Source: Ceratodon purpureus
Taxonomy: Eukaryota; Streptophyta; Bryopsida; Pseudoditrichales; Ditrichaceae
Direction: 5' to 3'
Assembly (NCBI GenBank): GCA_014871385.1
Contig: CM026421.1
Span: forward strand, 24,173,383 to 24,237,382
DNA: 64,000 bases
Below are positions 1-64,000 of the stretch, one piece after another. Below the pieces are notes generated by a model. That model was given only the letters and a program-made list of their open reading frames with translations, had not been told where the DNA came from and made no database searches. The translations under genes were made by a program, and so were the position numbers. Within the stretch, counting starts at the first letter, position 1. Every line of letters starts with the position of its first letter.

Positions 1-399
1 TGCTGGGTCCCAGTCCTTATCTTATTCAGCACAAAATCCAGACCTCCCACCCTTTATAGAACTTATACAACCTTGCTCCGGAATTTTACTCTACGCTTCT
101 CTTTTCTTCCTTTCATGCTTATTAGTTTTCTTTACTTCCCTTTCCTTTTTTCGTAAATAATATAAAGTTTATTCCGTTTTTTCATTAAATTGTTTTTCTC
201 TTCATGCTCATTTAATTTTTTTAAATTCTCTTTCTTTTTTATTAGAAGGTATAAAACTTATTTGATTTTTTTTTTGGGACGATGAAACCCCTGAAGCCAC
301 CTCCTTCGTTTGAATCACAAAATCTCCATTCTCACAGGTTTCCTCTAGAATTTAAGTTTGGTATTTCTCCAAAATTCAAAATGAACTACATTAATTATA
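1..399. other. AT-rich sequence with no gene seen
   Basis: This stretch is T-rich with pyrimidine tracts (for example around 100-280). I see no open frame with protein-like composition, no RNA gene and no inverted repeat here. It precedes the minisatellite. Confidence 0.5.
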
Positions 400-760
400 T
401 CCATGCCGTCACATACACATCACATGCACATCACATACACATCACATTCAGATCACATACACATCACGTACACATCGCATATACATCCCATACACATCAT
501 CCATACATCCCATACACATCATCCATACATCCCATGCACATCACCCATACATCCCATTCACATCACGGATACATCCCATACACATCACCCATACATCCCA
601 TGCACATCACCATACATCCCATGCACATCACCCATACATCCCATGCACATCACCCATACATCCCGTACACATCACCCATACATCCCATACACATCACCCA
701 TACATCCCATATACATCATCCATACAACCCATACACATCACCCATACAGCCATACTAATC
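400..760. repeat. Minisatellite of a 22-bp CATCACCCATACATCC-type unit
   Basis: The block is built from head-to-tail variants of a unit reading roughly CATCACCCATACATCCCATA, with units of about 22 bp and shorter 10-12 bp half-units. The first part (about 400-500) is a looser CATCACATACA form and the second part (about 500-745) is more regular. Two overlapping frames stay open through it only because the repeat lacks stop codons; their products would be His/Tyr/Thr/Ser repeats with no sign of a real protein, so they are not called as genes. Confidence 0.85.
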
Positions 761-1689
761 AAGGTCGATCACATAAGCCGGTTCGCTCTAAACCAAGTTT
801 ATCCCATAATCTTTGCTGGCTCAGAATATAACTTCAATATAATCCTGAACATGTGAGTTAATTATCGTCACTTGGGCAGTGGCTTCGGTGTGTTATACTT
901 CTCGAGAGAAAGCAATGGACGTCGTACCTCGCAAAGGATAATTGCTGGGGCCATTCCCAAACTGACATAAAAAATTCAAATCGGATGAAAATATGAATAA
1001 AAAAAATGCAGTCATAAGAAAAATCTGCAGTTGCTTCGCAGTCTTTTTATACCCCTTTCACATGATCTAATAGTGATCGCCAGTTTACCTTTATCTCTCT
1101 TACTTGGCTATACTTTATCTTCATAATAGACTTAGGGACTAAATAAAGAATAATATTGTAATCTTTAAAAAATTTGATGAAATCTAGTAGTCTTCATTAC
1201 CCTAAACCGTATCCACTCCAAAATAAACTCAACCCATCTACTTCTTCTGAATTTAGTACGTGGAAAGATAAAAAGTCAAAATACTAACACCCGTGGCCTT
1301 CAATGATGGCTGTAAAACACATCTAAAGAAGGATATATGCATGCACGGGAATAGGCACGCACGGTCATGGGTGTTTTTAGGTCCTACTTTTTGAAAAAAA
1401 AAAAAAAAATCAAAACAACATGCTGCAGTTGTTGAGTGTGAGAAACTTCACCAAAAACATCAAAATTTCCGCAAAGTTACCGCTCACCGCTCTCCGCTCA
1501 CCGCTCACCGCTCGCAGAATAGCATGCCCCGCGTAAAATACCTCCACTTTAATTTTTTTTAGAAATAATATATGGCAGGCAAAAAAAATTATGAAAATGA
1601 AAATATTAATGGATCAACGTTGAAGATCTTGAGATCCTGTGATGGATGAAAAGAGTGACAATCTGTCGAAAACTCTTGGATGAGATCCA
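761..1689. other. Intergenic stretch upstream of the outer gene
   Basis: No gene is supported. Visible features are an A run near 1394-1408 and a short tandem of CTCACCGCTC-like decamers at about 1481-1515. The second half probably holds distal promoter sequence for the gene starting at 2208. Confidence 0.4.
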
Positions 1690-2207
1690 GGTGGCGGGGG
1701 TATTGATGATTGGGGTTTACTGTTGAGCTTCTTCATTTTCTCGAATCTTTCTTCTTCTTTCCCGCGAGCTTTCCCGCCGTTTAGGTTTTGGAGCTCGGTT
1801 AGGGTTCGCTTCGAAGTCTGGTTGATTAATTTTTGGAAATCCCTGCGTTGCAGCGCTGCTTGTGCTTCGAATTCTGCTTGTAATTTTGGAAACTTTCAGC
1901 GAATCAGTCTGTGTGAGTGCGAGCTTTGAGTCGGTTGTGGTGTTCTGTTTGACAATTGAAGAAGACATTGTTGGTAAGTTTTTGCGACCAGGTTTACTCT
2001 CGGGAGGTTTAGGGTGTTTTTAGATTTCATTGTTGCTGGTGATTTTGTTCATTGTTGTGCGTGTGCGTGTGCGTGGTTTGGTTGTCGGTGATTCTGAATG
2101 TTGGGTTCTGGGTTGAATTGGGTTTCGGGTTCGTTTGGGTTTCTAAATGTACAAGCTTCTGTTTCGCTGTTAGGGTTCAGGAATTCCTCTGCGGCTTAGG
2201 GTTTCGC
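1690..2207 (+). promoter_or_regulatory. Promoter/5' leader of the outer gene with two E2F-like sites
   Basis: The stretch has the CT-rich, stop-rich look of a plant 5' leader and directly precedes a very long open frame. Two close matches to the E2F consensus TTTSSCGC are visible: TTTCCCGCG at 1758-1766 and TTTCCCGCC at 1770-1778. E2F sites are known to tie genes to G1/S. That this gene is S-phase regulated is inference. No clear TATA box is visible. Confidence 0.4.
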
Positions 2208-5200
2208 ATGGCGTTAAGGATCAAGATTTACGCTCTTGACCACAAAGACGCGGAACCAAGGTTCATTGGGCCTGTTCGGGCTGACGATGGTGCGTCTTAT
2301 ACGAGTCTTCGGGAGAGGTTGGAGTCCGTGGGGATTCTGCCGTGGAATTTCCAATTCTGGGATCTTGAAGACAGTTGCCATATCAACGTGAAGTTGGAGA
2401 GTTTGAATAGTATTGCAGCGGAGGTGCATGTAATCCCAGCCGAAGGTGAAGGCGGTGCGGGATTCAAGCGCCTGCGCATTGATAGGGAAAATGATGAGAG
2501 TGTAGGGGGGCTGCCTTCGACCAGCGTGGAGTTGGAGGGGACGGCTGAACCAATCGAGGGATTTGGTGGCGTTATTCCTGCATCGGCGTCTACGGTTACT
2601 GGATCGAGTGCAGTAGAGGCACCGCCGGTTGTGCCGGAGATTTGGTTGCAGTCCACCTTAATTTCTGCGGAGATAATGGACAGGTACATCCTCGAGGAGG
2701 AGAACCTGAGAAGGAAGTTGAAGGGAATTTCACTGGAAGACCACGATTGGAAGCTCAAATCTTTTGATCACAATGGCGTGGGGGTCGTGAAGATCTACTG
2801 CCTCGAATGTAACAAGGACCACGATGGAATAAGCGGGGATCACACAAGTCATGCTATCCAGAATCTCTTCAACAATTTCAAGGGCAGCCATCTGGGGAGC
2901 ACGGCACATGACAGAAATTGGTGCAAGAGACACAATGTACCATTCGAGCACCACCCTCGATCAGAAGCAAGTAGACTTGGAAAAGGAGTTATTATGACTC
3001 CTGAAGATCATGCGAAGTTGATAGCAGATGGCGTGGAGATAGTGAAGAGAGTGAATGCTGCAGAGGGGATGGAGCAGCCCTGTTTCGAAGTGGTGGGGAA
3101 TCCTTTAGCGACTCAGGTGAAGTGTTTCTGGACGAAGGTGAAGTGCGTAACCTGCAACCAGTTCTTGCAGTTGCGTCCGCCGAAGAGAAATCTTGAGCAC
3201 ACGTTGACTTCCCATGCTGCCGGGTCGAAGCACAAGGAGCTGCTCGAGAAGGCCCAAAGAATGACACCAGGAGTGCCACTGTCCACAGGGAAGCGAGGGA
3301 GACCGAGTCGCACTTCCGGATTTTCAGGGAGCCGGAGTCAAACCAGTTTACATTCCTGGTTCCCTCACAGCGGTGAAGGATCTCAGGCAGGTGACTTTAC
3401 TTCATGGGATAGAGGGGCTGGGCTTAGGGTCATTTGCTGGGGATTTAGAGGTCCATCCTGTTCTTATGGAGATAAGCCTTACGATATCCGTGCACTTGTC
3501 AATGATGCACATCCAGGAAAGAATTGGTTTGCTGAGCCTTGTTTGCGTGGTGATGTAATGATGGAAGGTGGTTTGTTGAGGATTGATGGTGCTTTTAGGC
3601 ATAGAACTTGTTTGCGGATCTCTGCTTCTGATGACGGATTTGAGAATCTGACATGTACGAAGTGCGCGTCTATTCCCTCAGAGGATGACTTCCGGATGCG
3701 GGTACTTCGTGAGGATCGAGCAGTTGAGAAGAGGGGCACGAGAACGACAGGGTCAGGTCGCCGAGTAGGGTACCTTCACCTGCTAGAGGTGAATTCGCAT
3801 AGTCGTCAGCTGTCGAAGAAATTCAGGAGAGAGAGGTCGCTGCATTGGGCAGCAAAGGCTCGGATAGTGCAACTTAAAGTAAAGAGGCCGACGTTGAAAG
3901 AGTCGGCAAAATTAGCATCTAATGAACATGATCTAGTGAAGTTCTGCAGTAATATTCTCGCTGCTCACCGGTCTGGGGTCTTCGGAGGTAAGCCAGCGTT
4001 ATGGGACTTCATGAAGGACTCTGCAGCGAATCTTAATCGAAAGAATTCTGCTCACCGATTTAGTGACAATAGTAAGGCTTTTGCACAGGCCATGAAGATG
4101 TACGGAGGGAAACGAATGTGTGACTTATTTGCCCTGAATTACTCGGGACCAGGATACAGCACAGTGAAACGAGATTGTAGAAAAGGGGTGCAATTTGTCC
4201 CCGGTGAGCACCCCGAGATATTTAAGGCCGTTGCTCAGATTTATGCGGATGCGAAGAGAGTCTACGGGATTACAGGGCCAGTCCCTGTGATTCTAGCGGA
4301 AGATGAAACAAAAGTGAAATCCAGAGTCGCGTATGAGCAGAAGTGGGATTCTCTGGCCGGATTCTGCGGGGTCAAGGAGAATCATGTCTGTGTTTCTGAT
4401 TACAAACTGCTTGTCGGATCTGGAGACGAAGGCTACTGCCGAGTAGTCGAAGGGTTTCGTACTAACAAAGTTGGCGGTTTTGCCAGGGTGGTAGTGGTTA
4501 ACCCTCTACACGACAAACTGCCCGGTCTAGTCCTCGTCGTTTCGTGTACGTGCAATTGTTTCAATGCAGCGTGGGTGCGGGCCCAATGGTCTACAATTGA
4601 GCGGCTATGGGAGAAAGATTGCAAGGGGGAAGTTGGCCCCATCGTTGGACATGCAAGCGACGGAGACAGTCGCAGGCGGCAGTTGATGGTGGCAGATTAC
4701 AAAGAGACCGGGGGAGCGAGACTGAAACTGGACTGGGAGGGATGGCTATTCTCTGCTGGCGTCGACAATAATGGAGATGCATTTGGTCTGCATGACCAGG
4801 ATTACATCCACAACGGCAAAAAGCTCATAAACCCGATTGACCAGGGAGGGCGAGCACTGATGCTAGGTGGTGACGTCTGTATGCTGGAGCATGTCGGAGG
4901 GATTTACAACAAGTTTACTCAAGATGAGCATGGGCTGCGACAAGGTGACATTGACTGCACTGATTGCCACAACTGGGCGTCTGCTCAAAGACTCTGCCAG
5001 AAAAAAGTGACGGACTGTTTGGCGAAGGTGCGGCTGGCAGGCGATGTGCAGCGAGAGCGAACTATTGGTACAGAGTACTACCTCTCTGTTGTGGGAGATT
5101 ACATAGATATTTTTGCATCCCCGTCATTGGATCTCCGTTCTAGATTAGTATTAGCATCGAAAGTGTCTTTCTTCTTTAGATTATGGAAATTGTGGTTTAA

Positions 5201-5372
5201 ATATGGAGATCATTCAGCACTTGGCAATACAGCTTCTTTTTCTGTGAAGGAGAACTTCATAAGTCAGCAGTCTTTTATTGATGTGCAATTGTCTTGTCAT
5301 TTTGTAGTGTTGTTAATTTGTCATTTTCGTGATAATTACTCTCACCTCCCTGTGCCGTTGCATCTTACAGGC
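2208..5372 (+). pseudogene. 5' part of outer DDE-transposase-like gene, interrupted by an 18-kb transposon
   Basis: This is an unbroken 1055-codon frame from the ATG at 2208 (start MALRIKIYALDH; the frame is open 52 codons further upstream, but that part reads like leader). Visible parts are two Cys/His zinc-finger-like clusters (CLECNKDH at about residue 215 and CVTCNQF at about 320 with paired His after it), an AT-hook-like KRGRPS at residues 362-367, and a PIP-like QTSLHSWF at 378-385. A DDE-like core has Asp699 in EDETKV and Asp818 in SDGDSRRR, followed by a conserved-looking QDYIHNGKKL block. The pattern of an acidic DET motif, then a DG-S motif, then a D-x-x-H-x-x-K block recalls P-element-type RNase H transposases, but this family link is inference. 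The frame meets the transposon end right after codon GGC and continues at 23491. It may be an older element or a domesticated host gene. Confidence 0.7.
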
Positions 5373-5390
5373 GGGGGGAAGCATCCTAGG
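5373..5390 (+). repeat. Left terminal inverted repeat of the 18-kb transposon
   Basis: The sequence GGGGGGAAGCATCCTAGG is an exact 18-of-18 inverted match to 23469-23486. It is directly preceded by the target duplication AGGC (5369-5372). Confidence 0.9.
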
Positions 5391-6141
5391 ATGTCTAGGT
5401 AGGAACGTCACACTCTCAATTCTCCTGAATTTGTGATTTTTGACCTTCTGATTGGGTTTTTAGAAATTGATTTTTTTTTATTATTGTATTCCAGCAAGTT
5501 CCAGCACTCCTTGTATTTGCAGAATATGAAGAGATAATTTGAAATTATTGGTGTTTTGTATTCCTATGAGTTTAATTTATTAAAAAATTCAGGAATGTCA
5601 CAAGGAGAAGTCATACAGTCAGGAACTTGTTACAAGTACATGGTGTGCTAGATTTTGAGATGCATTGATTGGGTTGGAGCGTACAATCTTATGCTATTTG
5701 CTATTGTTATTTAATTGGCAGTAGTCTTGAAACTAATTTTCTAGAGAATTTTTGAAGTGGCCCCATCCTGGAATTATGAGGGCGCTGGAAGTAAGGAAAG
5801 GAAATTTAACTCTTTTTTGTATTATTCCAGTTTTGGCACCTACGTCGTTCCCTCCTCTAACGGCCTGTACTTGTTGATTGCATGCCAATGCGTTTACCTA
5901 GGAGTTAACGTCCTTTTAGAATCAGGATATAGAAAAGGAAAACGGCTCAATTCCTAAGAATTCGAGAATTCCTTGGACCATAACTTCCTTGGAAACTTTA
6001 AATCCCTGCCGTTAGATTAAGATCCAACTGCATGTCACGACACCCAGATTGGGATAGAGTCGTCTCTCTCACCGTAGCTCCTCCACTCTGACCGCGGCTG
6101 CTACTCTTGAGCGCAGTTGATGTATTCGAAGTTTTACGGGA
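5391..6141. other. Left arm of the transposon, likely promoter of gene A
   Basis: No gene is convincing; a 66-codon frame at 5757-5957 has no recognisable features. The arm has scattered AGGAAC/GGAAC motifs (for example near 5400 and 5618) like those in the right arm, which could be transposase-binding sites. The last 150 bp should contain the promoter and leader of the transposase gene. Confidence 0.4.
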
Positions 6142-9100
6142 ATGGGTTCACGACGAGGTTCGGGTAGTGCTTCACAAGCGTTGATAACCGATTTTTTTCA
6201 ACAAGAAAGAGTGACAGAACCAGAGGTTGATGAGTGGGTATTTTATCAGACGTTGATTACAGATTTCTACAGGGAGAGGGAAGAAACAGTAGAAGTCGGT
6301 CAATCATTTCCGGAGCACAGTTTCACTGATTCAGAGTTCCACAGCCTCCTGGACATAGGGCCGCAAACCCCAATCTCACAATTAAGTTTGAGATACTCAG
6401 ATTGCACTCATGTTTCCGAAACCCCTGAAACTAGAGTTGCAAGACCCAACTTCGATTTTGATTCGGAGGTTCAGTCACAGATGCGTAAATGCTTGTGGTG
6501 AGGTAAGTGTCGAATGTCTCTTTTTGAATGCCTAATGGGTTTCTTTCATATTTCATTTAATTTTGTTTTCAAAAATTTGGCAGTCTCTAATCATGACTTC
6601 CTATTTCGCAGGTACAAGGTTCGGTACCTAATCAGGAAGGAAGTTTGCTTGCGGTGGTTTAGGTATTTAGAGCTTTTAAGCCAGATTAGCGATACATAGA
6701 TAGACCAGCCTTATATAATCTGCGACAGGTTTTTGAAACGTTAATGTGGAGTACACTGAGTAGCTGGGGGTAGATACTCCACCGCTGACTCTCTTCAATA
6801 AACTATCTACTGCATTCCAATTGCCATATGATTCTGTAGAGTTGGTCGACTTCCTGTGCAGCAGGTAATTAGGAGCAGGCCTTGTGGTTGTCATCGTCAG
6901 GATAAAAATTCCAGCAAGTACGATCGTTACGTACTTTTGTTCTTTTGTAACAGTCGATAGGATGGCTCCCCGCAAAGATGATAGACGACTTGGAGAAGGT
7001 AGCAGAGCCCGATTAGCTGCTCAGGAGAACTTAGTTCTTAATAAGGAGAAAGCAACTCTCAGACAGAGGAAGTGCCGAGAGAGGAGGAAGGAGAGGTTAC
7101 AGAGGGCGTGCCAGGGTAATTTAGAGAGTGATGTCAGTGTGGTCAATATCCAAAGGTCCTCAACTCGTGCAGCAGAGAATTTAGCTGTAAGGTGGTTCCA
7201 TGACACAAGCAGTAGAGGAATAGAGTATCAAAGAGCCTTGATTCCGAAAATTCTGAAGCACACTATTTGGCGTAATGTACTCCCTAATTATTCTAACATG
7301 GAGGTAGCCCATAGTGCCGTGGCAAATATATCTCAGGGATGGCAGTATGTTAAAGGTGGTCATTCTAAAGACCAACAACGAGCCAGGAATGTGATCATTC
7401 CCATGCTTCTAAGTTCGAGTGGTATTAGCGCCAGACAGACCAGTCTTTTGACTGGAATTCACAGACGAAACTTAAAGTCGGGTTTGGTGAGGAGGCTAGC
7501 GTTAGAGTCGAAATCAGATAAAAGCCTGTGGGCGGTTTGTGGACGGCAAAGGCGAGTTGACTGTCTACCTCCCCATGTGACAAAGTTGGTAGAAGACTAC
7601 TGGACAGCAAACACCCGAATCAGTCCCAACAGAAAAGATGTCGCAAGAAAACGCATTGGCGTAAAGGAGTGGATTTACCACCCCACACATCACCTCACCG
7701 AATCTCAGGTCAGTTGATTATTCTCCCTTGTTACACATAGTGTATGGTAGAGGTAATGTCCAATCTACCAGTATATTAACTTTACAAAGAACATCGATAC
7801 ACTGACTGGTCGATGCAGTCTTTGTTACTCAGTCTCGGCCCTGAGCTATAACCAAGGAAAAGCAGTCTTTGGAAATCAAATTGGTTTTGTCTAGGCTAAC
7901 TCGCTTACACATGATTTTTTCTCCACATTTCAGGTCTTCGGTACATTTTGATTTTTCCTCGGGTTAGTTAATTAATATCATATTTTAGAAGCAATTGGAG
8001 TCGAGGTAATGCTGAACTACTAACATGTTCAGTGTGCTAATCACGAAACGATGCAGTGAGTGCAGTGACTGTTACTTTATCTCAGACCTTCAGGATCTAT
8101 AATAAACGGACAATAATCTCTGGAAATTTTAGGAACAGTTCTGTTTAGGAAATAAAGGAACAGTAATTCAAGGAACAGTAATGTCTACCTAGGAATTGAA
8201 GTTGCAAGGAGTTTAGGAACAATTATTCTAGGAATAGTAATGTCTAGGAAAAGTAATGTGTTTCCAGGAATTCAAGTCATCATTTCTAATTTTTAATAAG
8301 ATTGCCGCAAAAGAGAACTATATTGCAAAAGAATTGTTTATAAGCCCTCATCGGGTGAGGCACAGGGCGGGGGTTGTGGTCATGTATTTCAGTCCCAAGT
8401 TTCACTATATTTTCTTTCCTAATAATTCCTGTGGACGTTGACTCCTCAGCTTTCCTTCTACACGCGCTTCAGAGTAGCTCATAGTGGCGTCGAAATTGGA
8501 GTGCGCTCTTTTGAAGCACTCAAACCTTGGTTTGTGCGGAGAATGCGGGAGTTCAATTCATGCTGCTGCAGATACCACGTGCAGATGGCTGAATTGAAGG
8601 ATGCACTGAACTTCATGCGCCGTGGAACAGTGCACAAAAACTGCTCCTGCCATTGTGACGTGTGTCGACCAGAGGGTGGAGAGGGTGTTTGCAAAGCATC
8701 GGAGGTGACTTTTCACTCAGTTACGAGGCTCTGTGAAGAAGTTCTGTGCCAAAAGCATGAAGATGAAGAGTTCCATGCACTAAGTTGCATTCGGGGTGAT
8801 TGTACATTGTGTGGGGCTACGAAGTTGAAGATTTGCCCCAACGAACAATCTGAATCTACAAATGCTCTGGTTTCCTGGAAGCTGTTTGAGATGGTATTCG
8901 TCGGGAGGGGAGAAGACGGCAATGACAGGCATGCACTTCGTTTGGAGCACAAGATGACCCCACCATCTGAATTAGTTGCATCCTTGCGGTCCCACTTGGA
9001 AGAATTTTTGGTTCATAACTTTGAGGCAAAGTGGCAGGATCAACAGTTCAAGGTATGCATGGGAAACCTAAGTCCTGATGCAATTGTTTCGGTTGTAGAT

Positions 9101-10384
9101 TTCGCTGAAAACTATGCATTTAAGTGGCAGAATGAAGTTCAGTCCCAGCATTGGTTTAGTTTTCAAGTGACAATATTGGTTCATATTACATTCCGAATTC
9201 ATCCAGAATGGGATGGGTTGGATCCTGAGAATAAGATACTCACGGAGTATCACTTTTACATCAGTGATGACAAGTCGCATGATAACAATTTTGTGCAATA
9301 CTGTTTCGGGCTTCATAGAGATTTTTTGAAGGAACAAGGGTTTCTTTTCCCGGTGGAGCACATAGTCTTTTCTGATGGCTGTGCCTCACAATTCAAGTGT
9401 GCGAAGTCATTGTATTTCGTTGCCAGGTATCCTTCTCTGACAGTATCTGAAGAGCTACCCCTTGGCTGCGTGATGCAATGGAATCATTTTGGTACGGGTC
9501 ACGGTAAAGGCCAGTGGGATGGAGCAGGGGCTCACGTGAAGGAGGCACTACGCAGGGAGCAAGTTAAACCAAACGGAGTGAGACTACACAACTCCTGCGA
9601 CGTAGTGACTTTCCTTCGTGAGGCTATGAACCAGGAATATGCTGGTTATCGCAACGCCCGTAGATCTGTACATCGCTACTTCTATGACGTTAAGGAATTG
9701 GACGTTAACTTGTTCCAAGCACCGAATGCACGCACTGTAGAGGGTACTAGATCTTTTCATCAAGTTCGAAGTGTTGGGCTTGAGGGGACATCCTTGCAGG
9801 TTCGAAGACTCTCCTGCTTTTGTAGATTTTGTTTAGATGGTGGGGACGGACCATGTGACAATCTAGCTTTTGTTGAACCTTTTACGCTGATTCGGTTAGA
9901 GCCATGTGAACCGCAAGCTCTTACAAGGCGTGATAGGAGGCGACTTGATTTGCAGTCAACACAATTATATCCACGCATGACTACTCGTGAGGCACTTGCC
10001 GCCACATTGGAGGTTGGAGACCATTTTGCTGTCCTGGCAGATGATGGATCCGGCTACCCTGAATTTTGGATTCTTCAATGTCAAGAGCCTCTACACGGTG
10101 TCCAGGAAGATGTGATGGAAGATACCTGGGGTCAATCAGTTTATCGTGGAGAGCAAATTGTTATAGGTACCTACTACAAGCAAAGGGGCAGCAGTCGTTC
10201 TTCATACGTCAGAGAAGATCCACAACGACCTGCTTTCATTTATTCTCACTTGGTGGTCGCTACGAAATTCGATCTTCCAGTAGCCACACATCGCCAGAAA
10301 GGAGGACGAGGAGGTACACAGGTGTACAAGCTCACAGCTGAGGCGCAGGAGCATATTCATTCTCAGCTCCTGGTTCTGGACTAG
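6142..10384 (+). CDS. Gene A: DDE transposase with two PIP boxes and a C-terminal BAH-like domain
   Basis: My splice model is 6142-6497, 6612-6662, 6961-7708 and 8450-10384, all with GT-AG edges and consistent phase, giving about 1029 residues. The start ATG at 6142 opens a Ser/Arg-rich tail followed by QALITDFF (residues 12-19) and QTLITDFY (36-43). Both match the PCNA-binding consensus Qxx[ILM]xx[FY][FY] exactly. A basic stretch (RKCRERRKERLQR) follows in exon 3. Exon 4 carries a Cys-rich segment (SCHCDVCRP), then an RNase H-like core with candidate catalytic residues Asp602 (DFAENY), Asp694 (FSDGCASQFK) and Glu750 in the helix after HGKGQWDGAG. The last about 130 residues resemble a BAH-like module. 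The catalytic pattern FSDG-QFK…HGKG-DG is one I associate with poorly classified eukaryotic transposases. If exons 1-2 are not used, translation could begin at MAPRKDDRR (6962). The gene looks intact. Confidence 0.75.
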
Positions 10385-12012
10385 TACATTTCATGTAGTA
10401 CTCTTGTTAGAATATTTCTTAGTATTATTTTTACTTGGTACTGGTTTTTCTACGAATCTCTGAAGAGCAGGAGGTATTTTTTATTTATCTGTGTTTGAAG
10501 TTTGGTTTGGTGTAGTCACATTCGATAACTTGGGATCTACATGGTTTAGTTACGTTTGATGTACTGTTCCTAGAATTTCAGTTGGTCAAAGGATTAGTAA
10601 TGAAAGATCGACCCAGGAACTTGAAAATGTTGTTATTTTACGGATCATTGTATTTGGGATCAAATTGTACAAAATGATATCTGTCGCTAACTGTTTTCAA
10701 AGTAATATCGTGTGAATGAATTTGGATGAAATTCAGATGATTTAGATGTTCATATAACCCGGCTATATCTGCAAGTTCATTCCATCGACAATATTTGGTG
10801 AAACTATATATTCCACAACAATAGTAATACATTGGAACCAGCCCAGATCCTCAGAAAATCAGAATATGTGTCATCATGCGGTTGGCTAATAAATAGTATG
10901 TTCCCTCAAATAGTAATAATGATGGATAATAGAAGAAGAATAAAAAATGTACTCGATGAGATCACATTATCCTATGTTAAATAAATATATAATTAAAAGA
11001 ATTCTTAAGTTATAACACGTGTCAAAATAAGATTGGGTAGTAAAATGAGGTACAATGTAACTGACAGGATTGCATGTTGTTACGGGGCGTTTATTCAAGG
11101 TTTAGTAATTTCAGTGTATACATAAAGGAAAGGACATGGCCAAACGTTCAAGGAAATAAATTTCAGGGTAGCTTGAAATCCTAGGAAATGGGCGATTCCT
11201 CAAACATTGCTCATTATTTACAAATACTAACCATTGTTAACGATGTACTAAATTTCACTAAAAAGGATATTTGTCAATTTCAATGTAATATCTCTTTTAT
11301 AACTTCCCTAGATTTTGAATATTCCCAAAAAAGGGATTTGTGCCAACAGTTATGTGAGATTCGTTCTCCTTTCTTCCTAGATTCTGGAACATATGTTTTT
11401 AATTTTTTATTAAAAATATAGTTTTCTCTTTCACACACGAGTTTATGTTGAGAAAATAAAAAAACGTTTCAAAAAGGTCCCCACAACTGGACTTCTGACA
11501 CAACTCCGATTTAATTTTGAATTGTGTCATGCTGGAGCCGGTCCCCGCCTAGTCTGGGGCGAGGTACGTCACTCCACTCGATTTCTCTCGTCCCAGCTCT
11601 GAACTGGGACTCGGTTGCCAACTGACGAGGGTGTAAAAGTAAATGAATCCTTTTATTACCGCGCCTAGGTGTCCCAACTAACGATATGGGATAACTACGT
11701 ATAATCCTCAGTAAACTTTGCCCTCGCCAATGTATCATGGGTATCCAACAGGTATCGACGGGTACATCCTGGTTACCGCAGTAGTACCAACTATGTTGGT
11801 GCCATGGTACCGAGAAGGAGGGAGGCCCGGTTAATAACCACCTGATGCACAGGTGCTGTTGGATCGATGCCCAAGTATCACTAGTTTGATGCCCCGTTAA
11901 TACTACCATGATGTACTCTCTCTCCTCTGTTTATTATTTCATATCTTAGCCATACCAATTCTGACACTTCTATTTTTAATTATATTTGTTTTTTTACTTT
12001 ACCTTAAATATA
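10385..12012. other. Non-coding spacer with an unclassified GC-richer island at 11470-11930
   Basis: This is the 3' flank of gene A. Most is AT-rich. The block at about 11470-11930 is distinctly richer in G and C, and its minus strand is open for 132 codons, but the predicted product is Trp/His-rich with no domain logic. It may be an inserted repeat; I could not find its ends or family. Confidence 0.35.
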
Positions 12013-12960
12013 GGATGTCACCCTTGAGCGAGTATATTCTTCCACCTACATTACTATTTCAAGAAAGATTCCATTTGTTGGTCAATCTAATTAGGACACG
12101 TGTTTTTTTTTTTTTTAATATAATCTTAAATATATAATGTCACCCTTGAGCAAGTTTATTCTTCCACCTACATTACTATTTCAAGAAAGATTCTATTTGT
12201 TGGTCAATCTAATTAGGACACGTGTTTTTTTTATTTTAATTTTATCTTAAATATATGATGTCACCCTTGAGCGAGTATATTCTTCCACCTAGATTACTAT
12301 TTCAAGAAAGATTCCATTTGTTGGTCAATCTAATTATGACACATGTTTTTTTTATTTTAATTTTATCTTAAATATATGATGTCACCCTTGAGCCAGTATA
12401 TTCTTCCACCTACATTACTATTTCAAGAAAGATTCTATTTGTTGGTCAATCTAACTATGACACATGTTTTTTTTTTTTTTTTTAAATTTTATCTTAAATA
12501 TATGATGTCACCCTTGAGCAAGTTTATTCTTCCACCTACATTACTATTTCAAGAAAGATTCCATTTGTTGGTCAATCAAATTAGGACACGTGTTATTTTT
12601 TTTTATAAATTTTATCTTAAATATATGATGTCACCCTTGAGCGAGTATATTCTTCCACCTACATTACTATTTCAAGAAAGATTCCATTTGTTGGTCAACC
12701 TAATGAGGACACGTGTTTTTTTTTCTTTTTCTTTTTTTTTTAAATTTTTATCTTAAATATATGATGTCACCCTTGAGCGAGTATATTCTTCCACCTACAT
12801 TACTAGTTCAAGTAAGATTCCATTTCTTGATCAATCTAATTAGGACACGTGTTATATTATTTTATTTTTTTATTGTACCTTAAAAATATGATGTCTCCGT
12901 TGAGCCATTATATTCTTTATATACTATCCACCTGTATTAGTATGGGTGGTTTTTTTTTTC
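12013..12960. repeat. Eight-copy tandem array of about 122-bp units with G-boxes
   Basis: Units begin near 12014, 12136, 12257, 12378, 12504, 12627, 12763 and 12890, so spacing is 121-136 bp, varying mainly through a T/A-rich tract. Each starts with GATGTCACCCTTGAGC-like sequence, runs through TTCTTCCACCTACATTACTA, and ends at GGACACGTG before the T tract. CACGTG is present in five copies, is CACATG in two, and is lost in the most diverged last copy. The array lies between gene A and gene B, upstream of gene B's likely promoter. A role as an enhancer or transposase-binding array is inference. Confidence 0.9.
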
Positions 12961-13099
12961 TTTATTTGTTTGGTAATTTAATAATGACATGTTTTAAAAG
13001 TATTACTTTATGTGTTATACTTTTATAAACCCCTGAAGTTGTGACATTACTTCAGATACAATACTTGAGAATATGAAAGAAGCATTCCCTTAACAATCT

Positions 13100-13300
13100 T
13101 TGATGAAATTGATGGTGTGAAATGGATAAAGTCGGAGTGAGTTATTTGGTTTCGGTTTCCCGCCTAGATACTCTACAATCAAGGCTTGCCAGCTGTTTTC
13201 CCGCTACAGCTGCACGAATCCAACCATGCCACGTATTTTCCCGGCAAATTTTCTCGAGAAGTCCCCTGCCTACATGGCGTTTAGGGTTTCAGTTCAGCCG
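13100..13300 (+). promoter_or_regulatory. Probable promoter region of gene B with E2F-like sites
   Basis: Within about 100 bp there are TTTCCCGCC (near 13157), TTTTCCCGC (near 13196) and a weaker TTTTCCCGG (near 13238). The first matches the E2F-like site in the outer gene leader. The region stands between the G-box array and the first plausible exons of gene B. Exact transcription start is not visible. Confidence 0.35.
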
Positions 13301-13973
13301 TTGGTCTTCCTTCTCGCCCATCACTCTTTCGTTTTGGATAGATCTGTTTTTGCGAGGTTTTCCACCGTAGAGGGGTTTCACAGTCTTGTTCGTTTCGTTG
13401 TGCATGTTTGTTAGGGGCCTGTGGATATGGTTCAGGATTATGGAAACCGCTAGATGAGTGAAGTACATTGGGGCGGATTTCTGAGCAAGGTTTAGTCTGC
13501 ACCTAGAAGCAAATTCTCCTCGTGTTTCCTCTGCGGCAGATTCTGTGGAGAATGGGTCTTCCAGAACCCTACGAGTCTGTGGAGATGTATCGCTATAGGA
13601 ATAACCCAGTTTATTTCTTCGTAGGAGTGTTTGAATTGTGGGATCCTCATTAGAATCTGAGTCAGCACAAGATCCTCCAAGGAACTACTTGTTTTGGGTT
13701 TTAAAAACGTATTCAAATGGATGTGACACCTTTGGTGTCGGCAGCCATTAGTGGGAGTTGACATTGTAGATGTCGGCGGCCATTAATCTCTCCTCGTCAT
13801 TCTTTGTACAAGGGTTATTAAGTCATCCTGAATTCTATAGTACTCGTCTCCCTCCCGAGCAAGCTCTTGGATTCTAAGGGCTCTTGTTATTCTTTAGAGT
13901 TTCCAGAGTTGCTACTTAGAATGAGCTTCTATCCTAGACTTGTTGCGCTGTTTGAGAAGCTTGTTTAGTATAG

Positions 13974-16900
13974 GTGGGAGACAGTTTGTGCATTCAAGGA
14001 GTGGGTGGGGGTGTTGGAGTTCCTGTGGGCCTTGGCTGTACCGTGGACGTGGGTTCCAGTGTCGTTGGTTTAGTAGGAAGGAGTTGTTTTGCCTTAGAAG
14101 GTTCATTGCAAGAAAACGAGTTCTTGGAGCACAACTGGGACGGGGGGTACGAGGAGCTCAGGTACCTGCTGCCACCTTCAGGGGATCAGGTTCTTAATCA
14201 CGTCCACCTTTTTCTGAATTCCAATTCAATATTGCCGTGACAGCTCTCTTCAAGGTTGCAATCAGTTTGAAGTCTTGGTTGAATTCTGCTTTCAGTTATG
14301 TTTACATACATTAAATCCGTGAAAACCCGTGTTCTTGCAAGCCGCTAGTAGTATCCTGCTTTCCAGTGCTGTGTGTTACTTGATTAGTCGTGTTTCTGAT
14401 TTTGTCTTTTGGAACAATGAATGTCTAATCCTTAGGGGGGTACGAGGAGCTCAGGTACCTGCTGCCACCTTCAGGGGATCAGGTTCTTAATCACGTCCAC
14501 CTTTTTCTGAATTCCAATTCAATATTGCCGTGACAGCTCTCTTCAAGGTTGCAATCAGTTTGAAGTCTTGGTTGAATTCTGCTTTCAGTTATGTTTACAT
14601 ACATTAAATCCGTGAAAACCCGTGTTCTTGCAAGCCGCTAGTAGTATCCTGCTTTCCAGTGCTGTGTGTTACTTGATTAGTCGTGTTTCTGATTTTGTCT
14701 TTTGGAACAATGAATGTCTAATCCTTAGGGGGGTACGAGGAGCTCAGGTACCTGCTGCCACCTTCAACGAATCAGGTAGTAAATCACGTCCATCTTCACC
14801 TGACTTCCAAATGTACATTACTCGTGACTGCCCCCTTGGTTGTAATCTGTTTGGTGACATTGGTCGAATGCTGTCTTTCCCTACATTGAATCAGACTTTG
14901 TTTTACTTGATCACTCGTGTCTATGTTTATGTCTTTTAAAACAAACAGTGTCTATGCCTTATGACTGTCCCTTCAAAATTATGAATGTAGGAACTATCAT
15001 TCCTTTTCTACAGTGGGAGTTGGCTTTCAATTCTGATTCGAATTTACTGAAGACTGGTCCTTTGATGTGTTTGGTGATAGTTACAGTCCTCATTTACAGG
15101 AAGCTCGCTCTGAATGCAAGGACTTGCTCCGACAATACTTACTTGGAGGTACAATGCAGGTTATCCAGCACCACCTTAGAGAAGGAAGTTTATATCTACG
15201 GCATTTGATCTCCTATGGGTGAGGTAAGTCCTTTTCCTCACAATTTCCTTGTTCATCAATGGTATCCTTTCCAGTTTTAATGAGACTATTGGTTAGGTTC
15301 ACCATCCTTTCACATGTCTTCCTTGTCCATGTGTAGTCTACGTCAAAGGACTATGAAGTTGAATTCAGGAGATTATGCTCCTTTTTCAAGTAATTCATTA
15401 TGACTTAATTCCTTTTCTATTGCTTAGGGTTCAGGGTGAGAAACTGAATTTCAGGAATGACAAAGACCAACTCCTACTGTCAAAGACTTCAAGGATCATA
15501 GACGGTGAGTCTTGCACGGGCCTGTCCTCCTCCTGTTTTAATTTTACTTACATGTTCCTTAATTCTTGATGTGCTTTCTTGTTTTCCTTGTATTCTCTCG
15601 GCTCTTGTCACCTCCTTTCAATACTATACTTGCTTTTGGATCCTTGTTCCTGACCATATATACTGTTTTCCTTTTCCTAGCTATGTAGTTATACTATCGT
15701 AGGAGATACTTTTATCGGGTCCTGGTTCCTAGACATAGGTATCATACTTTTATACTGTATCTAGATACTGTTTTCGAGTCCTGGTTCCTGAATTTAGTTG
15801 CTTTCGTACTTGTTTCCACTCCTTGTTCCTTGTCCTACATACTTTCATGCGGGTTTTCCGGTCCTTGTCCTATAATTCTTATTTGATTACTTGTTTTGTT
15901 TCCAGTCCTTGTTCCTTGTCCTACATACTTTCATGCGGGTTTTCCGGTCCTTGTCCTTTAATTCTTATTTAATTACTTGTTTTGTCTATTATTGTTCTTG
16001 AAAACAGGTATGACAATGGACTTGAAGGTTTTCTACTACGGGGAGAAGGGCTGGTTCAAGTATGTGACAAGGCTGAATGGTGATGGGCTCATCCCTGGAT
16101 CTACCCTCACTGAGGAGCATGTTAGCAAGGAGCAATGCAAAGAAATGTTTGTGTATGGAGGACGGCAATCAAACAATGGTTACAGAACCAACCTCTGGAC
16201 TTCGTTTTTCAATGAGAGAGTTTCATGGCTATGGATTCGAGTTCATCAACAAGAGAAGCCAGCCAACAATGACTTCGGACTCAGCTTCGCCCAAGGTCTG
16301 CTTCACGAATACAAGACCAATGAGGAAGTAGATTGGGCAGGTTTTGCTGCTCGCACTGTGAACCGTTTCAATCGAACGAAGGGAGTGAATCAGGTTCATC
16401 CGCTCTGGGCTTGGGCACATCCCTCAGTTGTGATTGACGTTGGCAGTGGTCTCCCTGTTCAGACAGACTACAAATTCCCCGTGGCTCCAGGCTCTAGACC
16501 TGTTCGGTGTACAATGGCCACCACATTACCCATGGTAAGACCCTAAGATACGGTTTTTTTAAATCTAATTATTTTCAAGCATTTGTTAGTTTATTTCCTC
16601 CTTGTGTGCTCACATTTGTCTAAGGATTCCAATTTGTTTTTCTGCAGCGGTTACCGATATTGGAGACTGAACAGGGCACACGCAAAGGCAAGCGTGAGAG
16701 ATCTCCATCTGCTGAAGATTCTGACTGGGACAGAGAGAATGAGAGAAGAAGGAAAAGATATAGAACCAGATCACAAGTGAAGTACGAGAGCCCTCTACAG
16801 AAATTGGAACACGTGGCAGGATCTTCAACTGGGGCCGATGGGTCTTCTTCGATGTCTATGGGTGCAGAACTTCTCCAAACTCTTTCTACGTCAGAGCCCA

Positions 16901-17637
16901 AGACACAGCCCAAGCCCATATCCGATTCAGCACTGGATTCGCTGGCCAACACGGACTCAATCCCGGGATCAGCTCGAAGAAGTCTGGTGATGGCGTCGGA
17001 TCAGGCTCCAAGCTGCAAGCCAAAGGAAGAAGATGCTAAAGACCTCGCCGGGTATCCAGAACTTCAACTCATTTTCTGAATCTATTCATGCACACATTCA
17101 CCACTATATGTTGACTTTGTTTTCTAAAGTATATTTTTTGTTTGATGTATTGAATTTCCGCACATTAGGATCCTTTCCTCTAATGTAAGTGTTTTATTTT
17201 TATCCAGACCCTCTGATCCTTCAAGAATCCCAAGCAGTGGACCGAATACAGAGAAGGTTTTGGCGGCACTTCGCCACTTTGGAGCGGTAATACCAAAAGT
17301 GGTTGAGAGTGTAATTTCAAACCTCGATTTGCAAAAGAAGGAGTTGCAGCAGGCGTATGTCGTTGCACAAGAGTTTACTTCATCTGCAAACAGTGCTAGG
17401 GCTGAACTCTCTACACAGCTTGAGAAGGCAAGACTAGCAACACGTGGAAATCCCAGTGACGAAGTTCAAGGTGAAGTCCGATATCTTGAGTGTGGATTGA
17501 AGTATGCGGAAGGGAGAGTGGAGACTGCAGTTGCTAAAGAAAGAGAGGCCCTGCTAGCATTTCAAGCCCACTGCACGAAATTGGAAGACATGCGGAAGGA
17601 CCAGTGGGTACTAGAGGAGTATTTCATTTTCAAGTAA
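13974..17637 (+). CDS. Gene B: multi-exon accessory protein with coiled coil, paralogous to gene C
   Basis: The 3' exons are clear and phase-consistent: 15100-15218, 15428-15504, 16008-16534, 16648-17051 and 17208-17637 (stop TAA). They give about 518 residues. The exon at 16008 encodes a compact domain (start MTMDLKVFYYGEKGWFKY; later LTEEHVSKEQ and VDWAGFAARTVNRF). Next come a charged Ser/Arg linker (KGKRERSPSAEDSDWDRE) and a C-terminal coiled coil of about 120 residues. The 5' part is uncertain: an open stretch ending at 14189 encodes EEFL-type sequence finishing NWDGGYEELRYLLPP, and it is partly duplicated twice downstream. No ATG is obvious for it, so the true first exon may lie between 13270 and 13974. 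I do not recognise the domain. Its order and residues resemble gene C on the opposite strand, suggesting a duplicated accessory factor of the element. Confidence 0.6.
14148..14776 (+). repeat. 293-bp tandem duplication containing an exon and intron of gene B
   Basis: The unit 14148-14440 is repeated at 14441-14733 with no difference that I can find, and a third copy begins at 14734 but diverges after about 35 bp. The unit starts at TACGAGGAGCTCAGGTACC and ends in a G6 run, which is also the junction with the unique left side. Each copy contains a short exon-like segment ending …GATCAG|GT or …AATCAG|GT, and the later copies have an upstream CTTAG acceptor. Because 293 is not a multiple of three and the exon copies are 47 nt, only some copies can be used in one mRNA. 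Confidence 0.9.
15821..15992 (+). repeat. 86-bp direct tandem duplication in an intron of gene B
   Basis: Two near-identical copies start at 15821 and 15907 with CCTTGTTCCTTGTCC and include ATGCGGGTTTTCCGG. They differ at only a few positions. The motif GTTCC (complement GGAAC), common through the element, recurs in both. Confidence 0.85.
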
Positions 17638-19022
17638 ACCAAAGCCATTCCTACAAATTCAGGTCTATTCCTTCCATGGGCATCATGTTTATGTATTGAT
17701 GCCTTAATTGTCAATTATTTCTTTCTTTATGATGATATGTGTTTAACATTCTGAAAATTGCTTTGCAGTTCAGTGCTCGTGTGAAGGCCGAAGACTAAGG
17801 CAATCCCTAGAAATCGGGACATGGTGCACAGTTGGTGCATGCGTCGTATTGTTGTGTTACAGTTCTCTTCTAGTTTCGGTGTATAGTGTATAACGGATGC
17901 TATCTTTTTCATTTCTGGTTCCTTGTTATCTATGATTAGTACAGTGTGAGGACTGTGCATATTAGCTCACATGTAATGACCCTGAACCTAGGAATTCAGT
18001 TACAGTATTCAGTGAATATTATGAATTCACATACACTATCAATATTGTCATTTGTTTGTAAAAGTTTATGCTTACCAAAAATTCGTAAGAAGACCCTCGT
18101 TGATTGTGTCTTATCAAGTCCAGATGTAGGTTTGGTTGTAGGATCCTCAGTGGTTTTTTCATTGTCGAGCTTATTTAATTTCTCCTGCAAGAGTCTGCGA
18201 TTTTGAATTTGTTCCAGTTCGTACTTTTAGACTGACGATGAACCGAGACTTCTACTTAGGGTGCTATAAGCATAACTTCTGACATACTCTTGTAAATCAC
18301 AACCTAGTATGTAAATGAATGGTATTCTTATCTGGTTGCACAATAGTCATTGTATTGATGGAGTGTGCGAGCATTATATTTTGAGTAGAAGCGCGGTTGT
18401 CTTTCAGCAGCTCTGTGAACAGTATCCTATACACAAATAAGTTTCCAATTGACTTAGGAAGATCAAAATTATTCGACACCAAAGTTTCCAACTCCCTAGT
18501 CTAGTGTAGTAGCAAAGTCGTTCCTGTACAGAATCTCCATTATCATTGCAATCCTTTATTCCATTTGTGTGATGCTTACGAGATTGGTTAGGAATCGAAA
18601 CTTCTCAACTAAAAAAAATAGTATTTTAAATATTTGGCGATTCAGTATTCGGCCACAGTCCTATGGAGATATGACCAGCTTGGAAGCTATGATATGTAAA
18701 TGTGACAACCTTGCGGTCATACCACATTCCTTTGGGGAACTAATCAATATAACGGACTTGACCCTGATGGCCATTCTTATAAAAACAAATGATACAATTC
18801 TAGACTCCCGTTTGAATGCACGGAATGAGGAAAACTTAGATCATATTAATTACATATATCCTACACCAACAGCATCCAACACCACCAAGTTCAATATAAT
18901 TATGCTTCAACAAAAACAAATAATCATCAAGAAGGGACCACAGAAATAATATAATGAACTTGATTGCTGAATGCGTAGTTTACAGAACAAACTAAATCAT
19001 ATTCAATTCTTATTTCCAAATC
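17638..19022. other. Convergent spacer between gene B and gene C
   Basis: After gene B the sequence contains a possible last small exon (acceptor near 17768), then AT-rich non-coding sequence. Apart from the LRR-like fragments listed separately, I see no gene. The two genes converge here, so both 3' ends should lie in this spacer. Confidence 0.4.
18420..18765. pseudogene. Two short NLR-type leucine-rich-repeat fragments
   Basis: On the plus strand about 18645-18765 encodes GDMTSLEAMICKCDNLAVIP followed by HSFGELINITDLTL. This is the spacing of plant NBS-LRR leucine-rich repeats (SLE-x-L-x-x-C-x-NL…IP-x-S-x-G-x-L-x-x-L). On the minus strand about 18420-18500 encodes LETLVSNNFDLPKSIGNL, again LRR-like. 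The two pieces lie in opposite orientation and have no continuous gene around them. They look like host resistance-gene debris captured by the transposon. Each is short, so the match could be chance. Confidence 0.35.
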
Positions 19023-20046
19023 CTACACTCTATCCTTCCCTCCTCTCGTTCTTCCGGAATGTTTTCCACCTGAGGATGATGGGGGAGAGATGTCTGCAAG
19101 CAATTTCATTACCTCCTTGTGTTGACCACCTTGCCCTTTCAACCTTGTGGATCTTTGAGCTGTGGTACTTGATACAGGGTTCTTCCTTTTCCCACGAGAA
19201 GGTTGGACTTCTTTTGACCCTTCTTGCTCAACCTCGTCTCCTTCTAATGGGGTCCCTATTGGATCAAGATCGAATTCACCTGTTCCACCTCTACCGTGTT
19301 CCTTACAGGACACTACAGCTCCCTGGTCAGTTTCAGTTGGCCCTAAATGCGGCCCAAGTTCATCGTTATGAACTTCCTCAGCAGACCCCTCCTCATCTGG
19401 ACTGGTGTCAGTGGCCTGTTTATCATTTGATTCTTTTTCTGGGATGTTGTTAGGAACGGGTTCCTGCTCAGTATCCTCTTGAGTAGAACTACTCGCCAAT
19501 AACCGCTTCGGTTTATTCAAAACTGTGGTAGGCACCGGCTGGATAAATTCAGCCTCATCTTCTGATGTGTCATCCGAATCTGATGATAGATCTGGTTCTT
19601 GTCCACCAAAAATTTCCATACCATTTCCACTCTTCCTTGGACAAGGATTTGATCGACCAGTCTTCTCGTCAACTTCAGGGTCAATAGCACAGTTGAATGC
19701 ACTTCCAAGTGCTAACGGAGCTAATTGCGGTACAAGCTTTGAATCCCTGGCTCCATCAACAATGTCTTGACAGGTCGGACAAAGGAATATGTCACCTGCA
19801 CATCCCTTACAAACGCCAGAATGCCCACAAGGCTGCCAAAAGAATTGCAGAAGTATCAGTAAATTATATTGGAGTGAAGATAATTTAATTAGTAAAAATG
19901 TTTGCAGAATTTATATAACATCTCAAGTAAAGCTGGAAGGTAAGTTACAGCACCTGCAAAGTAACACGGAGATTGCCTGGTCGCTTGCATACTAAACACT
20001 CCTCCATATCATCCGAGCCTTGTGAATCATCATTAACATGGGCCAT
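19023..20046 (-). CDS. C-terminal RING-HC module of gene C (or separate RING gene)
   Basis: The exons are 20046-19954 and 19832-19023 (minus strand, GT-AG). From ATG 20046 they give 300 residues. The N-terminal 50 residues form a clean C3HC4-type RING: CLVC…LQPCGHSGVCKGCAGD…CPTC. The rest is acidic, Ser/Thr/Glu-rich and ends in a basic tail (SGRTRGGKDRV). RING proteins of this spacing are usually ubiquitin ligases. Upstream, the same frame is open back through 14 codons to the TAG at 20089 that ends the 600-residue gene C frame. The simplest reading is that both are one protein of about 915 residues split by that TAG; a separate gene starting at 20046 is the alternative. Confidence 0.6.
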
Positions 20047-20088
20047 GGCTTCTTGTGATGATTGGCTGCAGTTGCTACGGTAAATGTC

Positions 20089-22996
20089 CTACTCACTCTT
20101 CTGTTCACAATCGAATTGTAACCCGTCAATAGACCGTGATTTCTCAGTGCCCCTTCTGATTATGTCTGCTTTCCCAGAGCTCACGGGTGTGCCTGTATGT
20201 ATTCGATATGTCTGACTAGGTCTGCTTGCTTCAGAAGTATCACCCAAAGATATTCCATCACCTGAAATCACCAAATGAAATGCACAACAAGATCAGTGGA
20301 CATAGAACATCGGGAAACAATTATGTATACAGGAAACTGAATTCTTGAACAAGGAATACATTCCTTAAAAAATGAACCGATATCCTTGATTAGGACACAC
20401 AGCAGGAACTTTTAGGACTAATAGTAGAGTGTTGAGTCACGGACTTACAGGACTAGGAGTAGAGTGGTAAGGGTGATACTTAAGGAACATAATCTAAAAG
20501 GAGTAGTAAGAGGACCAAGGACCTTATACACTTATTCCTAAATAAATATCCTAGCGTATCTGTTGTACCAGGAATGAATAAATCTACAAAAGGAAAGGTA
20601 AAAGTATACAGGAAAAAATCCTCGGCTATTCGGTCTAACAGTAATATAGACTCTAAAGACAGTCCTGAAAGAAAGTCATAGAGCATATAGGAGCAGGAAG
20701 ACAGTATTCGGTAAGGAAAGCCAAAATGCTATGCAGGAAGTTAGTTCCTAAATCCAGACTCTGATTCCTAGGACGCAAGGAAGTAATAAAATAAAAACAA
20801 AGGAAAGTATGTCCAGACAGCTGTGTCCAGAGTCTCCTTTTTAACAAAGGAAGAGGAAATTCATCAGGAAAGACGTAATAAAATAAAGACAAACAAGAGG
20901 ACTGTGTTCAAATGGCTATGTCCAGAGTCTCCTATTTAACAAAGGAAAAGGAAACAAATCAGGACGTGGGATAACAGCTCAGAACTAGGAAAAACCGTAA
21001 ACAAGCAGAGTAGGAAATAGAAGTAGAACTCGGTAATTGCCATAGGAAACATGAACATCGTAGGCTAATCTAGTGCTGTCTCCAAGGAGTCTCAGTAATC
21101 TATGGAAAAAATTATGAGCACCTTCCTATTCAACTGAAAGGAGACATAAAATTCAACCCTAAACTTAATCAATAATTCAATGTTAAAACAACCCACAAAA
21201 ATGAAAAATCTGCCAGGTCCGTGTTTTCCTCGTAGAATAGAATAGAAATCTTACCAGACATTCCACCAGAGATCGGACTGCCTTGGGTGACATCAGGAGT
21301 TGGCACAGAGGAGGGGGGTTGAGGAAAACCCCACGATAATCTCCATTCGGGGTCAAATTCCTTGTCACAGAACTCTTCAATACACAAATTTGACTTTGAA
21401 GAGTGACTGATTAGACAGAAGGGGTGATAGCAATGGCCGCATGAAGTCACAGCAATATCGTTGCAATGAAAGTCTTCACCACAAACTGGGCAGTTTTCTA
21501 CATACAGAATATTACTCTCTCTATGGAATTCCTTCGGCCTCTGTATTGGGGAGGGACTAAATCTATGTACAGTACCATACTTCAACAACCCCAGGTAATT
21601 GACAACTAAATGTTGGAACTGCTCCATGCAAGCTTGACTACAAAATACAGAATTGTACCTCTTTGTGCATGTTTCCATGCTTTCAGCTAAACGAGCACAC
21701 TGAGTCTCTATTTCTTCTAATTTTAGAAGGGCGTGCTTACTGTTTCGTTCCTCTAAACGCAACTGATCCTCTAATCCAGAAATCCTAACTGCAACGGAGT
21801 CATCTGAAGAGGAAGTCGGGTTACAGTGGGAAAGATTAGGAGAAGAGTGGGCAGGACTAGAGTAGATAGGATTACTAGGAACTCCTTCGTCTGGACAAGT
21901 CGTCCACATATCAACGTACTGACTGGCACTTTCTAACGCAGCCTTGACCTTTAGAACTTCAGATTGAGCAAACTCGGCAATGGATTTTCTATCACTGCAC
22001 ATTATCTTGGCTCTTCGAAGATCCAACTCTCTCTCCTCCTTCTCTAAGCTCAAAACCCTCAACCGCTCCTTTGTTGCTATGAATCCTACCTGGGCACTAG
22101 CCAGTAGACACTGGACTCTCTCAATGGTCTTGACATTACTTTCCTTAACGCTACTCAGACCAAGTTCATGCTTCACGACACCCTTACCACGCTTACTGGA
22201 GGAAAGGGAATCCATCCTAGGCCGCAAATTAGGTGTTGGTGGCAGCCGTGGACGGTTGCTATCAATTGGTAGAGACGGCAGAGAGACACCTGGCGGTTCA
22301 CTAAAGCCTGAACCTCGCTCCAGAGTGATCGTAGGAGAACTAGGAGGCTCAGATAAATCACCCTCCAAGGATACAGAGCGTAGGGCTTCTTTACTGCTCA
22401 CGCCAGATTCGGGGAGTTGAAGTTTCCTAGTGTGAGGTGAACGAAGCTGCTCTGCCCTTGCTCTCCTGCTGTCCTCGAGGGCTCGCCGTTTGCTGTAAGC
22501 AGCTACTGCATAAGCGGCCCAGTTAACTTGTATTTCCTTGATCTCCGCCACAACTCCACGAGCAAATTCCAGGGAAATTGTGTCATTTAACACAGACTCT
22601 CTTCTGAAAACACGGCGGTAGAGATCTTTTATTTGGCGCTGAACCTCAGGTGAAACGTTCCTGGTAATCTTCCAACCATTCTTATCGAACCTTGGCCCCA
22701 AAACATCCTCAATTTCTTGAAGGGAAACATCACTCTCAGTGAGGGATTTCACTGGACGGCCTTTACCTCGCAATCCCTGCCTATTCACGAAAAAATGAAG
22801 GTTGTACACCACCTGCAAAGACAAAGTTCGGACGAGAAATTAGATAAGCAACATTGTTGTTCCCGCCGTCAACCCTAAATCCTAAACCATAGCTATCTCC
22901 AAGCAAAACACTTCCAAAAAATACTTGCAGCCAAAGCATCGAAGACAGAGAAGCCACGGTGTGAGATATGAAGTTCTGGTGTCCTACCGCAGCCAT
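20089..22996 (-). CDS. Gene C: coiled-coil, zinc-binding accessory protein of the transposon
   Basis: The minus-strand exons are 22996-22925, 22812-21255 and 20261-20089. Phase is consistent and the product is 600 residues (start MAAVGHQNFISHTV). Residues about 40-150 form a compact domain (LTESDVSLQEI…VNWAAYAVAAYSKR). A Ser/Pro-rich linker, a coiled coil of about 100 residues and a second helix follow. Then comes a Cys/His cluster, CPVCGEDFHCND…CGHCYHPFCL…CDKEFDPEW, a degenerate RING-like zinc site. The N domain, linker and coiled coil parallel gene B, so I infer a duplicated gene. The frame ends at TAG (20091-20089) but stays open beyond it into a RING module. Function is unknown. Given its place in the element, an accessory role in transposition or host-protein turnover is possible. 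Confidence 0.65.
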
Positions 22997-23468
22997 TGAA
23001 ATACAAGACAGCCGACAATCAAAACAAAGGGAAATCGAAAGAGCGTGCAATCAACAGAATCGAAGTGAGGAGAATATACGACAATTTGATTACCTAAGAC
23101 ATACATATTTCGATTCCTAAAAGACGTTGCGAAAATTCTGAGAGCCAGTACGCCGTAGGCGGAGAGACGATGGAGAACAACTTCTAATTCGGAGAGACGA
23201 TGGGCAACTTTTGGAGAGACGGTTGCAACATCAGAACTTTTGGAGAGACGATAGCCTAAAGCTCTCTAAGAGAGTAGGGGAAAAATCCGAATACAAAGGG
23301 ACAGGGGGCATGCGAAGGAACGGGGTATGCGAAGGAACAGAGATCAAGCGAACCACTTTCCTGTTAAACCGACCAATAAGATAATTACGAATTTCAAGGA
23401 ACAAATAATTCCAAATATTACATCAGGGATACTTTGATTCCTTGGTCCTTGGTTCCTAGTGGTACCAC
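22997..23468. other. Right arm of the transposon, upstream of gene C
   Basis: This holds gene C's leader and promoter on the minus strand and the right subterminal zone. A short tandem of GGAGAGACGATGG-like units lies at about 23160-23265, and a GCATGCGAAGGAACGG-like pair at about 23305-23340. GGAAC/GTTCC motifs cluster near the end, and a perfect palindrome GTGGTACCAC (23459-23468) abuts the right TIR. Confidence 0.5.
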
Positions 23469-23486
23469 CCTAGGATGCTTCCCCCC
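23469..23486 (-). repeat. Right terminal inverted repeat of the 18-kb transposon
   Basis: The sequence CCTAGGATGCTTCCCCCC is the exact reverse complement of 5373-5390. It is followed at once by the target duplication AGGC (23487-23490). Confidence 0.9.
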
Positions 23487-23490
23487 AGGC

Positions 23491-24798
23491 AGCGATTCAT
23501 GCGAGATCTTTTTCAGTAAGATAGGGGGAATGGTTGGCTTAGAGCGTGCGTATGATTTTCACGAGCTTGTAAATACAGCTAATACAGTAAACATATTAGC
23601 GGCAGTGGAGTATGGGGCTAATGGTCTGAAATTTAATCGGGTCCATAACAAAATGACGAACGTGTGGGCTGATTTGCATCCGTTGGCAGCAGAAGAGTCT
23701 CCATGCGACCTGGGGAACTATTCCCTCATTTCTACTAATGATGATGTGATTGCAGCACTAAAAGAAGGGTTGAAAGAGGCTCAGCGTCTTCTACGGGCTC
23801 TCAACATGGGTCCTCGTCCTGGTGCAAACGCTCAAAGCTCACGGTGGTTCAGCAGTCCCTGGACTTGTGAGTTGGCAGACCCGAGGCACTTTGCTTTTGT
23901 GCCGAACAAAAAACCAGTTGAAGGTGAGGATGGCGACTCGGAGGTAATGCGTGAGATCACAACCTTGCTCGACCGTGAAGAAGTGGAATCTGACGAGGAA
24001 GGCGAGGATGAAACAGGGCCGGAGAATGATCAAGTCGATGAGCAAGACGGATTGCCCTGTACTGTTGAGCAGGAGACCCGGGATGTGATCACTGAGCTCC
24101 TAAACGAGTCGGAGGAGCAGATCAGAACACCTGCAGTGAGCGTGAAGATACTTCCCTATGTCATGTATGCTGGGAAAACCATCTACAAATCCACATTGGT
24201 GTCTCAGTTGAATGCAAACCCGTTCCTTTCGAAGGATCGACTGACACGAGTGAAGAATTCAATATTTTTCAACAACGCTGATGACTACCTAAGTGCCGCC
24301 TCATCGAATTCGAAGATGCTGATAGGCTGTGGCAGCGACTGTGGCATCTACTTCTTAGGTGCAGGATTACCACAACGTTCCTCAACTGTGACCACTGCTT
24401 AGAAACGAACCAGGGGAAAACAGTCGCGAGGTATTGCACCAGTCAGAGTATCCCAAGCGGTGGAGGAGGGATCTTGGTGGATAGGCCGGGTGCAAAGGAT
24501 CAGAAGACGCAAAGGACGAGGTTATGGTATTCTCAAACATCCAATTGACTTGATGAATCTGCCATCGTCAACCGGGAAGAAAGGAGCTTCGGAGTCTGGC
24601 ATCCAGATTTACTTGAACTATTATTCGAGGGGCCCGGGTCGACTCAAATTCAGGTATGATCTCAGTGACTCCAATTGGGTGGACGTAGAGTCCATTATAT
24701 CAAGTGTAGCGTTGACGTATACTTCTGCTACGAAAATGTACAGCCTGGATTCAGAAGATGCAAGTTCTTTTGATACCTTCGTTTCCAACAAAAACTGA
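23491..24798 (+). pseudogene. 3' part of the outer DDE-transposase-like gene
   Basis: The frame resumes with SDSCEIFFSKIGGM directly after the target duplication, in the frame that ended at 5372. It stays open to a TAG at 24400-24402 and then continues in the same frame to TGA at 24796-24798. The first 303 codons carry a helical domain (MVGLERAYDFHELVNT) and an acidic linker. The 132 codons after the TAG look coding: a basic KRTRGKQSRG, then WWIGRVQRIRRRKGRG and a beta-rich segment like the BAH-like C terminus of gene A. I therefore read the TAG as a nonsense change in a protein of about 1490 codons. An original C terminus at 24402 is possible but explains the downstream coding pattern less well. 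Confidence 0.65.
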
Positions 24799-24838
24799 TT
24801 GACTCTTTCAGGATTAGAGCTCCCTGGATAGTTCTAAC

Positions 24839-25021
24839 GGATTCAGTACAGTCCGTTTGCAGGACTGGTTTTGCGTAGGAGTTGTTAGGAGAAGCTGATT
24901 TTAACGTAGCAGATTCGTAGCAGATTCATGGGATTCAGTACAGTGCGAGAGCAGGACTGGTTTTGCGTAGGAGTTGTTAGGAGAAGCTGATTTACTGTAG
25001 CAAATTCGTAGCAGATTCATG
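24839..25021 (+). repeat. 92-bp direct tandem duplication after the outer gene
   Basis: Copy one (24839-24930) and copy two (24931-25021) both begin GGATTCAGTACAGT and share GCAGGACTGGTTTTGCG, differing at about ten positions. It lies in the likely 3' flank of the outer gene. Confidence 0.85.
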
Positions 25022-25481
25022 AGGGACAATTTCTCCTGCTGTGACCTTGAACATTGCATTTGTAAATGCCACTATGAACTTATAACGTGCAATGCATTTT
25101 GAATTTCAGAGGTTCCAAGAGAACCCTAGCATGGGAAGTAATTATGGCCAATTAAAGGTCTGTACTTCCAATTTGCCTTTGCTGCCATTGTGTATGTTTT
25201 TTGTGAATGATTTATGTCCATATGAATGAATGATAAATTTCTATGTTTTAACAGTGTTCTTTATCTTCTACTGGTATGGCTGTTTTTTTAAGATTCATAT
25301 AAGTAATATATGGTGCAAAAAATGAGTCAGCCTCAGTTTTTACAAGTAAGATAAGGTCTAAAAAATGGTCTTGAAATCGTTTTTTTTCTAAGGTAATGGT
25401 CTAATAAATTCAAAAATAGGTGCTAAGTAACCCCCCATAAAATACCCTCTGAACGCAGGTGGTACCCAATTTACACATGTA

Positions 25482-25523
<42 letters not shown>

Positions 25524-26077
25524 AGGTTTTGGGGCATAAGTGTTTAGTTTTTTTAAACTTGAAGAACACAACATTCTAAAACAATGTACCTAGGACCTTC
25601 AATCAAATAATTACTTTATTCTTTGCTTCATATCTTTGATTTTGAAGAAAAGTCAAGATAAATTGCAAGCTTTGTGAAAAAAAATAAACATAAAATCATG
25701 CCACAAATGTGCATTATTACATTTGACGGCTTCATGTTTGATCTAAGAACTTGATTTAATTACTCAATCAAGCTTCAATTAACCCCTATGGTAGCAACAC
25801 CTATTTTTCAACTCTTAAGGAATTCACTATACTTGTGGAGGTGGAATGAGTGGCTTCCTATTTTACAGTGATTAACAATAAGAAAAAACAAATTTTTCCC
25901 ATTTTTAGGATATTTATAAGCACTTACAATAATAACTACAAATTTTGGAAGTGACCAACATAGGTTGACCTATAGCCGGACATCCTTTTGCATGTACGCA
26001 TGGGATACATTATAGGTAATTACAGGGTCATCAAATCCCCACTACAGCAAGAATCTGGGGTGTCCGCCTTTAGGTGC
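25022..26077. other. AT-rich intergenic sequence with a 38-bp C run
   Basis: No gene is seen. The main feature is the homopolymer at 25485-25522; a possible degraded element lies around 25780-26070, where TTAACCCCTA appears at 25787. Confidence 0.4.
25485..25522. repeat. Homopolymeric run of 38 C
   Basis: Thirty-eight consecutive C on the plus strand. Such a run can form i-motif or, on the other strand, G-quadruplex structures; its exact length is also error-prone in sequencing. Confidence 0.95.
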
Positions 26078-26316
26078 TTACACCATAAGTGCCCAAGCAT
26101 GTTTTGGGTCTCAAAACCTCCAAAACAATGATTTTTGACCACCTTGTAAAAACGACGATTTGAACCGAACATATTTGCTTGTTTTAGAGATCCAGCCGTA
26201 AGATCTTGTACTAAACCTTCTTTAGAAATACTGATAAACTTTTCAGCTGTTGGATGTTTACCATCTTAGAGATTATAATACTCAAAGTGCGACTTTCCTG
26301 GGCACTTAGGGGTTAA
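26078..26316. mobile_element. Small TTAA-flanked MITE with CCCCTAAGTGCCC ends
   Basis: The right end reads GGGCACTTAGGGG followed by TTAA (26313-26316). The left end is a one-indel variant, TTACACCATAAGTGCCC, starting near 26078. Internal sequence (CCGTAAGATCTTG…CAGCTGTTGGAT) is related to that of the larger elements near 54.6, 56.3 and 58.7 kb. TTAA targets with CCC-type ends are typical of piggyBac-like elements; this assignment is inference. Confidence 0.55.
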
Positions 26317-27121
26317 AGATTTATTTTACCTACGTCACACAAGTTCCATACCTCTCATCTCAACAAAATTCACCTACCACAACAAGGAGAGAAGGGTAAC
26401 CTTCACTAATATTCTAATTTGCCTAAATTTTCACATTAAAATTTCACAAAAATCTACTAAAACCTCACGCCGGGGCTTCAAATGTGCATTTCCCATGCCT
26501 TGACGATCAAGGCAGTCTCCGCAGCCTCTCGAGCGAACTCACAAACTGACACATTCCACAAGTACCGCAGTCCACTGAACAACAAGAATGCACTGACGCA
26601 AGCAAAGAATGAAGCGTGGGCGCCACACCTCTAGATCACCCCCAAACCGACAACCCCCAAATCCACAACACCTCTAGATAACCCCCTTCAGCCCCATCAC
26701 CCCACCATCTCCATGCGCACCTTCCTACCCACCCCCAAAACCGCCACTACACCCAAAGCCGCTCTCATCCACCAAAACCACAAAATCAACCCCTCAAAAT
26801 CTACATACACCACATAAAACGGATCGTAATCAGGTTCCATGACGACTTTAAGCACCCCAGTTCCCATCCCAACATCATATCTACGATTAAACAAAAGCTT
26901 GAACTAGAATGTAGGATTATGGCAGATTTAAGCAGGAGATCTACGAATCTCATTGGAGTGTGCTTAGAGCGTAAATGCGGGCGCAAGTGCAGAGTATTAG
27001 AGATCGTGAGCGCACAGCTCGAGTGGTCGTTTGTCGTTCTTTTCGCAGCGTGGAAGCGGAGTGCTCCGGGGCAGCCATTGCGGTGTGTTGCGCAGCTACT
27101 TCTGGTGCTGGATTGGCAGCC
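26317..27121. promoter_or_regulatory. Upstream region of the isopropylmalate dehydratase gene
   Basis: The stretch contains no convincing gene. The part from 26500 to 26800 is C-rich and ACCCCC-rich; minus-strand open frames here follow from that composition. The last 200 bp should be promoter and leader of the gene starting at 27122. No clear TATA box is visible. Confidence 0.35.
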
Positions 27122-30100
27122 ATGGCGACGGTGGCGCATCACGCTGCGTTTTCGCCAGCTCTGGTAAGCTACAATTGTTCGTCTTCTCGGCGGCAGCACC
27201 GCGGCGAGTGCTGTGGATTCTCTGGAGGTTTTTCGTTAGGGTGGATGTCTTGAGGCGGTGGCGAATTGCAGTGTGGTGGAGTGAGCGGGAGTTTATTGGA
27301 AGCGATTGTGGAGTGGATGTTTTGGTGTGTGGACCGGGAGAGTGGAACGGGAGCTTGCTGGCATTGATTTCTGTAGACAGAATTTGGAATTTGGTTACTG
27401 GTGTGTAGAGTTTTCCAGGGATGTGTGTGAGTGTGAGGTTCTTGGATATGGAGTCGCTAGAAGTGCCGTGGATTCTGCGGAGGTTTTTGGTTCGTTTAGG
27501 GTGAATGTCTTGGTACTGGTTTTGGAGTGGAAATTTTGACGGAATCAGGTTAGGAGTGCGTGTTTGTCGAGTTAGGTGATGATGGTTTCTCGGCTGGCAA
27601 GGGTGTGTGTGTGGATGTTTAGTGTTGCTTTGAGTTTGTAGGACTTCTGCAGGCGCCGGGTGGTGATGAGGTTGAATTTAGGTGGTGAAGTGGAGTGAGA
27701 ATTTTTGAAGGAACTATTGGGGAGAATGTGTTAGTGCTGGATTGGAATTATGGTGGCAGAATGTGGTTGCGGTTTCGGGGGCGGGGATACACGAGTTTGT
27801 GAGAGTGAGACTCTTCAATTTGGAATTAGTTCATGATAATTTATCGGCTGGCGAGGGCGTGTTTGTTGTGAGGATGGATGTTTAGTGTTGCGCTGGGTTT
27901 TAGAAGTTCGGCGGGCGGTGATGAATTGGTGTGGAGCCGAGTGAGTTAGATTATTGGAAGCGATTGTGGAGTGGATGGTTCGGTATGTGGATGAGGATAG
28001 TAGAATGAGGGGGCACTGGCATTGCCTCTCTCATCCCGCTGTTGGAAATGTTGGGCAAGGTTTTTATACTTATTCAGATTTGAATGCTTTGGTGTCTAAG
28101 AAGAGTGAGATTTATAGACGGAATCTGGTTAGAAGTGTATTCGTGAGAGTGTTAGATTCTTCAATTTGGAGTGACATGGTAATTTTCTCTCGTTTGGCAA
28201 GGGTGTGTGTTGCGCGTGAATGATGGATGTTTCTGAGCTTACAGGAGTTCAAGAGGCGGTGGTAATGTTTAGATTGAGGTTGTGGTGAATTGGAGTAGAG
28301 TGAGTTTGGTGATTGGAAGTGGTTGTGGAGTGGATGGTTTCGTCTGTGGACGAGGAGGGTGGATTTTTGAGCTCACTGGCATTGCTTTCTTCTGTTACAG
28401 AGAGATGGAAGCTCAGTGGCATCGGGTTCTGAGTTTTATGGTAGCCGCGTCTCCGTTGCTGCTGCTCCGAAGACCTCTGTCGCGCCTGTGCAACGAAACA
28501 TGCGGGTGCGGGCGGTGATGGCGCCTCCTCAGCGACAGGAAAGGTCTCCTGCTTCTACTGGAGCTGTAAGTTTCTGATTCTTCTCTTGTTTTTGGATTGC
28601 TAAGGAATAGAGGTTGCAATCATCCTGCTATTCTCGGGTGAAATATCTGAGGGTTTTGCAGTTGATTGAAAAATACTAGTGCTTAAGCTATCACAACTTA
28701 GAAGGTGCGCGGAAGTGATAGCGTTTCAGAGCATTGATGGTAATCGCATTCCAGGAGGTTGCGGGTCTCATGTTGTAGTAATTGCGATCAGGGGGTTGAT
28801 TGACGAACCACGATTCATGACGCGATTTCCCCGATAGTCATTTTCGTTTTGCTCTGCAATGGCAAGTTACGTTAAGTGCAGAGAATGTTTATTTTGGATC
28901 AGTGGCAAATTGCTCAATCGTCGTAACCGTTGCTGAGCATTGGCTTGTTACTTTGTAGATTTTTTAACAAACTTAGGTGTAGAATCAGACGAGTGTGGCA
29001 ATGTTGTGGCCAGTTCTTGAAGTGCCTCAGTTGCTCATTAACTGTGATGTTCCTTTTCCTCTTCAGGTGAAGCATGCTATGACAGCCACCGAGAAAATTC
29101 TGGCGAATGCGTCTGAGAAAACCAAGCTAACGCCTGGAGAGAATGTGTGGGTTAAGGCTGATGTTCTCATGACGCACGATGTGTGCGGCCCTGGAACTAT
29201 TGGTATTTTCAAGAAGGAATTTGGTCAAAATGCTAAGGTGCGTAACATGACATGACTTTGAATTGTAGTGATGAGATTACATCTAAGGCTGCCATGAGCT
29301 CATCGGAGGCTGACACGAGGCTTATAAATTTCTCTGTGTAATGGAGATAAAACTTTAGAATGATGGATGGTTGATACGTATCACTACATTGAAACTTGTG
29401 CAAAATACTCACAGTTCTTTCTGTCAGTATCACCCTCCTTGGTGGAGAACGTACTAGCATTTGTAATCTGGATGTTATTTTTTAACAGTTAGTCAGTGGG
29501 AGGTTCATTTGAATCTGACTTTCAAACTGTGTGTTCGTACTGTTGGAATTGGTCAAACTATCTAGTGAAATTCCATATTCAAGAATGAGACGTGATAGTA
29601 ATTCTGTATGATGTGCAGGTTTGGGATCGTGAAAAGATTGTACTCATCCCTGATCATTACATCTTTACCTCGGACGAACGAGCGAATAGAAATGTAGACA
29701 TCCTGCGTGATTTTGCTCATGAGCAAGATATCAAGTACTTCTACGATATCACAGATAGGAGTAACTTTAGGGTACGTGCTGGTTTATGTTTGTCCTGTAG
29801 CTTTTGTTTCACTTCGCAAAGAACGTTGTAAGTTTTAAATATGTTCAACATTAATAGACTCATGCATTTTATTATCTGATATTATGTCATTCATCTGGAA
29901 GCTCATGGCTTACAGCACCATCAGCATCATGCATCGAAGCAGAAATGTCTACGACATTTTTAAGTAAAATATTAAGAGACATTCAAAAGAGTTCAGCTGA
30001 TGTGAAATTTATTAATTTCATGCAGGCTAATCCAGACTACAAGGGAGTTTGCCACGTTGCCCTTGCTCAAGAGGGTCATTGCCGCCCAGGAGAGGTACAT

Positions 30101-32572
30101 ATCAAAAATTTAGGGCTTCGTGTGGAGGACGAGTGGGTGTAGGACGTTGCTTCTCGATTGAATACATTTGACATCGATGGGGATTGTATTGTGAAAGATA
30201 TTTCTAGTTGTACTATGTGAACCGTGTATTATGAAGGAGTGCTTGTCTATCATGTTTGCATCAAATATTTTGGACCTTTACCACCAAGTTTGTGTGTTGA
30301 ATGGATGCAGGTTCTCTTTGGTACAGATTCTCATACTTGCAATGCTGGAGCATTTGGTCAGTTTGCAACTGGTATCGGTAATACCGATGCAGGTTTCATC
30401 ATGGGCACCGGGAAGCTTCTGCTTAAGGTGCACTTAATGTTTTTGAAACGCCTTCGATCGTGAAGAGCTTCTTAGGACGATTCATTTGTTGGATATCTCA
30501 ATGCAATGGGTTCAGGGTTATTTGTGCGGTGATGTTTTGAATATGTGGTTTTGGAAAGTCCTGAACCTCATCTTTGTAACCGTGTCCTACATATTTTAAA
30601 AGGGCCTGCGTGCTGCTGTATTTCAGTGCCATTACTGGTAAATAATAGTGATGTATGGTATTCTTGCAGGTTCCACCGACTTTGAGGTTTGTGCTGGATG
30701 GGGAAATGCCCAAACACTTGTTAGCCAAGGATCTCATACTGCAGGTATGGTAACGTTTACTGACTTGGGCAGGTGCATTTTGGTTAATCAAAGTCGTGGG
30801 TGAGGTGTGTTGCAATAGTCATCTTCATTCTTCTCTAAAATCAAGTGATTCTGTGTGCAGATTATTGGTGAAATCTCAGTGGCTGGGGCAACTTACAGAG
30901 CGATGGAGTTTGTTGGTACGGCTGTTGAAGCTATGACGGTAAGAAGTGTCTTAAGCTTAAATTCAAATAGTAGTGTGATACCTGCTGAGATGATTCTGGA
31001 TCGCTTCCCCCTTTCTTAAGAATATTATATAGTGAGTTATTGTAAAATACAGATTTGATATATCGACAATAGGTCATGGATGTGATGCTGTAATGCTCCT
31101 TGTCTGTCAACAATATTTGATCAAACAGAAATTCCAAAAATAACAATGGAACTTATATATATAAACTTTGGGGACTTATTTTTGGTGCTTTTCAGTTGTA
31201 AAACATTGTACTTGGGGTTTGCAGATGGAGGATAGAATGACCTTATGTAACATGGTCGTAGAGGCTGGTGGCAAGAATGGTGTTGTTCCTGCTGATGCCA
31301 CTACCGCCAAGTATTTGGAGGGAAAGACCTCAAAACCGTATCAAGTGTTTACCAGTGACGGAAATGCCAGGTATATAAATTGTGCAGCGTAGATGGGACT
31401 CACTGCTGCTGGTGCATAAATCCATGTCCATTTAACTTATTCTATCCTTAGCATTGTCCTTCCACATGTAAGATGTTTCCATGCTTAGTGTTTCATTTAG
31501 GTTTGGATTTCTAATATAGATACTAATACTAGGATGGTGTTTATGATGTGAGTACGTCGAAGCTTCTAATCCTGGACTAACCTCCGCCTCTGAATATTTG
31601 ATCTGTTATATGCAGCTTCTTACGGGAATACAGATTTGACGTCTCTAAGCTGGAGCCTGTTGTTGCTAAGGTTTGTTTAAAGCTCTTGTTACTGTACACT
31701 ATATAAAGTATGCTGATGTGGTTATCTACTACAATTTTATTGCCCGAGTTGCCTGCGTGGTTGTCTTGTGCATGTATATGAATGTAAGTACAGTAAAATT
31801 GTTAAGCACTTTTCTGAAGTGGATATGTTGATATGATGGCAGCCACATTCTCCAGACAACAGGGGTTTGGCTAGAGAGTGCAAGGATGTGAAGATTGACC
31901 GTGTTTACATTGGATCATGCACCGGTGGAAAGACCGAAGATTTTATTGCTGCCGCAGAACTTCTAGCTATATCAGTGAGTTATTAAGCCCATTTAAAAAG
32001 CAGTTATGTGCATTATGGAATGGCACTGCCACGTACTTAACACAGTAGAATAATGGAAGTACTAATACTCTTTGCTATGACAGGGCCAAAAAGTGAAGGT
32101 GCCAACATTTCTTGTTCCTGCTACACAAAAGGTCTGGATGGATTTGTACTCCCTGCCAGTACCTGGAACTGATGGGAAGACTTGCGCGGAGATCTTTGAG
32201 CAAGCAGGTTGTGATACCCCTGCTTCTCCTTCGTGCGCTGCCTGCCTTGGTGGCCCTCGTGATACGTACGCTCGCATGAATGATCCTCAGGTATTTTCTC
32301 TAAACATTTTTAGTTACTATTCATGTTTGTCGTTTGATTTGTTCGAAGACGTTGTTTGATGTGTTTTTTTCCTATTGGTTGTTGGTCAGAAAGCCCATTA
32401 ACCATTGGCAATCCCTTTTGATATGTCGATGCAGGTGTGTGTTTCGACCACGAACCGCAACTTCCCTGGGCGAATGGGTCACAAAGAGGGGCAAATATAT
32501 CTTGCTTCACCTTACACTGCTGCTGCCTCCGCGCTCACAGGCTTTGTCACGGATCCTCGTGAATTTTTGTAG
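27122..32572 (+). CDS. IIL1: 3-isopropylmalate dehydratase large subunit (aconitase family), 13 exons
   Basis: This enzyme isomerises 2- and 3-isopropylmalate in plastid leucine synthesis, and related methylthioalkyl-malates in some plants. It works as a heterodimer with a small subunit and holds a 4Fe-4S cluster. Exons: 27122-27163, 28401-28565, 29067-29237, 29619-29771, 30026-30094, 30311-30427, 30670-30744, 30861-30938, 31225-31370, 31616-31670, 31843-31974, 32084-32290 and 32435-32572. All are GT-AG with matching phase, giving 515 residues, about the usual plant length. The first about 65 residues are Ser/Ala/Arg-rich, as expected of a transit peptide. Family motifs include [24 protein letters not shown], and the cluster ligands Cys383 (IGSCTGGK), Cys452 and Cys455 ([10 protein letters not shown]). 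The first intron is 1.2 kb and internally repetitive. The gene looks intact. Confidence 0.95.
27240..28390 (+). repeat. Degenerate GT-rich repeats filling intron 1 of the dehydratase gene
   Basis: A module like TTGGAAGCGATTGTGGAGTG with GTGTGGACnnGGA and CTGGCATTG occurs near 27295-27365, 27950-28025 and 28310-28385. A second module (CTCGGCTGGCAAGGGTGTGT followed by GGATGTTTAGTGTTG) occurs near 27585, 27850 and, more weakly, 28190. They indicate old internal duplications of about 300 bp. Confidence 0.6.
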
Positions 32573-33423
32573 ATGGTTTATACCATCAACGCATAGATTT
32601 GAGTCTCTTTTCCTTCGGCGTCGAGAGAAATTTGTAGAGCTTGCAGTGGGGCTATTTGTCCGACAAGTTTTCTGTTGAAGTTGCTGTGAGTGCTATTGCT
32701 GACACTCGCAGTAGTATTGCTTTAGGCGATCCCTTCGTTGTATCCTGAATATTATTTTGCACATGAATACATGATACTTGTGCAGAGAGGTTTGTGTACA
32801 TGTGGATGAAATCTTTATTTTGCTTACTAGTGAATGTATCAAGTCACATGCTGTTATCTCCATTCTTCGAACATTGGAGCTTATTTGAGTTAGTCCGAAT
32901 TGTCTCCCATTAGTGCACATTTCAATGCAGGGTTTTCTGGATCTTTCGTTTGTAGGAAAGTGGTTGATGTAGAAGAAAAGGTAAGTGAAATCTTACTTCG
33001 GAAAGGAATTGCACTTGTCAGTGTCTCCCAGCGCAGTAATGAAACCGTAATGCAGTTTTGCGATAAAGTATGATTGTCATTTCCTTGGCCTGACTCACCG
33101 AAGACTCTACGTTACACCTCCACTTTACTTTCAGGTAATGGTACGTCCCTCAGATGTGTTCTTTTCTTCCGTTTCTGAAATGCATTGGGTCATGGATGAG
33201 GCCTCTGGTGTTCATTGATTACATCACTTGATTGATCTAATCGCCGTCCCGATTCCAATATGGACTTCGCTGCTAGTCGTCTTCGTGAGCACTAGTAGTG
33301 TAACACCCATCACATATGCCAGTTCAAGTTGTGTCTCATGTGATGGAGTGACGAGGATAGTGGTTCATCACCACAGGAAAGAGTTCCGAAAAAGTGATCC
33401 AGTTACAATAATCATGTTAGTTT
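32573..33423. other. 3' flank of the dehydratase gene and spacer
   Basis: The first 300-350 bp should be the 3' UTR. I see no additional gene. Small 3' exons of the minus-strand MIC10 gene could lie in 33100-33420 but I cannot place them. Confidence 0.35.
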
Positions 33424-33737
33424 TTATCTTGGAGGCCATTTAGGGAACGATGGGAATATCATTCTGTTACCCAGAATGTGTGAGCAGTCTGCGTATGCAG
33501 ATCCCAAACCGACCCCTGCACCAAACGCAATAGCCGACGACCGGGTTGTGCGTCCCCTGAACATCAGGATGGCAGTTGCTAATCCCGTCAAGGAGCCATA
33601 TACAAATCGTCGAAGTGTCAAGTCAATGCACAAGTCATATTGCTCGTCAATCTGGGACTGCGGCTGTGCCCGCTTTTTTGCAATGTCGTTACTGATGTCC
33701 TTGAAGCTCTTTGGTCCAGTTGGCGCCTTGCATTCAT
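33424..33737 (-). CDS. MIC10: MIC10-like subunit of the mitochondrial MICOS complex (partial model)
   Basis: MIC10 is a small inner-membrane hairpin protein that bends membrane at cristae junctions. The minus-strand frame reads DEQYDLCIDLTLRRFVYGSL, then a first membrane segment with TGLATAILMF, a charged turn RGRTTRSS, and a second segment with the Gly motif AFGAGVGLGSAYADCS. This matches the plant MIC10 pattern (YDLxxxWDxCLDLxxRRFVYSS…AFGAGxGIGSAYxxCS). The exon probably starts at the AG acceptor at 33738-33739 in phase 1, so a short first exon with the ATG lies upstream (toward 34 kb) and was not located. The 3' end is either the stop at 33424 or a splice donor after SHILG (GGTAAC near 33480). 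Confidence 0.75.
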
Positions 33738-36003
33738 CTGATCAGAGCACTGACATAATCAAGACTTTTCTGCGAGTATTCCTTCCAATAGTAGGAAGGA
33801 CGGAGTATAAACTAGTCCTAAGTCGACAATCTTACTCTTCTGATAATCCTGGCTTATTCCCCTTGTAAGTGTTTTGAACCGACTCTGATCCATATTGTAA
33901 CATGTCTCTTATTCAGGTCGTTTTTATCATGATGTAACATGGCTCTTTCACAGGGAATGACTATGTGGAAAGCAATATACCTATCATGAAAACATTGATT
34001 TCCACATTTCGAAGGCATAAACACCACAGCTTCGTGCAGGATAGAAGACTTCTACTAGATTCACAGATGTATTCGTTTCTGTTTGCGAATTGCAGGATAC
34101 AAGACATCTGCCTGTATCACTCTCAAAGCCAGTTTCTCTGACCTCGAGATCATACTACAGTGTCTCAAAACCTAATCTTAATTTGACGTTGATTGGATTA
34201 TACAACAGTATTTCACCGGTACTTGACGGTAAAGTTGGAAGTGTACCTGGCATTGTGGGTCCACACACTCAGGTGCCCCCTCCAACAAATAGATCGTCTT
34301 CAGGTAAACGAACAACCTTTGTTGAGTGCGACAATCAATCCCATGAAGGCATTGCATGTGCACTTGCCCTACGATTTTTCAATTCTGCGGAGACTAGAAC
34401 AAGCAACGTCATATTGATGCTCACAGTAAGTGGAACGTATTAGAAACAGCAGCAAAATACCACCAGTTTCCATCTCTATGCATTATCAATAGGACATGAG
34501 TGAGGTTCTTAATTCCTGAACTAAACGCCAAATGCTTCCTCGACGCATGACTTATGCAACACATTATTAACTTTTAGTAATAATCCTTAGAAACCTAAAA
34601 AGAATTGCAAGACGTACATGTAGAACCTCACGATACGAGGGTAACGCAGGCGTCCTCCCTGCATTGCGCCGTGGATGTATGCATATTGCAAAACCGTCTG
34701 ACATTAATGTCACATTTCATTGATCGAAATCCTTCAACCTGCAAAATAGCAGATTCACAATTGAATTCCACTGAAGCTCGTGCGTGGCCAACATTGATGA
34801 CGAGTGAAAAGAGTGACTACATTACCTACGATCAGCGCCCATCTTCTTGCAACATAAAGCCACAGCGATGGTGAGAATCTCGTGTACCTTCACAGCCTTG
34901 AAAAAACATAGCACCTGTGACGAGATCTTGAACATCGTATGTTGATATGTTTCACGATCATGTAGTTTTCCCCTTCGCCTCCAGTGGAAGGGCTGAAGCG
35001 ATCACGAAGCCCATGTTGATAAAGGACAAAATCGTGGGGTTTGAACTTACTTTGGGCTCTTGGAGAAACCGGTTCGCCCCTCGTAACTTCATGTGAAGCT
35101 AGAGGATGATCGGGCCGGCCGATGAATCTGGTAAGCAAAAATACTCGGATTAAAATACTTGTGATCCGAATAACTTGAAGCACAGAAGTGCAATGTATGA
35201 AGAGGAGAGCAGGACCATTCCATGGTTCTGCATCGTACACTCGTCCATTCTAGGGTCTGATCTAGGCATGGGTGGCGAAAAGTCGGAGTGAGGAAAGGAA
35301 ACCAGCATCCCAACAGAGTCGACCATTTCCTCTCTCCAATCTAATCCTTTCCAAACGGCGCTTCCGCAGTGGCACCTATGCTGTCTAATCTGACATGGCA
35401 AGCAGATTGAGGAAGCTTGCATACTAAATTACCCACATACTTCTTCCCAAGAGGTTTGTGCCCACACCCCTTTGTCTCCCACTTTCAAGGTCCTCCGGAG
35501 CCTAACCTTCAATCTGCTCTCAAGCGACAGCAGACGTGCATCATTGCAGGGTCGAGCTCTTGAATTGGTATCTTTCACTGCTGTAAAAGAAAGCCACCGC
35601 ACGCCGGAAGTGATACCACACTAAAGTAATTATTGTGGATATCTGTGGGATTGGCACAGGTTTGGACCGTGGTTGGTTGTCCTGAAAGCCATGTAGACTG
35701 AAGCCGGTGAGGCTTACCAAGGTCGGCATATATTGATGTAACAGAGATTCAATTCCACAGAAGTCCCAAGTTGTCCATCAATTGCTTTCTTCGAACTTGA
35801 CGACATCCTTCAAAAGAATCGAAATGACTAACTGCGTTCCAAAAATGTGCGCATTGCGTTCAAGCAATGTTTAAAAGGAATCTAGCACAGAACAAAATTA
35901 TCAAAGAATTCACGATTCTAGGGTCATCGCAATACGAAAGGAAAACACTAATCTATAACAATGCAATAACCATGAGACAGAGTGTGGCAGTAGAAAATTA
36001 GGC
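33738..36003. other. Spacer between MIC10 and the RING gene
   Basis: No gene is supported. A 117-codon frame at 34090-34443 has ordinary composition but no motif, no clear splice context and no conserved look, so it is left out. The 5' exon of MIC10 should lie in the first part, and promoters for both neighbours are expected here. Confidence 0.35.
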
Positions 36004-38484
36004 ATGGCAACCCACGTGCCTGGGGCAGACAACCAGAGCAGCACAGATCAGGGCCAGCAAATCTCTGGACCAGAGTCAGAAACATCAGTGTTGAGGCATG
36101 CAGATCTCAACCTCAATATTCCAACTCCAATTCCAAACTATAATCCATATATGCTAATGCAACAAGTGGGGGCACAGAGCTATCCTACATACCCAATTCC
36201 AGACTCTCAACAATCACAATATGACCAGCAAGGTTATGTGCCCAGTGGTATTCACGGAGGGGGTTTGTATACAACACCGCAAGAGTTGCACCACAGTTTC
36301 CAAGGATACCATCCACCTGTGCAAGAGCAAATGCAAGGATTTCCAGAACTTCAGCAGCAGAATTACATGCAACAACCAGAAGGTTATATCCAGAGTAGTC
36401 AGACTGCATTTGAAACTAGGCAACAAGGGCAGATGCAACGAATCTTACCTCGTAGGTTACCACACATGAGGCAGAGAATTAGGAGGCGGAACAGGACAAA
36501 TAGGCCCCATATTTCACACATCAACTCAGTTGCTGCGGATATAGTGTACAACCGCGAACATAGTACTGCTGCTAGCATCACAGGTACTTTATGAGCTCAG
36601 AACTATAATTTCTTTCCAACATAGATTCTCAAGTAACACAGACATCAGAAGCATATTGCAATTCTAAAGCAAATTATGAAATTGAACTTCAAAACCTACC
36701 CTAAGGGAAAAGTGCGTCGTCCTAAGTCAAGCAATTGATCCGAAATTAACTTGGGCATGTAACTACTCTCACTCCCACAAACTGATTATTGACTGTACTC
36801 TGGTTCAATTTATTTCCAGGGTCCGTGACAAGTGGACCCGTGCAAACTCCTGTGGAATTTGAAGGGAGTCAAGAGAGGCTGGCTCGATTAACTTCTGCAG
36901 TAACAGCAATAGAAGAATCATCAGTCATCGGAGAGAATTTTGAGTGCAACATTTGTTTTCAGAAAGCAAACGAAGCAGTGGTTACATGTTGTGGTCATCT
37001 TTTCTGTTGGCCATGCCTATACAGATGGTTGCATGTGCATTCCTACCATAAAGAGTGTCCAGTCTGCAAAGGGTCCATAGCTGAGTACAGCATTACACCA
37101 ATTTATGGACGTGAAAATGCCCTAGCTTCGGCCAGAATGCAGGGGGCATTGGGGTCCGAAAGGATACCCCCACGCCCTGCTGCGAGAAGGATAGAGAGCG
37201 CAAGGCAAGTGAGGGAGAGGGAAGAGCGTGAACGCGAACGGGAAATTAGGGAAGCAGAAGCCAGGGAAAGCACTAACCAAGTGACAGAAATTGAGCAAGT
37301 AGCCACAGAAATTGACGAAGAAGGTGAGCCACGCGCACCTGGTGCCGAAGCCCCAACTTCCGAGATCACACTCCAATCAGGGGAAGGAAATTTAGAGGAA
37401 GGTGCAGAAACTGCAACCAGATTGCAAGACCGGGTGCATGAGGTGAATGAGTTGGATAGGGAGACAGGCGAACTGATTGAACACTCACATAGCAGCTACT
37501 TGCAACGAAGACTAGCTTTCAGACGGGAACAACTCCGGCAAGCTCTGGCGAACTCTCGGTATAGTGCTGCTGCAAATCAAATTCCAGAGGCAAGAGGTGG
37601 AGATAGACAACAAATGCTGGCAGCCTCTGCACTTCTGTCACAAGAGTGGGAAAATATAATTAACGGCAATGGTCTTGTTGTAGATCCTACACAGGTAACG
37701 CTAAGCAAATGCGGGGGTGTCAGTTTACAAATGGTTTCAAGCACTTTGATTATGAAAGGATCCTATCTAAAAGAACTACTGTAGCAGATTTCAGAGGATC
37801 TTGAACTCGGGTTCACTTAGTAACAATTGTGTGATTCTTACTCAAACTGATGTTGTTGTCCAGGCTGCAACATGGTTAGCATCAATGCATGCAAGGCTAG
37901 CAAGCATGGAGGAAAATGCGGAACCCAACTCTAATGATGCACAACAAAGGAGGCAGATGATAGCTTCAGCTGTCTCTCAACTTTCTCAACAACCACAGGA
38001 CGACTCCATTGGCCGCTTGGCAGTTCATCCCTCCCATGTGTCGGACTGGATCACAACTATGCGCACCCGTCTTAATAATATTGAACAAATTATGCAGAAC
38101 TTGGAGCGTCCTATCGGAGGGAGTCATTTGCCACAGTCAACCATCACATCAGATGCAGGGAACCCTTATTCACTCGAGGTCGATGATGCTGATGACACGA
38201 ATCCTGGTACATTTCTTGCTGAACTAAATGCTACAGCAACACCGCAGGAAACCGCCTCTGGTTCTGAGCAAAATCCAAATCATGATGCGGGACAAAATGC
38301 CTCTGAGGTAAACGAGAGAAGGTCTGAGAGGATTGTACCTGAGGCTCAGACGGTTAGAAGGTCGAGAAGGAGGAGGGAGCATGGTGAAGAGCCTTCACGT
38401 GTGGTTACTCAAGAGGAAGGAACAGAGGCACCCCATGAGGACCAGTTGCCATTGACCCGCAAACGGAGAAGGCGCTTGGATTGA
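36004..38484 (+). CDS. RING-type E3 ubiquitin ligase candidate, 691 residues
   Basis: The three exons are 36004-36583, 36820-37694 and 37864-38484, with GT-AG edges and matching phase. The N-terminal 190 residues are Gln/Pro/Tyr-rich and disordered-looking, ending in an Arg-rich patch (RQRIRRRNRTNRP). The RING lies just before residue 300: CNICFQKANEAVVTCCGHLFC, then WPCLYRWLHVHSYHKECPVCK. This is a C3HC4 site of the RMA/RNF5/RNF185 type. Unlike those membrane-anchored ligases of about 200-250 residues, this protein has no C-terminal membrane helix. Instead it has an Arg/Glu-rich helical stretch and a long acidic, then basic, tail ending TRKRRRRLD. It is likely nuclear or cytosolic; substrates are unknown. 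Confidence 0.85.
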
Positions 38485-38870
38485 TGTTTTGGTCATCTTG
38501 AAATCCCCAAACTGACTAACTCCCAAAGTCTCATTCATGTACCACACAGATCCGAGAGACCTTCATAATCCTCAGTATGATCAAGATGAGAACATTGAAG
38601 GATTCACAACTCACCTGTGCGGATTAACAAAATAAGAATCTGTCAGCAGTCTTCCATGTGAGGAGCGCAGGAGGTAAAATTGAGTGTACTAAAGTACTGG
38701 TGAAAATACTCATACTTGAGACCTTCAGCAGATGCTGTGATTTTGTAGACCTGCTCCAACAGCTAAAATGCCAATCTCGATCTCTGCAACCTATCATTCA
38801 CTCAAAACTAATCTGCCAAGTTTCAGCAAATATATCGACAAAAGTGGTAGTCATTGTTTACTCGGGAGCT
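38485..38870. other. 3' flank of the RING gene
   Basis: I see no gene here; it holds the likely 3' UTR of the RING gene and spacer up to the tRNA. Confidence 0.4.
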
Positions 38871-38942
38871 TCCGTTGCCGGGACTCGAACCCGGGTCGCT
38901 CGGGTGAGAGCCGAGTATCCTAACCATCTAGACTACAACGGA
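38871..38942 (-). tRNA. tRNA-Glu(CTC): tRNA-Glu (anticodon CTC)
   Basis: Read on the minus strand, the 72-nt sequence starts TCCGTTG and ends CAACGGA, a perfect 7-bp acceptor stem. The anticodon arm is CTCGG/CCGAG with loop CTCTCAC, giving anticodon CTC. The T arm CCGGGTTCGAGTCCCGG is canonical, including the B box GGTTCGAGTCC. No intron. Confidence 0.97.
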
Positions 38943-39505
38943 TAGCAGAGAATATTCTGAATGTAGATTCGAATGTTCTCTGCCAGATGGGAAAAACAGG
39001 TCGTATATCGTGTATATACTAGTAAACTGAAAGTATGCCTGAGGAAAAAGCCTTTCCGGAGTGAATATTTTCAGGAATCAAGATTGGGTCTTATCCCCAC
39101 CAGAGGTAAACAAATAGAACAACTCTTCAGAGAAAGTTCTACTAGAAGATGACTTGTTGACAGCGGCGCTTCAAACATCACCTGATCGACATAGGACCTT
39201 TCTGGGGGAGAACACCATCTGCCTGCAGTTCACAACTTTACAATGGCTTGTTGGTCATTAGTGATTCATAATGGACACAGAGTAGACGCAAATGTGCGAT
39301 CATATTAAATAATGCCGAATTATAGTACAGCTCTATACTTGTGGCTCCAAAAAGTCATACAAAATGCTCAATCTCAGTTGCAAATCTGTCACCGTCTACA
39401 TCTGTATCTGTTTAGGAGCAATTAAAAGATCTCCGAACTTGTGGGATCCAAAGAATGGTTGCACTCAAAGAAGAATAAAAAGATGAACAAAATAATGTTC
39501 TAATC
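38943..39505. other. Spacer between tRNA-Glu and the Kazal gene
   Basis: I see no gene; the right part is the 3' UTR of the minus-strand Kazal gene. Confidence 0.4.
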
Positions 39506-40746
39506 CTAAACCAAACCCAATACAATCAGCAGACCTGCGACCACAAGCCAGAGAATGTGAACCAACTGTAAAGATTGAGCAGCGCGCAGTGCTGTGGTTG
39601 AGCCAACATTTGTATCCAGCTCCCATAGATTGCAGTATCCATCATGAGCTACTTCCACTCCTGCACACTTTGCATCGGCAACTCCACACCTGTACAGATT
39701 AACGTGAATATAAAGTGTTAAAAGATGCCAAATCATAAAGTAGCAATTTATCCAAGAAAGTAAACAAGTCGAGATATAATCGGCTTCATCATGTAGCAGA
39801 GATGAAAGGTGGAATCTAGAACTTACCAATATGTGACCTTATCTGTCCCACAAACCCTGCAGAGGAATACAGAAAGATATCGCACACTTCAGAACGACCT
39901 CATGTCTCATTAAGAGTCGAAACGTTTTTTCACAAAACATCTATCGATGATGGATCAGCTCAAATGCATCAACTCAGCGATCACTTCCCTCTAAAACAAA
40001 CAGAGCATAGGTGAAGAAAATATATACTCACGGATCAGCTCTGAAGCATTTCACAGGGCACGACACCGGCTTCTCTATCTGACGAACGCTAGGCCCTGGC
40101 TCGTCAGATACTATCCTCTGCTTCAAGTGTCCCCTCGGCCATGCCTGCACTCACACCATAGCACCTAACTTAAAACTTGAAATGAAACCCTAGTAACTTC
40201 CAACACAAGAAGAACGACACAGACGTGGAAGAACACAACAACTCCCTATTACCACCACTTCCCTCAACAGCCTAAAGCTTAAACTGTCAGAACTCATCAA
40301 AAGCAGATCTCCATTAAAAAATCAGCATATCCATAGACGCAAATTACAAAACCAGACACACATAGCCGCATACAATTCACCACATAATCAGAAATTCAAA
40401 ATAACACAAACCCCAACTCTCACCATAAACCATACAAACCCTTAGCCGATAGCAACAGCCCGATAACCGAAATTACTGCCAAATCTCACAAGACAATCAG
40501 AATAGCGCTCCTCACAATACACAACCACATCTCGCATTACTTCAACCGCTTCCAAAAAAGACGCATCGAGGTTAAGACTCATACCTCAGCGGCAGAATCG
40601 CAAGGCGATGCATGACGCAAACCTAAACCCGGCATCTCCACTCCCGCAACAGAAGCCTCGTCCGTCGCAGCACAATTCATAAACAAGAACACGAACAGAG
40701 AGAGGAAAAGGAAACCGAGACAACGATGCCTCCACCCCGGCGCCAT
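39506..40746 (-). CDS. Plant Kazal-type protease-inhibitor-like protein with signal peptide and C-terminal membrane/GPI segment
   Basis: The minus-strand exons are 40746-40585, 40144-40032, 39856-39827 and 39689-39506 (GT-AG, matching phase), giving 162 residues. The N terminus (MAPGWRHRCLGFLFLSLFVF) is a signal peptide. The Kazal-like domain reads CPVKCFRADPVCGTDKVTYW followed by CGVADAKCAGVEVAHDGYC, which matches the plant Kazal inhibitor family. The C terminus is a hydrophobic helix (LQLVHILWLVVAGLLIVLGLV) that could be a membrane anchor or GPI signal. The third exon is only 30 nt. An in-frame ATG upstream at 40881 would add 45 residues and bury the signal peptide, so 40746 is preferred. 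Likely secreted or cell-surface; the target protease is unknown. Confidence 0.85.
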
Positions 40747-41412
40747 ACCGAAGCCCTCCGACCAAGGACGCCAACCATTGCCAGAGACTCTCCCAGCGTT
40801 TCCCTCCCGCGCACTCTCAATCAGGTTGTGAAAACACCTTGAGTGCCTCCGCATAAACCTGTTCTCCAAGAGTTTCACCACTTCTTTGGTTCAACGAACA
40901 AATCTCTCCTGTGATCTACATGCACCATCGCCATCGCCTTCGCCGGAGTCCGTCTCTTTGCTTACAAACTAACGCAGCGTCGATGATAACTAAGCTGCAC
41001 AAGTTGAAGAACTCCGCGTTGTTCAGTTCGAGGCTTGTTTAAAGGATGCGTATCCAAAGGCGTCACAGAACCTCAGACTGTCCATTATCTACCACAAGGG
41101 AATACTTTCATATTGGCATCTGTAAATCGAATAGATAGTTTGGTAAGATCTAGATGAATATGAGTAAGGTGACGGTTTTTGATGTTCTCCTTTCGATTAG
41201 ACTGATAGCTTTCTCAGCGCCGTCATTGAGACTTGTGTCATTAAGAGCTTAACTATCCGTCGTATTACCTGAAACAGACAGTGCTGTGCTATAATTAGAC
41301 CTCATGACGACGTATTTTTATAATAATTCTGTAACTCCCACGAAGCATCCGGGTATAAGATTGTGCGGTTCTGGTACCCTGAGTCCGGGTGTCGGTCAAG
41401 CACATGTCCGGC
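40747..41412. other. Spacer between the Kazal gene and tRNA-Pro
   Basis: It holds the Kazal gene's leader and promoter on the minus strand. I see no further gene. Confidence 0.4.
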
Positions 41413-41484
41413 GGGTATCTGGTCTAGTGGTATGATTCTTGCTTAGGGTGCAAGAGGTCGGGAGTTCGATTCTCCCGATACCCC
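41413..41484 (+). tRNA. tRNA-Pro(AGG): tRNA-Pro (anticodon AGG)
   Basis: The sequence starts GGGTATC and closes GATACCC plus discriminator C. The anticodon arm is CTTGC/GCAAG with loop TTAGGGT, giving anticodon AGG. The T arm is CGGGAGTTCGATTCTCCCG. A T run (41485-41488) follows, as expected for a polymerase III terminator. No intron. Confidence 0.97.
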
Positions 41485-42870
41485 TTTTCAAAAAACTTCT
41501 TTTAGTCTAAAATTAAGTAATTAATCATATTTTTTATTTTATCTTTCTTAAAATATGATTTTAGATGGATAATACTCAAAGAAGTGTATAAAAGCACTAC
41601 AAAAATGATTGTTCATTGAAATACATAGATTGATGATGCCTTTCCATATTAGACTATTGAATCCTCTTCATTCAAATTTTTTTTTCATCAATTTTGTGTT
41701 TTTAATACATGTCATTTACAAATCGCAACTAATTCTTTTACAACCAAATTTTTTTGTAATCCCACTTAATATATTTTTTAGTTTTTCCAAGATAAACCAT
41801 CTCAAAACTCAGTTAGTTCATATATTGTAGTATTGCACTATAGATGTAATGCTTCTATTTCCTTCTACAATGTGAAATCTATTTTTTATAACATTTGTTT
41901 TCATGAGTGAGAAAAAATTGCTTAGAATTTGATTTTATTTATTTCTATTTCATTCCTAAGATTTGTAAAATTTAACATTACAACAAATGACATTATTTAT
42001 AACAGGTATTACAAGAAAGACCTAACACATTTTTTCATTAATATACAATATCTAATTATAGATTTCTTTATTATTCGTTTTACCATGAACATCTTCACAT
42101 TTTAATTCCCTTAGATTTACAAAATATTTAATGATTTTGGTACATCTATGCAAATTATTTGTTTTAATATATATTCTTATCTTTTTACTTTGAATAAATT
42201 TGGAAACACTTAAATACTTCAATCTAGCTTTATATACATTTTTTCACACATTCATGAATTATTCTATTTCCACTACAAAAAATCACATACCACACGCTAC
42301 ATAGTTACTTCAATCCAACTACCAATATCCACTACATCTAACCTTTCCCACAACAAGACAACATTCTTCCAAATCTCCCTCATTGACAAGAAACTATCAT
42401 CCCCTCTCATCCATAACTCCTAAACCAGAAGTCCAGAGGTTTCACTACTGAGGTTACCTCAGTGTTATGTACTCAAAGGTCAAAAAAAACTTGACTACTC
42501 TTGTGATTCAAAGAGAGCTCCAAGAGAGGTGAATATGATTAGGGTTACAAAGTGTGTCCTCGCTTTATATACCCGCACCCCGATTTAATGAGAAAGGCAA
42601 GATATACAATATTACATGGATGGCATAGTCGACCCTATGGATGGAAGTCGGAGAGTAGGGACAGTCCTCCTTCGCTGCCAGACAGCGAGAGGCAAGTCCC
42701 ACTTGGCGGACAGTTTATGAGTCCAACAGGCAGCCCAGCGAGTAAAGAAGAAAGGAGACTATCAAGCTTGCGCTGGCGATGGCTGCATGGATCCACGTTA
42801 CGCTCCGGACACTGTCCAAATGCAACCATGTGCTGGACACTCCCAACATCAATGGAGCTTCTAGCACTAC
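41485..42870. other. Very AT-rich spacer upstream of ELIP
   Basis: From 41500 to 42400 the sequence is strongly AT-rich with no gene. From 42430 onward it becomes GC-richer and should include the distal promoter of the ELIP gene; a 130-codon frame at 42552-42944 overlaps that promoter and has no protein-like features. Confidence 0.45.
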
Positions 42871-43042
42871 CACTATATAGCACTTCACCTCCTCATTCTG
42901 CATCATCGAATCATCAATCCAACATCCTTGTGCACATTGATTAATTCTAAGCTCTGTGAATATTGTATTTCTGATCAGTTTGTAGTTAGAAGTTTGAGAT
43001 TTTGTGGAGTGATTGTTGTTGGAGATAGTACAGTAGAGAGAT
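42871..43042 (+). promoter_or_regulatory. ELIP core promoter and leader with TATA box
   Basis: CTATATAG at 42873-42880 lies about 165 bp before the ATG at 43043, a normal place for a plant TATA box with a leader of about 130 bp. An ACGT core (CCACGTTA, near 42796) sits upstream, the kind of element used by light- or ABA-responsive bZIP factors; that link is inference. Confidence 0.55.
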
Positions 43043-43850
43043 ATGGCAGCCATGGTGGTGTCTCAGGTTGCGTGTGCCAAGCTTGGAGGCCTCCAAGCCT
43101 TGCCCATCCAGTCCAGGTTTAACAAGTTGGGTGGAGCTCGACTCGCCACCACGCCCAGGCTCATGACCTCCCTCGCTGGAAGGGTGCGTTGCGACGCCGG
43201 CAAGGGTGAGGGTCCTCTGGCCGATGCCAAGGCCGTGGTGGACAAGCAGACTAAGACTACCATCACCAAGGACGACATTCTGCGCAACCAGGAGACCAAC
43301 GAGTCCGAGAAGAAGTCAGTGTTCGGCACGGAGCCCACATCCGGGTCCTTCTACCCGCGCCCGGAGGTGGAGAGGAGGCCGGAGACCGGCAGCAAGAACT
43401 TCTTCAGCGTGTTCGCGTTCGATGGCGCCGCACCCGAGACCATCAACTGCCGACTGGTGAGTGTTACTGCTATGGTGACTTTGTACTTGTTCATTGTGCC
43501 TCGTTTCATATGTTCAGTGGCGTTGGTTGAACCCTAACTCTCTGCTCATGTTTATGCAGGCAATGTTGGGTTTCGTGTGGGCAGTAGTGGTGGAGAGGAT
43601 GACAGGCCAGACCGTCTTTGAGCAAGTCACCAATGCCGGTCAGCCGGGTCTGTTCTACTTTTTGGGAGCAGTGCAGTTGTTCACATACGCATCGCTGGTG
43701 CCGATCATGAGCGGCGAGTCGACAGATGCGCGCAGCTTCGGGCCCTTCACAGCCAGGGCGGAGCGATGGAACGGGCGGATTGCGATGCTGGGGTTCCTGG
43801 GTCTGGTGATAACGGAGGCGTTCACCCACTCTGCTGTCTTCGGCATGTAA
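43043..43850 (+). CDS. ELIP: Early light-inducible protein (ELIP)
   Basis: ELIPs are thylakoid proteins of the light-harvesting superfamily that accumulate under high light or desiccation and are thought to bind free chlorophyll and protect photosystems. The exons are 43043-43456 and 43560-43850, giving 234 residues. The first about 50 are a plastid transit peptide (MAAMVVSQVACAKLGG). A charged stroma-side stretch follows, then helix I with the chlorophyll-binding motif ETINCRLAMLGF, helix II (FYFLGAVQLFTYASLVPIM), and helix III with ERWNGRIAMLGF. Coding GC is clearly higher than in the flanks. Strongly light-dependent transcription is known for the family. The gene looks intact; neighbouring ELIP copies, common in mosses, are not present in the window. 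Confidence 0.95.
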
Positions 43851-44949
43851 ACATTTCACCAATCAGTTGACATTTCTGGGATCGATCGTGTCTAAGTTAA
43901 GCGCACGCCTGTTACAATTACACTGCGAGTTTTAGATCTGTATATAGCATGAGCAGAGTGAACAGCGATGGAGCGGAATATGCTTCTTTCCGTTTCTTTC
44001 TATTGACCATCTGTACAAATTCTACTTGAGATAAAATCAAGTGTGTATTGCGAAATATTATTCTGTGCTTTTTCACATCTCCTTGGTACTATCTCCTCCG
44101 TGTTCTAATAACTAGGGTGTAGTTGAAATGCTGGTATCGTTATATATCCGTGAAGAATGATTGCGTATGCTTCACAAACATTCAATTTATGTGAATGGTT
44201 CGAAGTAATTTGCCACTTTACACGTTGTACTAAAAGGCTTTTAATTTCCAACCTGATACTAATTCAAACTCCGAAGCTCCTTTCCTTCTTCTTGAACCTA
44301 CACTTCATGAAAAAATGGAACCACTATTGGTTTCGCAAAATGCTAGTCTCCACCATAAAAACGTGACACTATCTGCTAGTCTGTTGCACAGATTTGCAGT
44401 GTTCAATAACATATCTATTTCGAAGCAAATACTTCGGTTTTCAGACGCGAAGCATGCTGTACACTGACGACATACATTTTGAAGTAATTCTTTCGAATAA
44501 CTCTCTGAGAAACGTCTGCACGTTAGATGCAGGTACCAATCCTCGGTGACAAGAGCTCGAAACACACGTCAAAAATTAATCTGAAGTCTACAAAACATCT
44601 TCAAAGGAAAAATAACCTTGTCGAGAAATTGCAAACTTTTCTCACCAAATCAATAAGCATTTACCCAATCTCGAAAGGATTCTGCAGCAAAGCAGACAAA
44701 CTACTTGCAAGTGGTCGTCACGCGGCGGCAGCGGCGGGAAATATTCTCAACGCCGTGTACCGATTGTCAGGGTTTATGGTCTGGGATCTAGAAGGCATAT
44801 AGATTTTACTTTTAGGGTTTCGGCATCAGTGAAACAGAGCACCAAAAGGACTACTGTGGGTGTCTTTCGTTTTCTCGTCAAATCACAGAAGACTGTTTCT
44901 CTCTGATTTTGTCGTCTTTGATGGCATCTATGGTGTCAGAATTGCTTGG
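43851..44949. other. Spacer and DUS1 promoter with an E2F-like site
   Basis: No gene is supported; frames at 44157-44366 and 44527-44802 lack any feature. GGCGGGAAA at 44733-44741 is a reverse-orientation E2F-like site in the probable DUS1 promoter. Confidence 0.4.
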
Positions 44950-47166
44950 ATGAGGGCAGCAGCACGAGCAGGCGAATTCCTGCGCCGGAAGCGCTCGGTT
45001 GCTGGTCTTTTTTCCGGGTGCACGAAAGGTTTGAGCAGGTCAGGGAGCACCTTGTCCTCGAGTGGTGCGGAAGTGGGTCAGTTGCGGAAGGTCTGGGATT
45101 GCGATGGTCGGGAAACTGGATTTCGCAGAAGCCCATCTTTTGGAAGTCGTTCATTTGAGCAGTTTTTTGGGAGAAGCTACTCTGTGGCGGTTCATGTTTT
45201 AGCTGCGAATATGGAAGGAGGTTCAGAGGTTTTGCGTGGAGAGAGTACAGAGAGTGTTATTCCTATGGAGTCGAATTCAGGGTTGGAGAGAAATGGTGGC
45301 TATTCTAATGGTACGACGACGGTGGTTGAGGGAATTGCTCAGGGAGAGGATACTAAGAGGGACTTAGTGCCTGAAACTCCTGGAATTTCGTCTGCGAGGG
45401 TTCGGGAGGAGGTAGAGTTAGCAGTAGAGGCGGAGGGTATGAAGGAACTAGTAGAAGGTGCTGCTGTCGAGGACGGAAATTTGGCGAAGCGGCTGAAGGT
45501 GGAGGCTACCGTGGCGGTTCTGCCTCATGCAGCGAAGGCGTGGGAGCACTGGAATAAGCTCGGGGCGCCCAAGCTGATGGTGGCTCCTATGGTGGATCAG
45601 AGTGAGCTGCCTTTCAGAATGTTGTGTAGGAAGTACGGAGCGACGGCGGCGTACTCACCCATGTTGCACTCTCGGCTTTTCGCCCAAGATGTCAAGTATC
45701 GAACGAAGGAGTTCAGTACTTGCCCTGTAAGTGAGATTGATTTTTTGTACCCTGTGGTTCACGTTATGCAAATTGTTAATCTACAGGCGATTAAGATTTG
45801 CAATTATTTTAGTTTGCAATATAATTGCACCGACTCGTAGAACCTCTAGTGTTTCTACATTATGGGAGGGGTGGTATCTTGAACAGCGTATTATTTTGGT
45901 GAATACTCTGCTTTCTATGAATTTCATAATGCTTATCAGAGCCGTTTATGTACTTGGCAGGAGGATCGTCCACTTTTTATCCAATTTTGTGCCAACAATC
46001 CGGATACTTTATTAGAAGCTGCTAGATTTGTCCAAGACGATTGCGATTACGTCGATATCAATTTCGGGTATGGAACTACTTCTCTCTGCAGACCTGCTTC
46101 TTCTTTGGGCCAGTTCTTACTTCATCTTCGTGTCTAGCGTGACTGTCTACATTTTGCAAACATACTGATATTTACCGAGGGATGTCTTTAGCATTTTGAT
46201 AATTTTTGGTTTTTTTCTACTATATTTTATACAATTGCGCAATCACAGATGTAGCTCTAGTATTCTGCTCTCTGGAAGTATCTTTGAAAGTAGAGGTGGA
46301 TTTAGGGTTGGGCTGAGTGCAATATGCCCACCCGTTTACAATTCAAACGATGCTCACTTTCTTCAACTTTATGGAACAGGTGCCCTCAACGTATAGCCAA
46401 GAGGGGTAATTATGGAGCGTTTCTCATGGACGACCTACCTTTAGTCCGATCCTTGGTGGCGAAACTCGCTACTGGCTTGACGACTCCTGTCTCATGCAAA
46501 ATTCGCATGTTCCCAAAGTTAGAAGACACTCTTGCTTATGCTCGCATGATCGAGGAGGCGGGTTGCTGCTTACTAGCTGTTCACGGACGCACCCGAGACC
46601 AAAAGGATGGCAAAGCTATCAGAGCTGACTGGGAAGTTATCAAGGCTGTAAAAGCAGCTCTTACCATTCCAGTTATTGCAAATGGAAATATCCGATGGCT
46701 CGAGGACGCAGACGAATGCATTAGGGTGACAGGAGTAGATGGTGTGATGTCAGCAGAATCCCTGCTTGAGAATCCTGCTCTGTTTGCGGGTTACAGAATG
46801 AAGCCTCTTGATTCTTCTGCTGATGCAGAGTCGGACGAGCTCAGTTGGAAGTATTCCCTCGATGAGCCAACACTCGTTCTGGAATATCTGGACCTATGTG
46901 AGACGTACCCAGTTCCACCTCGCATGATTCGTGCTCACGTGCATCGAATGCTAGGCCCATGGTTCAGAAGATACCCAGAGCTGCGTGAGGAGCTGAACAA
47001 GGAGCACAAAATAACCGTCGAGTGGCTTAAGGATCTGGTGCATAGGCTTATTGCGCGGCACAAAGCACCAGGAACGACCGAGAAGCCTGAAATGTTAGAC
47101 CAGGTTGTTAACAACGGAGTTGCCCAGCCGGCTCAGGCTGTAGCAGCTGGAGTTGGAGCTGCGTAG
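44950..47166 (+). CDS. DUS1: tRNA-dihydrouridine synthase, DUS1 type (U16/U17)
   Basis: DUS enzymes use FMN and NADPH to reduce uridines in the tRNA D-loop. The exons are 44950-45726, 45961-46067 and 46380-47166, giving 556 residues. Signatures are APMVDQSELPFR (from residue 212), AYSPMLHSRLF, the catalytic cysteine Cys296 in INFGCPQRIAKRGNYGAFL, VHGRTRDQKD and IANGNI. The wording matches the eukaryotic Dus1 group that modifies positions 16/17. The product has an unusual N-terminal extension of about 200 residues that starts Arg/Ala/Ser-rich (MRAAARAGEFLRRKRS), like an organelle-targeting peptide. A downstream ATG at 45211 (MEGGSEVLRG) could give a cytosolic form. The frame is open 30 codons upstream of 44950 but without an ATG. 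Confidence 0.93.
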
Positions 47167-47531
47167 TTGGACTTAGTTACTCTAAGAACACTAGTAATTC
47201 CGGACACCAACATTGGTGTAAATTCTTCCCAGTATGGATAAGCATGCCGGGCAATGTTTTTCAAGATCGTTGCATTTGCAACTCACCGATTGCTTGTAAC
47301 CAGGTCTTATTTAGTGTGTTCCTCATGAACATGCTTTTTTAATTGAAATAGATCTAAATTACCATGGGGTCTCAACCACATTTTTAATCATTGCTTTTGG
47401 GTCGAAAAGAAATCGAAACTGTTTTTCTACTTGATGTTATCTACACTAGTTGACCTCATGTTTTCCAAGTGTATAGATCATCTAGGCTTCGGCTGCCTTT
47501 CCAGGAAGAGAGAAGTGAAGTTGTTGCAAGC
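47167..47531. other. 3' flank of DUS1
   Basis: Likely DUS1 3' UTR, then spacer; no gene is seen. Confidence 0.4.
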
Positions 47532-47815
47532 TCATATGTGCTCACATGTGGATCGGGATCCTGAAAATTCCTCTGCAGGCACTGGATCTTGAGCTTTCAT
47601 CTCCTCCTCAGTGAGCTTTACACCAAGCGCCGCAACATTGGTTTCCAAGTTTGCTAGTTTCGTTGTTCCTGGAATTTTCACAGCATTCTTCTGCATCGCC
47701 CATGCTAACGCGATCTGTCTCGTGCATTTCTTCTCCTCCAACTGCCTTGGCAACTCGTTTCAGCAGCAGTTTGCTCTTGTCCTGATTATTGCCTCGGAAT
47801 AGTGGGATTCCGAAC
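47532..47815 (-). pseudogene. Aldo-keto reductase C-terminal fragment
   Basis: On the minus strand the sequence encodes PLFRGNNQDKSKLLLKRVA and then, in another frame, LEEKKCTRQIALAWAMQKNA followed by VKIPGTTKLANLETNVAALG. The last is the cofactor-binding end of plant aldo-keto reductases (LAWxxxQ…PIPGTTKxxNLxxN). One frameshift lies near 47750, and nothing of the barrel's first 200 residues is present within the next kilobase. It is a truncated, decayed copy of a host gene, ending at TGA/stop near 47532. Confidence 0.8.
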
Positions 47816-50054
47816 TACATGTCCCTTCTACCGATCAGTAGAAATACATTGCAGCCAAAGAAAGATACATCCTTATTCGGAATGTCGAAACGCTGTTGCT
47901 ACAGTATTAAATAACAAGAAAACTCTCGAAATGTAGCTGCTTAGACTCAGGCCACCGAATGAGCCACGTTGATGAATAATATAGCAACTCACATCCATGA
48001 ATGGACATTTTGAGATTTTGGGCAGGTCTTGCAATATCAATTTTGAATGTGATTTTTGAGAATTCTTGTGGACATAGGGAATTGTAAGAGCTTTGTGGAA
48101 ATAAGATTTTTGTTTCTAATACTCAATTTTTAGAAAAAAAATTATGCTTCTCTATGTTTTTATTTTTGGGACGAGGGGTAAATCCAAAAAAATTGCTACA
48201 TCCCTCTACTACCTTTGAAGATTTTTATACAAATAATTGACATAATTTCTTCTAAAATTGTCAAAAAAAATTTAAAAAATCTCAAAAATGAAAAGTTTGA
48301 CTCTAAAAATCTTTGAAGGTTTGCTATCACTCTGTAACTTACTGAAAGGTGTTCAACAAAGGACTGAAATTGCCATTTGAATAATACTTTTTTGGTCATT
48401 TGAATGATACTTTTCAGGTAACATAAAGTGTTTATTCTTGAAGAGGGAGTGTAGATCTTTACTTCCACACCTTTGTCCTGTGGGTTTTGGATTGGAGGGA
48501 GATCGAATAGATACTTAATTCATGTCGGTTTCCTCCATAGACTGTAGTTTCTCTCTTTCTTTTTGATAACATTGCTAATGCAGTTTGTTAAATTAGAATC
48601 AACATTTTTCAAAATGAAGAGAGCTATAAAGAAATACTTCAATACCTCTCTATACCATATATCATCAAATACCATCAAATGCCATCAAATATTAGTTGAT
48701 AAACCACTCACAATCCACCACGCATTCATAGAAAGAAATCTGGTATAATATTGTCTCAAACAAATATTTTAAGAATAACTTGGGCGTGCCCTCAATCACT
48801 CATCATTTCCAAATTCTCGCTATGTTTATCATCTGCTCTTGCTTCCTTTTTCATCCAAAATTGGAATGATTCTGTGTTTGGTAAGTGGAGGTATCCATGC
48901 TCTTGTGTATGTAAATCTCTTATGTAATTAATCATTTGTTTAGGTAAATCAAAATAACGTACAATACGGTATTCCGGGAATCACACTGTTGTTCGGTCGG
49001 TACAGACTAGGCGGCAGCTGCGTTGATCCATGCGTGATAAGTTGAGATTCAGCGGGCCCAAATCATACAAGTAGAAAAGGATTTTATGCGTCGGACCTGG
49101 AAATGCTTCTCCAAAGGCTGCCAATTGCTAGCTTCGACAAGTCTGCCGGTTGGAGTCGGACCTTGTGTGAAAGTTCGAAACCCACATTCAGTCTGCCGGA
49201 TGAACAATTTCAGAACAAACCTGACTCACACAGTCTCCAGGATGACAACTCCCTCAACATCTAATCTTTTTTTATTATGACCTGTAATATTGCCACCCCC
49301 TGAATGAGTCAAAGAGTTCGATCCTATCACAGATTTGGCCCAGTCAGTGCATTGTCAGTCGGGGATTCTTACGTGTGTGATCTGCCGACGTCGACAGCAT
49401 GCAGTGATCATATTGTCGGCTTTGCAGAGCTGTCATTCTCCGGTACATATTATATACATGACGGAGTTGGTACTTATTCGTTGACTAGCATAGAGAGCGC
49501 CATTTGTTACTCTGTTACAGCCCTCGAAGCCGCTTCACTCTATTATGTCAGTTTTCAGTTATCTCGACTGCGTGTGATACAGCTCCTCAATGTAGCACCG
49601 TCTCATCTCAGGGTCGAAGCTTAAACTTTAAAACTCTGACGTACTGGAGGTCCGTAACTGAGGATTTTTTTTCTTCCCTGGTCTGAGTTTCTGAGGTTTT
49701 GGGCACGTGATCGTGGACATGCCTGGCGATGTCGTATTAGTTTATTTGACAGGAGTCTCCCTGCTCGAGGTCTATGCTCATCGGACCACGTCGAACTTGA
49801 TCATAGGGAAACCAGGATCTGCATCGATTTTTCTGTTTGATTTTTGGAACGGAAGGGAATCGAAGGAATCCCAAACGGGCGTTTCAATTTATTTTTCCTC
49901 TTCCAGCATAGAGTGGACCTTGCCTCGAGTACCACGTATCTCGAATGTAGACAAATTTTTATCATTCTATAGAAGTCTGCATTTTTCGTGTGCATTAGAA
50001 GAACTAGACTAGCGCCTCTCGTTCAGTTTTATATTATATAATTTAAATTCTGAC
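47816..50054. other. Gene-poor spacer
   Basis: AT-rich to about 48950, then more balanced. Frames at 49086-49280, 49304-49624 and 49707-50012 have no motif or splice logic and are not called. Confidence 0.35.
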
Positions 50055-50348
50055 TTGATGGGAGTGGTTAACAAAGTATCGATGGTGCAGCCATGGGCAG
50101 AAACGTCCAAAGTCGACACAGTGAAATCCTCCTCCTCACTACCTGGTGAAAGTGCTGATGCTGGGGTGCTATTCAAAGAGTCTGGAAGAGGAGATAGTAT
50201 TTCTGAACTCAACGATTCAGGAGTTTCTTCCGGAAGCGATAATGACGATCCAGTAAACAAAGGGAATGGTGGACCGGGCGGCCCAACCAACGGTGATAGA
50301 ATCGATGAAGTAGAGCGGAAGAGAAAAATCAGCAGCAATACCTCATAA
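50055..50348 (+). CDS. Hypothetical Ser/Asp/Gly-rich short frame
   Basis: A 97-codon frame (MMGVVNKVSMVQPWAE start) encodes a hydrophilic, Ser-, Gly- and Asp-rich product with a basic end (VERKRKISSNTS). I do not recognise it. Codon-like composition is somewhat better than its surroundings, but it has no partner exon and no homology I can see. It could be a C-terminal exon of a decayed gene. Confidence 0.2.
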   Translation: MMGVVNKVSMVQPWAETSKVDTVKSSSSLPGESADAGVLFKESGRGDSISELNDSGVSSGSDNDDPVNKGNGGPGGPTNGDRIDEVERKRKISSNTS

Positions 50349-53300
50349 TTTTGAACTTGGGACTCAGCCAGATTTGTAGCAGTGCTTTGATATGGGAGCA
50401 GTCACGTCATTCTTGGTGATGTCCAATATCATCGTCGGGATTATCGATACTAGAAGTGGTTTTGCCTTGAAACAGACAACATGCACAACTCGATATTCAC
50501 ATGGATACATGCGCCAATCACCTGTGAAGGCCTCTGATTGGAAGTGTTTGGGATTGCTACCAAGATTTGAGTATTATATGTCAGCCAGTAAAGGAGTGAT
50601 GGTAAGGCTGTTGGCTTGTGTCTTCCGGCTCTCAGATTCTTGAATATTGATTTCATGATATGAATAAAAGAAAATGTCAATACAAACTCCCGATGAATAG
50701 TGGGGACCCTCGAGAGCTCAACAATTTATGGATATGATCTGCAGGCAAAGACTTTTTGATCTGTCAATGAATCATGCTCTCTATCGAAATTGCTGAGATG
50801 TGGTAAGCACTTTGCTTAATTTTTACCTTGTTGCTAAAAGTACGCGAAACCTTAGGAGCTCTCATCCGGGACACATTGAGGTTCCAAAAAACACAGCATC
50901 ATGGAACCTAGGATGGCCTAGACTACTTTGGAAAAAGTGTACCCATACAGACTTAGTACCTCTATATCTCCTAAACCTTTTGAAATGTCAAGCGATGTGA
51001 CTCACGAGTCACAAGCATGTTCAACAACTCAGAGTAAGGGGAATCTCCAAGCACTATATAGAGGTAAAGGATGTCCCTGATGTACAAAATCAAGGGAATC
51101 CCTCTAGTCTGTCTCTCGTACTCTTCCACTCTTGTGCCCGTGTCGACGCGAGAGTACTAGCTCTGTTTCCAGAGTCTTGCTCTAAGGTGTACAGATAGTT
51201 TAGGTTTCAAGACTGGCACTTACCATTGCCATTTACCGTCCACTGTACTCTTAATCTTGTAGTCTTAATTCACGCCTGCCTTGGAAGTTGGAAACCAGTT
51301 TCTTCAACTTGTCAACTGGTATTTTAAAAGTATTCTTCGTCTAGATGCTTTGAGTTATATGCAAGCGCAGTAACCAAACTCAGCACAAAGCTGAATCTCA
51401 CTGCTGATCAAGATTGGATCGATCCCATTGTCTATTCCTCCCAATACAATGATCGAACTCATGCTCTTTCAGGTGATAACTGTCCACCTGGTAACTTTGG
51501 AAATGGTCGTATGGTAAAGTAGGCCAGTAACATACATGAGGCATTTGGGAGAACTAGGTTTGGATTCGTTCACAGTAGACTCGAAGTGAAAGGGAGGGAA
51601 TGAGATGATTTGAATTAACGTTTCAGATTTCGGTGAGGTAGGATTTCTGGTTTGGAATCTAGGTGGCATTAAAAGTTCCATGTTTATAGAGGGCATATGA
51701 AATATACTTAGCCAAAACGTACTATCTGGATGATCGTTCTCCCATTGTGCTAAACTAATAAAAGTAATAAAAGATAGCCTAGCAATTTCTAAACTCTATT
51801 TAGAAATTTCAAAAATATTCTAAAATAGAGTGATTTGTAGCAAATGTATGTTAAAATGATATTGCCATGGTATCTATTTGGTTTTCTTGATAAGTTGTCA
51901 TATTTAAATATAAATTTTAATCATGTGGTAAATTTCTAGACTTTATGTATATGATAATAATTCCATAATCTCATCAATTTATCTGTTTGAAAAGAAAATA
52001 TTCATATTTATAATTCTACACAAATATCACTTTAATTAATGACTTCAATAAAATTTTCACCATCATTACTGACCTCTCTTCCCTCACATCATTCAGTTCA
52101 TCAAAACTCATGAATGCAATTAACGGGTGAGTCTTTGATCAAGTAAATCTACTTTGTTAAATGAAAACCGCCTCAAGGAAACTGGGCCCAGTTGTTTGGA
52201 CTTTGATGGCCCAACTAAGTTCTTCTTTCGAGATAGAGAACATTGCAAAAAGCATCCACTAGTACTACATATTATATTAGAAGGCGTATCTTGACTGAGT
52301 TTAGAAGCAGGAATCTTTACCGCTGGTGCACTACCGATGAGGCTGATTAAACTTGAGGGGGATTGTCAATTTGTCAGTCTTCATCACATCTTTGAGCTCA
52401 TTTCCAGTATCTTGGCTGTCAACGCTTGAACCAGCTTCAAGTATATTTTTGGCTGTCAACTACCTTCACAACGTCCTTTGAGCTCCCTCTCTTGAACTGT
52501 CTAATTGGCTGTCAACAATTCGAACAGGGTATGTTCTCAGCCTGAAATTGTGAAGTTTGAAGACTAGAACGTGTTTCGCAGGAGCAAGATATGGTATTGT
52601 GTGTTGTTTGTGATTACTTCTCTCAGCTGCTGACTGCTGTCGGTGCTCTCGTCTTTTTTATCGAAATTTTTGGACTGGCCATGAAGAGACCGCCGTGAAC
52701 AAAGTGTCAACAACGATGAATATGAAAACCCGTAGTAGGGATTTTTGTTTTTTGTATTTTTGGATACACATGAATCTAGTTCAATATTCTTTGGAAAACT
52801 TCTTAAAAGATACCTTTTGGACCTCGAAGCATCCATTGACCATATTAACCGCAATTATGTTACATTGTGGACAGGCTGAAAAATCATGATCTGGAAGGAC
52901 CTGCGTTAGTGGATTTGCTACAACAAAACTTACGCAGATTCTTCAGTTAGATCGTCACTTTCAGGTGCGCTTCACAGGATGAATCTATACTTAGAAAATT
53001 TTGAATAATTTTGAGTTTTGACCCTTAAATATGATAGAAATTTACAGTCTAAAATAGAGTTAAATACTATTTGTATCTTGAATGATTTCTAAAAAAGGAG
53101 ATTTATAATTCGAACTATTTCCATTATTTAAACACTTCATGGTCTAAATTGTAAAAGCAAAGCATGTCAAGTGTGATACTTTGACTCGAATGAAAAGGTT
53201 CACAGAGGACCATTGAACGAAATTTTTTAAATTATATTTGATTTTTTTTAGAGTCCTCACCAATTCTCATTCCATTTTTGACTCTGATTTTTGGAAAATA

Positions 53301-53801
53301 AAATATTTCAAAAAAATAGCACTTAGAGCCAATTTGAAAATTTATTATGTCATTTGACTACGGTATATAAGTTTCAAAATAAAAGATGCGAAAAAAATTA
53401 AAAAATGAAGAAGGAATTTTTTTTTTTGTTTCATTTTTGAAAGACTGTCTTTGTTTTTCCTTTATCAAATAAAATCTTGGTTTATGTAAACTAAAATAAT
53501 ATACATTTAAAGCATTTTTTTTCAAGTTTCTAATAACCAAATAAAATCTAAAGTGTCAAATTCAAGCAGAGAACGATTATTCCATGTGGAGTATTTTTGG
53601 TTGTATTCTATGTTTGCAAAACACTGAATTGTGAGCTGTTATGCATAAAAGATAATTTTAAGATAAATTTCTTGAAGCTGTTTCCACTTTTATTTTGACA
53701 GAGTGCTAAGATTTCTATCACAATGGATCGTGGTTATCAATTTTTGTTATGTTATTAGTTTGTAATTCTGATGGAATACGATGGATTGAACAGGTAGGGA
53801 A
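50349..53801. other. Gene-poor spacer
   Basis: AT-rich sequence, with short T and A runs. I find no gene, RNA or clear element. A phrase like GGCTGTCAAC recurs at about 52415, 52450 and 52508, too short to classify. Confidence 0.35.
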
Positions 53802-54158
53802 ATGAGTGACAGGAATGGCAAATCGAAGAATGTCAGCAAGTCCACATACTTCGATACCGATACCGGTGGGGTGTTCGGCTCTTCAGAAAAGAAGGAAGAC
53901 AAGGAGCCAATCGATAGTGACTCAGACGAAGATGACAGTAATAATCGAAACCCAGATGAAAGTAATACCGACTCCGATGCCGAGTCTGACGAAAGTGATG
54001 TTAGCGACAGTGACGATGATGGACAACAACAGAAGCGACCTAGGTCACGGAGATCATCTTCCCCAGTGAAAATATCTTCGCCTTCGAGATCGGGCAACCC
54101 AATTAAATATGGTACAACTGGGGGGAACACATCAGGACAGCGTCCGCCAAGTCCATAA
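53802..54158 (+). CDS. Hypothetical acidic Ser/Asp-rich short protein
   Basis: A 118-codon frame (MSDRNGKSKNVSKSTYFDTD start) encodes an extremely acidic SD/ED-rich centre (PIDSDSDEDDSNNRN) and a basic Ser/Pro/Arg tail (RPRSRRSSSPVKISSPSRSG). Such sequences look like disordered nuclear-protein tails. A possible AG acceptor (GAACAG, near 53790) precedes the ATG, so it may be the last exon of something whose start I cannot find. Weak resemblance in style to the 50055-50348 frame does not prove kinship. Confidence 0.3.
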   Translation: MSDRNGKSKNVSKSTYFDTDTGGVFGSSEKKEDKEPIDSDSDEDDSNNRNPDESNTDSDAESDESDVSDSDDDGQQQKRPRSRRSSSPVKISSPSRSGNPIKYGTTGGNTSGQRPPSP

Positions 54159-54473
54159 TCAAAATTGTTTGGGAATAAAAGATGGTAGTGATAAGGGATT
54201 TGGATGGAAGTTGTTTCTCTTCTAAAATGAATGTTGTAAATGGATGCAGATACACTTGCATACTTCTGGAATCATGAATTACATTGATCTATTTCTTAAG
54301 AAGTGAATTTTCAGTGTCACTAGGTGTTTGCTTTGTACAAAATTCTCAAATTTGATTTCCTGGCATGCTACAGGATGACAAGAGTTGTTGGTGTGAATTA
54401 ATGCACGTGATTAGAGTGAATGCTACCAGATAATAACCAGCAAATCCTAATATTGAAAGAGAAATTGACTTGA

Positions 54474-55389
54474 TTAACCCCTAAAATTCCTTGACTATAA
54501 TCTCACAAAAAACCATGAAAAACGTAGCATTTGGAAGTTGGAGAAGAAATAATATGTTTTTTTTAGTTTTTTCATCATTTAACCATAAGATCTAATACCT
54601 AAATTGGTTATTCATGTGAGCATAAAATTTGAGAGCAAGATGACCATTAGATTCTTAGACTATAAGGATCAAAGTTGCAAAAGAAGATTTTTTGGGGTTC
54701 AACCCGGTGACAAATTTGAACTTTAGAAATTAATATCTTTTTTTTGAATGAGTTAGAAATTGATTGAATGACAAGGCTATGTTTAAAATTGAGTTAAGTC
54801 TTCAAATATAAAATCTTGTAAGAAAAAAACTCATATGAATTTTTTCATAAAACAATTACTAGAGGTGGGTACAAAATGGAAGGAAATAGAAAATCATTTA
54901 TAAGTTTGTCATGGAATTGTAAAATGTCAATCTTAACGGTGAGAATGTTGTACTTAGAAGTCTTCACCTAGTGCTTTGTATTTCATTAAAAAATATTTAA
55001 AATTGTATTTAGAAATGAGCTTTAATTGTTTTTTGTCCAAACCGCCCAAGAAACATATCTCCTCAGAACTTTTATCCCATTGCTCAGAATGAATTGATTT
55101 AAAGCTTCAATCGTAGATAAAGATCTACCAATCATGAATAAAAAAAAATCCGAAAAAAAAGTAAAAAATAAAAAAATTCTTGCAGCCCGATCTCGCTTCA
55201 AAAACTTCAAACACTTATAACTTTTGCAATACTTATCGGAATGACCTGAAACAAAGTGCTATATGTAGAGTGTAGTTTTTGGAAACTACACTAAAATTTT
55301 CATTGAAAGTTTTAAAAGTATGAGGTCTTTGGAGGCTGCCCAAAAAGTAGAACGACCAAAATATGGTCGCGAAGAATTTTAGGGATTAA
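54474..55389. mobile_element. TTAA-flanked MITE, 908 bp, CCCCTAAAATTC ends
   Basis: The left end is TTAA then CCCCTAAAATTC (54474-54489). The right end is GAATTTTAGGGA then TTAA (55374-55389), an 11-of-12 inverted match. Internally it has the ATAAGATCT…TTAGATTCTTAGA region and GGAGGCTGCCCAAAA seen in the element at 58.6 kb. No coding capacity. TTAA targets and CCC ends suggest a piggyBac-mobilised family (inference). Confidence 0.7.
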
Positions 55390-56224
55390 ATTGAGTAACC
55401 TGCACAAGCCTTTAGTTTTGCATGATTTAAACTTTTGATATGCAAAAGGCAAGATAGAAGACAACTTTTGGGAGTGCACTGCTTAGGGTGCATGGGTACT
55501 AATATAGGTTAGTTGTGCACAAACGTAGAATGTAGGATAGGTAGAACAACCAAAGTTGAATGAGATGATGAAGCTGCGAGAGATGAAACATTGTTGCCTA
55601 AATTGGCCATTTCATCCGTGAAGCAGATGATTTGAATATGTGTGAAATTCATTTCAAGATTACAAATGAATACAAAATTTAAAATACACTCACTTATCAT
55701 CCTACAACGATGATGATCATTTATGATCTTCCAATTCTTTTTGACATGTTTTAAATAGCAAGGTTGTCAATCTGGAGGTCACGGGGATCTAACATCCGGA
55801 GGATGTTGTACGCCCCATTGAACACTACGTCTGGGCGTTAAAACCTAGTCACTAGGTACGCAATAAAACATATAGTCTATTTATTTCTTTAAATCAATAG
55901 CGCTACAACATTGCCACCAATTGATCAGATAGACGTCCGACCGATTTGTTGGCTACTCGGCTATTCGCCAATTGGAGAATCATAATATGGCCGCGTGGCC
56001 TATCAATTGGGCGTCCACTCTGTGTAGCAACCCCTATAATCTGATCAGGTTATCGTCGTAATAGACGGTTTACGAGTCTTTTAACAAGCAGATCGTGTGG
56101 AAGCCTTCTGATCGAGCAACCAAATGACGGACGACTGTTTTGGCAGTTGACAACATCGATATATGTCGGCCCTTGACTTTTCTAGAGTCTAAAATTTCCA
56201 CGTATTGGTCAATTCTTAAAAAAT
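55390..56224. other. Spacer with an unclassified GC-richer block at about 55760-56210
   Basis: The block from 55760 is richer in G/C than everything around it, has short palindromes such as TCTGATCAG-like pairs, and has no coding potential. It looks like an inserted repeat of unknown type. Confidence 0.3.
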
Positions 56225-57080
56225 AGTTAACCCCTAAAGTTCTAAGGGTATTTTTCATCAAAACTGCCTCAAAACAGCCCCTCTTCAAATGCAAGGTGGA
56301 TTTTGCAAACTTGGGGTCTTTTTTAGTACATCTAACCGTAAGATCTTGTAGTTAACTTGTATGTCTTCATGTCCACCAATCCTCGCACAGTCATTCCTCA
56401 CCAATTGCAAGATCGTAACGTTCAAAGTTGAAAAACAAGTTTTTTTTTTCCTGCAAAAAAAGGGGACAGCAGAGTTTTGAAGGCCCAAAAAACCATTTTT
56501 TAAAGTAGATATGGAATGAGTCTCTCCATATTATTGTTCCTAAGTGAGTGAGGTACATGTCCAAAAAATATGATATTCAAAAAGGTTGTGGAAGGTTTCC
56601 AAAAAAATCATTTTCCGCTAGGGGGTATGCTGAAATTCACAAACAAAGGCCGTTTTTTGACAATAAAAATAGCATATGAAAAAAAATTGGATTGAAAATC
56701 CGAACGGAGGGAACATGTTCTACTGCCTTCTCTATAAAAGTAAAAAAATAAATTTGAAAAATATCAAAATCTCAATTTTTGGTGGGATTTCAAAGTTATG
56801 TCTTCGGGCAGATTTTGGTAATTTTGGGCAGTTTTGGGCAGAATTTGCTGCATTCACTGTCATTCTCATTGGCTAACTTCATCCCTTGGAGGAGCTTTTG
56901 CGGTTTAGAGGTGAATAACTTTTGATTCCGACATCGGAATTGAGAATAAAAAATACCGACATGAAGCTCTCACCAAGGCCTACTCTCATTAAAATTTTCA
57001 TAAAATCTCAAATTAAATTGAAGTTACAGGTACATGCCCAAACTCTAAAGTAGCCCATTTTTGTCGCATTGTCCAAAATA
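56225..57080. mobile_element. Decayed relative of the TTAA MITE family (left end only)
   Basis: TTAACCCCTAAAGTTC at 56228-56243 matches the family end, and CCGTAAGATCTTG at 56336 plus AACGTTCAAAGTTG at 56418 match the internal region. The right end is not found, so the extent is approximate. Confidence 0.45.
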
Positions 57081-58579
57081 AAAATTTAATTATATTATAT
57101 AATTAAAAAATTTATATTATAGAGTATATAGTAAAATTAAAAATTGATTAAATAGTTAATTAGTGTCAAAGTGGTGGAATGGCTGAGGCTTAACTTGATT
57201 GTTTATGTGCTTCAAAGAACTAAAATGGATTTTCCAAGGAAAAGCCTTTCGGGGCATGAATCCAAAACCACCACTTAAAGGTAGATTAGAAGGTTTAAAA
57301 TTCTAGACCGTGAAGTAGACATCAAAAGGAGGGAGAAAAAGAAATGTCTAGACTGACCTCAGGCAAACAAAAATTAAAAAATTAAATTAAAAACTAATAA
57401 ATAGAGGGGGGCAAAGGCTGTCCCAGCCCAAGCCAAACCACAAAAATGCCCCAAGCCTGGCCCTGCTCCGGCCCCGTCCCTAAAGCCCGATTCTCTCCAA
57501 CATTTGGTTTTGAAGAAATCCTTGATTTCCCTCAAGCATAAAAAGGGGGAAATCAGGGTTTTTAAATTTAATTTTTAAATTTGTTTCTTGAGAGCATGTG
57601 TTGAGAGGTGCTTTGTAGAGGTTCTAGAAGGCTTTTTTTATCCGAGAAGGAAAGAAAAGGGTAGCCATACACATAGAAGGAGGATTTGAAGTCAATAAAA
57701 TGAAGATCTGTGAAGCTTTTGGATAGAAATCAAGGAGTTTTTGAGAACAAAATAGAGGTGAGAGAAAAGTATCTAGGGTGGAGGAGCAAGAGGAGTTCTT
57801 GAAGGAAATCGCGGTCTTAAAGCAAATAAACAAAAAGAAGTAAGAAGCTTGGAGCAAAGGGGAGCATTTTTGAAGAAGAAAAGAGAGGTTGCAACCTATA
57901 GTTTAAACTAGGGTTGCAAATTGTAGTTGAAAAGGAGTGAAGTTCTAAAAGGAGGTTGAGAAGGTACTTCTCAATATCTCTCTTGTTTCTATCTTTCCTT
58001 GCACTGTAAGAAACCCGAGTTTTTTGTGACGTTAGTTGTGATTGAGTATGTTTTTCAAAACGTATTTTTGTAAACGGGTCAAGCCCTTGGCTCTCAGATT
58101 CTGGTGGATGTTGCACCAAAACATGAAAAATTGGCAGATAAATGCTGACATGTTAGCATAAACGTATATGTTTTGCGGAAAGTCGTAGTAAATATAGTCA
58201 TGTTTTAGACAAGGTCCTCAGAATTGTGACAGTGCTGCGTCGGCATGTGCTTTCAGTTTTACTACATGTGAATATGTGGAAGTTAGTGTGGATTTAGGTA
58301 GAATGAAGCCCAGGCTGTGTAAGAAAAACAGGGAAACGAGTAGGGTTTTTTAGTTTATTATAAAAACATTATGATCTATTAATCTACAAAGGATTTTTTT
58401 TTTGAGTTTCAATACAATATCATATATATCGGTTGTCATAAAATATTAGTATAATACATTGTTGTATAAGTGATTAATCTAAATATTTCTTTGCATTCTT
58501 CCATATTGTGCAAAAATCAACACAGCTTGTTAAACTTCAAATAAAAAAAAATCTCATAATACTAATTTTGGCTGTTATT
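57081..58579. other. AT-rich gene-poor spacer
   Basis: I find no gene. A TATATTATA-rich stretch lies at 57090-57140 and a purine-rich stretch at 57600-57960 (a run of GGAG/GAAG with short minus-strand frames that reflect composition). Confidence 0.35.
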
Positions 58580-59287
58580 TTAACCCCTAAACGACCAAGC
58601 TGTTTTCTAACCTCCAAAACCAAAAACTGCGATTTTCTACCACCTTGTTGAAATTGAGGTACAAGTAAAGTTTTTACTATTTTTTTGTACTTCTAGCCAT
58701 AAGATCTTAGACTTATTTGCTATCAAAAATACTATGTAAAATTTCAGCCGTTGGATCTTAACCATTTGTGAGATCAAAACATTCAAAGTTGATGCAAGTT
58801 TTTTTTGGGCAGACATAGTCTACTCTGTGCAAAGGGGGACTTGATGATTGTTACCCCAAAAGTTTGGCTCATATTTTTTTCCATGTAGATAGCAAAGTTG
58901 AGAACAATTGTGCAAAATTTTAGATACTCATTTGGCTTTTTGAACCTTCATGCAATTTATTTTCCAGAAATAAGTATGAAAACAATGATTCAAAAAAACC
59001 TAGATTTTGTCAATTTTATTTGGTTTTTGGAAAAAATGAACGGCGAGAAGGTACCCTTACAAGTTTTTGAATTACTGGAAAAAAAAAACCAAAAAATTCA
59101 TAAATCTCAAATTTTGGCAAATTTTGAAAGAAAATAATGAGAAATTACAGAAAACTATGAAGCTTGGCATTGTAATTTTTGGAGGCTGCCCTTGAGAAAT
59201 TGAGAAATGTTTTTACTTGGGTCACTTGGGAATTCTAATATGATTTTGGTTATGAAGCAGCTTTCAAAAAAAAAATCAAAAAAAAAT

Positions 59288-59331
<44 letters not shown>

Positions 59332-59538
59332 CCTGCCCGCCCGAAGGCTGAAAACTAAAATTTGCATTTAAAACTTCGAAATTTGGAATTTGACTTTGCA
59401 ATTTTTCCCACATACACCTTGTCGTATAGGGAACATCCTGTAAAAATCTTAAGTAAAAATATCAAGTTTTACCCCTTTATCTAAGCTGCCCGAAATAGCA
59501 AAAAGCCATTTTGGTGGCCGTGGTCGTTTAGGGGTTAA
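58580..59538. mobile_element. TTAA-flanked MITE, 951 bp, CCCCTAAACGACCA ends
   Basis: TTAA (58580-58583) is followed by CCCCTAAACGACCA; the right end is TGGTCGTTTAGGGG followed by TTAA (59535-59538). The 14-bp inverted match is perfect. Inside is a 40-odd-bp T run near 59291-59331. No coding capacity. TTAA target with CCCC ends fits piggyBac-like mobilisation; the source transposase is not in the window. Confidence 0.8.
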
Positions 59539-60190
59539 ACTTAAAAATTGTTTTACTAACAGATTCAAGTACATTGCATTTTATGTCTTTCGCTGATCAA
59601 TGTTTTATATTCTTATTGTATTATAATTTTAGTGTCATATTATATTATATAATACTATATAGTAACTATTTGTGGCAATTTTATTTCATAATTTTAGTCC
59701 TTTGAAATCTCTCTAACTTAAATCAAATTTTTTTAATATTAAAATACCATTTTAAATCTTACCATTTTGATTTTTAATACAGAATGAATTTTTGGTTTAG
59801 TAAGCAAAGTGGACGGTGAATAGTTACATATATGAGTTTGTGAATTTTAGGAAAAAAAAAAAAAAAAAAATGAAAAATTCCCAAATCTCAAATTTTGACA
59901 ATTTTTGAAAGTACAAAAAACTTTGAAGCGTATTCATGTAATTTTGAAGGCTATCCTTGTAAAATAGGTAAAACTTTCAATTGGGACTTTTTGAAAACGT
60001 GAGTAGTAGTACTGTAGTGTTATCATAAACATATTTCCAAAATTAATTTCAATTAATACTAATTTTTAAAAGAAATTTGATGCTCTGTCTCAGCTTGAAA
60101 ACAAAATTTTGCATAATAAAATTCTAAAATTGGAATTTGGCTACTCAAATTCTACCACATATGGTTTGTATGTATTACCGCATCCGCCCC

Positions 60191-61441
60191 TAATCACACC
60201 TCAATAAGTGTTAAAACTCTCTATGTGTTATGGAGATTTTTGCTCCTTTAAAATTAATACTAAAGACTGTTATGTGTTAAGTGTTATGCAATGTTGTGCT
60301 CCTGACTTTGTTAATTTTACCTCGATAAGTGATAACTTTCTAAAAAATGACTTTTTGTAAGAACCATAGTTTGGAGGGAGATAATTTTGAGGTCAAGTAA
60401 TAGTTTCTAGGTGCAAAGTGACTCTAGAAGTCCATTTTATAAACAAATTGATTGGTACATATATATTTAAGATCATAAAGTAAAAGATAAGTGTACTTTT
60501 AAGTTTATAAAATTAAAAATAATAGGCAACTAGGCAAAGTGGCAAGGATATAAAAAGGGTCCAAATACAACTAGTCGTTTCCAGCCTATGGATGCAAGAA
60601 TCGTTGCATCATTCAAAGCTCCATACAAGAAGTTATTAATTAAATATCAAATAGATTGTATTTCAATTGGCAAGAGTTTTGAGATTGATGTGTACCAAGC
60701 TCTGACCACGCATGAGAAGGTGTGGCGTAACGGAGTGACTTCAACAACAATTCCAAATTGTTGAAGACACACTGGAGTTCTTTCAGTTCTTGTGAAAAAT
60801 GAAATCATTCAAGAGTAATAAATGAAAGATATAGAAGAGGTTGTTGCTGGATTGGAACAACTACGTTTGATATCCTTCTGAGACCGAGACTCCTAATATG
60901 GATTTTTAAGAGTGTTTAAATTATGAGCTTGATTTTGATTTGAATAACCCTTATCAGCCCGCTGATGAAGAATTTATTGAAAAGCTTTCATCCCAACAAG
61001 AAGGTAGTGAGCATGAAGATATTGAAGATTTCATCCTTTCGATATAGTAGAAGAGGTTGTGGGCTTTGAAGATGTAAGTAGTGTTCTTCATACTCTGAAG
61101 AAGTTTGTGGAACAAAGACCTAATGACACCATGTTATCCATTAGGAATATTGAAGCATTAGAAAAGGAAGTAGAATCTTGGCGTGTAGCAGAATCTCACC
61201 AAACTACTATTGATTCATTCTTTCAACGGACTCAGATAAATAATGAATCAATGTTTTGTAATTTCATCCATTTTTTCTAGAAATATTATGTATTTACCTT
61301 TTTAATTACTCTAAGTGTTATTTTTTTATAAATGTTACATATCATCGGCATCACCCTCAATAAGTGTTAAGTTTTATTATTCCCTAAGTGTTAACAAAAA
61401 GTATGCTCCCACCCGTTAACACTTATCAAGGTGTGACTGTA
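60191..61441 (+). mobile_element. Pogo-like Tc1/mariner element remnant with TA target duplication
   Basis: The right end is GTTAACACTTATCAAGGTGTGACTG (written as two parts: GTTAACACTTATCAAG and GTGTGACTG) then TA at 61440-61441. The left end is TA then ATCACACCTCAATAAGTG at 60191-60210. They are imperfect inverted repeats of the CAGTCACACCTTGATAAGTG type, with extra TAAGTGTTA copies inside both ends. A transposase remnant lies between. Pogo/Lemi elements are known in plants. Confidence 0.75.
60582..61280 (+). pseudogene. Pogo/Tigger-type transposase remnant with PIP box
   Basis: The C-terminal third of a pogo-type DDE transposase is readable: QPMDARIVASFKAPYKKLLI (the diagnostic QPMDAGII-SFK block), TSTTIPNC-RHTGVL (usually NCWRHTGIL; the Trp codon is TGA here), and a final frame ending ESHQTTIDSFFQR. 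QTTIDSFF is a perfect PCNA-interacting motif, known from pogo transposase. Several stops and shifts in the middle and loss of the N-terminal two thirds make it non-functional. Confidence 0.8.
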
Positions 61442-61625
61442 TAACCCAAAATATCGAATGAATTTTTTCCAGTTGGAATATGACCTTGCCAGTTTTTTTG
61501 CTACACTTTGTAATATAGGGAACACTTTATATAAATCTTAGACAAAATATTAATTTTTAACCCTTCATCTAAGCTGCCCAAAATAGCAAAAAACCATTTT
61601 GGCTTTCTTGTTCATTAGACGTTAA

Positions 61626-64000
61626 TCTTAAAGGTCCAACCATGCAAAAAATGCATGTTGTATAGAATTGAACACTAATTTTTCTTCTATCAAGCACTTT
61701 TGTAGTATGAAATTTTTATGGAGATTTTATAGGAAGTTAGCTTCATGCATGTATGAAACAATTAGAAAGCGGAATTTTTTTTGTAATTTTTATGCCTCAT
61801 TTCATATTGTAGTGATTCACCAAAAATTTCTAAGATCTTAGTTCAAATGTGCATTTGAAAAAATCAACTCATCAAATTATGTGGCCAAAAAATCACCAAA
61901 AATTCACTACAATTAGAATATTACATTTCAACCCATCGCAACAAATTTCATCCACAAAACTCATTGGACATTTTCAGAGCATCTTTTAGGGTAAGGTTTA
62001 ACAAATTCATGCAAATAATACTTTGGGAACATTGATAAATTTCAAGACACATACGTTTTTTATGACTTTATTCGTGACGTTTGTAACGTTATACAAAGGA
62101 ATGTTAAGAGAGACGTCTAGGATGACGTACTTTTGTCTATCCACAGGGATGACTTTCATCAGGCTGAATAAACAGAGGCGGCTAGGGTTTGCTGCCATAG
62201 TTAGGTCATGGTACTTTCAAAAAAGATATTAGGCTAGAATCTCATTCTTGCTTTCATTTCCACACATTTTGTGTTAGAGTTCTGAAGTTTTAGAGAAAAG
62301 CATGTTAGATTGAGGTGTGGAGGTGTTGGATTTTTACAAGTTTATCTTCTTTCTTTGCCATTCTTAGGTTGTTGAAGGGCTTGAGGTGTCATATTTTGTA
62401 GGTTTTAGTTGGGTTTGGTCTTGAAGGAAAAACTCCTTAACGACTTTTTTGAGCTCCATTCTTACAATGGTTGTTTTGGAAATATTTACTTGTTTGGAGT
62501 GGAGTATGACAACTATAGATTGAGAATTTATGTTTGGGGTGACAAAAAACAATGATGCATTGTTTTTTTGGTCACATGAAGCTTGTTGTAAGTTAGGTTT
62601 GGTATTAGGCTTTCAGGTAAGATGACGTTTTCTAAGACGTTGTTTATGACATTATCCGAGATGATGTGGGATGTTAGCTTAAACGCTCGAACGTTCTATC
62701 AGACATCCAACAAGACATCTATTGCAAGTAGGAACACTAGTAAGGGCAAACACGGGAAGGATGAAATGAAGTCATGTTTCATGGCTCGATTTGGTGAGTT
62801 AATAAAGATGCAGTTACTTGGAATGAATGGGCAATGCCCCATCAAATTTTGAATCTAGTCGTCCACGCTAGTTAGGCTACATGTAGGCACACATTGTCTT
62901 TCATTGCCGTTGTGAATGGCATTTTGCCTGATGTTTGCACTAAGGAGGCGTGTTGTTAGCAAAGTCTGAGATGATATGAAAATCTTGATCATGTCCAATA
63001 GAAATTAGTGAATTACAGTGAGAAAAGGATGGTCTAGTGAATTGGCAGGCTGCTTGATTATAACAACTTATTTGTTATTAGGCTAATTGGAAGCAACATA
63101 TTTTAGCTTGATTATTAATTCTCATCTTTGAAGTATTACCCATGTGTAGAATCCCGATGTACTCGAGAAATCGATGGACTCGAAGGAATACGTACTTATT
63201 TGCCATAGACATTAGTATAGACTTCTTGCATTTCTTGCAGCGTTGTAGACGATACAAATAATTTATATATGACTATTAAAGTTGACAGTGTATTATAATA
63301 TGAATGCATGAAGCGTTGTAATATTCACCAATGCATTGAGATGGTTGTCTACAACATCTTTATTGACATATCGCACATTAAATCAAATGTTTTAGATAAC
63401 ATCTCTTTGGGCAATAAGCGTTTTTGTCACGCCCAAAGTATCATGGCAACGTCTTTGAATAACACACCATTAAGTCACCGACATTATTCTAGATGCAAGC
63501 ATGGACTTGGAAAAAGACATTGGCGTCAAATTTGGTGTCGAAATAAACACAGAGATAGGCATGTGTATCGGTTGATTAGATGCTGCAATGGTTTGGATGA
63601 TGTCAAAAACAACGGCTACACTGGCCATCAAAAAGTGAGCACGAAAACAACATTGTTTGCTTGGACGTCGCAAGAAACAACGTAGCGTTGTGGCGCGTGT
63701 TCCATGAGACACGGGGACGTCAAGCATGATGTCAAAACAAACATAAGCGTGAGTGCTAATTGTGGTGAAATTATGTTGACTGGAAATGCAACGTCAGATT
63801 TTTGCGTTGCCACATCATCGCAACGTCGCATTTTGGCAAGACCACATCATCGGATATGTCAGCAAGCGGCAAAGAGAAAATAACTTCCATATGGCACTAC
63901 GCGCTCTCGTGGCGCTGATGTGGAGGCAACGTGGCTGCCAGCCTGCCAAATGGCACATTTTGAACACCCTCAAGACCTTTTTTGTGTGACCTTTTCAAAA
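61626..64000. other. Gene-poor end of window
   Basis: No gene is supported. Short frames at 62023-62232, 62622-62852 and 63308-63685 have no motif. From about 63430 onward the base AACGTCGCAA and similar ACG-rich words recur, with higher GC than the rest of this region, possibly part of another repeat running out of the window. Confidence 0.35.

Follow-up and report, generated by a model that had tools for sequence, protein, structure and literature searches.

An 18.1-kb cut-and-paste element lies inserted in another open reading frame of Ceratodon purpureus, and the insertion is real. The window in which it was studied is the whole stretch of DNA analysed here (64,000 nucleotides), and all positions refer to it. 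From its sequence, the element is quite probably a giant and apparently autonomous transposon of the Sola type, for which Sola1-like is the most likely placement.

The sequence GGGGGGAAGCATCCTAGG occurs at 5373-5390 on the forward strand and at 23469-23486 on the reverse strand, and these terminal inverted repeats of 18 bp match perfectly (18/18). No other place in the window matches this sequence with three or fewer mismatches (0 expected from 100 shuffles), and no other perfect inverted pair of 18-mers within it is separated by more than 1 kb. Identical 4-mers adjoin the two ends, AGGC at 5369-5372 on the left and AGGC at 23487-23490 on the right, forming the target-site duplication. Of 846 inverted 12-bp pairs with a spacing above 500 bp, five have identical 4-mers outside, the pair of the element included, and it is therefore the length of the ends, and not the duplication alone, that rules out chance. 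The base preceding AGGC is C at both sides, and a 5-bp duplication (CAGGC), with an element one base shorter at the right, would be compatible with asymmetric ends. The AGGC boundary is favoured since the terminal repeats are symmetric, but with this one-base ambiguity at the right edge the boundaries are not secure to the base, contrary to the preliminary description.

Left of the insertion, the disrupted open reading frame occupies 2043-5372 on the forward strand, with a first ATG at 2208 and from there 1,055 codons up to the insertion, the same number as counted before, and to the right it occupies 23491-24402 on the same strand, with an in-frame TAG at 24400-24402. With one AGGC removed, the proposed shared frame is indeed found across the insertion, and the join of 2043-5372 and 23491-24402 comprises 1,414 codons, of which only the last is a stop (1,413 open). 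At the overall frequency of stop triplets in the window, the chance of an open run is about 1e-7 for 304 codons and about 6e-26 for 1,110 codons. Past the TAG the host frame remains open to 24795, and this codon may mark either damage to the disrupted gene or its end. That the open coding exon of the preliminary description belongs to a cellular gene is unsupported: searches of Pfam and NCBIfam with an E threshold of 1 gave no match for either part. The motifs in the disrupted frame are, we presume, reminiscent of a transposase. In a search of its flanks for outer ends, no exact inverted match exceeded 12 bases and none was convincing, and in a scan of viral contigs none of 14 stretches matched it. 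The host organism also has a gene of the chlorophyll a/b-binding family and is regarded as green.

The predicted transposase gene (6962-10384, forward strand) has two exons, and its model is stop-free and encodes 893 aa. Exon 1 (6962-7708) encodes a basic N-terminus with the look, by eye, of a helix-turn-helix and ends at the donor CAG/GTCAGT, while exon 2 (8450-10384) encodes a Cys/His region, a core with D466, D558 and D606, and a C-terminal tail. All exon models in this work rest on frame and splice consensus, with three sites scoring below the set cuts; the acceptor before 8450 (score 4.2, acceptor cut 5) was picked by frame and by eye. The 893-aa protein, with its three aspartates in D-D-D order, is probably the transposase, and the aspartates would be catalytic. 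Neither this protein nor its homologue in the contig L007, described below, has a significant match in Pfam, NCBIfam or PDB: the best PDB values were E 0.86 for exon 2 and E 5.7 for a two-sequence profile, and the best Pfam value for the L007 homologue (P0007) was E 0.042, below the cut-off. Peptide strings sought in the literature gave no match. Both structure predictions were poor (mean pLDDT 33.0 and 32.4), and an RNase H fold is for this reason unsupported. Upstream on the forward strand, a 119-aa open reading frame (6142-6501) contains two PIP-box (PCNA-binding) motifs as defined in PMC4103810, QALITDFF (6175-6198) and QTLITDFY (6247-6270). It may encode a separate peptide or be an N-terminal exon of the transposase, which an in-frame splice from 6497 to 6901 would extend to 1,032 aa.

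L007 is a 4-kb contig with a transposase open reading frame at 990-3107, the only one of size. In tblastn, exon 2 matched it with 30% over 212 columns and E 1.17e-16, a value valid for a set of only 7 loci, and the Smith-Waterman score was 192, compared with 60 for the best of 300 shuffles. D366, D446 and D487 of P0007 are invariant and correspond to D466, D558 and D606, with 79 and 40 residues between them versus 91 and 47 in the element. The likeness of exon 1 to the N-terminus is marginal (score 56, reached by 3 of 500 shuffles). L007 also has eight matches to the motif GTGTTGGACRTACA with up to two mismatches, against 0.05 expected, in a post hoc count of a motif picked from its inverted-repeat list; four lie at 301-692 and four at 3256-3460, flanking the open reading frame. 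The contig is filed under a metagenome-assembled bacterium, and we suspect that the DNA is from an animal, perhaps a sponge. A scan of genome contigs for the transposase gave two stretches, of which one (L007) is homologous, and among the assembly of L007 and two further genomes of its phylum only L007 matched (1 of 3). Scans of viral contigs found no relatives of the transposase among 8, 33 and 2 stretches and no stretch with the 18-bp end, and a plasmid search with P0007 (E threshold 0.01) gave no match. Further viral stretches (3 and 2) were dropped with a best tblastn E of about 1, the open reading frames of L004 and L005 having been inspected.

Besides the transposase, the element probably carries three accessory genes, and the four predicted gene models agree with the at least three spliced genes noted earlier. 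Accessory gene 2 (16010-17637, forward strand) has predicted exons at 16010-16534, 16648-17051 and 17208-17637 and would encode 452 aa; its weak donor at 17052 (4.5, donor cut 5.5) was chosen by phase. Accessory gene 3 (20089-22812, reverse strand) has predicted exons at 22812-21255 and 20261-20089 and would encode 576 aa, no start codon being found in the model. Its N-terminal region is like gene 2, it has by eye a coiled-coil look, and a Cys/His cluster at about 21492-21355 is RING-H2-like, with Pfam RING values of only E 0.15 and 0.28. Accessory gene 4 (19023-20046, reverse strand) has predicted exons at 20046-19954 and 19832-19023 (300 aa), with a weak donor at 19953 (4.5). The splice completes a C3HC4 RING pattern, followed by an acidic middle and a basic tail, and the open frame of exon 2 matches PF13920 with E 1.6e-5 and 25.1 bits, below the cut-off of 27. 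For ten further open reading frames of the element, the best Pfam value was E 0.0073 (Kelch, gene 2 exon 1), and all were below the cut-offs.

Genes 2 and 3 are likely to be related, as judged by Smith-Waterman scores of 99 for the open frames (best of 300 shuffles 55) and 96 for the spliced models (best of 500 shuffles 74). BLASTP within a set of seven sequences (E threshold 10) gave 3e-6, while the likeness was absent from a pairwise BLASTP with an E threshold of 1, and the tails of the two proteins are unlike (33, shuffle best 66). A relation of gene 3 to the transposase is possible: the Smith-Waterman score is 69, with shuffle bests of 56 (300 shuffles) and of 63 and 62 (two sets of 1,000), and BLASTP among seven sequences gave 4e-4, whereas pairwise BLASTP returned only a different match of 23 residues (E 0.42). 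No likeness was seen between gene 2 and the transposase, or between L007 and genes 2 and 3.

The element is further characterised by tandem arrays at 11985-12917 (121-bp period, 7.5 copies), 14142-14810 (293-bp period, 2.3 copies, the first two identical) and 15810-15985 (86-bp period, 2 copies), and by a short motif, YWAGGAA, which occurs 52 times in the element and 11 times in the 45.9 kb outside. The same data served both to select this motif and to count it, and outside denotes the rest of the window only. With the arrays removed, 50 sites remain versus a shuffle mean of 12.5 and a maximum of 24 (200 shuffles), and the form CTAGGAA occurs 14 times in the element (arrays masked) and 0 times outside, with a shuffle mean of 2.6 and a maximum of 8 (300 shuffles). 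Only 9 of the 52 sites are in predicted coding sequence, where 39% would be expected (p = 0.0007), and the other 43 are not in predicted coding DNA. The densest cluster (8129-8422) lies in the predicted transposase intron, with sites at 8129, 8145, 8169, 8189, 8213, 8228, 8244 and 8416, and a second (20350-20991) within the intron predicted for gene 3, with nine sites at 20350-20985; three more are near the right end (23395, 23438 and 23453).

Sola transposons, first reported in 2009, are described as having a DDD transposase, 4-bp duplications, terminal inverted repeats of 11 to 1,124 bp and sizes mostly of 2-9 kb, with some above 15 kb, and as present in moss and seemingly uncommon in flowering plants (PMC10741241). 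The assignment is made because the 4-bp duplication, the D-D-D order, the short ends and the size above 15 kb fit. The duplication is AGGC (5 bp if the ends are asymmetric), the perfect 18-bp repeats are above the 11-bp minimum (PMC10741241), and the three aspartates, invariant in two sequences, are a candidate catalytic triad. Sola membership is likely, as judged from published descriptions rather than reference Sola proteins; no Pfam or NCBIfam match names Sola for the transposase. An element of this kind, called unusual in the preliminary description, is so for flowering plants, but Sola elements above 15 kb are published (PMC10741241), as is a 21.5-kb Sola-1 with an accessory gene (PMC12477816). 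That the insertion is recent, as also claimed there, is reasonable from the perfect ends and duplication, the unbroken host frame and the open transposase frame, although these give no date.

That the ends arose by chance, or through an assembly artefact, is hardly credible: only a single copy has been seen, but the 18-bp pair is unique and has the duplication, and the host frame closes exactly over the joined site. An unlikely but more serious alternative is a giant element of another or undescribed superfamily with 4-bp duplications, such as an Academ-, CMC/Chapaev- or Ginger-like one. The ends of CMC elements begin with CAC and those of Ginger elements with TG, whereas those of the present element begin with GGGGGG. 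The transposase is named by no library, and AGGC, in the one copy seen, is unlike the AT-rich targets (AWWT) in print for Sola2 (PMC3627910), both of which would favour another superfamily; against it stand the D-D-D order and the size above 15 kb, which fit Sola. Kolobok and piggyBac, which use a TTAA target (PMC9587614), were rejected, as the element has AGGC. Slightly less probable again is a non-autonomous or composite cargo element, in which the transposase gene would be inactive and the other genes captured from the host. Giant families in print often combine additional genes with a transposase that by prediction is a pseudogene (PMC12477816), and the tandem arrays of the element and its long runs of noncoding DNA point to accretion, but here the transposase model is stop-free over 893 codons with the three aspartates kept, and genes 2 and 3 are alike, as expected for genes of the element itself.

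For the favoured Sola-type transposon, the DDD transposase would recognise the G-rich 18-bp ends and excise the element, which would be joined to the target by a staggered cut, with fill-in giving the 4-bp duplication (AGGC). YWAGGAA may be a binding site for the element's own proteins. With low confidence we propose that the transposase, or else accessory proteins 2 and 3, would bind these sites, and that the RING-type proteins would help to maintain expression of the element or would have the excision complex as their target. It is as likely as not that these are simply sites at which the transposase binds, of the sort known from many cut-and-paste elements, and that they are unrelated to silencing. 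L007, with a transposase as its only open reading frame of size, carries eight copies of its own motif around it, and YWAGGAA sites lie near the right end of the element; most sites, however, are intronic or intergenic and lie at a distance from the ends, and the motif count in L007 is also post hoc. Because the L007 repeats adjoin its transposase frame, this reading is simpler than one of VANC-like targets. It is tempting, though the idea is improbable, to speculate on a sequence-guided control system of a Sola-type giant, evolved without relation to that of VANDAL elements. In it, accessory proteins 2 and 3, alike and with a segment perhaps common to them and the transposase, would bind the dozens of noncoding YWAGGAA sites and recruit RING ubiquitin ligases against silencing, and PIP boxes would, through PCNA, couple transposition to replication.

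Cut-and-paste elements are described as less efficient with length (PMC6431247), and a giant element with a still-open transposase frame raises the question of the role of its extra genes. A candidate answer may lie in a mostly noncoding motif present 52 times, accessory proteins that are alike, and RING-type proteins. If YWAGGAA addresses the accessory proteins, a VANC-like strategy would have arisen a second time, in another superfamily of transposons, and if it addresses the transposase, it would show how a Sola-like transposase locates so long an element.

As for known systems, VANDAL21 of Arabidopsis is a Mutator-type element, and the ends of EnSpm elements differ from those found here. 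The element resembles VANDAL21 with its VANC protein in a short motif dense in noncoding DNA, tandem repeats and extra proteins (PMC5735166). The noncoding-dense motif, rare elsewhere, was found here within the window and was chosen from the same data; VANC binding has been shown experimentally (PMC5735166), whereas the present motif is a different one and is known from sequence alone. The giant EnSpm elements of Chondrus (16-20 kb, 4-5 open reading frames) are similar in size and gene number (PMC6431247) but are of a different superfamily. The Sola2-Fanzor chimeras of Dictyostelium fasciculatum and Polysphondylium pallidum are alike in transposase length (888 aa there, 893 here), 4-bp duplications, short terminal repeats (12-21 bp there) and an extra protein, while the AT-rich targets and the Fanzor1 passenger are theirs (PMC3627910). 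Sola elements named in the moss Physcomitrella (PMC9033089, PMC10741241) share with ours, in a comparison by description only, a 4-bp duplication, a DDD transposase (a candidate one here), both typical of the superfamily, and a green-lineage host; unlike most Sola elements (2-9 kb; PMC10741241), the present one has 18.1 kb. Sola1-1_Ec32 of Ectocarpus, a 21.5-kb Sola-1, is likewise giant and has an accessory gene opposite to the transposase, encoding a protein described with ParB-like and DNA-methyltransferase domains (PMC12477816). Pfam found neither domain in the searched open reading frames of our element, in which the accessory genes are of RING type or have a fold without a Pfam name. Giant Sola elements with accessory genes are thus already in print, and the element adds a variant.

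The insertion of a giant Sola-like transposon is real, and it is probably recent. The element (5373-23486) is bounded by inverted ends that match at 18 of 18 positions; no other perfect inverted 18-mer pair in the 64-kb window is spaced by more than 1 kb. AGGC lies directly outside both ends, and when 2043-5372 and 23491-24402 are joined, 1,413 codons stay open before a stop. The perfect inverted ends, the AGGC on both sides and the host frame shared across the insertion, all reported in the preliminary description, were thus confirmed. Its claim that the boundaries are exact to the base is not supported in that form: because a C precedes AGGC on both sides, a 5-bp duplication with asymmetric element ends is also possible, symmetric ends with AGGC being the simpler reading. 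No second copy of any part of the element was found by blastn (E up to 1e-3) in the flanks within the window.

Searches of Pfam and NCBIfam (E up to 1) returned nothing for the disrupted open reading frame, and a pattern scan for its relatives returned 14 stretches, none of which (0/14) gave a tblastn match. Motifs such as GHxSDGDxRR and QDxxHxGKKL are reminiscent of a transposase, and the element may therefore have inserted into another mobile gene. Past the in-frame TAG at 24400-24402, this frame continues open to 24795 (131 further codons, 24403-24795); a 63-bp repeat then occurs twice, 92 bp apart (24839-24901 and 24931-24993). Pfam matches were obtained for 5 of the 10 downstream ORFs searched, namely a chlorophyll a/b-binding-family fragment, an aconitase-family fragment, two dihydrouridine synthase pieces and a RING protein, which identifies the DNA of the window as that of a photosynthetic eukaryote. 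The window also holds two tRNA genes, a tandem array with a 22-bp period and 15.5 copies (417-755), and homopolymer runs of 38 C (25485-25522) and 40 T (59292-59331).

The transposase was predicted from two long open frames on the forward strand (6869-7717 and 8426-10384), which give 893 codons and a stop when a donor at 7709 with a good score (8.5) is joined to an acceptor before 8450 that was picked by frame and by eye and scores 4.2 (cut 5). Scanning genome contigs for HGKGxxDGxGxxVK returned two stretches, one of them on L007, a contig on which the homologue is a single open frame of 690 amino acids counted from methionine (L007:990-3107, minus strand). Transposase exon 2 matched L007 by tblastn with E 1.17e-16 and 30% over 212 columns in a database of seven loci only, and the Smith-Waterman score was 192, the best of 300 shuffles reaching 60. 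The alignment retains VDFxEN, FSDGxxSQFK and HGKGxxDGxGxxVK, and three aligned aspartates, 466, 558 and 606 in the element, correspond to 366, 446 and 487 in the L007 protein (P0007). Likeness between the N-terminal exon and the L007 N-terminus is marginal, its score being reached by 3 of 500 shuffles, and structure prediction of the transposase gave a mean pLDDT of 33.0 (one sequence) or 32.4 (two sequences). The L007 contig is filed under a metagenome-assembled bacterium; it is probably eukaryotic DNA within that assembly.

Upstream of the transposase, a 119-aa ORF (6142-6501) contains QALITDFF and QTLITDFY, each matching the PIP box, defined in excerpts of PMC4103810 as QXX-hydrophobic-XX-aromatic-aromatic; the same excerpts refer to a PIP-box sequence in the transposase of pogo. 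Among 100,000 shuffles of the peptide, at least one PIP box occurred in 2.5% and at least two in 0.03%. If 6497 were spliced to 6901, this ORF would lie in frame at the transposase N-terminus (1,032 aa in total), but since a stronger donor lies just past its stop codon, it may just as well encode a peptide of its own.

Three accessory genes were predicted from frame and splice consensus: gene 2 (forward strand, three predicted exons, 452 aa), gene 3 (reverse strand, 576 aa from its first mapped exon onwards, no start having been found) and gene 4 (reverse strand, two predicted exons, 300 aa). The donors at 17052 (gene 2) and 19953 (gene 4) score 4.5 against a cut of 5.5, the former being picked by phase and the latter since with this splice the C3HC4 RING pattern becomes complete. 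The open frame of gene 4 exon 2 alone matches Pfam PF13920 with E 1.6e-5, below the family cut-off, and a Cys/His cluster in gene 3 (about 21492-21355) has a RING-H2 look, with Pfam RING matches at E 0.15 and 0.28 only. Genes 2 and 3 are likely related in sequence over their N-terminal regions, whose likeness exceeds 300 and 500 shuffles; pairwise comparison found no likeness between their tails. Gene 3 is possibly also related to the part of the transposase that follows the third aspartate, the score of 69 narrowly exceeding the shuffle bests of 63 and 62 (2 x 1,000). By BLASTP, both likenesses appear in one setting and are absent in another. The hypothesis on the function of the accessory genes is concrete and testable. 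The element also carries a 149-aa ORF (18500-18949, forward strand) whose middle resembles a leucine-rich-repeat fragment by eye; a Pfam search (E up to 1) gave nothing for it, and it is possibly a captured host fragment.

With four tandem arrays masked, CTAGGAA was the top enriched 7-mer in a k-mer comparison of the element with the DNA outside it (14 vs 0), and shuffling the element by dinucleotides gave a mean of 2.6 and a maximum of 8 (n=300). Widened to YWAGGAA, the motif has 52 sites in the element vs 11 in 45,886 outside bases; without the arrays, 50 sites remain, while shuffles average 12.5 and reach at most 24 (n=200), and the right flank has 11 vs a mean of 29 and the left flank none. 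Predicted CDS, 39% of the element, holds 9 of the 52 sites (p = 0.0007); YWAGGAA was chosen from the same data in which it was counted, and this p value and the shuffle tests are uncorrected for that choice. Clusters lie in the predicted transposase intron (7853-8416, nine sites), at 15245-15912 (eight sites, two inside a tandem array), in the predicted gene 3 intron (20350-20985, nine sites) and near the element ends (5792-5985 and 23114-23453). On L007, GTGTTGGACRTACA has eight matches with at most two mismatches, four at 301-692 and four at 3256-3460, which flank the transposase ORF and are absent inside it; 0.05 are expected and eight were reached in 0 of 200 shuffles, the sequence being taken from the inverted-repeat list of L007 and the count post hoc. 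These are candidate binding sites or ends of an L007 element, and the data suggest that short-motif arrays accompany this kind of transposase. Because the L007 homologue also has such an array around its ORF, YWAGGAA may by analogy be bound by the transposase instead of the accessory proteins. In Arabidopsis, VANC21 binds a 9-base motif dense in the noncoding parts of VANDAL21, often in tandem repeats (PMC5735166, in excerpt), and the likeness of YWAGGAA to that motif is confined to layout.

Membership of the Sola superfamily is likely, as judged by the features given in published descriptions of Sola. Excerpts of one such description (PMC10741241) give 4-bp duplications, a DDD transposase and TIRs of 11 to 1,124 bp, with sizes mostly of 2-9 kb and some above 15 kb, and the D-D-D order of the aspartates in our transposase fits; Sola is present in moss and seemingly uncommon in flowering plants. 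RING accessory genes, PIP boxes or a dispersed motif were not described for any Sola-type element among the open-licence literature matches listed, as excerpted. Neither giant size nor the presence of accessory genes is new for transposons, since, in the excerpted sources, the Ectocarpus genome has giant KDZ, EnSpm and Sola-1 elements, including the 21.5-kb Sola1-1_Ec32, whose accessory gene lies on the strand opposite to its transposase (PMC12477816), and EnSpm elements of red algae reach up to 16-20 kb with 4-5 ORFs (PMC6431247).
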